Source: Diphasiastrum complanatum (lineage: Eukaryota > Streptophyta > Lycopodiopsida > Lycopodiales > Lycopodiaceae). From it: a stretch of DNA of 64,000 nucleotides. The notes below the pieces were generated by a model. The model did not search any database and was not told where the DNA came from. It saw only the letters and a program-made list of their open reading frames with translations. The translations under genes were made by a program, and so were the position numbers. This document shows positions 1 through 64,000 of this stretch, piece after piece; positions within the stretch are counted from its first letter, which is position 1, and the number at the start of each line of letters is the position of its first letter. The stretch is taken from NCBI GenBank assembly GCA_029204225.1, contig CM055100.1, forward strand, positions 16,723,785 through 16,787,784, written 5' to 3'.

Positions 1-14
1 CAAGTTCAAACTTA

Positions 15-1355
15 TTGTTATTATCCAAGAGAAATCAATCAAGAATAAGGAGCAATCACAAAATGAAAATAGTTTCATTTATGCTCTCATGTCAACTTAT
101 GAAGAACCATTATGCTTTGAAGAGATTTTTTGTATCTCAAAAGTGGATTAAGGCAATACTAGTTGAGTGTGATGCCTTAAAGTATAGCAAAGCATGTTTT
201 CCTTGTAAACTTACATTAGATATGAAGTCAAGGAAATGGAAATGTCTTCATAATGCAGGATCTTTTGGTTTCAATAAGATCATGAATGATGTGTTCATTC
301 ATAAAGATGAAAATTGTAAGTTTTCAATCTTAAAGGCAAGTTGTAAACTTCTTATGAGAATAAGTGAAGCATCCAAAGTGGACACTTATATCCATCAGCA
401 AGTAGTTAGCCTTATTGAGATGGAAATACCTTTTGATTTCAATATCGGAAAAATCATGCCAAGTTGTGGTGATTTTTGGACTTATGTTTCTAGCATAAGT
501 AATCTTGATAATCATAGGAAGTGCATATTGAATGGTCATACTTGTTGTGATCATTATGAGACATGGAGGTCTTAGATTTTCATCAAAAAGGAGCACCATG
601 AAAAGGATCTTAAGGAGTCATCTCAAGGTTCAAATGTGCCAAGGATTGAGGAGGAGAATCCTTCTCAAGGTTCAAGTGTGCCAAGGATTGAGGAGGAGAG
701 ACCTTCTCAAATTGTGATTCCAAAAAGAAACTCAATAAATATGGTTGAGTCCATGTGGCTCACATTTCAAGGGAAAGAGGAGCATATCTCATGTGGTATA
801 CATCACATACTTACTTCTCTTATGTTATTTGATAGATCAATTTGCTTTAGTGAGATCATTGCATCTCAAAATTGGAGTAAAGCCATACTAGTTGAGTATG
901 AAGTCTCTCTTGAGAACATAGATGATGTTTTTAAAAGGTTGAAATTGATTTTAAATCAATTAGAAAGCAAATGGTTATTTCATCAAATGTATGCTCTTAA
1001 GTCATGTAAGAGCAAAAGTAATTTGTTCACTCATAGTTTGAAAATTTGTATTGAGGCAAATTGTAAACTCTTTACGAGAGTAAGTGAATCATCTTTTAAA
1101 GACACTTATCTCCATAATGAAGTATTTAGCCTCATTGGGTCTGATATTGGCATGGTAAAAAAGCATGAAAATATGATGCAAACACTTTATTATTATAGCA
1201 TGCACAGTCTTGCCAATTTGGATGAGTCTAATTCTCTAGATCGTGGTAACATGATGTTAGATCTTTGTGATCCTAATAAATCAAGAAGAAATCTTTATTT
1301 TCTCATGAAGGAGCATGCACATGAGAGCAAGCTTCAAGGTCAAGCATATACATGA
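15..1355 (+). pseudogene. Degenerate 3' pol-like reading frame of element G, with an internal duplication
   Basis: One reading frame runs from 15 to the stop before 1356 with a single in-frame TAG at 573-575. It holds two related units. Unit 1 (about 100-590) contains VSQKWIKAILVE and a later SCKLLMRISEASKVDTYIH. Unit 2 (about 830-1355) contains ASQNWSKAILVE and NCKLFTRVSESSFKDTYLH. Between them a linker repeats the pattern VPRIEEE-PSQ twice (about 630-715), like the acidic and serine-rich integrase-RT linker of copia elements. The WxKAxxxE pattern recalls the N-terminal edge of copia RT, but I see no TAFLNG, YVDD or RNase H motif. It could be a badly decayed RT or a replacement domain. The same domain follows integrase in element F. 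Confidence 0.55.
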
Positions 1356-1595
1356 ATATTGGAAGGTATCAATTTTGGAGGTGCTAGGATGGTGCAAAGC
1401 TCTCAAGCTCATCAAAGATGTCAACATCAAAGAAGCACTATCATGGATATGGTGATTTCAGGTCAACATCAAGCTCATTGGCTGATCTTCACACCTTTTG
1501 AACCAGCAAAGGCCAATTCAGCCCATGGAGTCAAGTTCAAGATCATCATGTTTTCCATCAAGCTAGATTTACCAAGCTAGATTTTTGAGGAGGAG

Positions 1596-2243
1596 TGTGA
1601 AAAATGCAAAAATAAGCTTGGTAGAGACAAAAAATCTTGTATATAGATAAACACACATATGTGGAGCCTATTCCCACGTGTGAAACTAGTGTACTTGTCA
1701 TGTACCATAATCATATATGTTGTACATATGATTTAATTCAAGTTCTAGTGGCTAAAATGGCCAAAAACTAGTTTTCTAGACATATGACACATGTCATCAA
1801 TCTATTGATTGCATGAGCCACATCCTTTGGTTAGGTGTCATATCCCATGTGTAGAGGACAGCTCACACATGTGGAATAAGCTGAAGTAGGCAAATTTTGA
1901 CTTCTAGAAGATTTCCAAGTAGATCTCCATATAGAAGGAAGATGGACCAAAAGTGCTCAAAATAGAAGGTTTTGTCCAAGTGTCAGTTTTGCATGATGAA
2001 TCATCATATGACAAAGCACCTTCACACATGTGGGATCAGAGGGATGATCAGTGTCACGAGCTCCCACTTATTAGATACATAGAGCCACATTTGGCCATAA
2101 TCATTGTGAGACACCAATCTTGGTTTTGGAAGCAATTTTGAGTGATTCTCTCCATTTGTCTACATTTGTTTTGATTGTTTTGAGGTGCTATCAATGTGTA
2201 CTTGATTTTCAGGTTGGAGTCCGTACTTAGACAGAGTTTCACA
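1596..2243 (+). repeat. 3' LTR of element G
   Basis: The segment begins TGTGAAAAAT directly after the purine tract and ends TTTCACA, giving a 7-bp terminal inverted repeat. It contains several CACATGTGG-like motifs (for example near 1653, 1870 and 2023), which also occur in the element F LTRs. The 3' boundary rests on the inverted repeat alone because the partner LTR is outside the window. Confidence 0.6.
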
Positions 2244-2412
2244 CGTGGGAAACTAGAAAGGATACCTACCTTCAATTAATGATTGTTCTTGTTAGGATTT
2301 TGTGTCTAGAATTGATCTAGATTGATCTTAATCTCAAGTAGATTGATAGATCGGGTAATCTGACAACCAATCCCTCTTGAGGATCAGATTAGGATCCACT
2401 CTTGGTCCTTTT

Positions 2413-3146
2413 TGTACTTTTTGCACACCCTCCGCCTGTCAAGAAGGGTTAGAATACAAGATAGGTTCCTAACTATGTTTACTTGCTAGTTTAGATGCTA
2501 TTCTAACTCTACTTTAACACTAACCCACCTTAACACTACTTCAATTAACTCTAAACACAAGCATTCATCATGATTGGGGGTGAAAGAGGAAGAGAAGAAG
2601 AGAAAGAGAGAGGGGTGAGATGGAGGTTGGCTCAAATGCTCAATGTGCATGCTAATGGAAATGACATCACTAATCAAAACAAGAACAATGAAATGGAAAA
2701 CAAGTAGAAAACACAACAATAGCGTTAGCATGAGGGATTAGCAAATGAGGATGCTTTGGCTCTCAAAAATAATAGAGTCTCCTCTCACTAAGCATGGGAA
2801 ATGGTTACAAATGGTGTGTTTTTATATCTTTGGGGTGGCCCTTTCCTATTGGCTACTTGCAAGAAGGTGGCATTGAAATCCACACCCATCACAAGAAGCA
2901 CAAACTAATCTATGGTGTAGGAAGAAACACACCGACTTGTGACTATTTTACAAAACTCAGAAACTTGGTTTAGCTTAAAATTTGGCCTCTAAATATTATT
3001 TTAATTACATGGCCCAAAGTCAAGTTTATTCCAAAATAATTATTTACAAGTGCTCATTGGGCCATGGGCTTAGTATGCCACAACCCTTGCAACTTATTTT
3101 TATTTTTTCAACCCATTTATTTATTTACATGGAAATACCCCTAACA
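2413..3146 (-). repeat. LTR beside family-U copy 1
   Basis: This segment is clearly related over its whole length to 62232-63099. Shared blocks include CGCCTGTCAAGAAGGGTTAG (2433 onward), GATGGAGGTTGGCTCAAATG (2618 onward) and the GGGCCATGGGC block near 3058. On the + strand it runs TGT...AACA. A minus-strand TATA-like box (GATATAAAAA, about 2820-2830) suggests transcription in the same direction as the family-U gene, which ends just past the right edge. A 20-bp GA-rich run here corresponds to a long (GA)n array in the other copy. I see no good polypurine tract at the gene/LTR junction. Confidence 0.65.
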
Positions 3147-3549
3147 GGGCCTCTGACCTGAAGTAGTGTCGGTCCCTCGGCACTATGGTGCTTAGTAGGC
3201 ACTCCGTCTCGCGCTTCGTTGGTGAATCATGTAGCCGATCACTTCTTCCATGAAATCTAGGCGTTTAATGTTTGTCGTATCCTTGGAGGGGAAGAAGGAC
3301 TTGTGGACACCAAGTAGCCAACTTTGGTTGACCAATGTTTGAAAATGGCTTGTCCAGGGATGGCCTATGAAGGTCGCTCGATAATATACATGAGCCACTG
3401 GCAGTTGATCTTCCACTTTCTGTGATGCCAGGGCTAAGTTCGGATCAAAACAGATACCTCGTCCCACTTTGTTGGTATGCCCATCAAATGTGCAAGGTCG
3501 CGTGCAAATATTGATGTTGCACTGACCGTAGGATTGGGGCACTTAAAAT
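3147..3549 (-). pseudogene. Family-U protein, copy 1, C-terminal part
   Basis: The minus-strand frame (best at 3192-3542) matches the end of copy 3 near 63.1-63.5 kb. Shared strings include KVEDQLPVAHVYYRATF, GVHKSFF, a block like FMEEVIGYMIHQR, and upstream CPNPTVSA against CPDPTVRA. The frame breaks near 3190 and the terminal RDRHYF block lies in another frame. The upstream part of the same gene is found beyond 6073, because a composite copia insertion (3550-6073) splits it. The function is unknown to me. The decayed frame means it is not functional as it stands. Confidence 0.6.
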
Positions 3550-3910
3550 TGTTGGATTTCAATGCTCAGGACCAAAATCATTGTAATGAGCATCCCAAAA
3601 AATACAACCAAAGTCGACTCCATCGACTTTGAAGTCACCAAAGTCCGAAGTCCGACTTCATCAACTTTGACTTCTCCATATATATAATCAAACGTTAACC
3701 TCCGAAGTGTCCGACATCGACTTCCTGTGTATACTCATATGATATATAACAACACGCTTACTTGCAATCAAAGTCATCGACTTCTCATGTATATACATAT
3801 GTTCATATGTCCAAAATTGACTTGCTTGACATTGACGTACTCGACATTGACTTTTCAAACACTAACTCCATCAACCGACTTCATCGACATGTCCGACTTC
3901 ATCGACTTAC
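3550..3910 (+). repeat. Truncated left LTR of element A
   Basis: It begins TGTTGGATTTCAATGC and matches the right copy (5272 onward) until about 3910, then diverges. The shared part is crowded with variants of TCGACTT and GTCCGACTTC and includes a TATATATAA run (about 3678). Confidence 0.75.
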
Positions 3911-4001
3911 AGACTTAGTTCATACCTCCAAGGGCTTACTAAACCTTGTACATAGCGACATTTGTGGCTCGATGCAGACTGATTCGACAGCGGGAGATCT
4001 T
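3911..4001 (+). pseudogene. Copia integrase fragment
   Basis: A short + strand frame reads LLNLVHSDICGSMQTDS. This matches the conserved copia stretch between the GAG-pre-integrase domain and the integrase core (LVHSDxCGPM). It is cut off by the element B LTR at 4002. It is too short to assign to element A or B. Confidence 0.6.
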
Positions 4002-4365
4002 TGTGAAAGATTCAACTAGTTTCATCACATTTTGCTATATTTTCATATTTGGCATATTGAGGCCAAAACTTGTTTTAGACTTAGAGGTTGACTTTTCAAA
4101 GTTCATTAGCCTAAATTTCATTTGAATAAACACTTTTTGAAAGTGTGGGAAAGTTAGAATAAGAGTTAGAGTAGATTCAAATTTGAATAGTTGAGTACAT
4201 TGAATCTAGACCCAAAATTAGTAGGGTTAGCATTTTGGAGGGAAAGCCAAGTGGCCAAATAGGGTTTGGACCTGTTATAAAAGGATGTAACTCGTGGAGG
4301 TATTTCTCTTTCTAACCAAAGATCATTCAAGTAGATTGAATCTTAAGGATCTGAAATCTTTCACA
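4002..4365 (+). repeat. 5' LTR of element B
   Basis: This 364-bp segment begins TGTGAAAGAT and ends ATCTTTCACA, a perfect 10-bp terminal inverted repeat. A TATA-like ATAAAAGG lies near 4277. A tRNA primer-binding site follows directly. Confidence 0.8.
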
Positions 4366-4377
4366 TGGTATCAAAGC
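4366..4377 (+). other. Primer-binding site of element B
   Basis: TGGTATCAAAGC directly follows the LTR end CACA. It is one mismatch from the common copia site TGGTATCAGAGC, complementary to the 3' end of initiator-Met tRNA. Confidence 0.8.
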
Positions 4378-4962
4378 TTGTGTTTCAGGTTATGAAGGAG
4401 GAAATCAGATCTATCAATGATTTGGTGAAGATATCAAGTCTAGAGCATGCTAGAGAGGATTCTACAACAAAATCAGATTTTTTGCTTTTGTAGATTGGAT
4501 CTTTTGTAGATCAAAACACTAAATAGGTCAATATACTTGATCAATTTCGATTTTTGAATTCACATACTGGATTTGGCCGATTTTTGGATCATTGGATCAG
4601 CCTAAGTGGGCTAATAGATTGCATATCAAATTTTCAGCATTTGCATGTAGATTTGGAATAGTCAATTTTTTGTGATTTTGTCAAAACCCTAATTTTGATT
4701 GGATCTCTAGATAGTGAGGTTGCTGGACTTCGTTTGAGTGTGTTTCAATATTAGGAAGTGGCAAAAGTCATTAGATTGAGGATAGATCATAGGTTGTTCA
4801 AGATTCCATGATTCTATGTGTTGATTTGCTTGATAAGTGCTAGAAGAGAATTTGTGAGATAGTTTCAAATCTTAGTGATTTCTTTTGAAAGCATTTGTTG
4901 TTGTTCAAAGGAGTGCTTTGTGCATTGAAACAAGTTGAGAGAGAAGATCAGCTCTTTGCTAC

Positions 4963-5263
4963 ATGGCAACCTCAATTGGAGTCATGTTGGAAGCCAATGA
5001 TAGGCTTACTTCAACTAGCTATTCATTGTGGAAAGTGAGGATGGAGTCACTTCTTGAGATGAGTGATGTTTTGGATATTGCTGTAGGTTTGGAGGAGAGA
5101 CCAGCAACACAACAAGATCAAATGAGGTATGACAAGAGGGCCAAGAAGGCAGGACAAATTTCATGGCAACAGATTACTTCATGAAGGCTCTATCGAAGAT
5201 GAAACATCTCAGATTTAATGATATGTTAAATTTGAAGATCAAAGTTTTTCAAGATCCACATTA
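4963..5263 (+). pseudogene. Element B gag start joined to the RNase H terminus
   Basis: The frame at 4963-5184 starts MATSIGVMLEANDRL and contains YSLWKVRMESLL, as in copia gag N-termini (the same pattern occurs in element F). From about 5166 another frame reads ATDYFMKALSKMKHLRFNDM, the typical end of copia RNase H (ADxFTKALSKxKHxxF), and stops at 5263 just before a purine tract. Everything between (zinc knuckle, protease, integrase, RT) is gone, so an internal deletion joins the two ends of a copia polyprotein. Confidence 0.75.
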
Positions 5264-5271
5264 AGGGGGAG

Positions 5272-6073
5272 TGTTGGATTTCAATGCTCAGGAACAAATC
5301 CATTGAGTAATGAGCATCCTGAAAAATACAGCCGAAGTCGACTCCATCGACTTTAAAGTCACCGAAGTCCGACTTCATCAACTTTGACTTCTCTATATAT
5401 ATAATCAAACGTTAACCTCCGAAGTGTCCGACATCGAAGTCATCGACATCGACTTCCTGTGTATACTCATCTGATATATATACAACATCGACTTACCCGA
5501 CATTGAAGTCATCGACTTCTCATATATATATATACATATGTTCATATGTCCAAAATTGACTTGCTCGACATCGACTTTTCAAACATTAACTCCATCAACC
5601 GGCTTCTTTGACATGTCTGACTTTGTTGACTTAACCGAATTTGTCATCAACTTTTGTCGACTCTTTCCATCAGGGGAAGAAAAAAAATTGATCCAAATAA
5701 ACTGTCAGAAGTCTTTACGGTAGTTCACCTACTATTGTACATACAGTTATTGATCTAAGGCGGTTGTAATAAATACTAAATGGATATTTAGCAAACAAAT
5801 ATTTTACAAGTAGATTTTTTCTGTAATCAACTATAATAGCATTATCAGTAGTTGAGTTAACTAACGAATCAATCTTCTTTCAAGTAGAGTTTCTGTAGCC
5901 AGCGTTATCATGCTTAGCAAACAAGCTGAAGTTATCACTTCAAGCTATTGTACTCATTGCTGATATTAATCAGAGGGCCATTTCTGTCTCACTATTGTAT
6001 TGTTCATTTGATCTTATCTGAATTATTCATTCTAATTTTTCTTGCTGCTAATTGTGGTGCTTCCGATCCTACA
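5272..6073 (+). repeat. 3' LTR of element A
   Basis: A purine tract (AAGGGGGAG) precedes TGTTGGATTTC at 5272, the expected 3' LTR junction. The segment carries the same TCGAC-rich block as the left copy. I place the right end at 6073 (TCCTACA), where similarity to family U begins again. That end is an inference. Confidence 0.7.
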
Positions 6074-7990
6074 CCCATGCTCGCTCAAACTTCTGTTGCC
6101 AGTCATCCTCTCGATTTCCGGTAGAGATAGACATTGGAAAACTGGACGAGAGCCCTTTGGGCATCTGCGTTCGTGCTCCACGTGAATCTTCGGCTAGTTC
6201 CTCGTTGATAAGGTAATCTTTTCCAAGGGTGTATCACACTCTGCCCATTTAGATTTGTGTGGATATGGAATGAAGTGTAGGTTAACCCACAACTGCGTGG
6301 GGCTGGCCACATAGATTCCAATGGTCATTGGATTTTGTTCAAAATGCTTTTGACGCCAATCTGGCCGGGGAGCCAATGCTGGTAGGTTGGCGAGCTTATT
6401 CCCCTTGATGTCTTTGATGGAGAATGATAATTTCTAGCCAACGCGTGAGGACTTGTGTGGGTGTTGGACTATATAAGCATTGATGTTGTCCTCCACCGTC
6501 CTTGGCTTGCGAAATGCTCGACTGATATAAATGGTGTGGGAGCCTTGTGATGTGGAGGCTTGTTGTTCTGATTGGCTTTGGGTTGGTGCTACATCTTGGC
6601 TATTGTCTGGGCCTTGATCGTGGCCGCGCTCTTGAAATTTAGCCCCCATGGCTTCTTTACCCTTGTCTTGGCTTTGACTTGCCTATGTAGCTTCATAGGT
6701 TGGTGGCATTGGAATTACCACTGGGGCTATCTGCGGTTTTGTTCCATGTGCTTTTGGCAGGCCTTGAGGGCTCCTTTTGCTTGTGTAAGTTCTTGAAGGG
6801 CACTTGCATGATACACGTCAAAATTGGCTTGGTAATCATATAGTGTGGCTTGGTACACACTTTTACCTGTTGCATAAATAGGTCTGGTCCATCTCTGCTT
6901 GGCTGAGAGGATGATTGACATGGATAAGTTGGGCCAGCCAGGCTGTCTTCTCTACTTATAATTCTTGTACCTTCACTCCTAGGCGTGTCTTTTCTGTTTC
7001 AAGCACTAAAAGCTGTGCCTAGAGCGGGGTGATTCGTTGTGCTACTTTAGTCTGGATCTCTTGGACCTTGGTAGAAGCGTCTGTGGCAGTTTTGAAGAGA
7101 CTCTGGATATATGTATGGAGGTCGTCTTCTGTCTGCTTTAGTTTCAACACTTGATCCTTTTCGGCTTCTTCATGTTGTAAAGCCACTTGCAATTCTTGCT
7201 GGAGCTGGGTGATGTCAACTCGCAGCTGTGTATTATTTGTGGCCAGTTGCACCAGCCTATCGTTCAAAGATGATTTGGCTGCTACCAGATCCTGGAGATG
7301 ACTTTTCAAGACCTTATACGCTGTTGTGACATCAATTGGAATGGTTGGGAGGGTGCTGCTACTTGGGGCTTATTGAGATGCGGCCCATACAACTTGTGCG
7401 TTGCTTCCATCATCTTCCACAAGATCTTCAATTTCAGTCATATCATCTAGTGCCGTGGGGTCAGCACGCAGAGGCAATTGCACGTACTCTATTTGCACAA
7501 ATGCATCATCGGACAACGGTTTGTAACCCTCGGCAAGCTGATGAGATGGATTTGGGGGTGGTGTGAGAGGAGTGACGGCGGTAGGGAGAGGTGTGAGGAT
7601 GGATTGCTCAAAGGATGGGATGATGGGAACGGAGGGGAACTGGAGAGTGGTGTCAAGGATGGAAGGAGAGTTAGGAGGTGTGAGTTGAAGGATGTTCATC
7701 CAATTGAGGGTGTCGGCAGATAATTGTGAATCGAGAGGATCGATATGGAGAAGTGGGGTGGAAGTGGATGCAGGAGGTATGGAAGAATCGATGGTGATGG
7801 TGGGTGTGGAAGAAGCGAGAACGGCGACAGAAGGTGGAGGGATTGGAGCGATAGAAATCGAAGTGGTGATAGTAGTGGATGGTTGAACAGAAGCAGAAGC
7901 AGAAGCATTGGCTGTGAAAGAAGTAGAGCATGGTGCGGTGCATTGTCGAGTGGTTGGATGACTAGCGGAGGTAGAGGCAGTGCCACACAT
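6074..7990 (-). pseudogene. Family-U protein, copy 1, N-terminal and central part
   Basis: Read on the minus strand from an ATG at 7990, with a stop codon immediately upstream. About 200 residues are rich in Ser, Thr and Pro, ending with an acidic stretch (DDMTEIEDLVEDD). After one in-frame stop (about 7370), a coiled coil follows in the same frame (7309-7019; NTQLRVDITQLQQELQVALQ), continuing past another stop. A Gln/Ser-rich linker comes next (6649-6540). The conserved region contains SRAFRKPRTVEDNINAYIV, RPDWRQKHFEQNP and HKSKWAECDTPLEKITL. It breaks at 6073, where element A/B sits, and continues at 3549. I do not recognise the family. It carries frameshifts and stops, so it is a pseudogene here, and copies at 58.8-60.1 and 63.1-64.0 kb support the design. 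Confidence 0.65.
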
Positions 7991-9236
7991 TCATTTGCTG
8001 TGTCCAGTGAGTCAGTAACAGTTGGATGAGTGGAGGTAGATGCAATAGAAGGTGGAAAAAGTTAACATGGAACATGATGGTTGAGAGAATGTCAGTGCGT
8101 TTGAAATCCCAAATTGTTTGTTAAAAAAGGATGCAGGCAAAATTGCAAATAAGAGGCCTGGCGGCTATTCGGTTATGCGAGTTGGGTTTTATGGCTTGAT
8201 GTAATTTAGTGAGAGTAAAGGTGTGCCAATCATAGGGCACCACCAATGGGTTAGGAAAATCCTAGTAGGATTCCACAATTTGGCTGAGAAGGGTGGATAG
8301 AATGCGCTCCTTGTGCAAACTCGAGACAACTAGAAAATTATTCAACAAATGAGCAACGACTTGAATGATTATTGATAGCCTCTATCGGATAACTTGTCGT
8401 GCTATACCAATCTAGATTTGCTAGATATGTGCAGTATTTATGTCGTTCCCCAAGGAGAGAGCACTTAAAAGTTGTTTAATTGGTATAGTCCTGACTTATT
8501 TCGAATGAAATGGAGTCGAGAGTTAATCTTGTTGTCAACAGACATCTTATAAGTAACCAATATTACTTTTTGGTATAGGTGTATGTTGATAATGAATTCC
8601 AAACAACAATATTCCTCTATCAAACTGAATGAAAAGCATTCTATAAGTGAAATGTTATCAGAGTAGTTTGAATGAATTACACCTTGACTGATTAAGTTGT
8701 CAGCAAGGACTTGTGTTACGTTCGATGCATATGTGTACGAACAGACAAAAAGCGAATATTATTCTTAAACAAATGTGTTCTAGATAAAAGTCCTCAACAA
8801 CTAAAGTCCAATCACAGTTAAATAACTCAAGTAGTTCACGAATATGTTAGAAACATTTATCTTCATCTCAAACACGAATACAAATCAATAACTCAATCCC
8901 TCATGCAGGGACTAGCATTTCACATACATACATACATACTTCTCTATCAGTGACTGTGGAAAAACTGCACCAAGGGATATTTTACTCGGGTGCCGAACAC
9001 AAAATACTTGCGCAAACGAGTAAGTTAGTTTAAAGACAATTCTTTAATCTAGCTTTACGGAAACACAGCAAACGACTGTAATGAACTATTGTATTGTCTG
9101 ACCAAAGAATGATTTAAGTAATGCATACAAGATTGCTAGTAGATTTGAAATCACTCACATTCAGCAGTGCGGAGAACAAAGATTAAAGGAAATAACTTTA
9201 GACGCTCTATTCACTTCTTCAATCTCACAATACAAG
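7991..9236. other. No gene seen; probable decayed repeat
   Basis: No convincing coding frame or LTR boundary was found. By position this should be the upstream part of the element carrying family-U copy 1, but I could not find a second copy of the 2413-3146 LTR here. Confidence 0.4.
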
Positions 9237-9250
9237 AACACACACACACA

Positions 9251-9341
<91 letters not shown>
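9237..9341. repeat. (CA)n/(CT)n compound microsatellite
   Basis: A short CA run (9237-9252) passes into an uninterrupted CT run up to 9341. The apparent SLSLSL and RERERE open frames across it are artefacts. Confidence 0.98.
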
Positions 9342-9345
<4 letters not shown>

Positions 9346-10258
9346 GTGTGATAATGAGATGTGTCTTCTTTTATAGCCTACGGAGCAAGCAAACACACCA
9401 CTTGAAATTCCTAGTGTGTCGTTCCATTTACAAATTCTAGTTATTTTTTTTTTTGGGCTTGGTTGATTATTTTTTGATTATGAAAATAAATGGCAAATGT
9501 AATAGCTGGACTTGTTTGGAGGATGACAACCATGTGTCACCACACACTTATGATAGTATGGTGGTGACCTCCCATAAGCAGAGTCAAGATTAAACTCATC
9601 CAACTGTAAGACTTAAAAGAGTAAACGTAAACATTAATGTGAATTCTTTAATGAACTTGAAAAAGCTGATGTAAATAGCCTTGAATGAAGAACCAAGTCA
9701 TCATCAAATGTGATTGCTATCAATTTATCCATAAGTAAATATAGAAACACTGAAGAAAGTTTGAGTGTTGAAAATTTAATAGAATTTCTTTGTTTTTAGT
9801 GGCAAATAAAAACAATATCATGACAAAAGGTTATGTGACCTCAAGTTCATGTTGAAAATCTAGAGGCTCTTTTGATTTTACCAACAAAATCACGGAGTAA
9901 ATAAAGGCTATGAATATGAATATCATTTTGACAAAAACCTTACATGTCAAATGTCTATTATTTGTTGGACTTAGTATTGGGTTAGGTTTATTGACTTGGC
10001 TAATAACTTTGGGCTGAAAATTAAACATAACCTATGTAGATTTTATTCCAATTTTTCAAAAAAAAAATCCTTGGCTTTGAAACTCTCTAATTTTAGCCAA
10101 TTCAATTGTCCTCAAATACTGTCAATCACTTTCTGCTGACAATCCACAATTCGACAATCTATATGCCAGAATTAGTGTTCATGAACTTTGATTGCCCCTT
10201 GATAATTGCCTTCAGTTAACTTTTTATGGTTCTTCGCATTCTCCTAGAACTGCTCAGG
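9342..10258. other. AT-rich sequence without a recognised gene
   Basis: Only short, non-conserved open frames occur. The right edge meets an antisense primer-binding site, so part of this stretch may be the decayed interior of a minus-strand element. Confidence 0.4.
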
Positions 10259-10752
10259 GCTTTGATACCATGTGTTATGTCCATGTCCAGTATGTGGGAT
10301 TCAGAATAATTCTTGACATGGATAGCCGGTCACTCCAGTGTATGTGGTTATTAGTTATGCCTCGTCATTCTGGGCTTGGCCAATAATGTAATTAATAATT
10401 ATATGAGGGCCCAAACCTATAATGGGACATAGGAGCACTTGCATGGTGTTTGACTACTATAATGCATGAATAGGAGGTCAATTGCTATTCCAGGTTGCAT
10501 GGGAACCCTAAGAGAAATATTCTCTCCTCTTGGGAGAGAATATATACTAGTGGAAACTCACCCATCTACTTATTGGATTTTCTGATCCTCGTAGCCAAGA
10601 GCCCCTCCTCTCTTGCATTCATGAAGTGGTTAGGGTATTGACTAGCCATTTCCTATTGGTTGGGTGGTTTTGCTCCACATGTGTCCTTTTGGTTGCATGC
10701 AACAGGATCTAGTCGGATCTTCACTATGCGATCCGTACAATGGTATCAGAGC
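10259..10752. repeat. LTR-like segment with primer-binding sites on both sides
   Basis: The segment 10271-10740 begins TGTGTTATGTCC. Left of it, GCTTTGATACCA (10259-10270) is the reverse complement of a tRNA-Met primer-binding site, as expected beside the 5' LTR of a minus-strand element. Right of it, TGGTATCAGAGC (10741-10752) is the canonical site for a plus-strand element. A TATATA motif lies near 10543. Each boundary is good by itself, and having both around one LTR is unusual. Confidence 0.65.
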
Positions 10753-13700
10753 AAGGCTTTGCATCAATTAAAAGGTGGAGCTGCATCTTGTTTTTTCCCA
10801 GCTTTTTGGTATTTTCTCCTTGCTTGGTGGTGGAATTGACCTCCAAGTAAGTGGCTTCCCTAAACTTGATGTACTTCAGCCTATTGATTATGATTATGGA
10901 TTTTCTGCATAGATTTTGATGGAAATCAATGGATATTTGACGGTTTTTTGTGATTTATCACTTGGAATTTATCATTGCTACTGATCTAGTATGTTTTTCA
11001 GATTGTGCTTGTTGTTTTACAGTCATTATTGATTGGATCTAATGATTGCATGTTAGTTGAAAAGTCCAAAGGGTGCTTAGATAGTGATGTTTAGCCAAAA
11101 ATTGGAGTTTTTGGACTAGAAATGGTCTATAAGAATTATAATTGACTGAAATCAGAATTTGTAGTGCTTTCATGTAATTGCTTTGTAGGGATTTGGGCTT
11201 GATTGTACTTAATTGTGGATTGGATCCACAAATTTTGGTCAAAAAACATGGTTTTTTGATGGTTTTTGGACTACTTTTGGGGTTGTTCATCAAATTCATG
11301 GAAAATACTTTGCATGAACGTTTTTAGAGGTGTAATGAAGCCATCCTAATGCTTTCATGAAGTTTGGTTAGAATTGGACACTATTAAGAGACTCAAAAAA
11401 GCTAAAAAATAGTGTATTCTTGGGGACTTTTGAGCATGAATAACTCTCATATGGTGGTCTAAACCTGGTGGATCTTGTTACAAGCTGAAATATATGATGG
11501 TTTGCCTCTAATTTGAGCCATCATGCATCCAATTTGGTTGTGTGAGGCTAATTAGGCACCATTATGTTGAAGTTTTGCTTGTTGAAGGAGTCCAAAAATG
11601 CATTTTTTGCACGATCTGAGCTTATGATTGCTTGTTGGACCTGATAGAAGCCTCTATGCCTCTCTAATAAACCTTATAAGAGTGTTTGTAACCTCTGATT
11701 GGATGTTATTGGGCTGTAGATGGATTTTTGATGGTCAACCTTGAAAAAGTGTGGCCTCCTACATGTTTTTTGATAAGTTACATCTCGCACGTGTGAAGCC
11801 TAGGTGGCAAGGTGATGTAGAAAGTGCCATGTAGACCTACTCTCTCTCCGTACTGTGCTTTACAGCGACCAATTTGGTGTCCTGTAGAGAAAGTTATGGC
11901 TATGGAAGTTTGACAATTTTGAACTAAAATTTAAAAAAATTTCGAATTGTTTTGATGCATGCATGCATGTAACTCAGTGTAGTGCTCTTCTGTTGTTGAA
12001 AATGTATGGATAGACCTGTATGCATGTTTGGATGCATGGTACATGGGTGTTCAGAAGATTGATTAGAGGAAATTTCATGCATGAAGCTATTTTTGGAAAA
12101 AGCTGATTTCCCAGTTCTTAGGCAATTTATGTAAAAAATTAATTAAAAAAAAAAAACCCACTTCATGTCATTTTTGATGCATGATGGATGTTTCAGAATC
12201 CTTTTGAAATGTGAGGGTAACTGTGAAACTGCCAAGTTGATGCTTTAGATCGATTTTCACAGTTTAGGTCCATATCAAACGGAATTTGAAATTCCCAGTT
12301 TACGTAAAATTTGAAGTAATCATAAATGTTTTGGATTTGTTCAAATTCATTGGTAATTGATCATAAGGAAATCACTTGTAAAGTGAATGACTTTATTGAG
12401 TTGAAATCGGTCAGTTCTATAAGGTCATTGTACCTTTCACTTTTAGTTGAAGATTTTGGAATCTGTTAATCAATGGGAGCATTTTTTGTTTTTGGGATCA
12501 ATAAAAACCAAGAATAACATAAATTTTATTGGAACAGTTTCTATGTTGATTTAGAAGAGGATTTGCCAGTAATTGAGTGCGACACTTAATTAATGAATAA
12601 TCAAACTGTCAGTTTGATTGGTAGTTAAAGGTGCTACTGATATCAAATTGGTCTTTTTCTTAGCCAAATTTGGGGCCTTTTGCCTGAACCATATTTGGAA
12701 GGGAGAGAGAGTCAGCTTGAGGAGTAGATGATTGGTTGTCTATGTGATCCAATTTTTTCATTTACTTTCAATTTCTGAAGTATAAGTGATATCCAGTGAG
12801 AATACAATTGGGAATTAATTTAGAAAAACTGCCTCTGGGAATTTGGATTATCTTTTCCCAGGGTTAATTAGGATTTCAAAAAATAAAAAATTCTAAGAAA
12901 AAAGTGAGTGGCAAGTCAGATAATCCATTTATGGAACCATCTCTGTTTTGCAATTGGATTTGGATCTTGCAAGTGAAAGCAGATTGAAGGTGTCCCATAC
13001 AAGAATTTAGTAATACGCATTCTTTATGTGGCATTATAGAGTATTTCTTTATAATGACTGAGACAACCAAGAGAAATTCTAACCTGTAAAGAATTAAGTT
13101 TTTTTTACCGATTCTGAAATAGATATTGGATACCTAGGACAGTATGGTATTTGGTTTTGTTGATATCCATGTTCCTTTTAGGTTAGTGACACTTGCGACA
13201 TTTCAACTGTACTTGAACGATACATTTTTGTCTCGTCCATGCTGGGGTACACTTGCGAATAACCCTAGTAACTAGGAATACACATTAAATTCATACAAGA
13301 TTAATTGTGCACATATGTGAATAATCTCACTATGACCCAATACATAAACACATTCTTATTTGGTAGATTCCTCAAGAATCCACATATGTTACTCACATAT
13401 TTCATCAAGAATCTTTTAACTCAACTATTAAAAAATTTCAATTTCTCATGAGTAAATAACATATTCGGAAAATCTCTGAGACGAATAACATTCAATCTCA
13501 ACAGTTTTCCAATCCAACTTACCTCTAATTACATAATTTCTTCCACTCTTAGGTTGATTTAATACAGACATTCCAGATTTAAATCCTGATCAAACTTACT
13601 CCTATTCCAATCAAAATGGAAAAAGTAACTTTTGTCCTTTCTCTGTACTACTTATAGATGATGATTCAAATTTCAACATGTTATAGTTCCAGATTGTCCA

Positions 13701-13900
13701 CACAATCCCTAGAGAATTTTTCTTATTCGAAAAGTTCCAATTAAGTATCTTACTTTGAATCTATCCGAAATGACTTTCAGTACCGTCTTAGAAAAGGTAA
13801 CCCACGAGGAATGAATATCTTGCTATCACTCCAAAATCTATAAACCGAATTCGTAGACAGCCTGTTAGGATAGCAAAATTTATATCTTCCCACTAGTAGA
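10753..13900. other. Non-coding retroelement leader-like region
   Basis: About 3.1 kb follows a canonical primer-binding site but has no gag, protease, integrase or RT-like frame. This fits the long untranslated interior of a non-autonomous LTR element (LARD-like), or plain decay. Nothing else was recognised. Confidence 0.4.
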
Positions 13901-14296
13901 TCTAGCCATTTTCCATGTAGTTACCGGAAGAGTAGCTAATGACGACAAAATCCAATTCCATCCAAAAGGCTCCCTTCACATGCAAAACAAGCCAAACCAA
14001 CCACATGCATAACGTGTAAACCATCACACTGCCATGCAATACCAAAAAAAAACTTTCTTTTCCAAAAAGACCCCAAGCAAAGTCTTCCCAAGCCGAAGGA
14101 AGAGACAATATGCAAAAAACATAACCAGCCCTCAAAACCATGCAAACCATAAAAACTTCCTTTTTCCAAAAGAAACATGCATTTGCACATAGGGGCCACC
14201 AAGCCCCAACACGAGTTTTCAAACAAAAACCAAGGTTCCAAGGATTAAGTCACGAGGCCGCCACATCTTCACTCTATGAAATGTCCAGCCGCATCC

Positions 14297-14300
<4 letters not shown>
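13901..14300. other. Overlapping minus-strand open frames, probably non-coding
   Basis: Two overlapping minus-strand frames (13902-14222 and 13936-14241) are rich in Trp, Cys and Phe and match nothing I know. They sit inside the putative minus-strand element whose 5' LTR is at 14577-15006. I treat them as chance frames. Confidence 0.3.

Positions 14301-14385
<85 letters not shown>
14301..14385. repeat. (GA)n microsatellite
   Basis: An uninterrupted GA run of about 85 bp. Confidence 0.98.
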
Positions 14386-14388
<3 letters not shown>

Positions 14389-14563
14389 TCTTCCAAAATC
14401 AACCTTGTAGAAAAGCAGTCTACCACAATTCTGAAAAGCATGCTGCAACCAAAATTTTGTGAATTCACTTTCAAAGTTCTCTTGAATTATCAGCACTCCA
14501 ATACAGAATGCAAATCCAAGTGCTTTCTTGTCTCCATTCTATCCAAGACCGCATATTAGCCGG

Positions 14564-15022
14564 GCTATGATACCAATGTAAAGACCACTAAGGAAAATCC
14601 CTAAGATGAGGATAGGAGAAACACAATAAGAGAGACTGTGGAGCCAAACCGCCCAACCAAACCTAGATCAAGCCGTCAAGCCATGCCATGTGAAAGTTAG
14701 AGGAGAAGAGAGAAACTGGTAACCTAAACCCAATATGTCGACGAGATAATCCCTACCTCATTATATAGAGAGTAGAGTCCTGTGCATGAATCCATGCAAT
14801 TCCATGCAAGTCAACTATAAATAGGTCACATCTCTTCATGTAGTCATCCTGCCTATATTCGTCACACGTACATGCAATACTCCATATGTCTCAATCAGAG
14901 TGTCTGGGTCCTCTCAAGGTGAATAGTCACAAACAAGCATTGACATGAAATTAAATCTTGACGTGACCAACAAACTCGAATACCTTTGTTGAATTTGGCC
15001 GTAACACTCATGGTATCTAAGT
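14564..15022 (-). repeat. Putative 5' LTR of a minus-strand element, with antisense primer-binding site
   Basis: GCTATGATACCA (14564-14575) is a variant of the reverse-complemented tRNA-Met primer-binding site. One base later an LTR-like segment starts TGTAAAGACC (14577) and ends GCCGTAACA (15006). A minus-strand TATATAAT motif lies near 14765. On the right, TGGTATCTAAG (15011 onward) weakly resembles a plus-strand primer-binding site, echoing the double-flanked arrangement at 10.3 kb. Confidence 0.5.
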
Positions 15023-15399
15023 GGTCTCTAACCTCGACTATAACTAAGTTGACCATGTGCATACATAGCTAGGTCCTAGCAAAGGCAAGGCCTAAAACCA
15101 GTGCTCGAGAAAATCGACAAACTATAAGAATGAAACCAACAAGTTTTCTAAAAGAGTGGCATCATAAAATGTCTGATGATTTTTTATACACTCATACATA
15201 GCTTTTTAAAAGCCTTCAAAAAACTGAAAAGTTTTAAAGTATAAATTCTTTGGGATAACTCAAAAGATGTTTCGTGAGCAGTGATCCCTCCTCTGCCAAA
15301 AACTTGCATATTCAACTAAATAATATAGTAACATTATCTTAGATGATTATTATCATTATTATGCAAATAGAGTTCCGGGTAATAGGGCGACTCCTCACT
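15023..15399. other. Upstream region of the hnRNP-like gene
   Basis: No gene and no confident TATA box was found. Any promoter would lie here or in the first part of the following leader. Confidence 0.35.
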
Positions 15400-16079
15400 T
15401 TTGACCGTTTGTGGTCACTTTCCAAGAACAAGCATTTCACCTCCAAATTTCCTAGGACGTGACCGTGCTATCGTATCCACCGTCGAATTCTCCAGCATCG
15501 AACGGCGCTCGCTCCTCTCGCCTTCTCGTTTTCCTTCTTCTTCTTTTCCCTTCCTTCTTCTTGTGCGTTCGTCGGCGATCGCTGGTCTTTGCAGCTGCAG
15601 TGTGAAAGCGGTGGTGGTGCAGTGGCCGCCTTGGATCATCGCTTCAGGTTTCTGACCTCTGCGCTTTCCTTTGCTTTCCATTTTCTTTGCTGTCAATTCT
15701 TTTGCAGATTGTCATTTATAGTAGGTTTTTCTGATTACATCATTCAGGCGCCTGTACCGGTTCTTGATCGTTGGAGTTGGATCTTTCCAGCGATGTAGAG
15801 GAAAAGCGCATATCACCTTTGCCAAGCGCTTGTTTGTTTTTGAGAGGTTCTTGTTAGGACGGCCGCCATTGGCAGTGGTGAATTCTTGATCTAGTTTCTC
15901 GTCGATGCATTCTTGATTGCTGCCGTAAACTCGATTTCGTGTTTGGTCTCTGAAATCTCATCAAGAAGCTTGACATTTAGGTTCCAGTTATCGGGCTTTA
16001 ACCTTTAAAAAACGCATTCTTCTGCTTTGAAATATCTTCACGTTTCTCATTCCTTTCTTGTTGCTCGGAAGCCCTAAAA
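15400..16079 (+). promoter_or_regulatory. Probable 5' UTR and leader of the hnRNP-like gene
   Basis: Composition shifts from AT-rich repeat DNA to more GC-rich sequence with a strong pyrimidine tract (CTTCTT runs about 15530-15562), as in many plant 5' UTRs. Possible splice sites exist (a GT after CTTCAG near 15646; TTTTGCAG ending near 15707), so a leader intron is possible but unproven. The open frames here (for example 15401-15655) have no recognisable protein. Confidence 0.45.
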
Positions 16080-17656
16080 ATGGATTCCGATGTTGGAAAG
16101 CTTTTTATTGGTGGTATTTCTTGGGAAACCACTGAAGAGAGGTTGAAGGAGTATTTTCAAGCTTATGGAGAAGTAACGGAGGTAGTGATTATGAAGGATA
16201 GAGCTACTGGACGCGCTCGAGGGTTTGGGTTTGTGGTGTTTGCTGACCCTACAGTTGCGGATCGTGTACTGTTAGAGAAGCATACAATTGATGGGAGAAC
16301 GGTATGAATTTTTGAATTATTTTATGCTTTGTGTACGAATGCGTCATTGCAGTGTACTTTTTCGTGGTGGGATTCTTCCACATCATTCTTCAATAAAGTC
16401 AGTGGTTTACTAGTCAATGCTTCTGCTATTTTGTTTAGGTGGAAGCCAAGAAAGCCGTACCAAGAGATGAACAACAGAATGTGGGAAGGAACATGACTGG
16501 TGGTGCAATGCCAACAGGCCACATTAGAACAAAAAAGATTTTCGTCGGTGGATTAGCTTCAACTGTGACCGAAGAAGATTTTAAAAGGTACTTTGAGCAG
16601 TTCGGTGCTATCACAGATGTAGTTGTGATGTACGATCATACTACTCAAAGGCCTCGGGGGTTTGGCTTCATCACCTTTGATTCTGAGGATGCAGTAGAGA
16701 ATGTGCTGCAAAAGCCATTTCATGAGCTGAACGAGAAGTTGGTGGAGGTAAAGCGTGCAATACCAAAGGAATTGCAGGTTGCAGCTGGGATGCGAAGTCC
16801 GGCTGGTGGGTTTTCTGGAGCTGGTCCTCGTGGTGGTGCTGCATATGGATATGGTCAAGGGTACTCCGCTCCTGCTGGGGCATATGATGGCAGAGGTGGC
16901 AGGGGTGGATATCCGTCGTATTCTGCTGGTGGTTATGGGGCAACAGGCTATGGTGCTAGTGGTGGCTATGGAGCAGGAATGAATGGAAGCTATGGAAATG
17001 CTTACGTTGGTGGATATGGAAGTGGTGCTGGGGGAGGTTATGGTGGTGGTAGTTATGCCAATGCTCCAGCAGGTGGATATGGAACAGGTGCCGCGGCTTA
17101 TGGTACTGCAGGCACGGGAAGTGCTGGCTATGGTTCTGGGCAAGGAAGGAATGCTTGGGGAACTGGGACTGGATATAGTAGCGTAGGAAGTAATGCTGGT
17201 TATGGAAGTGGAGCTAGTGGGTATGGGGGATGGACGTCAGGTGCTGGAGGAACTGGCCCAGTAACTGGTACTAGTGCGGGTTACAGCGCTGGTGGATATG
17301 GTTATTCAGGAACTGAAAGTGGTTATGGGGCTACCACTGGGAGTTATGGTGGGCGAGGCAACGGATATGCTGGTAGTACTGGCGGCTATGCTGCAGGGGG
17401 AATGACAGGAAGTGGAAGCTATGGATCAGGTTATGGAGATGGCTATGGTAGTTCAGGTTACACAGACAGCACATGGAGATCTGGAGGTGCAGATCCCTAT
17501 GGTTCTGCGCCTGGAGGAACTGGAACTGCAGCTGCTGGAGGATATGGTAGTTCAGCAGGAGGTACAGATGCTCCTGTAGCTGGAGCAGGAGGATATGGGG
17601 AAGGGTACGGTGCGACTGGCAGACAGACACAACGAGGTTTTTATATTCGCTTCTGA
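16080..17656 (+). CDS. Glycine-rich hnRNP-type RNA-binding protein with two RRMs
   Basis: This is the one convincing host gene. Exon 1 (16080-16301) and exon 2 (16439-17656) flank a 137-bp GT-AG intron (16302-16438; acceptor TTTGTTTAG), giving about 479 residues. RRM1 (residues about 6-80) shows RNP2 KLFIGG and RNP1 RGFGFVVF, and the splice falls inside its last strand before VEAKKAVPRDE. RRM2 (about 105-182) shows KIFVGG and RGFGFITF. The remaining 290 residues are Gly/Tyr/Ser-rich (GGYGxG repeats), a low-complexity tail typical of plant hnRNP1-like proteins, which bind RNA and act in splicing, export or mRNA stability. The ATG at 16080 directly precedes the canonical RRM1. A GT near 17637 could be a further donor giving another C-terminus, so the last residues (RGFYIRF) are uncertain. 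No disabling mutation was seen. Confidence 0.95.
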
Positions 17657-17876
17657 CCTTAGATTGCCCACTATGACTTCTCATTTCCTTTTTGTACAAC
17701 TTTGTTTCTGAGCACTAGCCAGCTTATAGGTTGCGTGATCATTGTTTCATAGAATAACTATGGCTGATTGCAGAGCTCTATACTTAATTAAAATCTCCTA
17801 TAGCTGGTTAGGTTCTGTCCTTTCTATTAAAGTTGACATACATTCTTACATTTCGTATTTGTACTAGTTGTCAACT

Positions 17877-17882
17877 AATAAA
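17877..17882 (+). terminator. Possible polyadenylation signal
   Basis: AATAAA lies about 220 bp past the stop codon of the hnRNP-like gene, in AT-rich sequence. It is a plausible near-upstream element for 3' end formation, but not tested. Confidence 0.4.
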
Positions 17883-17891
17883 AGCAAGCAT

Positions 17892-17943
17892 AGACTACAA
17901 GAGTGAATAGGGGAACAAGACTACAAGAGTGAGTAGGGGAACA
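17892..17943. repeat. 26-bp tandem duplication
   Basis: Two adjacent 26-bp copies beginning AGACTACAAGAGTGA differ at one base. They lie just downstream of the possible poly(A) signal. Confidence 0.9.
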
Positions 17944-18313
17944 ATATCGTCACAACAAAGGTTTAAGGGTACAGCTACTAAATAAGTTGTTTTATTTATT
18001 TAGAATTGTTTTGTGCATACAAGCATAAATGCGTTGAATACAAGAACTTCATTTACTATCTAGATATTCTATATAGTATATAGATTGCTGAAAGATACTA
18101 TGAATTCTCACGTTCGCTTGTGCAAGACATTGGCTAGTTTATAGTGAAGTTGCAACCTCTTTACAGTTTTTTTCTGGCTTGAAGGCTGAAAAGACATTGT
18201 TAATGCCAAAGATCGCCTTTGAACTTGGCCATGATGGTTGGCTCAGAGAAAAACATTTACTTACAGCTATGCCTCTTAGCCCAATCCGTACCACCTGAGC
18301 AATCTATGTCATT
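17944..18313. other. Intergenic sequence
   Basis: No gene was found between the 3' end of the hnRNP-like gene and the 5' LTR of element C. Confidence 0.5.
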
Positions 18314-18655
18314 TATAAGCTATTATAGGGGCCATTTCTTTTAGTAAATCCTAAAGTCAAGTTAATTAGTCATGCATGTAGGAAGGTGCACTAGTTCTAG
18401 TTTAGAACTTGATTCGTCACTTAAAGAATCAATCAATAAGGGTCTTTACCCAAAATATGAAGCATCTATAGTAATCAGCTTTTTGCTTTATGCTTTTAGC
18501 TTTTGACAACGACTTGGTTCCCCACCTCCAATCATTCCATTGTAGAGAACTATACTCATTCTTCTATTACTCTAAGTTCTCTATTACCTCTTATGTTGAT
18601 CTTGATTTGTGAACTAGTTAACTACTATCTAGAATTTGAGCATTAAATTCTGACA
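18314..18655 (+). repeat. 5' LTR of element C
   Basis: It matches 27938-28308 in blocks such as GCTATTATAGGGGCCATTT and AATAAGGGTCTTTACCCAAA, and ends TGACA. The first bases (TATAAGC against TGTGAGC in the 3' copy) appear mutated. Confidence 0.8.
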
Positions 18656-18667
18656 TGGTATCAGTGC
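18656..18667 (+). other. Primer-binding site of element C
   Basis: TGGTATCAGTGC abuts the LTR end. It is one mismatch from the initiator-Met tRNA site. Confidence 0.85.
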
Positions 18668-19110
18668 TGGCTTCGTGATCTTGGAAGCTGTCAAGATCCT
18701 ACCTGTGGGAGAGAGATTGTTTGCAGGCGTGCAATCAAATTATTGAAGGAGAAGTAGCTGCATGTGGAGTCAACGTTATTGTTATTATGACTACAACGTG
18801 GATCTTCTAGGAGGAGATTGGATCGTCCCATGATTAGTTAGCTGGAGTGAAGCTGGAATTGTTCGCTGATCTGTTTGCTGCCTGACCTGTTTGCTGTTCG
18901 CTGGCTGGCTGGCTGGCTGCTGACCTCATCGTTGCTTGAATATGTTTGCTGAGTTGGATCGCTGTCTGCAGATCACTGATATTGCATCAGACCTCGCTGG
19001 AGTAAAATCAAATCTGTTTACTGGCTACTGCACCTGTTCACTGGAAATACAGCCCTGTTGACTGCCGATCAGACCTGCTCGCTAGTTGGAACTGAAGATC
19101 TGTTCACTGG

Positions 19111-20174
19111 TTGGAGCTGAATCTGATCACTGACTTGCAAGGAAAATTGCTGAAAATCAGGTTATTGGAAGTTGCTGAAAATCAGTATTATTGTTTGACT
19201 ACGGCAGGGCTGAATGATGTTGTGTTACCAGAGTCTAGTAAGCCAGATGGTACAAACTTCAGCATATGGAAGTTCAAGATGCAAAATATTCTCCATGAGC
19301 AAGAATATTGGGACATTGTCACGGGTGTTGAGATACCTCTTACTATAGACAAGGAGTCGCGAGAGTATTAGAAGCGGACCCAAGGAGGCTGTAAATCAAT
19401 CTCAAATTTTGTTCTTAACTAATAAGCTGCATACGTTAAAGATGGGTATAGGCGAATCAGTAATGGATTACTTCCTCGGGTGAAAGATCTGAGAGGACAA
19501 CTTGTTCAGTTGGAGAAAGTGTTCCGGATTTAGTGTTGGTATCTATCATGCTTAATAGTTTGTTTACCTTTGGCCTATCAAAACTTTGTTATGATGCTAT
19601 CTTTATGAGAGACAAGGTCTTCTTTCAATGATTTGAATGTGATACATCTATAGGAGCAAATGAGATGACAAAATCTCGTCAATAGGGACGATTTCAAGGA
19701 GTAGGCATTCTTAGCAAAGAAGCAAGAGCAAAGTTCCAAGAAAAGTAGAAAAGGGAAAAAGAACAAAAGGTAGAAAAAGGAGCAGATTAGGAAGAAAATC
19801 AGTCCAATCAACAAGGCAGAGTTAAGAAAGCGATTCAAAAAGAAAATTGCTTTATTTGCGGAAAACCAGAACATTATGCAAAGGAATGCTGGCACAACAA
19901 GTTCAAGAAGAAGCATGATGGTAATTTTACTAAAGAAGGACTTAATACACAAAATTAAGCGCTTTAGATCTTGATGATTGTGCTATTTTCGACATCAACT
20001 TCTTCAGGTGACTTCTCAAAGGTAGAGGAGTGTTGTTTTGTTAATTCAGGTGTATCGAAGCATATGACACCTAGGCGAGATTGGTTATCTAGTTTTCAAA
20101 AACTAAATGATGGATTAAATGTGAAGTTGGGAGATAATAACACATATGATATGAAGCGAGTTGGAAAAGTTTAG
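19111..20174 (+). pseudogene. Element C gag and protease remnants
   Basis: The frame at 19111-19371 contains KPDGTNFSIWKFKMQNIL, the typical copia gag start. A zinc knuckle follows at 19848-19889 (CFICGKPEHYAKEC; C-x2-C-x4-H-x4-C). At about 20040 the protease active site reads VNSGVSKHMT, where copia proteases have (I/V)DSGASxHMT. The catalytic Asp is Asn here, which should inactivate it. Stops and shifts separate the parts. Confidence 0.85.
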
Positions 20175-21389
20175 GTTCAACTACCTTCACGAGAGATTGG
20201 AGATATAAAGTATGTGCTTTATTTATCAGGAATCAAGAAACTGAGGGCATTCTTGCAAGAAGGTTGTACTAACTTCAAGCTCAAGGGGTGGGTCATCATG
20301 CAAGTATTGTGCATTGGTTGAGTGAGTAAAACTTATGGCATAAAAGGTTTGGACATCTGAATTACAAAAGTCTACAAGTCTTGAGGAAATACAACATGGT
20401 TATTGGTTCACCTCAAGTTGTTTTTGATCAAATCTTCCAAATTTGTTTTGGGGTGAAGCAGTTCAGACAACGGTTTATCGTTTGAATCGAAGTCCTACAA
20501 AAGTTGTAGAGAATTGGACTCTAGAGGACGCTTACACGGGTCGGAAACCTGACGTAAGTCATTTGAGGATTTTGGAAGTATTCCAGATGCTCACATGCCT
20601 AAGGATTCAAGGAGTAAATTGAATTCAAAGGCGACTAAGTGTTTTTTTCTTAGATATGATAGTAAAGAGAAGGGATACATGTTGTATGACTTGGAGGGTA
20701 AGAAAGTTATTGTAAGCAAGGATGTAATCTTTGATGAGGATGGATCTCACAAAGATACATAAATATCTTATGATCGGAAGCAAGATGGAGAAATTCCTAT
20801 CTTGTGTGACGAGTCATTACAGGAGCTTGAATCGACACATGTACCGCCTACACCAATTCAAGTACTGAAGTGACCATAGTTGAGAAAGGAAAGGGGAAGG
20901 AGAGATCAAGTACAGGGGATACTTATTCACCTCCTACTTCACTAGGCATGAAGCATATCCTACATCAGATACTAGAAGATTATCTAGATGGTACTATGAA
21001 ACTATCAAAGATGGTGTCATTTTGGAACAGGAAGAGTCTAGTACACAGCGAACTAGGAGATATGCTAGACTTGAAATACATCAGGATTGACAGGAGGATG
21101 ATCATCAGGAGGATGGGGATGTTCACTTTGCTTAAATGGCTACAATGTTGGAAACCAAGGATCCATCTACTTTCAAGGAAGCTACAAAAGAGGATATTTG
21201 GAGGAAAGCTATGGATGAGGAGTATAACTCAATCATAAAGAACAAGACTTGGAGGCTATTGTTCAGTTAGCGTTGCAAAAGGGTATGCTCAACAAGAAGG
21301 GATTGACTATGAAGAAACTTTTGCACTAGTTGCTAAGCTAACTGATATGAGGACAATTTTGTCACTGGTAGTTCAGTTTGCATTGGATA
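20175..21389 (+). pseudogene. Element C integrase and RT N-terminal remnants
   Basis: Scattered frames show decayed integrase: a C-terminal block near 20640-20760 with FLRYDSKEKGYMLYDL and VIVSKDVIFDE (copia integrase end). Near 21140-21240, TFKEATKEDIWRKAMDEEY begins the copia RT. The RT is cut at 21389 by element D. The integrase core is mostly deleted or unreadable. Confidence 0.8.
21385..21389 (+). repeat. Left target-site duplication of element D
   Basis: GGATA precedes the 5' LTR of D and recurs at 26972-26976 after its 3' LTR. The two ends of element C's RT join across it. Confidence 0.95.
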
Positions 21390-21829
21390 TGTTAGAAATA
21401 AATGACTATGCTGAAGTTAATCCATAGGTTACTTTGACCCAAAAGGTCGAGATTTGTGTAACCATGGGTATTTAGTTATTTAGGCCATCTTAAGTTTGTC
21501 TTAAGTTCAGTTGGACCCAATTTTGGTCATGTACTGACTCGTGGGTCTTTAGGGGTCTAATTTTGTTTAGGGGCCCTATCTTGACTTTTGGGGGTGCCCT
21601 ACATTTAGTAAGTGGTTAACCTTAGGGTTTGGTGGCATTTGGTCACATCCAGGCAGAGTACTTAGATGCTCATTGTGTATTCCATTTTATACAGTTTGGC
21701 TCTCCATTGCTCTTGTTGCTGTTTTCTCTCTCTCTCTCTTAGAGTTGGGCGCCCAGCCTCTTCTCTCTTGTTTCTTGTGGAGATTGATTGATAACTAGAT
21801 CTTGGTGACTTGTCTCTTGCTTTCCTACA
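21390..21829 (+). repeat. 5' LTR of element D
   Basis: It runs from TGTTAGAAATAAATG to TTTCCTACA. A 15-bp stretch near 21805-21820 is absent from the 3' copy. Confidence 0.97.
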
Positions 21830-21841
21830 TGGTATCAGAGC
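21830..21841 (+). other. Primer-binding site of element D
   Basis: TGGTATCAGAGC starts at the base after the LTR, a perfect initiator-Met tRNA site. Confidence 0.95.
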
Positions 21842-22539
21842 TACCGGATCTGCAACAAGCTTGTTTGTTGGCGCCCTACTAGAAGAGGAGCTTCTCTGCT
21901 TTTTGTTGTGAAATTTCAGCATCTTGCTGATCTTTTCAAGTGGAGTTTGGATCAGCTTTTTTGTCTCTTTTCAGGTTGAAGGAGGGCGGCCATCAGAGAT
22001 CTTGGAGGAGCAATTTTTGGCACCTAAAATCAGAATCTCAAATCTGATTTTTATGCAACCAGTTTTCAACAAGTTTTGTTTGGAGGAGGGCGCCCAAAAA
22101 TCTGCAACGGATTTTCGGTTGTGGTGTCTCCTTATCTTGCTGTTTTTGTTTTCAGGTTTGCATTTGTGTAGGACGGCGCCCAAAATTCAGCAAACCCTAT
22201 TCAGGGTTAGGTCAACTTGTGGCTGGAAATTTGCAGATTCTCAGCAAGTAGTAGGGTGCTTTCAACAGCCCTATTGGAGTGTGTTGATCACACTATTTGG
22301 CTCCCTAATTGGGTTTCGGTGTAGGCTTCAATCGAAGCGAACCTAATTTTCAAGAAGCTGGTTTTTTTGTGCAGAAAGACAGCCATCTATCCATTATCTT
22401 CTGGGCACTTTGGTTGCAGATTGAAAGATATCTTGTGCTCCTACTTTTAGCTCTTTGTTTGCTGCAAACTTTTGAGTAGATTTGGTCGTGGAAAGGCTCT
22501 CTTTCCTATCTACTACAAGCTGAAATTTTGTTGGAGGTA

Positions 22540-23032
22540 ATGGCTAAAGAATCGGAAGCTATCAGTTCTTTGTTTAGTGAAGATCGGTTGGATGGCACAA
22601 ATTACTCCTTATGGAGTTACATGATGAAGAATCTTCTCATAGCGAAGGGGCTGTGGGATGAGATAATTGAGGATGCTCAATTTGTTTCCATTACTCTCAA
22701 CTCATTACCTTCATCTTATCTTCCATTTGTTTCATCTTTGAGTATCTCTCTTAGGGGACAACAACTCTTCTTTGATGAACTTGTTGGGCTGCTTCTTCAA
22801 GAGGAGCAAACGAGGCAAAACTTTGCGGGTGACACTCAACAAGATCAAGCTTTCTTCACGAAAGGCAAAGGGCAAAGGCAAGTCAAAAGGAAAGGGGAAG
22901 CCTCCTTCCAAGGATGAACAAAAGCCCGTTGGAGGTCAAGATGTCAACACTCAAAAGAAGAAAGGGAAGTGCCATTATTGCAAAAGGTATGGGCACGTCA
23001 TCAAGGATTGTAAGAAGAAGCTTGCGAAATAG
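22540..23032 (+). pseudogene. Element D gag with zinc knuckle (shortened, frameshifted)
   Basis: The frame starts MAKESEAISSLFSEDRLDG and includes YSLWSYMMKNLL, typical of copia gag. The usual central part is missing: WDEIIED jumps straight to a block with ITLNSLPSSYLPFVSSL. A one-base frameshift in the Lys/Gly-rich run near 22870 moves the frame to the zinc knuckle CHYCKRYGHVIKDC (22970-23011). An in-frame TAG (23030-23032) then interrupts the passage into protease. Gag would form the virus-like particle and the knuckle would bind RNA. Confidence 0.9.
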
Positions 23033-23575
23033 GAGAGTAAAGGAATTGATACTAGTGCTTCACTTGCTACTTTGGAGCAAGAGCTTGAAGCTAGTGGTGA
23101 TCTCTTCAACCAAGACTATGCTTTTGTGTCTAATATTGCTTCTACTAGAACTACTACATCTATGAGGAATTCAGATTCTGTTGTGCAAGTTGCTGATTTT
23201 CAGCTCATTGAATGGGTGATTGATAGTGGTGCTACTCGTCATATGACTTCTCGCAAAGAAGCATTTACTAAATTAGTAAAAGTGCAAAATGGAAGTAAGG
23301 TACAATGTGCGGATGATGCATCTTATTCTATTCATGAAATTGGAATTGTAGCCATCATTTTGCCTAATGGTAAAGAAAAGTACATTAAGAATGTGCTTTA
23401 TGTTCCGGGAATCAAGAAGAATCTTCTTTCGGTTTCAACTATGTTGAAGCAAGGACTAGTTGTTGAGTTCAAAGAAGATAAGTGTCTTGTCAAGGATCCT
23501 AAAAGATCACTCTTGATTATTGTTTCGGGAACGATGCATGCTGGCTTATTCATTATGGATAACTATGAGCGATGA
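23033..23575 (+). pseudogene. Element D protease
   Basis: Same frame as the zinc knuckle, after one stop. WVIDSGATRHMT (from about 23213) is an intact aspartic-protease active site, and NVLYVPGIKKNLLSVS is the usual conserved block that follows. Length and motifs are normal for copia. A TGA at 23573-23575 ends the frame before the GAG-pre-integrase domain. Confidence 0.92.
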
Positions 23576-25000
23576 ATTCCCTCTACATGTCTTGTTGCTT
23601 CTACATCACAATCATTAGAGTTGGCTGAATTGTGGCACGCAAGGTTTGGGCATCTCAACTTTGCAAATTTGTAGAAGCTGAAGACATTTAATATGGTAGA
23701 AGACATTCCTACTATTGAGCAGCCGAAAGGGCATGCATGTGAGGGGTGCATACTTGGAAAGTTTCAAAGGAAACCTTTTCCAATTGATGGAACTTTAAGG
23801 GCTCTTGATAAATTTGATTTGGTTCATAGTGATGGTTGTGGTCCAATGAGGACCGAATCCATTGGAAAGTGCATCTATTTTGTGACTTCTATTGATGACT
23901 TTTCCATTTTACATGGATCTATCCTATGAAGTCTAAATCGGAAGTTTTTCAACGTTTCAAAGATTTTCTAGCAATGGTGGAAAGAAAATCAGTTTGGGCA
24001 TTCTTTGAAGACCCTACGCACCGATCAAGGAGGGGAATACATTAAGAATACGTTCGGTGCATTTCTTCGAGAAAAGGGAATTCTACATCAAATGACAACT
24101 CCCTATACGCCTTAACAAAATGGTGTTGTCGAGCGAAAGAATCGCACACTCATGGAGATGGCCCCTTGCATGCTCAAAGCAAAGGGGCTGCCTCACAAGT
24201 TTTGGGCTGAAGCGGTTATAACGGCAACATACATAAGCAATTGTTGTCCTACTAAAGCATTGAAAGTATTAACTCCTTATGAAGTTTGGTATGGAAAGAA
24301 GCCTACAATCTCTCACTTTCGCATTTTTGGTTGTATGGGTTATGCTTTTGTTCCGGATAAACTTCGTACAAAGCTTGAAGATAAAGGAGTTAAATGCATT
24401 TTTGTTGGCTATAGTAGTGAAAGCAAAGGCTATAGGCTGTTCAATTTGAGCATTAATAAGATTATTGTTAGTCGTGATGTGCATTTTGATGAAAAGAATT
24501 CATTGGATGTGGCCCCAACTCATATCTTGAAGGGGGACAGCCCACATAGTGTGAATGTTGAAGTTTTTCCAGATTTGGTACCATCTTCTATTGTTGGAGA
24601 TAAGGGGCCGCAAACAACCAGTTTCGACCTGCCCAACACCTCATCAAGTTTAGAGCCTAATGTTTATCAAGAACCGCCCGTTGTTGCTCAAAATCAGCCT
24701 GCAGGAACTGTTGGACAGCAAGGTCCAGTTTTGGAAGATCTTGGACAGCCAAGTGCGGTGTCGGAAGATCTTGGACAACAAATTGTAAGAAGAGACATGG
24801 CTGTTGGACAACCCAAAACAGTCCCACGGTGGCTTTTGTCGACTTTGCGGGACAACAAAGTAAGTTCATTTTATGATGGAAAGACACGTGCCTCTACAAA
24901 ATCAGTGGACTATGCTGATTTTTCAGATTTTGCTCTTACATCTCATGGAGATGTTGCAGAAGAACCTATTTTCTATGAGCAGGCCAAGGGAGTAAAGTAA
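23576..25000 (+). pseudogene. Element D integrase
   Basis: ELWHARFGHLN and CEGCILGKF (23627-23770) form the His/Cys zinc-binding region. LVHSDGCGPM opens the catalytic core. A frameshift near 23915 and a CAA-to-TAA stop inside TPYTP-QNG (about 24114) interrupt the core. From 24152 to 25000 the frame is open, with VERKNRTLMEMAPCMLK just upstream and at its start, FWAEAVITATYI, and the C-terminal FVGYSSESKGYRLF. A variable linker follows with three similar LGQP/LGQQ repeats (about 24710-24790). Confidence 0.92.
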
Positions 25001-25005
25001 AATGT

Positions 25006-25800
25006 TGGGAGGATGCGATGCAAGATGAGTATGACTCACTTATGAAGAACCAGATTTGGGTTTTTGTTGATCTTTCTCATGGGAAGAAGGCAATTGGTTC
25101 TAAATGGGTATACAAAATCAAGTATAAGGCAGATGGTACCATTGAAAGGTACAAGGCAAGGCTCGTTGCCAAAGGCTATACTCAGCAAAAGGGGATTGAT
25201 TATGAGGAGACTTTTTCTCCTACTGCTCGGATGACTACCGTGAGGGTAGTAACCTCTTTGGCTGCCCACTTTGGTTGGCGTTTGCGGCAACTTGACATAA
25301 AGACAGCATTCCTCAATGGTGATCTCAATGAGGAAGTGTACCTTCAACAACCTGCTGGTTTTTTGGTTGAAGGCCAAGAAGATAAAGTTTGTCTTCTCAA
25401 GAAGGCACTTTATGGATTGAAGCAAGCTCCGAGGATGTGGTATCAAAAGATACATGCCTACTTTTGTGATCGAGGGTTTACTAATAGTCCTAGCGAATCT
25501 ACTCTTTATGTCAAGCATACTTCAGATTATATCATCATTATTTTGCTTTATGTTGATGATATTATTATTATGGGAAGTAATGAGCAACAGATTGATGCCG
25601 TAATACTTGATCTTGGTATGGTTTTTGAAACCTCAGATTTAGGCCTATTGCACTTTTATCTTGGTCTTGAATTTGTACAAGAAGGTGCTGGAATTTTCAT
25701 CTCTCAAGAACGCTACATTGGGCAGATTTTGAAGCGGTTCAAGATGGAAGATTGCAAGCCGGTTGCTACACCTATGGAGACAAGGTCTGAAATTAAGTAG
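25006..25800 (+). pseudogene. Element D reverse transcriptase
   Basis: From AMQDEYDSLMKNQIW through SKWVYKIKYKADGTIERYKA, TAFLNG and ALYGLKQAPRMWYQKI to the catalytic YVDD (25549-25560), this RT is complete and uninterrupted. The frame stops at 25798 through a shift, and RNase H continues in another frame from 25763. Taken alone the RT motifs look intact; only the frame breaks on both sides mark it as part of a damaged polyprotein. Confidence 0.94.
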
Positions 25801-26509
25801 TCAAGGTGATGGTGAATCATTTGACACTACTTTATATTGTCAAGCTATTGGCTGTCTCATTTACCTATGTAATTCAAGACCGGACATTTCTTATAGTGTC
25901 TCACTCATGAGTCAATTCATGCATGCCCCGATGACATCACATTGGAAAGCGTTGAAGAGGATCTTTCGATATCTTCAAGGAACAAGAAGTCATGGACTGG
26001 TTTTTCCTGCTTGTGATGATGCATGTTTGGTTGGTTTTAGTGACTCGGATTGGGGTGGAGATCAAGACACTAGACGCTCTACAAGTGGACATTGCTTTTT
26101 TTATGGTAATTCTGCAATTTCGTGGTCAAGTAAAAAGCAGCCCACTGTTGCTACTTCTTCTAGTGAGGCAGAATATAGAGCGATATTTTCAGCCACGACA
26201 GAGTGTTTATGGCTGAGAAGACTACTTGTTGACATGAAGTTTGGCGAGCCCTCAGCCACTCTTATCTTGATTGATAGTCAAAGTGCTATTGCCATTGCAC
26301 GGAATCCTGTTTTTCATGCGAGGACGAAGCACATCGAGATCCATTATCACTTTGTTCGGGAGAGACTTCATGATGGCGACATTTTACTTGAATATTGTCC
26401 TACGGAGGATAATATTGCGGACTTCTTCACTAAGGCGTTGCCTAAAGTCAGATTTGAAGCTTTTTGCAAAGCTTTAAATTTGATACCACGTGTTAGATTT
26501 GTTACATAG
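25763..26509 (+). pseudogene. Element D RNase H domain
   Basis: It continues the RT thumb (YCQAIGCLIYLCNSRPDISY) and then shows the RNase H residues in order: SDSDWGGD, SSEAEYRA, IDSQSAI and TKHIEIHYHFVRERL, with the terminal IADFFTKALPK. The stop at 26507-26509 is followed by the purine tract and the 3' LTR. Confidence 0.94.
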
Positions 26510-26546
26510 TGAAGATTTCAATTTTTGCATTTTCATTTAAGGAGGG

Positions 26547-26971
26547 TGTTAGAAATAAATGACTATGCTGAAGTTAATCCATAGGTTACTTTGACCCAAA
26601 AGGTCGAGATTTGTGTAACCATGGGTATTTAGTTATTTAGGCCATCTTAAGTTTGTCTTAAGTTCAGTTGGACCCAATTTTGGTCATGTACTGACTCGTG
26701 GGTCCTTCGGGGTCTAATTTTGTTTAGGGGCCCTATCTTGACTTTTGGGGGTGCCCTACATTTAGTAAGTGGTTAACCTTAGGGTTTGGTGGCATTTGGT
26801 CACATCCAGGCAGAGTACTTAGATGCTCATTGTGTATTCCATTTTATACAGTTTGGCTCTCCATTGCTCTTGTTGCTGCTTTTTCTCTCTCTCTCTTAGA
26901 GTTGGGCGCCCAGCCTCTTCTCTCTTGTTTCTTGTGGAGATTGATTGATAACTAGATCTTGCTTTCCTACA
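26547..26971 (+). repeat. 3' LTR of element D
   Basis: Preceded by AAGGAGGG and ending CCTACA directly before GGATA. It is almost identical to the 5' LTR. Confidence 0.97.
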
Positions 26972-26976
26972 GGATA

Positions 26977-27937
26977 TTCAACAAATGGATGTAAAGTGCA
27001 TTTTTGACTGAATTTCTAGAGGAGGAAGTCTACATGGAGCAACCAGAGAGAGACATAGTAGAAGGAACAAAAGACATGGGTTGCAAGTTGGACAAGGCAT
27101 TATATGGACTTAAGCAAGCACCCAAGGCATGGTACACAAGGATTGGCACACACTTTGAGGAGCTTCATTTTTAGAAGAGTAGTTCGGAGCCTACACTTAA
27201 TGTTTTGATCAGGGATGGTCGTATTGTTATTGTATTGATGTATGTGGATGATCTTGTTATCACAGGTTCGGATCGTGATGTGATTTAGAATATTAAGAAA
27301 GATCTCTTATCAGAGTTTGACATGAAAGATTTTGGCTCGCTACAATACTTCCTTGGGATTGAGGTATGGAGAGTAGCACATGGGCTATTTATTTCTCAAT
27401 CTAAGTATGCTCATGAAGTTCTTGAAAAGTTCAATATGTCAGAGTGCAAGCCTAATTCTACACCATATGATAGTAGATGTAAGCTTACTAAAGCCAAGGA
27501 TGATTAGGATGTAGATGGGAGGTTATATATAAAGCTTGTTGGAAGCTTAATCTATCTAAATACTAGGGTACCAAATATTGCATCTGCTATTAGAATGGTT
27601 AGTCAGTTTATGGCTAAGCCTAAGCAGATTTACTAGAAAGGTGCCAAGCAAGTACTTCGATATATCAATGGTACTTTGAGGTTTGGTATTCTCTATGGAA
27701 GACAAGAGGTTTGCAATTGTAGGGATGTGTGGATGCTGATTGGGTTGGAGATGCAGAAGATCGAAGATCTATTATAGGTTATGTCTTTAGTCTTGGTTGA
27801 GGTTCTATATCTTGGAGTTCATGGAAGCGACATACTATTGCATTATCATCTATAGAGGCAAAGTACCGAGCTACTACGAGTGTAGCAAGTGAAGCAATAT
27901 GGCTAAATGTTTATTCTAATGTTTGATTGGCCATGCG
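26977..27937 (+). pseudogene. Element C RT C-terminal part and RNase H remnants
   Basis: The frame resumes the RT of element C exactly after the second GGATA. It shows ALYGLKQAPKAWYTRI, YVDD (27241-27252), MKDFGSLQYFLGIEV and YAHEVLEKFNMSECKP, followed by decayed RNase H with stops (near 27507 and 27635). With 20175-21389 it makes one old polyprotein split by element D. Confidence 0.9.
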
Positions 27938-28308
27938 TGTGAGCTATTATAGGGGCCATTTTTATTTTTAGTAAATTCTAAAGTCAAGTTAATCAATCAT
28001 GCGCACACTAGTTCTAGTTTAAAACTTGATTTATCACTTAGAGAATCAATAAGGGTCTTTACCCAAAATAGGAAGCATCTATAATAGTCAGCTTTTTGCT
28101 TTATGCTTTTAGCATTTGACAAGGACTAGAAAAAGTATATAAGGAGGGTTGGTGCCCCACCTCCAATCATTTCATTGTAGAGAGCTATGCTCATTCTTCT
28201 ATTAATCTAAATTCTCTTACGGTCTCTTATGTTGATCTTGATTTGTGAGTTTGAGTGCTAATATGATTCGTTAACTCCTATCTAGAATTTGAGCATCAAA
28301 TTTTGACA
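27938..28308 (+). repeat. 3' LTR of element C
   Basis: It begins TGTGAGCTATTATAGG and ends TTTTGACA. A TATATAAGG box lies near 28137. Confidence 0.85.
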
Positions 28309-28700
28309 CATTGATGGCAACTTCATCACAATTTTTACTCTACCTAACTAGTTTTACTTTCTTATTGCCCTTTCTCCTTTGTCTGAAAATTTTTGGAATC
28401 ATGCAGTGGTTGCTTGGAACCATGTTAAGATTATAGAGCAAAAAGCCTTTAATGATGCTGGTATTGGTCGAAATCTTTCAGAAAAGAAAAAGTTTTTATT
28501 CTTGATAGCCTTGGTTCTTATGGTGACTCTTTTCTTCTAACATTCAGTTCATTTTCTACGTAGTAGGAAGTTATACTTCAGAAAGTTCATAGACGCTTTG
28601 TCATTTTGTATGTGAATAAATGTTCAACAACTTTGTATTTGTTTGCCAAAAAATGTATTTGGAATCGTTATTGAATGAAGTTCATTATCCATTGGGAACT
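28309..28700 (+). pseudogene. Possible decayed copia gag fragment
   Basis: With frame changes, this reads LSPLSENFWNHAVVAWNHV and FILDSLGSYGDSFLLTF, which resemble the gag region of copia elements (LLDSLxxxYDSF). It may be the older element into which C inserted. The match is weak. Confidence 0.3.
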
Positions 28701-29867
28701 TGTAATGCTTGTTTTCTTTCTTCAATCTTGTATGATTGTAGTAAATTATTATCAAGATTTTTGTCGTTCTTATGATTTTAATTGTTGCCCAAATCTTCCA
28801 TTTTTGTATGCTACGTGGGACTTGTCCCATTTTATTGCATTTATTAACCCATGCTGCTAGATGATATATTGATGACTTATTTGTTCCTGATCTTCTAGCC
28901 CGGGCAAGGGTGATATGTTTGTCCGTGTACTTCTCCCATTGCCTTGGCCTTTGTGTGCAAAGTTGTCTGTAAAGATGTGCTGCCTGCTCTAGATGTGTTG
29001 TTTATACTGATCATTGTTTTAATGCCCGGGGTTTTTCAAGCACCATAATTCAAGTGTTGTATATGCTACAAATAAATTTTCAAAGAATGTATGTGTTACA
29101 ATGTCCTACAAAATGTTCCAAAAAAAAGCTCCAATAATGCAAGTTAGTGACATGAGTCAATCAAAGGATGATTGTAGAGGACTTGTGAGAGTAGCTGAGC
29201 TTGGACTCACATGCAATCTTGTGCTGTGGCTGTATAAGGACTGATACACCATCAAGTAAGACATTCCGATCAAGTATGACCTGAATCAATGTAAGCCCTT
29301 GATGGAGCTTCCAAACAAGGTGACGCATGTCATTGGTGAGGCGGGATGCAAATGGCTACTATCTAGTGTATTCATTGGCGATGTTGATACCATCTCATAG
29401 GCTTGTTATGTTGATCCAAGTTATAACTTGTGCTATGAGTGGGTTGAAAGTTCTATGGTTAGCATTTTAGTGGTTTTTGGCTGTGAAGACTTTCATCGCT
29501 CCATCCAAGACGTGTCACATGAGATGAAATTGAAGTATCTGCATGTGCTAGGCTGGAATGGATATCAAGCTTCATGTGGAGGATGGAAGCAAACATATTA
29601 GATTTGCATTTGGGGCAAGAGCAAGGCGGGATTCTGTCAAATGTCTTCCAAGGAAGTTCTTGATTTCTCCAAATTTTTTTTTCTGTATTTTGGATCATAG
29701 AATCTTGTTTTGTATGATGAATGAATTTTAAAGTATAAATTTTCATTTGTTTTGCAAATTCCTTTTAAAAGAAAAGCTTGTAAAAACCTTTTTTGGGGCA
29801 AAAAACATAAACAATGATGTGGAAAAATATATGTTTTGCCATCACGAAACCTATTGAGAGAAGATAC
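28701..29867. other. No gene recognised
   Basis: Short open frames on both strands match nothing I know. A minus-strand frame (29459-29746) has no motif. Confidence 0.4.
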
Positions 29868-30290
29868 ACAGTATAGTAATCAGCGTTTTGCTTTTTGCTT
29901 TATGCGTTATGCTTTTAGCTTTGCTAAGGACTAGAGAGATTATATGAGGGCTGGCGCTCCACCTCCATTCATTCCATTATAGAGAGCTATGCTCATTCTT
30001 CAGTTGTTCTATGTTCTCTTTAATCTCTTATGTTGATTTTGATTGGTGTGTGTGAGTGCTAATATGATTAGTTCACTCCTATCTTGAATTTGTCCATCAA
30101 ATTTCAACATGGTATCAGAGGTAGCTTCTTGATCTTGGAAGCTATAGGACTCTATGTGAGGGAGAGAGATTGTTTTTGCAGGTGTGCAATCCGATTATTG
30201 AAGGAGCATTAGTTGCATGTGGAGTCAACGTTGTTATGAGGACAACGTGAATTTTCTAGGAGGAGATCGAATCGTCAAAGAAAAGTTGCT
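29868..30290 (+). mobile_element. Partial LTR, primer-binding site and leader of a C-family element
   Basis: The segment 29868-30109 matches the 3' half of the element C LTR. TGGTATCAGAGG (30110-30121) follows, and then about 170 bp of leader matching 18668-18840 (for example GTTGCATGTGGAGTCAACGT). No coding part follows, so this is a 5' end remnant. Confidence 0.85.
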
Positions 30291-30499
30291 ACAGATCAGT
30301 AATAGTTCTTCCTTGGGCAGCTGAGCATTCAAAAGTGTTGTGCTTCTTTTTTCCATCCTTTTCTTTCTAGCTTTACACATAACATGTCTACATCATGATG
30401 ATCTTTTCTTATTTGAAGCTTAGAAACCTGTTTCTGGAAAAACTGTTCAGAATTTACAGTACGTTCCGGAACATACTGACCTGAAAAACAATCAAGATT

Positions 30500-31012
30500 A
30501 TATATAAAACATAGAATTAATGAACCGTTAACGGCTCACCACGGTTCTGAGAACCGTACAGTGAACCGTACGGTTCTTTAAAATTTTTGCCCAGAACTGT
30601 GGTGAACCGTACTAATTAATTAATTAATTAATTTTTTTTTGTCCCACCCTCAAAAATAGCCCAAAAACTTGCTAAAAAAATGCCAAGTTTTTTTTTCAGA
30701 AAAAGCAGATTCTCCCTACTTAGATTATTAACTTCAAATGATTTAATCTCCGAAATTGATAGGAGAGAGGGAGACAGAGAGAGAGGGACAAAAATTGATA
30801 AGAGAGAGGGAGACAGAGAGAAGGAGACAGAGAGAGAGGGACAAAAACGAGCTTTGAGGGGTTTGGGGGGAAATTCAGGAAAATTAATTAATTAATTAAT
30901 TAATTATATTTTCACATCAACCGTACCACGGTTCAAGGAACCGTGGTACGGTTCCTTCCATGGTTCCCAGAACCCACCGTTCTGGGAACCATGGGTTCTA
31001 TGATATAAAATA
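30500..31012. mobile_element. Fold-back, MITE-like element
   Basis: The two ends are inverted relative to each other: ATAGAA plus GAACCG/GGTTC blocks on the left (from about 30511), and their reverse complements on the right, ending TCTATGATATAAAA. Both arms carry self-complementary pieces such as GAACCGTACGGTTC and ACCACGGTTC, and both hold TTAATTAA arrays (30612-30633 and 30881-30905). The centre holds GAGA-rich sequence. There is no coding frame. A non-autonomous DNA transposon is the best guess; the superfamily is not clear. Confidence 0.6.
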
Positions 31013-31744
31013 ATACGTAAAAACTCCAGCTTGTTTTTTAATCTGTACATTTCAGAGCCTGGTACGGAGGGCTGATTGAGGGAGTTTTTTGATTGTTGAT
31101 CTTCATTTGAAATTTGGTGTCCTAGTGAGTTGCACGATACGTTTGTAAATTTTCTGGTTTCCATTTGCATGTTCTTTTTTCTTCTTATGTTCTTTTTGCA
31201 AATTCCTTTTGTATTCTGAGCATAAAATGGGTTGTAGACTCTGGATTTAGGTGATTTTTTTTTCTAGTTAGTTTCTTACCACACCCATTCAACAATCTTC
31301 ACTCATTTGTTTTTCTCTTCACAACTTTTTGTTGATGTATTGCAATGTTACTATGTAGGCTAGTTATAGAGTTTTAAGGAACCAATTTTTTAGGGATTCT
31401 GGATTAGGTCTTTTTTGTGGATAGAATATCTATGGCTCATTCCCCAAATCAATTTTGGGGTTTCTTTTTGGATCAATCCAAGATTTTAAGTTAAAAAATC
31501 AGTATGTAGTAATTTTTTTTTATTGGCCTGTTGCGAAAGAGGCAGCTATGATCAGAAGCATAGTAAACAAGGATTACTTTGTTAGTATCAATTTTAGTGA
31601 GATGTCAGTTAGCCTGAATCAATCTACTGTCAAAATGCTTCTTTTCTTCAATTATACTTTCTGCAATGATGTTAATGCTTTTGATAATCACAAAAAACAA
31701 AGAGGTTCACATGGGGGTTTTGAGCGATAAGATGTACATGGATG

Positions 31745-31747
<3 letters not shown>
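31013..31747. other. No gene recognised
   Basis: AT-rich sequence with short open frames (for example 31455-31730) and no recognisable motif. Confidence 0.4.

Positions 31748-31811
<64 letters not shown>
31748..31811. repeat. (GA)n microsatellite
   Basis: An uninterrupted GA run of 64 bp, followed by about 450 bp rich in TGTG/TGCATG patterns. Confidence 0.98.
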
Positions 31812-31814
<3 letters not shown>

Positions 31815-32493
31815 TGTGGTTATGGATGTGTTTATGCCTTCTATAAGTGTGAGGTGGATGGCAGGCAGGCATATGTTCGTGGGCTTGCATGCATGTGTAT
31901 GGGTGCTATTTCTATTAGTCTGCTTCCTTTCAGAGGGAGAGAAAGATGACATATGTGGATGTGTGAGCACGTGGGTATGCTTGCGTATGTGTGTTATCTA
32001 TACTAGGGAGTGAGAGGGGGAAAGCTGGAATACGTGTTCGCGTGTGCATGTGTTTGTGCATCCTTAAAAGTGTTTTTTATAGTAGTGTGAGAAACGGATG
32101 GCGAATGGGTGACAAGTTGGATGTGTGGGCATCCGTGCGTGTGCTATTGATACCAGTCTGCTTCATCAAAGGGGCAGAGGGCATGTGTGCGTGCGCTCCT
32201 GTGCGGCCTCGCACATTTGTGCACATGGACGGGGATGAATGCAAATGTGCGTAATCTATGGGAGTCTGCTTCCTCGTTAGTTGTGCTTAGTTATTCTTAC
32301 TGTGTATTCTTTGGCAATCTAGTAACTTTAGTAGCATGTCATTTTTGTGTCTCTCATCATAGTTCAGACTCATAGTATTTTACAGTCTTTGTTGTTAGTT
32401 TTGATTTTGTAATTGCTGCTAAATATCATTTAGTAGGCATGTATGATCTATAAATCACTCTTTAAGCACAGTTGAAAGTTTTTCTCTTGCTCC

Positions 32494-32701
32494 TTGCTTG
32501 ACTGAAGTCACGAAATACACTTGCTTGTTATCTTGAAATGTTGCTTATATTTGTGCTCATGTGCATTTTCTGCTTTTTGAATATTTTTTGTTCACACTTG
32601 CTTGGCTGTAGTCACGAAATACACTTGCTTGTTATCTTGAAATGTTGCTTATATTTGTGCTCATGTGCATTTTGTGCTTTCTGAATATTTTTTGTTCACA
32701 G
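32494..32701. repeat. 104-bp tandem duplication
   Basis: Two adjacent copies begin TTGCTTGACTGAAGTCAC and TTGCTTGGCTGTAGTCAC and stay nearly identical for 104 bp. Each ends in a TTTTTTGTTCACA tract. Confidence 0.95.
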
Positions 32702-33415
32702 GGGTTGCTGCCCAGTCCTTGTAGGTTATTGATTTTGGACCATAGGATCTACAAGTTTTGCAAGGGAGGCCAGTCTGCTATGTTTGGAATTACTGGATTG
32801 TTATAGACAATCGCTTACTCAATTCATTTCAGGAGTACAAAAAAGTCATTTGGTTTATTGACCTATCCAAGTTGATGTCGTCTTTGTTGATGGGAAGGCG
32901 TTTCACTGCTAGTGGGCATTTTAGAGTCTAGGTTCTTGGTCTTTAATACTCAGCTTGAATTCTAACGGCTTGAATTTGTTGAGGTGTGGTGAGCTTCTAC
33001 TGAGTTACGGTCTAGAATTATTTGTTTTGAAATATTATGTCGTCAAACTCACACCCAACTTAAGAAACCAGCCTATATTGATCCTTTCGAAGATCTGTTA
33101 GATATAGACATGCAAGACTTTATTGTGGATTGTGAAGAACATGTTGAAGTTTAATTTACTCTTTCAATGAGCACTTTCGAGTATTAAACGTTTTTTAGGG
33201 CAGATGACTAGAATAAAGAAAACATTATCTTTGTGAACTCTATTGTCTGTGATATTGACACTGAAGAGAATCATTATCTTATTGCAACTGTATTACTCTG
33301 TCGTTGGGCACACATACTGTTGCTTTTGACAACAGATACAAATTTTTCACCTGTACCAGATCCGAGTTCTGTGTATTGCTTTTCTTTGTATGACGTCTTG
33401 CTTCTTCTTGAATGA
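32690..33415 (+). pseudogene. Possible fossil coding exons of unknown identity
   Basis: A good-looking 3' splice site (TTTTTTGTTCACAG, about 32688-32701) opens the segment. Near 33062-33152 a frame reads KKPAYIDPFEDLLDIDMQDF and then IVDCEEHVEV before a stop. A second short frame (33233-33415) contains CDIDTEENHYLIATVLL. The acidic composition looks more like real protein than chance, but no domain is recognised and the frames are not continuous. Confidence 0.25.
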
Positions 33416-40364
<6,949 letters not shown>

Positions 40365-40506
40365 TCTTCCCATGAGTTACATCCTTTTATAAAAGTTCTA
40401 AACCTCATTTCAAACTTTGGTTTCCCTCCAAAATGAAAAACCCTATTATTTTTGTGATCAGATTCAATGTCTCTACTACTCAAACTGAAACTACCAACAA
40501 CTCGTG

Positions 40507-41570
40507 TGTTGGAGAGAGAGAGATATAGGAAGAGAGGAGAAAGGTGTCGTGTGTGAGAAACAAAACATTAGCTCAAAAAGGGAGTAAGACGAACATGAAC
40601 GAGAAACGAACTCAAAACAGAAAGTGTTCGTGCGCAGCTGAACGAGCTATATGACTCTCTCCGTAAGCATGACTATGCCTATCAGAATGAGCAGAATGTT
40701 AGTGATGGAAATCACGGTCATTCTTGATTACGTAGCCAAACCTTAATAAATGAAGTGCCAGAAGAATAATTTGTCGCAAATAGCAAGACAAATTATGTGT
40801 CGCGAATGATTCACGACGGGCTAGACAGTGCTCAACTGATAATAAGTCGCGAAAGATTCACGAAAGACAAGATTGAATGATAGTCATCTATTACCAAAAA
40901 TGAACAACTGGAAAAGTCAGACATAATGAATAATAATAAGCATAGCAATATTAACACAAAACAAAGACTGTTATCAGATTAAGTATATCAAGTATACATG
41001 TCGATAATGTGGTAGAGCACAAGACAATAGCGGACGAAACCACGTGCTCTATGAAGCTTATTCAATCTATAAAGGAATGAAACCTTATGACTGACTATAA
41101 AGAATCAATGCGCAAGGCATCTACTCTGTCTATCTCTCTGACAAGCCTCTGGTGCTAATTTACATACACTCTCCTCTTCCTATCTTTTCATCTTTTCTTC
41201 ATCATCCAATGAATACGCAAATGGTATTTAATATATATATACATAATGTTACAGGTGTGTTGATGAAGAAAGTACAGGGTGGATGTGCTTTCTGTAGGAT
41301 ATCGTGGGTGGCTATAGTCATTGTCCAGTCTATTAGCGCAGCTGCATGGGATCAGCGTGAAAAGGATGCGATGTCAACCCTTGTTGAGGTGAACGTTGGT
41401 TGTCACCTGAACATGTGTAAAAACACAGTGTCGCGATTCTTTCGTCTTTTCTTCTCCTGTGAGAATTTGCATGTTATTATGCAGACTGCGCGACAATGCG
41501 AGTAAATATGCAGCATGAATGGAGGCAGATTAAAATGGGATTCAGGTGAGTAGAGGAAATAAATCCAACA
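40507..41570 (-). repeat. 3' LTR of element E
   Basis: 1,064 bp beginning TGTTGGA and ending TCCAACA (7-bp terminal inverted repeat). It contains several CGCGAA and TCGCGAAT motifs (40790-40870). Confidence 0.92.
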
Positions 41571-41586
41571 CCCCCCCCCCCCCCCC
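41571..41586 (-). other. Polypurine tract of element E (poly-G)
   Basis: Sixteen C in a row on the + strand, so G16 on the element strand, directly upstream of its 3' LTR. A homopolymeric polypurine tract is unusual. Confidence 0.8.
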
Positions 41587-41702
41587 TAATCTGGATCCAT
41601 GAATGCCTTGATTTTCATACTAAGCAATGCACAAAATTTGTTGTGTGCATTAACACTGAGTGCTTTCGTGAATATGTCTGCAACCATGTCCTGCGTTCTG
41701 CA

Positions 41703-42122
41703 TTACGTTAAGCTTACTTCCTTGTTGAGAACTTTGCCCCTAATGTAGTGATATCTGATTTCAATGTGCTTACTCCTAGAGTGAAATCTAGAGTTGGCCG
41801 ATAAGGCAATAGCACTCTGACTATCACAAAATAAAATTGTAGGGCTGTACTGATTCAGATTAACATCTGATAGTAAATTTATCAACCAAAATGCTTCCTT
41901 GATAGATTGAGAAGCAGCAATGTATTCCGCTTCTGTAGAAGAAAGTGCGATATAAGTTTTCTTATGACTGTTCCATGAGATAGGATCGCCGTTGAAGAAG
42001 AATGTAAATCCAGATGTGGATTTACAATTGTCTACATCTCCTCCCCAGCTTGCATCAGAATAACCACTGAGTTGATGAAGATTGTCATTGCTGACATCTC
42101 CATAACAGATACACTGGTCCAT
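41703..42122 (-). pseudogene. Element E RNase H domain
   Basis: The minus frame shows GYSDASWGGD, ALSSTEAEYIA, CDSQSAIALS and SKHIEIRYHYIRGKV, the usual copia RNase H order. It ends soon after, before the usual ADxFTKxL block. Confidence 0.9.
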
Positions 42123-42200
42123 GGTAGCTCAAATATATCTCATGACTTGTATGAGAGCCTTCCAATGGGTAATTCCAGGACTAGCCATATATTGGCCGGA

Positions 42201-42593
42201 TCAGCTTACAGCAAAAGAGATATCCGGTCTTGTACAGACCATTGGGTACATGAGAGATCCAAGTATCGATCGATAAGGATACTCTCTCATTTGCTCCTCT
42301 TCCTGCTTGGTCTGGGGACATTGGTCCTTTGACAGATGCAGGCCTGGATCCATTGGTGAGTGAGCTAAGTTACAATTCATCAAATTATATTCGTTAAGAA
42401 CATTGTGAAGATACCTTTGTTGAGTAATGTAAATCAATCGCTGTGCTCTGTCTCTGTGGATATGAAATCCTAGACAGAAGTGAGCTTCGCCCAGATCAGT
42501 CATGTTGAACTCTGAAAACAGCATCTGTTTTGAATCCTTGACCATATTGGTATTGTTGTTGAAGAGCAACATACGCGTTAGCAATGCACCCAA
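42201..42593 (-). pseudogene. Element E RT C-terminal part
   Basis: The minus frame reads MTDLGEAHFCLGFHIHR, then YLHNVLNEYNLMNCN and YRSILGSLMY-RPDISFAVS, the copia RT region downstream of YVDD. The RT catalytic core is absent because a deletion joins this directly to the integrase end. Confidence 0.88.
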
Positions 42594-43100
42594 ACACTCT
42601 TAGGTTCTTCAAAGAAGGCTTAGAGCCTGTCCACACCTCGTGGGGTGTCTTGCCTGAGAGGGCCTTGGTCGAACATTTGTTCTGGATGTAAGCTACAGTG
42701 GAGACAACTTCAGCCCAGAATCTCTTGGGCAACGACGCATGCGATAGCATACATTTGGCAAATTCAACCAGGGTACGGTTCTTCCTCTCGGCTAAGCCAT
42801 TAGATTGAGGACTATAAGGAGTGATGAATTGCTGCTCAATGCCTTAGCTTTGACAGTACTTCTTAAACTCGATAGAGATATATTCTTCACCATTATCTGA
42901 CCTGATTGGCATCCTTCAGAAGGATTTTCAATCGGGCAAATATCTGAATGTACAACATCTAGCAATCCTCTAGCAATATGTTGATGGCTTGATTTAGATG
43001 GTTTCCTAGTCTGTTTACCAACTAGACAGTCTTGACAGACAAGTAACTCGACTTTTTTGCGAGGATAGTTGAGATCAAGAATAGTGGATTGTCTAAACAT
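42496..43100 (-). pseudogene. Element E integrase
   Basis: The frames 42792-43100 (CQDCLVGKQTRKP, DVVHSDIC) and 42496-42750 (KRFWAEVVSTVAYIQNKCST, TPHEVWTGSKPSLKNLRVFG) give the zinc-binding and catalytic parts of copia integrase. The integrase end is fused to the RT remainder. The region around the central catalytic residues is damaged by deletion and shift. Confidence 0.88.
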
Positions 43101-43121
43101 TTGTTGTATAACAACATGATT

Positions 43122-43623
43122 TTAATGACCAAGTCTATAATGCCAAAGTAAACCTTTATTTGAATGAATAGAAGTATTGAGAGCCTGACTAGAGGTAGAA
43201 AAGCAATGAATTAATTTGTACAAGTATCCATGCCTCTTTCCGAGTGCCAAGATCTTGCCTGTCCTATCAACTACTTTACACTGATCACATTCAAATTCTA
43301 CTCTATGTCCTAGATTTGTGATTCTGCTTACAAAGAGCAGATTCGTAGATAAATTTGGTACATAAAGGACTTTAGAGAGTAGCTTAGACTGATCATTAGC
43401 AAAGCTTAATAGCTTGTGTGCTATTGTCACCAAGGTGAACATAATTTTGGATATTGTAAGGTGTATAAGACTCGAAATAGCCAATAAGACTAGTCATATG
43501 CTGAGTGGCTTCGAAATCCAGAAACCAAGAACTGTGGCCAGATGCTCCTTGATGGCTGGTCTTGAAGGCATCATGATCCACTTCTTGAATAGGTTGTGGA
43601 GCTTCTGCAGCTGCATTTGCCAC
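43122..43623 (-). pseudogene. Element E protease and GAG-pre-integrase
   Basis: WFLDFEATQHMT stands where copia proteases have WxxDSGATxHMT, so the Asp-Ser-Gly triad is changed to Asp-Phe-Glu and the enzyme would be dead. Downstream come KVLYVPNLSTNLLFVSRIT and LLWHYRLGH, typical of the region before integrase. Confidence 0.88.
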
Positions 43624-44452
43624 TTGATTTGACTACCCCTTGCTGTTGTTCTTTGCTTGAAGTATCCGACAGTCTTGTATTTCATGGTTGTTTCGCTTGC
43701 AGTATCTGCAGAATAGCTTCTTCTTTGTCTGCGGATTCGATTGTTCCTTGTGCTGAACTGGTTTCTAGTTTGGCTTTGATTGCTTTGAGCCTTTCTTCTT
43801 CTTCTTCTTCTTCTTCTTCTTCTTCTGCTTTGTCGTGCTCTTGTTGGTGTACAAGGCTTGAGAATCAGCTGAGGAACTTGAAGCTTCATTCCTCCGCTTG
43901 TCTTCTTGCAACAACATAGTAATGACTCTCGAAAGAGTCAATTTTGGATGAGTCGTGATGATCATTACCCAACTGTCGTAAGAGCTTGGCAAGCTTGTAA
44001 GCAGTTGCATCACTGCGTCTTGATCATCTATGACAGATCCGACACCGGTTATTTGTCTTAGCAGGTTCTTGAATTGATTAATGTGATTCTACAGAGAATC
44101 ACCATTTGTCAAGAGAGTAGAATTTCTTCTTGAGATGTAGCTTGGAAGCTATATCTCGCACTTCGTATAATGTGCTCAAGATGTCCCGGACTTCTTTCGA
44201 TGTCTGAGCCTTGGATACATGGCCGATTCGGGTATCCGTGATGTTGAGGATGATCAGCGCGAAAGCCTTTCCATCCTTCAGCTTCTATCTGTCGATTGCT
44301 GCATCATCTGCATTGGGTCTCCCTTCTGCACCTATAACAACGTCATACAATTCTTTAGCCATTAGTACAGTTTTCATCTTAAATTTTCACAGATGGTAAT
44401 TGGCTCCATCAAGCTTGTCCATAATAGGACTGGCTTTCCCTTGGGAATCCAT
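43624..44452 (-). pseudogene. Element E gag with zinc knuckle
   Basis: The minus frame from an ATG at 44452 reads MDSQGKASPIMDKLDGANYH, then KMKTVLMAKELYDVVIG, with stops. A frame at 43765-44013 has LLTSLPSSYDSWVMIITT, the UBN2-type gag block. A (CTT)n run (about 43794-43826) encodes a poly-Lys tract before the knuckle CRYCKRNNHEIQDC (about 43670-43712). Confidence 0.88.
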
Positions 44453-44575
44453 GTGGGAGAAACTATCAGTGACTTAAGTATGAAAATCTGATACTGAAAA
44501 TACAGAACAAGAAATCAGTTACTCTATCGGCTAGTAGAGTCTAGTATTGTGGAAGCTTATCAAGCTATGAAAATA

Positions 44576-44587
44576 GCTCTGATACCA
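44576..44587 (-). other. Primer-binding site of element E
   Basis: The reverse complement is TGGTATCAGAGC, directly after the LTR end CCAACA in the element's sense. Confidence 0.92.
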
Positions 44588-44799
44588 TGTTGGAGAGAGA
44601 GATATATAGGAAGAGAGGAGAAAGGTGTCGTATGTGAGAAACGAAACATTAGCTCAAAAGGGGGTAAGACGAACACGAACGAGAAACGAAACTCAAACAA
44701 GAAACGAACTCGAACAGAATGTGTTCGTGCGTCTCCATAAGCATGACTAAGCCTATCAGAATGAGCAGAATGTTAGTGATGAAAATCACGGTCATTCTT
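44588..44799 (-). repeat. 5' LTR of element E, part next to the primer-binding site
   Basis: It matches 40507-40724 and ends at the insertion point of element F. The last five bases are one copy of TTCTT. Confidence 0.93.
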
Positions 44800-45706
44800 T
44801 GTGAAAAATACAGCAACTTCACACGTGTGGGGAACCACAACAAATGTGTGAATGATCTTGACCATGCTTTGTGGTGGCACACATAACACCTGTAGAGCAA
44901 TCCTACAATCTACCAACAGATATGAGGCTAGAGCACAATCTAGAATGCTACAGATCAAAGCAAAACTAATTCCTCACAAATAGAGAGAATACATAACCAA
45001 AATCATATATGAAGAATGCCTTCTACTCGAGTTAGAGAGAGAATATTAAAACAAGCAAAATAGCATGAGATCCAATTTTGACATTATGACATTACCAAAG
45101 CTTGATTCATCATTAGATATGAATGAGAATGATATGTACATATATATAGGAGAGCCAAAATTCGTGGTACTCCTTGCATTCAATGCATATCCTACACCCA
45201 ATCAAGTGTAAACTACTACCATATTGACACCTAATAGCTTGCATGCTAAAATTGTACCTAACTCCTACATGTCAAATTCTCAACTAGATATGTACAAAAC
45301 TACATGCATGTGTCCAATACTGTTTGCATGTCTTGCATGTAACTTCCCTAGATGACTTGGACATGTGTAGAACATGTATACCAACTTGCATGTTCCATGC
45401 AGTGATTGCATGTTGCATGCATGCACACAAACTGATTTTGCATGTCATCTAGTTTTATGCATGTCATCAAATCTAGATCTACCTAACTCAAACTTGCCCA
45501 AATCTACAAGGTCATGTGCTCAATTCACATACCTTTGATATATACAATGGAACAAAGTGAAATATGACCATCTAGACATTGTGCATGTCATGTAGCTCGA
45601 GTTTGTACATGCTAGAAAATAACATTTACAGCTTGTAAATCCACAAGCAAGATGATTTTCCTCATCAACCCCTATAGACAAGTTGGATAGCTTTTTATTC
45701 TTCACA
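44800..45706 (-). repeat. 3' LTR of element F
   Basis: On the + strand it runs TGTGAAAAATAC to TATTCTTCACA. The middle (about 45240-45440) is crowded with TGCATG/CATGCA motifs. Confidence 0.93.
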
Positions 45707-46665
45707 CTCCTAAAAAGTTATCAACTTGTCTTGATCACTTGAACTTGAAATCCTTCAAGGTTGGTCGAATTGTTGATGAAGAAACTTTTTGTGTGTGGAT
45801 TCTTTGCTTTGGATTTGACTTGAAGATGAACAAAGAATCCATCATAGTAGCTCCCTTACCATAACCATGATAAGATATCTCTCTTTGACAGAAATCTTTT
45901 CCAAATGCCTTTGAAAAATATTCCACCAATCTACTACTATGCCAATGTGCCTCCTGCACGCTTGTTGTCAATCCTGGGTTTGCAAAGTCCACATGCATGA
46001 AGTTGGCTGCAAATCCGAGGCCTCCAAGCCTTATAATGACCACAAAGATCATAACCTCACAAGAAGTTTACAATATGCCTCAAAACATGAAAAAACTCCT
46101 TTTTTCAAACTATGAGTACTAAAATCATACTTTCTCTTACTCAATTAAGAGCATACAAATGATGATACATTATCTTGCTTTCTAGATGTTTTGGAAACAT
46201 AATCAAGTCACCAATGACAAGAATTAATTCCAAACTAAAGACTGCATTCAAAACTAGAATAGTCTTACTTGATCTTTGAGATAAGCAAATCTCAACTAAG
46301 CAAGGTACATCATCAATAAAAGAAAGAGAACCATAGGTGAGTAGAATAGAATGGATACCACCTTCACTTATCCTTTCTTTTCCATGGAATAAGATCAACA
46401 AGGACTCGGCCTTGTTCAATAAAGAAGATCTTCTTGGACATGCATGTTGAGGATACTCCTCCTCAAACCTTGACCCCATCACAACTTGATTACTCACCAT
46501 AGCAATGATTTGTGATGCAATAAGAGACACCGTGCTCTCGGCCTCTTCCAAGATAGAAAATAGATCTTCAAAATAAATAACATCTCCATGCTCAAACACC
46601 TTCGAGATAGAGAGTGTAAAGGCTATGTAGCCTCCTTGGTAGATAAGCATCCAACCATGATCCAT
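45707..46665 (-). pseudogene. Unrecognised domain in place of RT-RNase H, element F
   Basis: After the integrase end, the minus frame at 46141-46665 passes through an acidic/serine linker (EEEYPQHACPRRSS), then GKERISEGGIHSILLTYGSL and SQRSSKTILVLNAVFSLELI, ending near HLYALN. Related strings occur in element G (GKEEHISCGIHHILTSL; SQNWSKAILVEYEVSLENI; QMYALK). Further left, a block around CGHYKAWR (about 46040) corresponds to CDHYETWR in G. No RT or RNase H motif was seen before the 3' LTR. It may be a strongly decayed RT N-terminus with the rest lost. Confidence 0.5.
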
Positions 46666-46919
46666 AGACTAGGATCTCCATCCTTCTTTCCTTCCAAGAC
46701 ACCACATGCAAAGCAATAATCTTCAAGAACACTAAGGTACACAACCTTAGGCTTATAACTGAACAAGACTCCATATAGTGCACTCCTTCCATTAGCTCCA
46801 TAACTCCATAAAGTTTTGCATGATGGAACATACACATGTGACCATAAAACTTGAAGAGACAAGACATAGCCAAATGTAACTTGTGGAACCATCAATAGTA
46901 CATGCAAAGCAAGAAACAC
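46623..46919 (-). pseudogene. Element F integrase C-terminal part
   Basis: Another minus frame follows the main one: YKPKVVYLSVLEDYCFACGV then DPSLWIMVGC, resembling the copia block KPxxxHLRVFGCxAYV...FVGYS. It is degenerate but in the right place. Confidence 0.6.
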
Positions 46920-48018
46920 CTCCCTTGCTTACTGATAAAGAAAGATGAACATCCGAATGTTCCAACTCCATAGAATGTTTTGTCTTGCTAGAAGACATCA
47001 AATATGGATCCATATGTGATTTTGCCATAGAATAAGCCACTATTGGCTTGATCTCCTTGACCACAATAGGCATAGATCTGAAACTGGAAACATGCAACCT
47101 CCAATGCCATACCTCCTCCTCAAAAATAGAAGTCATCAATGCAACATCACATGCACTTGAATTTTCATGCACATGTAGCTTGAAAATGCCTCCATATCTA
47201 GATCCACATGCAAGGATCTTATCTTCTTTCTTTATGAAACAACTATTGACATTGAAATCCACTTCATAACCATCATCTAACAACTTTCCTACACTAATCA
47301 CACTCTTTGTGAGATTAGGAGCATAAAGTACATTGGAAAGTGTAAAATTCATAGAAGATGCAAGTTTCAAGGAGCAACTTCCAACTCCTTCAATTGCACA
47401 TGCTTCACCAACATCAGTGTATATTGAGTTCTTAGGATCTAGAACAGATTCAATAGAAACAAAAGAATCCTTGGAGCAACTCATATGAGTTGTGGCTCCA
47501 CTATCAATATACCAAGATACATCATTAAAGGGTAAAGAGGAGAAACTAGACATCATGAGAGATGCCTCTCCACAACTTGCATGTGAGTCTTCTATGGTAC
47601 AATTGGCTTGATCTTCTTGAGTCTTCTTCTTGAAGTTAGAAGAATGAGTTGAATTTGTTCTTTGCTTTGTCCTTGGTGAGGCTTGAGAAAAACTGTTCTT
47701 GCTCCTCCCTCTTGACTTGATCTTTGCTTCATGAATGGACTTAAGAGTTTCCCAAGTCTCCTTGTCTGAGGTGCATGAACTTTTTTCTCTCAACATCTCA
47801 TCAAAGATGTTCAATTTGATGATATGAAGAGCAATTCTTGCTCTCTTTTTGAATCTCTGAGCCTCATCATAAGCTTCAGGTTCAACTTCAATTCCTGATA
47901 CAATGTCCATTACTCCATAAAGAATCAACAAGGAATCTATCCTATCCTTGCAAACTGAATAGTTGAAGGTATCTAGTCTTTCTCTAGCTTCAAAGAGAAG
48001 CTCTCCTATAGATGTCAT
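46792..48018 (-). pseudogene. Element F gag-protease-integrase start, one 408-codon frame
   Basis: From the ATG at 48018: gag (MTSIGELLFEARERLDTFNY; about residues 1-105) with an ETWETLKSIHEAKIKSRGR block; no zinc knuckle; a protease with intact active site YIDSGATTHMS (about residue 170); NVLYAPNLTKSVISVGKLL; a degraded pre-integrase (VWHWRLHVSSF); and the start of the integrase core (SDVHL, CTIDGSTSYIWL). Long open frames this late after insertion suggest a fairly recent copy. The gag resembles the gag start of element B at 4963. Confidence 0.85.
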
Positions 48019-48782
48019 GAATGTGAAGACTCTTTAAATTGGACAACAAAATGGAATTGAATGTGTTGCTTCTCTTTCAATGTAGGAACCAAAACAATTG
48101 GGTGTACTACCAAATCCTATGTAAAATCTTGCAACAGCTATGTGAGACCTATCTCACAACAGAAAATCAATCAACCTGAATTTGATCTAGCCTCTATCAA
48201 CTGATGAAGCACTTACACTTCTGATGTCAAATTTTTCCACGAGTTTCAAATGAATGAAAAACACTCTAGAAACACACATTCAACTCAAAACACAACACTT
48301 TGTGTAAATGATGTGTCTATGACAACAAAAATTTGTCTTATCCAATTCTATCTCAGATTGAGTACCAACTGTGAATGATGAATCATGCATGCAATATATT
48401 CATATCAAAAAGTGTCCAATCGGGCTTTGGGTCTCTCCCTACCCTTTTTAAGAGCTTATAACTCCTACTAGGGTCATCAGAATGAATTGAAACCAATTGC
48501 AATGGAAAGAGGACTCTTCTAGCTTTCCAACAAGCTATAATGTCAGTAGGCTTGGATCTAACATAGAGGAGATAGAGTCAAATGATATATTCTAGTTTTC
48601 ACATGTGTGAAAAGTCAGCATTCCGTACATCCTCTGTTCTGGACTGAAAATATCAGTTCTAACCTCATTCACCAAAAACTTGTTCAAGAAAAGATAGCAA
48701 AACACTGCTAAACAGCTTCCTAGCTTAAATTGACAGAAAAATCTTCATAACCTTATGTTAGTGGCACTTAAAGCATGGTATG

Positions 48783-48794
48783 GCTCTGATACCA
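48783..48794 (-). other. Primer-binding site of element F
   Basis: The reverse complement is TGGTATCAGAGC, directly abutting the 5' LTR. Confidence 0.95.
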
Positions 48795-49220
48795 TGTGAA
48801 AAATCTAGCAACTTCACATGTGTGGAGAACCACAACAAATGTGTGAATGATCTTGACCATGCTTTGTGGTGGCACACATAACACCTGTAGAGCAATCCTG
48901 CAATCTACCAACAGATCTGAGGCTAGAGCACAATCTAGAATGCTACAGATCAAAGCAAAACTAATTCCTCACAAATAGAGAGAATACAAATCTAGATCTA
49001 CCTAACTCAAACTCGCCCAAATCTACAAGGTCATGTGCTCAATTCACATACCTTTGATATATACAATGGAACAAAGTGAAATATGACCATCTAGACATTG
49101 TGCATGTCGCTCGAGTTTGTACATGCTAGAAAATAACATTTACAACTTGTAAATGCACAAGCAAGATGATTTTCCTCATCAACCCCTATAGACAAGTTGG
49201 AAAGCTTTTTATTCTTCACA
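48795..49220 (-). repeat. 5' LTR of element F (internally deleted)
   Basis: It matches both ends of 44800-45706 but lacks about 490 bp of the middle. The junction is near 48988. Confidence 0.93.
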
Positions 49221-49683
49221 TTCTTGATTATGCAGCCAAACCTTAATAAATGAAGCGCCAGAAGAATAATTTGTTGCAAATAGCAAGACAAATTATGTGT
49301 CACGAATGATTCACGACGAGCTAGACAGTGCTCGACTGATAATTAGTCGTGAAAGATTCGTGAAAGACAAGACTGAATGATAGTTGTCTGTTACCAAAAA
49401 TGAGCAACTGGAAAAGTCAGACAGAATGAATAATAATAAGCATAGCAATATTTTTACATATCTGAACATAGAACAAAGACTGTTATCAGATTAAGTATAT
49501 CAAATATACATGTCAGTAATGTGGTAGAGCACAAGACAATAGCGGGCGAAACTGCATGCTCTACGAAGCTAATTCAATCTGTAAAGGAATGAAACCTTAT
49601 GACCGACAATAAAGAATCAATGCACAAGGCATCTACTCTGTCTATCTCTCTGAGAAGCCTCTGGTGCTAATTTACATACACTC
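49221..49683 (-). repeat. 5' LTR of element E, distal part
   Basis: It starts with the second TTCTT copy and matches 40720-41171. The match stops at ACATACACTCT, where element H begins, so about 400 bp of this LTR are missing. Confidence 0.88.
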
Positions 49684-50573
49684 TGATCTATGTACTAATA
49701 GAGCAGTTCTATTATGATTAAATTATGCGTGCGGAAATATGGGTGCGAAAATTGGAAATATATGCGCAAATGTGATAGACAATTAGATAATCAGATAAAC
49801 GACTGAAACTTTGATCACAAAACGAATTTTATAATTTTGAGTCTGAATCGATTTACATTTTTCTTGTTGCCTTGTGGTATCTCTTTTACGAAGAGTACAT
49901 AAGTGTGCAAGTGCGTAAGTAAATAAGTTAGTCTGAGTCTAAGTCTGAGCTTGAATCTGAGAGTATGTTATTACTATAAGTGCACATGTATTTATATTGT
50001 TACAAGATAAGTCCTTTGGCATTTTTCCTTCTGTAACAGAATCCAATCATTTTGACAGTTGATATTCATCAACGTTTTGGTCTCTCAGAGTCAAATAAAT
50101 TCTGTCGCAAATATTTTGTGACAGTCTGTCTCTTTGTTTCAGCTTCGTGTTTCGCGAATTGTTCGCGACAGATGACAATTCTTGAGCTTGAAGGTAGCTA
50201 GAATATTTTGCGAACTGTTCGAGATAGTTTTGTGATGGGTGAGCTTGAAGAACAGTCCAGAAGATTTTGCAAATTGTTCGCGACATCTGAGGCTTGAGCA
50301 AGAAACAGAAAATTTCACGACAAGATTCTGTTTGCAAATCTTTCGAGCTTCGACAAGAAAGCCACGAGCTTCCACACGACACAGTTTCGTGAATCTTTCG
50401 AAAATCTTTTCAAGTTGACTGCAAGACAAATTTTGTGAATCCTTCGTGAATCTTTTCAAGTTGGTCACGAATAGAAAAGTTTCGAGTTCGTGTTTGTTTC
50501 TTTCTCATCTTTTGTCAAGTAAACTGCGCGTCTTGTTGGTAGAATCAAGATCTGTTTGATCAATTGTTTTACA
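49684..50573 (-). repeat. 3' LTR of element H
   Basis: In the element's sense, a purine tract (GAGAGGGAG) precedes TGTAAAACAATTGATC at 50573. The far end is set at 49684, where similarity to the element E LTR stops; that edge is inferred. The LTR has many TTCGCGAA/TTCGCGAC motifs. Confidence 0.65.
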
Positions 50574-50581
50574 GCTCCCTC

Positions 50582-51450
50582 TCAAAGTGGCAGTTGGATT
50601 AACTCCAATCTTCTTCGCTGCTTCTCGAACAAGGCTTTACTTAGTGGCTTTGTAAAGATATCAGCTATCATTTCCTTTGTAGGTATGAAGACTGTCTTCA
50701 ATATCTTCTTCTCAACTAAGTCCCAAATAACATGATACTTGATAGCAATGTGCTTCGTTTTCGAGTGAAATATAGGATCTTTTGTAAGATAGATTGCTGA
50801 AGTGTTATCCATTAACAAAACATAAGGTTCAGAAATAGATTTATTAAATCCTTCTAACATTTGTTTGATCCAAATCAGCTCATTTGCCATCTTAGCTGCT
50901 GCTACATATTCGGGCTCACAGATTGAGCTATTGTTATTTGCTTCTTGCTTATCCAGAGTATGGTTGTGCCAGATGCTAGTGTACAACCTCCTGAAATACT
51001 TTTGCTATCATCCTTCATGGATGCCCAGCTTGCATCACTGTAAGATTTGATTTGAAATCCAGCTTCCTTCAAATAACACAGTCCATAGTCTTTCGTTTCT
51101 AGGAGATATTGCACTATTCTCTTTGCTAACTTCCAATGTAACGATCCTGGGTTCTGATTAAATTGGCTCAGCCTGTACATTGCGAATGCTATATCAGGTC
51201 TGGTGTTGTCTACAAGATATAATAATGATCCAATCAGCCTACGATAGGGTGTCTTGGCCATTCGTTTATCTTCTTCGAGAGTCTGTGGACAATCTGCCTT
51301 GCTCAGTATTGTTTCAGGTATCATGGGAGTATGCACGCCTTTGCATTCGAGCATGTTGAAATCTCAATTATTTTTAGAGTATACTTTTGTTGGTGAAGAT
51401 ATAACTTGCGGTCTACGGCTGTGGATGGAAGCGGGCACAATGGTGTAATG
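50582..51450 (-). pseudogene. Element H RT end and RNase H
   Basis: In minus order: LHQQKYTLKIIE (about 51430), YRRLIGSLLYLVDNTRPDIA, LHWKLAKRIVQYLLETKDYG, SYSDASWASMKDDSKSISGG, PEYVAAAKMANELIWIKQML, MDNTSAIYLTKDPIFHSKTK and the terminal IADIFTKPLSKALFEK. This is a copia polyprotein end. A frameshift near 50940 separates the two main frames, and the RT core is missing upstream. Confidence 0.9.
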
Positions 51451-52310
51451 GTGGTGTTCCGTAATGCGGATGCTTGCGGTGTGATGCGAATGCTTGTGGT
51501 GTTGGCGGTGTTTGCGGTGGACGAATGCAATGTGGCTTGTTGCGATGAAGGTGGCCTAGGGTAGCCGTAGGGCGAATGAGGGCGGCCTGTATACGGTTGT
51601 GATGGGCGATGGTGGTTATGTGGGGTGGAAATGGGTGGGGGTGGAGTTTGGGTATTGCGGTGAGGGTGTCCGATGGCAGTTGTAGGGTCGTTTGATTACA
51701 GTCTGATGCGGCTGCAATGGGTGAAGGCAGGTGTGTGGAGTGTGTGATGGAATGGGGATGAAGTGTAATGTGGAATGTGATTTGTGATCTGAAGAGAGCT
51801 CCGGTTGAGATTTTAGCATTGGGCTTCGGTTGAGATTTCAGCGTTGGGCTTCGGTTGAGATCGGAGGAGGTCCTTCGGTTGAGATTTCAAGAGGTGCACC
51901 GGTTGAGATGGGAGTTGTGCTCCGGTTGAGATTCGAAGCTTGGGCTCCGGTTGAGATCTTAGCGTGCGGCACGGGAGGAGCATGAGCTAGGTCTGTGAGT
52001 GTATTTGTTGACAAGTGAATGGCGAGGCTAACAGCTCGTGGATTTGGGAATGATGTAGCCAATGATGTGGCTCTGGTCAGTGTGTAGAAACTCAGATTCG
52101 TTTAAAGAATTGAAATGTTGTTGCAGGGATTTGAGCGTGGACAAGGTTGTTGGTTTCTGATGTAGAAGGTGTTGGAGTTCAATGAGCAACGGTGTCAAAT
52201 GTTTACAGATCCCCTGCTCCAGAGGACCTGTTGTTTTATTGTGTCTCTGGTTCTTTCTTGCCACTTCTTCAGAACCGTTTCTGCCTATTACCAGGCTTAA
52301 AGACATTCAT
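51451..52310 (-). pseudogene. Element H interior: proline/serine-rich linker with repeats
   Basis: The minus frames (51616-51819, 51838-52062, 52028-52306) are rich in Pro, Ser, Thr and His (APPVPHAKISTGAQ). By position they suit a copia integrase-RT linker. They include a repeated EISTEAQ/PISTGAP motif from a tandem DNA repeat. I cannot identify the part at 52028-52306 (TPLLIELQHLLHQKPTTLS). Confidence 0.4.
51800..51965. repeat. About 24-bp irregular tandem repeat
   Basis: The core CGGTTGAGAT recurs seven times (about 51803, 51827, 51852, 51877, 51900, 51922, 51948) with similar spacers such as TCAGCGTTGGGCTT. Confidence 0.9.
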
Positions 52311-54132
52311 TAGATGTCTTCTTGATTTAACAATGCCAACCCAGGCAGAAGGGACAGAGTGTCGTTGTAGTATATGTTTCTTTGTCCTGCCTGTCAGAGG
52401 ACTACTCAAGGACGTCACTCTTGAACTCACTTACATTCTACATAGAGATGCAAGCCAAGAACGCTCATTCACAGATCAACATGCAAACCTATAAAAACTC
52501 TACAGATTCTACAGCTACCTACTCTTAAAATGAACTGAAACAGGGCCTGCAATACATTAACACTAAGCTACACTTGCATAAATTGACAAAACAAAAAACA
52601 AGAAACTAATCTATAGCATATTAGAGGTCCAAGAATCAAGAAACCAACCAGTCTATTGATTCTTGGACATCCCAAGAACATCAAGAACTGGACTGTCAGA
52701 GAATATGCAAGAATTACACCACAGATCCAGCCTATTTAGTTTACCTGAATGCTGGTTCCTACATTAATCCACAAGAAAGCAAGAAAGCTAATCCACTCTA
52801 CAAAAGCAACAAATCTAATCCACTCTGCAGTCCACAACCACACACAAAAGGAGGGAAGGGCAAGATCATAAATGCATCACTCAAGAAACAAGCATGATCA
52901 AGGAGCTCAAGGGTTGCACCAAACTCGTGAAGGCTCTTCTCATTTCAGCATGGAGTTGATACAATTCACAAAAGCTCCTCTTCACAAAGAGGGAGTCTGT
53001 TAAATAAGCAAGAGAGCTCCTTAGGTGGCATCCTAGTGAAATTTCCACATATCACAAATTACAAGTGAAATAATGCTCTCCACTAGAGGTCACCATCAAA
53101 AGGTGGCTCACCTTACTTTCTTTAAGAGGGGTCTTCTTGCATTTATTACATTTGCCTAGAAATACTAGTTCCTACATGGTCATTCCATCTTTCGGGATTC
53201 ACCATGAGGCTACCACAGTTCTTACTTGTCATTACTAACTGATATTCCTCGGCTCTCAGCCTTCATTAGTCTCGTCTTCTCAAAGACCTCCTCGGTCTAA
53301 GGTGAGAGGTGCTCTTGAGTTGCTATATCCGAGTATCTTGGGGATTTGACAGAATCAGGCAACAGAAACATTTGCGACTCTCCTGTCTGATTTGGATGGA
53401 GTTCAGATGCGTTTGCTGAACACTGCCAACTGAAACACTTCTACAATCCTCGAGAGGGTAGTCAGGTACTACTGATCTACATTCATAAAATTAATATAGC
53501 ATTCGACTTAATTTCAACTAAGGTGCGTAATTCAAAGGGAACAAGAAAACTCAAACATATTAAAATAAACAGCATAAGCATTCGACATTCAAGATCAAAC
53601 ACAACCAAAAAATAATCTATATTGATTTTGTCTGGTTTCTTCAGGGCACTACATGCGAATCCACGCAGTGCGTTGGCGTGAGAGAAGCACGGTTCTCTCA
53701 CGAGTAGTAGTCTCGCTTTACTAGCGGACAATCGGATCTTCTGATCCTAGACATAATTTTCTTCTCGCACGCAGGCGGAGCTTCTGTCTGTGTTCGTCTT
53801 CTACTTACTTGGTGACACATTGTGTATCCTATTGATATATGTCAAGTATTATTCAGTAAGTACAGTCTCTCTATGCGAATCTAAGATTAGAGTGATTAAC
53901 CATCTACAACTAATCAGAGAATTACAAGAGTGGCAGTTTAGCCACAACCTAGGGAGTATCTGCTGACGTCATGCCATCGGGTTAGATCTCTGTACTTCTG
54001 GTATTTGCGTGATCTCTGGTGGTACTCCTTGGAGCGTGAGGACAGAATAAGTTTCATTTCCACCGTTGGTTTCGTTTACCTCGTTCGCCTTTCTCTCATA
54101 TAGGACTGCAAGGGAATCTCGTTTGTGGATCG
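52311..54132. other. No gene recognised; decayed repeat DNA
   Basis: No protein motif was found. A compact perfect hairpin lies at 53678-53701 (GTGAGAGAA / TTCTCTCAC with a 6-bp loop). Confidence 0.4.
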
Positions 54133-54290
54133 TTCGTGTTCGCAAACTGTTGGTCTTCATCTTCGTTGACTTTTGTGTTCGCGAAACTCGTCGTGTTTCG
54201 TGTCTTCAAATGTTCGAGTTCGCGAAGATGCTCGTCATCGTCTTCGTTGACTTTTGTGTTCACAAAACTCGTCGTGTTTCGTGTCGAGGG
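54133..54290. repeat. 81-bp tandem duplication
   Basis: CTTCGTTGACTTTTGTGTTC recurs 81 bp apart (54161 and 54242), each followed by CTCGTCGTGTTTCGTGTC. TTCGCGAA-type motifs resemble those in the LTRs of elements E and H. Confidence 0.9.
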
Positions 54291-56199
54291 GGTGTAAGCT
54301 AGCAAGGCTTTGTGTTCAGAAACACTTTGTTTCTTCAACCTTCCTAACTATTCACATCTAAAAAAGAGTGAGAACCCATTCAATAATTGGAGGAACCAAT
54401 TTGAAATTGAAATTTGGGGGCCTGACAAATTGCGAGTAAATATTTGCGAGTTATGCAAGTTTTATTTCATTGGATTTTTAGATAGCCATGATCAAAGAAT
54501 AACAAAAGAAAAGAATACAATACTAGAAAATAATGCACAAATCATAAAACCCACAGTCACATTCGTAGTAGACTCTCTGGAGAATTCCCTTAAATATGTG
54601 AACTATATTAGGTTTATTAGAACTTTGGAATAATATTGATAGTGCAGGCTGGCTGACAGGACTTTTACCCACATTCATTCCTACAATGTGAGCAATACTC
54701 TCATCCTCATTAGAGGTGGTCAAGGTTAAATTGACCTGTTGATCCATGTTTGTTTATGGACTGATGCAACAACACAAAGTGGATGAAGAGCACCATTCCA
54801 ATGGTGTTTGTATTACATTTCAACTTTTACCAACCAATATTGCTCCTTCAAAATTAAATGACAATACTGCTACAAAGGGCAAATAAATTTTCTAGCCAGT
54901 TCCAATCATCATTGCTCCTCCAAAGTTTAAATGAAATTTAGCTACATTATTACAATAATGGGATTTAGAGTGCAATCAAAGTATCATCCACTGTTAAGGG
55001 GCCATCTTATCGATTCTGACAGCCGCTTTCAACTAGTGCAAACTAGCTTCTAGGTGAGCCCTATGAAGAGTCACACACTATGTAAAAAAGTGCCAACATT
55101 GAAATTTAAAAATTATCAATTTAACATTCAATGTCCAACCCATTTTAGAAATGCTTCCAAAACAAAAGAAATGCTTCCAAAATAATTCAAGAGACAACCT
55201 AAAAATCCTACCCCAAACATCCTCATCAGGATAACGAACTTAGAACCCAAACACATTCCCATTGATATACCAAAAAGGATGTCTAAGGGTATTAGCCCTA
55301 AAATACACAAAGCATATATATCTCTTTATGAGTGAAAGTCTTCAAAAAACTAAGAAGATCTATAAAGTAAATGTAACCACCCATGATTTTGGCCAGTGTA
55401 TGGCTTGGTTGATTTTGGTGCCATTCCCCATGAAAAGACACTTAATCTAGAGAAAATAAAATCACAAGACATGCATAAATGCTAACCTGTACAGTCAATC
55501 AATGCGAAGAGCCCAATCAATCAATACTGAGAAGATATTTAACATCAAAGAAGTTAAAAAAATGGCCTAAAAAAGTTAATCAACCTTAAATCTCCACCTA
55601 ATGCAACTAATGTTTAAAATAATTTATGAAACTAATGAAGAATGGGTAAGTCACTCTAGACATTTGTATGCTTCATGGTGTCCAAGGGGATTTCTTAAAC
55701 CAAGGTCCATCTCTTATGCAGTACGTTTTTCCAACACCAACAAATTATTACTCTAGGAAATTACTTGGTAAAAGCTTTTGTTGAACTCCTCAGTCCTTTG
55801 CCAGTTCCTAGTTGGAGCTTATATAGGAGTTCCTAGTTGGAGCTTATATATGATTTTCAAGAAGCTCTTTGATGGCTCTTTAGATAAAAAAATTATCTTA
55901 ACACATGTATTTGCAAGTTTTTGGAGGTGTAGTGTGAACTGAATTTTCGAGCACTGCCTTGAGTGTTTCCTTTGATTATTGAGACTTCAAAAGCTGCTAT
56001 TGGAGTTCTTGGAGTGGTTGGAGTTCTTATAGCTTTTGCAGTTGCTCATTGACTTTTGCTGTTGACCCGAGTGCTGCCTGCGACCTTCAGGCTTGTACAA
56101 GCTCTGATTTGCAAGTAATAAACTTTTCTTGTCAAGCTCTGACTTGTTTGTTATGTTTAAGGGATCAGCTATGGGTTTTCTCTGAAAGTGTCTGGCTGC
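54291..56199. other. No gene recognised
   Basis: Open frames of up to 107 codons (54310-54633 +, 54523-54747 -) carry no motif I know. AT-rich, probably decayed repeats. Confidence 0.4.
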
Positions 56200-56200
56200 A

Positions 56201-56274
56201 GGCAAGCAAATTTTTTTTGCCTGGGGCATTGCTCGTCGGCGAGCAATGCGCCAGGCAAAAAAAATTTGCCTGGC
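56201..56274. repeat. Near-perfect inverted repeat (hairpin)
   Basis: Two arms of about 35 bp pair around a 4-base TCGG loop (56236-56239). The inner arms are GCATTGCTCG and CGAGCAATGC, and the outer arms GCAAATTTTTTTTGCCTGG and CCAGGCAAAAAAAATTTGC. Only a few mismatches were seen. Confidence 0.95.
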
Positions 56275-56723
56275 TGTAGCTCGCAGACAAAAATCTACAA
56301 GCACAAGAGAGGGATCTTAGAAATGTCTGCTTGTGTATTGCTCTTTGTGAGTAGCATAGAAGCTGAGCAGTTATTGTAGCACAGAAGGTCAATGAAAATG
56401 CTCATTTCAACCACACTGTAACGAAAAGACATATGAAGTGTAAGAAAGACCTCGCTTGAGGCAAAAATGATAGAAATCTTCTCAAAAATCTTATGTCAAT
56501 AATCAGAGATGCAAGCGATGATTTCACACATAGAGATAAGATGCAGACCAACAGTTAGCTTTGGTGTCTCTGTCAGACACTCCATTTTGAGCATCTACTA
56601 TGAATGATAGGAATCTTCTCAAAAATAAACTATTATCTATGTGAAGGACTTTGTGGGAGTAGTGGTGTGACAGAAACTCTTCGAGCAACATAAGTTCACA
56701 ATGATTAGTGCAATGGCTTTCAT

Positions 56724-57300
56724 GTGGTCATCTTCAAAGGATCACAAATTGTCACCCACTCCGCTTTGGAACCTGGGAGTTTTCGTGCGCTGCAGTACTT
56801 CGTTGCAGAAACTCTGATCAAAATCTGCCCTCACGTTTTTAGGAATGCAAACAAACATCCAAGGCTAATCGTTGAGTTTTGTACACACCTCATCGATGCT
56901 TTTTCTAGAAGGGCTATACTGGCCATGACAACAAGTGGTTATTAGATTGCATAGGTATAGTGGAGATTTTTATTGGAGAAGAAGAACAGATGGTACCGGG
57001 AATGCTCATCCCTGAGCACACTTATACCTGAGCAGATCAACGATCCCTTTTCAATGCCTTGATCAGAATCTGCTCTCACGGTTTTAGGAGTGCAAACAAA
57101 CATCCAAGGTTAATCGTTGAATTTTGTACACACCTCATCGATGCTTTTTTTAGAAGAGTTATACTGGCCATGAAAACAAACGGTCATTAGTGGAGCTTTT
57201 TCATCGAAGAAGAAGAACAAATGGTACTGGGCATGCTTATGCCTGAGCAGATCAACGATCCCTTTCCAACACCCTACAGTCTAACTTGCGGATGTCAGCC
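56724..57300 (+). pseudogene. Degenerate coding-like segment, tandemly duplicated (unit about 245 bp)
   Basis: Two copies (about 56812-57056 and 57057-57282) share GCAAACAAACATCCAAGG and TTTTGTACACACCTCATCGA. Both translate in part to NKHPRLIVEFCTHLIDAF and, further on, EEEEQMVLGMLMPEQINDPF, with stops. I do not recognise the protein. Conservation of reading in both copies hints at a former coding exon. Confidence 0.5.
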
Positions 57301-58778
57301 AATGTTTGAAGGTCTACCTATGGTTTAGGGCTCAACGCTTCATTGATCAGCCTTAAAGAAAAACAAATTGCCTTCCTCATTGATGGCCAGCGATCAATGA
57401 GGAAGTCAAGACACTATGCTTAGCAGTTTGCTCATCAATGATCTGCACTCAAAATTGCGGACGCCCAAAGAGGAAGTTGTGTTCCTCTGGCGATGGCGGC
57501 GATCAATGAGAAAGACAATTTTTTTTATGTATACGCTAGGGTAGTCCTTGAATTCGCAGTGGTGCTTCATCAATGTTTATGGGAGCTTGGTATGTTATAT
57601 GCAATTCTAAGCTCATTATAGTAATCTAAATCCATGGCAAACCCCTAAGTGAATATGGTTTGGGTGGAACAATTAGCGGACAAAGAAAGGTGAGATAGGA
57701 TGACAAGTGTAAGACAAGACCACAAATGATATTATGTGGCAATCACACACCACGTGGAACAAAAAGTGGCCATCAACCTTCTTATACCAATCTTCCAAGT
57801 TAGACCAAATTGGTGATCGAGAGACAGATGACACCTAATCATACCAACCAAAATTTGTAGAGAAAAGACTCCGAAATTGGACAATTTTTTTGACGTGCAA
57901 TTGTATCCCATCATTGTGTTCTTGCAATATGATAATTTATTGCAAATGAGTACGATGGGAATTATATGAAAAGTTGCCTATGATTAATCGTGTTTGAAAA
58001 GAAAGTGTTCACAGCTCTACAATGGATATCATTCTTCTGTAACACACCTCCCCCCCCTGGGGCCCCTACTAGTCGTAAAAACTGAGTTGGGCAATCAGTT
58101 GTATAATGTTCGACGATTGTGTGAGAGTATTTCAAGACAAAATTTATGGAAGTTGAAGTAGCCGAGGAGAAAAAGATACGAGCAATAGAATTGAAACGTT
58201 GGATTATCATGTGGTATCCTCTTACACGTTATATGCTCGCTAGAGTGCTATATGAGGTATGCATTATTGAGTGTTGTATTAATTGAGACACCAATCTTTC
58301 TCAACCTCAACCATTGCAAGGATGTTGTCATTTCTTTTCACTGTTATCTGAAATTGCTCTTGAGGGTTTATACCAAAATCTTGATCAAGTGGCTTCGAAA
58401 CATTTTTGCATTTAATCCATCTTCTATAATATAGCAGGAAAGTGAGCATTTGTTTTTCAATGTGATATCTAAATGTCATTGCCAAATAAACTTGGCTAGA
58501 ATACTTGTTCAAAATAGCAAGCAGGTGCACAAGTTGGTATTGCATTGCAATGGATTTGAATCAAGTAACATTGGATTTGGCCTTGAAGTGATATGGTTTG
58601 TTTTGTTTGCCTCTTCTTTTATTGTTGATTGTGAGAGATTATCCCTGATTTTATTAAAAATGATGGGAAAACCCATGATCAAACAAGAAGATTAAAGTAT
58701 TTAAAACAAAATACCATAGAATGGTAGAAATGAATTAAGCTACCTAAAAGCTAATTTATACTTAGAATAGTAAGCCAA
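57301..58778. other. No gene recognised
   Basis: Short open frames only. A GC-rich CCCCCCCCTGGGGCCCC stretch lies near 58050. Confidence 0.4.
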
Positions 58779-60108
58779 TTACTTAAAACCAATTGCCCGA
58801 TGTAAGTCAAAAATTAAATAGTAAACGAAGTACTCAAAACCAACTGCCTGATGTAAATCACTAACTAAAATAGATCCAGTAATAGGTAATGCAGGAAGCT
58901 TTGAAGAAGCCGCTCCTGCAAACTGAGCCCGTCGAAGAATTGAAATCGCATGTGAACGTTGTAATGCTATAGAAATACGCCGGCGGTAGAAAGAAATAAT
59001 GACGGAAGGTAAGGTAATGCTTTGTCCTTGGCGTTTCACCATAAGCTTCGCACATAAAGATAAAAAATCATTAAATTTCTTGTGAAGACAACCATAAGTT
59101 TCCAAGGCAAAGGGGATGAAATCTTCACCGGGTGCACGATCATTATGATCTCGTTCCTTTTCTTGTGCTGCTTGAGATGCAGCGGCCTAACAATAGGGTT
59201 TGGTGAATTAGTTGTTTCAGTGAGGAATCGGTTGAGGGCTCTTTGGAAATCAACCATTGTGTTCCAACCTTTTGCAGACTTAATGATCGACCAATTGTAA
59301 GCCCCTCCACTTGGAGTTTTGAGTGCGAACCATGACCAATAAAAAGCTATTCTAATCAAATATTGAAAAGTAAGAGGTAAATTATCGTCTAAAGTAGTGG
59401 AAAACTCTAGAACGACAGTGAACTACTTCTTGAGGACCCTAAGTTGGCCTTCTGCTACCTGAAGCGCTTGCTCATCTTCTTGGAGCATGGCGCGTAGGGT
59501 TGCCAGCTCGGTATTCTTGGTGCAGAGTTCAATGTCATGAAGCTTTCTTTGATCCGGGTAAGTTTGTAGCACACGACTACAATAGTCCTTATATTATTCA
59601 GCGCGCTTCCTCTGCAACTTTTGAGCAGCTGGTGATTTGTCTTTTGTCATGACTACCATTTGATCTAGGGCAGTCTGGATGGCTTGCACCTGCTGGTCTG
59701 CTTGTTGGACTTTCAATTCCAGGGCCGCCTGTTGAGTCTGGAAGTTGGTCTGGCCCTCTGATTCTCTATTCATTCCTTTGAGACATTACATTTTAATTGG
59801 CAGATGTAATCCTTGAGCAATCTCTCTGAGCCTTGGAGAGATTCACATTCTTGTTCCAGCACTGTTTGTTTTAGTACAAGGTGGTGACGGTCGGATTGAT
59901 AAGTTTGTCGGGTGGTCTTCTCTTGAAAGATCTGGGACTTGAGGTTGTCCATATGTTGTTGTTGTTGTTGAGCTGCTTGCTCTGCTTTCTTAAGCTGCTC
60001 GATCAATTGATGGACCAGCTCTTGACTTTCTTTCCTCTCTTTTTCTCTCTCTTTGTTAAGCTGCGTGACCTGATCAGTCAAGGCCTGCAGCGTTTGTCCC
60101 TTGGCCAT
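58779..60108 (-). pseudogene. Family-U protein, copy 2
   Basis: Minus strand from an ATG at 60108. The first 112 codons are a strong coiled coil (LTDQVTQLNKEREKERKESQ). After a break near 59770 the coil continues in another frame to about 59430 (LELKVQQADQQVQAIQTALD, one stop inside). The C-terminal region (59359-59036) shows YNWSIIKSAKGWNTMVDFQR and NPIVRP, corresponding to FNWPIIPSEYGWTTDVDARR and DPTVRA in copy 3. The remainder (59105-58779) is degenerate. The long coil suggests an oligomeric structural protein, as gag proteins can be, but that is inference. Confidence 0.6.
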
Positions 60109-60142
60109 GGGATTGCTCAGTAGCTCTTACAGAGGGCATTTG

Positions 60143-60144
<2 letters not shown>

Positions 60145-60221
<77 letters not shown>
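60145..60221. repeat. (GA)n microsatellite
   Basis: About 77 bp, uninterrupted, just upstream of the copy-2 start codon (on the minus strand). Confidence 0.98.
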
Positions 60222-60224
<3 letters not shown>

Positions 60225-60599
60225 ATCATTGCTTGAGTAGTGTTAATTGCTAGTGTTAATGGAAGTGTTAGATGTGGATCATAAGCATGTGCTTGATTAT
60301 GAACTATATTATTATCGCTCTCATGTAACGAATCTCTGCGTGACAACATGTTAATCCTCTTCATCTCCTATGATGCTTGATGTGCTTGCATCTTGGTTAA
60401 AGGTGGATAGGAAATACCCGCTACAATTTTGGCGTCGTGGCCGAGGAGCTACGCCACTTTTCATTTTCAGCATGTTCATGATACATGTATGGTGGTTAGC
60501 TTGCATTTAGGCATCTTGGTTTTGGCATGCTAGGGTTAGCTTTATATTATGGATGTGATTTGTGAGAGTTATGTCCAAAAACGTTTAAAAATATGTGGG
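60222..60599. other. No gene recognised
   Basis: Possible leader region of family-U copy 2, since it lies upstream on the minus strand. No motif was identified. Confidence 0.35.
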
Positions 60600-61200
60600 G
60601 ACTGTATTTTCTATTTTTTATTATTTTTCTACCATTTTTTATTCAAATTTTGCCCAACTTTCTACTCTTTGTAATTCAATCTGAATAGGTACAATTGTAG
60701 AGCATTGAAAGGCTTTCTAGCCATATAATATTTTTTGGATTCCGCTAAGTATTGAACAAGTTACAAATTTTTGAAGTTGGCAACAAAATTTTGTAAACTT
60801 GTCAAAAAACAAATTTTTTTTGTTTATTTTATTTTATTTTTCTACTCTTTTTTATTCAATTTTCGCCCAGCTTTCTGTTCTTTGTATTTTGACATGAATA
60901 AGTAGAATTGTAGAGCTTTCTAGAAAATATAATGTTTTTTGGATTCCATGAAGTATTGAGAAAGTCACAAATTTTTTAAGTTGGCAACAAAATTATGTAA
61001 ACTTATCAAAAAAAACTAGAAACTTCCAGAATTTTTATTTTTCTACCCTGTTTGATCCATTTTTTGCACTACCTTCTCTTCTCTATAATTCAATCTGAAT
61101 AAATACAGTTGTAGAGCAAAGAATTTTTGGAGATATGATTTTTTTCTCGTTTGGTTAGGTTTTGAGGAAGCTACAAATTTTTAAATATATTAAAAAAATA
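60600..61200. repeat. Three diverged tandem repeats of about 200-220 bp
   Basis: Each unit contains TTTTTCTAC, a CTTTGTAATTCAATCTGAAT-like string, TTGTAGAGC, a TTTTTTGGATTCC-like string and CACAAATTTTT (units near 60610-60825, 60830-61020 and 61030-61195). The units are AT-rich and carry no coding frame. Confidence 0.8.
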
Positions 61201-61211
61201 AATCTGTAACC

Positions 61212-61310
61212 TTGTCATTAGCTTCAACAATGTCATTGCTAGCAGCTGCACCTATCTACAAGCATTGTCATTAGCTTCAACAATGTCATTGCTAGCAGCT
61301 GCACCTATCT
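61212..61310. repeat. Exact 53-bp tandem duplication
   Basis: The 46-bp block beginning TTGTCATTAGCTTCAACAAT occurs at 61212-61257 and again identically at 61265-61310, so it is recent. Confidence 0.97.
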
Positions 61311-62219
<909 letters not shown>

Positions 62220-62231
62220 GGTCGAAGATCT

Positions 62232-63099
<868 letters not shown>

Positions 63100-64000
63100 G
63101 GACCCACGGCCTGAAATAGTGACGGTCCCTCGGCACTTTTCCGATTAAGTAGAGCGTCCTCTTTGCCCGCCTCTGGTGGATCAGGTAGCCCGTAACGTCT
63201 TCCATGAAATTGAGACAGTCCAGTTTCTTCAAGTCCTTGGACGTGTGGAAGGACTTGTGGACTCCTGTCAGCCATTCTTGATCGATCCATGCTTGTAATC
63301 GGCGCGTCCCATGGCTCTCCAAGGAATGCAGCTCGGTAATATACACGAGCGACTGGCAGCTGATCTTCGACTTTGTTGGAAGCTAGCATTATTAGAATCA
63401 AAGACTATTGAGGGAAGAAAATCATCCCATTTTGTTTCAGTGCCCATTAAATGTTCTAAGTCTCGGAGGTAAGTAGCTACCGCGCGGACGGTTGGATCAG
63501 GGCAATTGATATATTGGTTTGCGAACGCGGTGAGAGCCCTTCTGGCATCTACATCCGTAGTCCACCCATATTCTGATGGTATGATCGGCCAATTAAAATT
63601 CTGAAGTGTGATCTTGTCCATAGGGGTGCCGCATTTCGCCCATTTGGATCTTCGTGTACACGGCAGGAAGTGCACGTTCACCCGTACGTAGGCCCTGATG
63701 GCCGCAGGGTCTCTTTCGAACAACTGCTGACGCCACTCTGGTTGTGGTTGGAGGGCAGGTAATGCCTTGCAGTTCTTTTCCCTTTATGGTCTGAGCTGAA
63801 AACGATATCTGCCAGCCGCTTCTTGATGACTCGTGGGGATACTTTGATAGAAATTCGTTGATTTTCTCCTCTACAGACTTTGGTCTTCAAAAGGCCCGAC
63901 TGGTGAATATCGTGCACGAACCTCTGGATGATGTGGCTTGGCTTTGGCTCGTATCTACGCCTTGGCTCTGGTCTCGCATCTCTACAGACTTTGGTCTTCA
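63100..64000 (-). pseudogene. Family-U protein, copy 3, C-terminal part, cut by the window end
   Basis: Minus frames cover SRAF and a PKSVEEKINEFLSKYPHESS block (about 63890-63830), then VNVHFLPCTRRSKWAKCGTP, ITLQNFNWPIIPSEYGWTTD, NCPDPTVRAVATYLRDLEHL, KVEDQLPVARVYYRAAFLGE, SFHTSKDLKKLDCLNFMEDV and RDRHYF. It is the best preserved C-terminal region of the three copies, with a few frameshifts. The N-terminal part lies beyond 64000. It ends beside the LTR at 63099. Confidence 0.65.

Follow-up and report, generated by a model that had tools for sequence, protein, structure and literature searches.

What is the gene family, here called U, that recurs in 64,000 nucleotides of Diphasiastrum complanatum DNA (the whole stretch analysed, hereafter the window), and in what kind of element does it travel? 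An earlier note on this DNA had described ordered protein blocks common to three loci, and had proposed an LTR element with U as its main product, perhaps a gag-like or an accessory gene of a non-autonomous lineage. U very probably forms the C-terminal domain of the product of a third gene, one that is read in the sense direction and lies after pol and before the 3' LTR in a Ty3/gypsy element with an Athila-like layout.

Copies within the window

Copies 1 (8369 to about 2413) and 3 (64000-62215) are homologous in the U domain at the protein level (E to 1e-23) and, with the same order and strand, in their LTRs (66-73% nucleotide identity, E 5e-33). For these two the proposed family and its ordered blocks stand, as does the observation that they end at related LTRs, each with a TATAAAAA box in one direction. 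The TGTT starts of the LTRs come from their alignment and the terminal CA of the copy 3 LTR from comparison with paired-LTR copies; the copy 1 LTR is too diverged for its end to be placed other than approximately. The LTR reading was first doubted, with homology between the two stopping at a common GACAGGCGG; the paired copies gave an LTR about 30 bases longer. Copy 3 extends past 64000, and its continuation beyond the window (L033), which keeps to that strand, carries RT, RNase H and the N-terminal domain of the same ORF (E_N) but lacks most of integrase. Copy 1 is interrupted by an insertion bearing direct repeats (3550-3909 and about 5272-5633, 81%), and no homology to the element was found upstream of 8369. 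The copies in the window are insertions that have decayed. The earlier reading had overlooked both the copy 1 insertion (about 6120-3550) and the ORF homology that reaches upstream to 8369.

For copy 2 the confirmation is weak. Comparison within the window gave one 38-residue block in common with copy 3 (50%, E 1e-7), and tblastn at E up to 1 detected no further block of the list in copy 2; alignment of U with its sister subfamily, U2, makes SWFALKTP a diverged counterpart of SKWA..TP. Three pieces of copy 2 match a U2 locus, L035, at 82-89% nucleotide identity, and copy 2 (60126-59189) is a fragment of this diverged family. The placing of all of copy 2 in one family with U was rejected, only that interval belonging, and belonging to U2. 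U and U2 are 30% identical and both are repeats; the single U2 locus looked at, 7 kb long, showed neither pol nor a related LTR.

Table 1. Features of the U and U2 copies in the window
Feature	Positions	Strand	Remarks
Copy 1 3' LTR	2413..3146	-	TGTT at 3146; low end approximate; 66-73% nt to copy 3 LTR
Copy 1 U domain, C-terminal part (CPNPTV..KVEDQLP..GVHKSF..FMEEVIGYMIHQR)	3195..3565	-	with frameshift
Insertion within copy 1 U domain, LTR-element-like, ~2.5 kb	~3550..6120	.	exact borders inferred
Copy 1 U domain, N-terminal part	6106..6547	-	one stop and one frameshift
Copy 1 coiled-coil segment, post-pol ORF	7022..7369	-	46-53% identity to L010/L009; sub-threshold coiled-coil Pfam matches
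Copy 1 Ser/Thr/Pro-rich segment, post-pol ORF	7373..7990	-	35-60% identity to related loci
Copy 1 remnant of N-terminal domain (E_N), post-pol ORF	8055..8369	-	tblastn 54-65% to L012
Unrelated repeat beyond copy 2, outside U family	58779..59188	-	query residues 76-128 match a separate locus set, mostly short frames
Copy 2 U2 domain fragment	59189..59335	-	82% aa over 49 residues to L035 U2
Copy 2 coiled-coil region, U2 protein	59426..60126	-	69% aa over 64 residues and 82% nt to L035
Copy 3 3' LTR (TGTT...CCTACA)	62215..63099	-	downstream LTR matches in 17/20 loci, main pieces 82-97%
Copy 3 U domain, frameshifted	63149..64000	-	runs on off-window into L033

The element that carries U

The search covered the 1.74 Gb of the genome from which the window comes and yielded at least 150 scored U copies (the best 150 of 13966 first-look candidates). 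Twenty loci were fetched, and since they were chosen mainly for long open frames the fractions that follow are not genome-wide: on the same strand as U, 12 of the 20 have an RT or RNase H-integrase piece upstream (10 an RNase H-integrase piece), 7 a gag tail or protease piece, 15 additional stretches of the post-pol ORF, and 17 an LTR downstream. The order that emerges is gag tail, protease region, RT, RNase H, integrase, post-pol ORF and 3' LTR. Pfam identifies RVT_1 (E 7e-15, 5e-26), RNase H (6e-20, 1e-32) and Integrase_H2C2 (2e-9), with rve (5e-7, 2e-6) in both instances just under its curated cut-off. In the one copy scanned for a chromodomain, L009, the frame reaching the pol stop had no Pfam match to one at E up to 1, and there was no second RNase H (aRH) in the RNase H-integrase frames scanned, the 5'-end region being partly covered.

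The earlier note would have been refuted by copies never flanked by paired LTRs; instead, that this is an LTR element is borne out by three copies lying between paired direct LTRs (TG...CA), L022 at 93.5% identity, L009/L029 at 95.4% and L012/L031 at 94.4%. The first of these is an internally deleted derivative without pol, in which a gag-like frame continues into the post-pol ORF; the resemblance of that frame to gag is weak, with E values of 0.008 and 0.017 that stay under cut-offs. The target-site duplication of 5 bp is imperfect, with 4 of 5 bases matching at L009/L029 and L022 and 3 of 5 at L012/L031. The primer-binding site that the earlier note had suggested looking for is present, as TGGCGCCGTTGCCGGGGA at L029 and as a one-base variant at L022 (it is lost in L031), and is complementary to a tRNA-Asp(GTC) gene of this genome, matching the 3' end. 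Its 17-base complement occurs 1413 times genome-wide versus 0 times for a reversed-pattern control, and all five occurrences inspected (four loci) follow this type of LTR end, three clearly and two in diverged form. For the polypurine tract, inspection by eye of the aligned window LTRs revealed no clear purine run just before the LTR start.

The post-pol ORF and its selection

The ORF, of about 3 kb, runs from the N-terminal domain through a Ser/Thr/Pro-rich stretch and a coiled coil to U. In the copies inspected for it, open frames that span the N-terminal domain are at most 416 amino acids long, so that none of these copies has the whole ORF open. Checked against known gag and pol families, as had been proposed, U itself has no match in Pfam; nor has E_N any Pfam match, and no piece of U has a gag match there. 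A Retrotrans_gag match in the L009 ORF (E 0.01, under cut-off) falls inside the coiled coil. Profiles of U/U2 and E_N had no match in PDB at E up to 10, the U piece alone giving two at E 0.89. NCBIfam has coiled-coil type matches in the L009 ORF and one match at E 0.11 for E_N, with none for U or U2, and viral contigs gave no match.

The coiled coils claimed for the first two copies are plausible predictions without being strong ones: the coiled-coil Pfam matches are sub-threshold, and out of 200 shuffles 9 and 10, respectively, equal or beat the heptad scores. The related L009 ORF has an SMC coiled-coil match (E 4e-7). The usual hydropathy threshold for a transmembrane segment is 1.6; in a simple scan of five natural segments no 19-residue window reached it and no clear transmembrane segment was seen, the maximum of 1.59 being in a Ser/Thr/Pro-rich stretch. 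Two AlphaFold models are all-helical and of low confidence (pLDDT 41.7 and 48.6).

Is any of this maintained at the level of codons? In its own frame U has a dN/dS of 0.20; its two remaining sense frames give 0.96 and 1.16, and the antisense frame in register with the U codons gives 0.37. The values for U2 and RT are 0.19 and 0.18, and for the LTR 0.71-1.15 over six frames. Purifying selection on U is about equal to that on RT. For E_N (0.31, with 0.56 in another sense frame) and RNase H/integrase (0.32 versus 0.60) the frame signal is weaker than that of U.

What kind of protein is it?

One could still envisage U as a gag-like structural protein and the chief product of an LTR element that is non-autonomous, with L022, devoid of pol and having its gag-like frame run into the post-pol ORF, and the all-helical models pointing that way. 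However, because U comes after integrase and the gag tail, with the protease region, is upstream of RT, the gag reading is rejected; L009, L012, L013 and L017 largely refute it, and we regard it as highly improbable. Related copies encode gag tail, protease region and pol besides U, which disposes of 'main product' and leaves the alternative of an accessory gene as the apt one. As to a non-autonomous lineage, a layout with pol upstream is not inherently so, though an internally deleted derivative does exist in L022. A host gene captured by the element is a further thought, transduction being among the ways in which extra ORFs can arise according to PMC7264820; the searches behind this each list their best 150 scored places. 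Yet U and U2, at 30% identity, are both repeats with an in-frame dN/dS of about 0.2, and the domain is therefore old in elements; we consider capture quite unlikely.

Might U instead be part of an envelope-like protein acting at membranes or plasmodesmata, as in the plant 'endogenous retrovirus' model? Its ORF has the env position and sense strand, the primer is tRNA-Asp as in Diaspora and Calypso, and a coiled coil, present here, is given as an envelope-protein feature in PMC1142308. The hydropathy maximum falls below the threshold given above, however, and there is no Pfam match, so that the envelope reading is unlikely. Returning to an accessory gene, the post-pol protein would multimerise via its coiled coil and act inside the cell as a helper of the particles or RNA of the element (in trafficking, assembly or counter-silencing) rather than as an envelope that fuses membranes. 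We infer such a non-envelope intracellular role tentatively, granting it somewhat less than an even chance. It is possible, if doubtful, that U/U2 is a genuine third gene in one lineage of plant Ty3/gypsy elements, encoding a soluble coiled-coil non-envelope protein under selection as strict as that on RT, with two deep subfamilies of which U2 perhaps resides in elements without pol of their own. The usefulness of plant 'env-position' ORF proteins is disputed, because those described are heterogeneous and often broken. With a domain conserved across two diverged subfamilies, at least 150 scored copies and codon-level selection matching that on RT, U offers a concrete protein for expression and localisation work.

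Relation to known elements

No description of the U post-pol ORF was found among titles and abstract openings, subscription papers being mostly outside that scope. Several systems invite comparison. Selgy and Phygy are, like the U element, non-chromovirus Ty3/gypsy, but they are short, with a polyprotein taking up approximately the whole internal part, whereas the U element has its post-pol ORF of some 3 kb (PMC6317226). Tat elements, of a related superclade, have an additional RNase H, and none was found in the U-element parts scanned (PMC10508981). Retand, too, has coding sequence after pol and before the 3' LTR, but its ORFs are antisense with Transposase_28, while that of U is sense with no PF04195 match (PMC11963269). 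The eORF-3'F ORFs of Neumann et al. 2019 share position and strand with the U ORF; they are mostly without known domains (21.4% matched CDD), and in that survey of 314 Ty3/gypsy groups, with which the U ORF is compared by description, not sequence, eORF proteins shared no domain across the majority of elements in a lineage, the plant mobile domain, Transposase_28 and Athila ORF-1 being partial exceptions (PMC6317226). The post-pol ORF has no Athila ORF-1 Pfam match.

The closest likeness is to the Athila clade (Athila, Calypso, Bagy-2, Cyclops-2, Diaspora), with its Ty3/gypsy layout without chromodomain and, in most members, a sense ORF after pol; the label Athila-like rests on layout and on the tRNA-Asp primer. 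Diaspora and Calypso have an 18-base primer site complementary to the same tRNA, as reported in PMC1142308. The env-like ORFs of the clade have, on the same account, little similarity to one another, and none is functional by its authors' criteria (PMC1142308); the U domain, unlike these, is common to two subfamilies that are 30% identical and has a dN/dS of about 0.2. U is best filed among 3' extra ORFs ('env position'), as a new family carried by an Athila-like element.

Copies in the window and the genome

The open reading frame (ORF) of which U is the C-terminal domain lies in sense downstream of pol in a Ty3/gypsy element and is under selection. The earlier note had grouped three window loci into one family; this stands for copies 1 and 3, whose U pieces are mostly 38–61% identical in protein-level comparison (E to 1e-23) and whose LTRs are 66–73% identical in nucleotides (E 5e-33), with U and LTR in the same order on the same strand, but not for copy 2, which has a single 38-residue block in common with copy 3 (50%, E 1e-7). 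Copy 2 is a fragment of U2, a diverged sister domain whose L035 copy aligns with U over 209 residues (30% identity, E 4e-25).

Features of the window
Feature	Position	Strand	Remarks
Copy 1	8369–~2413	minus	homology reaches further upstream, to 8369
LTR, copy 1	start 3146	minus	from alignment
Insertion splitting copy 1	6120–3550 (about 2.5 kb)		own direct repeats, ~360 bp, 81% identical
Copy 2	60126–59189	minus	U2 fragment
Copy 3	64000–62215	minus	runs off the window
LTR, copy 3	start 63099, end 62215	minus	end set by comparison with paired-LTR copies
Copia-type element (label by eye)	21390–26846		young insertion; direct repeats 99% identical across 300 bp; long gag-pol frames
Second element-like direct-repeat pair	40719–49689		91–93%, around decayed copia-like frames (by eye)
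405-aa frame	16439–17656		the one host-like gene noticed; resembles a glycine-rich plant hnRNP/RNA-binding protein
Long (GA)n/(CT)n microsatellites	9253–9341, 14238–14451, 40087–40365, 61985–62094, 62440–62550		one falls within the copy 3 LTR

In the 1.74-Gb assembly containing the window (5176 contigs) there are at least 150 matches each to the copy 3 U piece (65–100% identical; best 150 of 13966 first-look candidates scored), the copy 1 C-terminal piece (150 of 8644 candidates scored) and the copy 2 piece (150 of 6142 scored, many via an attached unrelated repeat). The U end of copy 1 (3195–3542) has two 98–99% identical copies on opposite strands of the same contig, ~0.5 Mb off (17219890 and 17269370), and many other matches likewise come in near-identical pairs, with one partner frequently on a small contig, which points to haplotypes left unmerged in the assembly or to segmental duplication. 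Twenty copies (L009–L028), selected mainly by long open frames, were fetched, with six upstream extensions (L029–L034).

Element anatomy

Upstream of U, on its strand, Pfam recognizes reverse transcriptase (RVT_1, 7e-15 in L012, 5e-26 in L033, the extension of copy 3), RNase H (6e-20 in L012, 1e-32 in L009), the integrase zinc-binding domain (2e-9) and the integrase core (5e-7 and 2e-6, both just under the curated cut-off). Also upstream is a gag tail with Cys/His-rich motifs read by eye, for which the Pfam search gave no gag or zinc-knuckle match. The integrase stop is followed by ~0.8 kb in which no frame is clearly conserved and then by the post-pol ORF, which comprises, in order, its N-terminal domain E_N (~230 aa), a Ser/Thr/Pro-rich stretch, a coiled coil and U (~265 aa), and in L014 ends ~30 bases inside the 3' LTR. 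In orientation-aware counts over all 20 fetched loci, a reverse transcriptase or RNase H-integrase piece lies upstream of U in 12 (RNase H-integrase in 10) and a gag tail/protease piece in seven; other parts of the post-pol ORF accompany U in 15, and an LTR lies downstream in 17. On the U strand L015 has neither pol nor the remaining post-pol ORF; in L011, L016, L020 and L024 pol is present and the remaining ORF is missing; in L018 and L028 E_N pieces are 6–7 kb distant.

That the family belongs to an LTR element, as the earlier note proposed, is borne out by paired LTRs in L022 (93.5% identical), L009/L029 (95.4%; the whole copy spans ~13 kb by its coordinates) and L012/L031 (94.4%), and by a primer-binding site, TGGCGCCGTTGCCGGGGA, which follows the 5' LTR in L029 and differs by one base in L022; in L031 it is lost. 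Upstream extension of five fetched copies (L009, L010, L012, L013, L014) revealed a 5' LTR in two; the L010 extension has only a 115-bp LTR fragment (71%), those of L013 and L014 none, and for copy 3 none was found within 10 kb. L022 is an internally deleted 5.6-kb derivative whose gag-like frame, weakly similar to gag/capsid families (E 0.008 and 0.017, neither passing its cut-off), continues into the Ser/Thr/Pro part of the post-pol ORF (6224–6664 and onward); the gag-like sequence is seen again, by eye, ahead of the Cys/His-rich tail in L032.

The 17-base complement of the primer site occurs 1413 times genome-wide (control 0). Five primer sites inspected, at four loci, follow a similar LTR end, three clearly and two in diverged form, with no tRNA called there, as expected. 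A tRNA-Asp(GTC) gene whose 3' end is this complement is in the genome; two places match, one with an ARAGORN tRNA.

Selection

Pairwise Nei-Gojobori dN/dS among natural copies was computed from non-identical rows covering at least 60% of the query, without stop codons and without pairs that were saturated or too close. It was 0.20 for U (31 rows; other sense frames 0.96, 1.16), 0.19 for U2 (7 rows; 0.76, 1.30), 0.18 for reverse transcriptase (9 rows; 0.82, 0.99), 0.31 for E_N (12 rows; 0.56, 1.26) and 0.32 for RNase H/integrase (7 rows; 0.60, 0.84). Within the post-pol ORF constraint is weak on the Ser/Thr/Pro stretch (0.64) and strong on the coiled coil (0.23). The LTR control gave 0.71–1.15 across six frames (33 rows). 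The integrase-to-ORF gap gave 0.47–0.62 in all sense frames with no codon-position bias (6 rows), so ratios of that size are no proof of coding, and the case is based on the values near 0.2 of U, U2 and reverse transcriptase. Antisense frames mirroring the codons usually show a codon mirror effect; the low ratios there (U 0.37, RT 0.29, counted against the coding reading) we take as this effect and not a second gene.

Function and comparison with known elements

The earlier note had thought U perhaps gag-like, but neither U, U2 nor E_N had a match, to gag, pol or any other family, in Pfam at E up to 10, or in a profile search of PDB. NCBIfam matches of the L009 ORF are mostly of coiled-coil type (SMC, E 4e-7), and two AlphaFold models each have pLDDT below 50, therefore no fold is claimed. 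Since a coiled coil is present and clear membrane segments are absent, the U protein might multimerise and act as an intracellular accessory factor, a tentative reading of the sequence. An envelope-like role, improbable in our view, would have to do without a clear transmembrane segment.

Additional ORFs downstream of pol are of a known kind in plants (PMC7264820, PMC6317226, PMC11963269). As far as literature searches show, what appears to be new is the particular protein family, the strength of its conservation and the absence of a clear transmembrane segment. Through its tRNA-Asp primer the U element resembles those of the Athila clade (PMC1142308).
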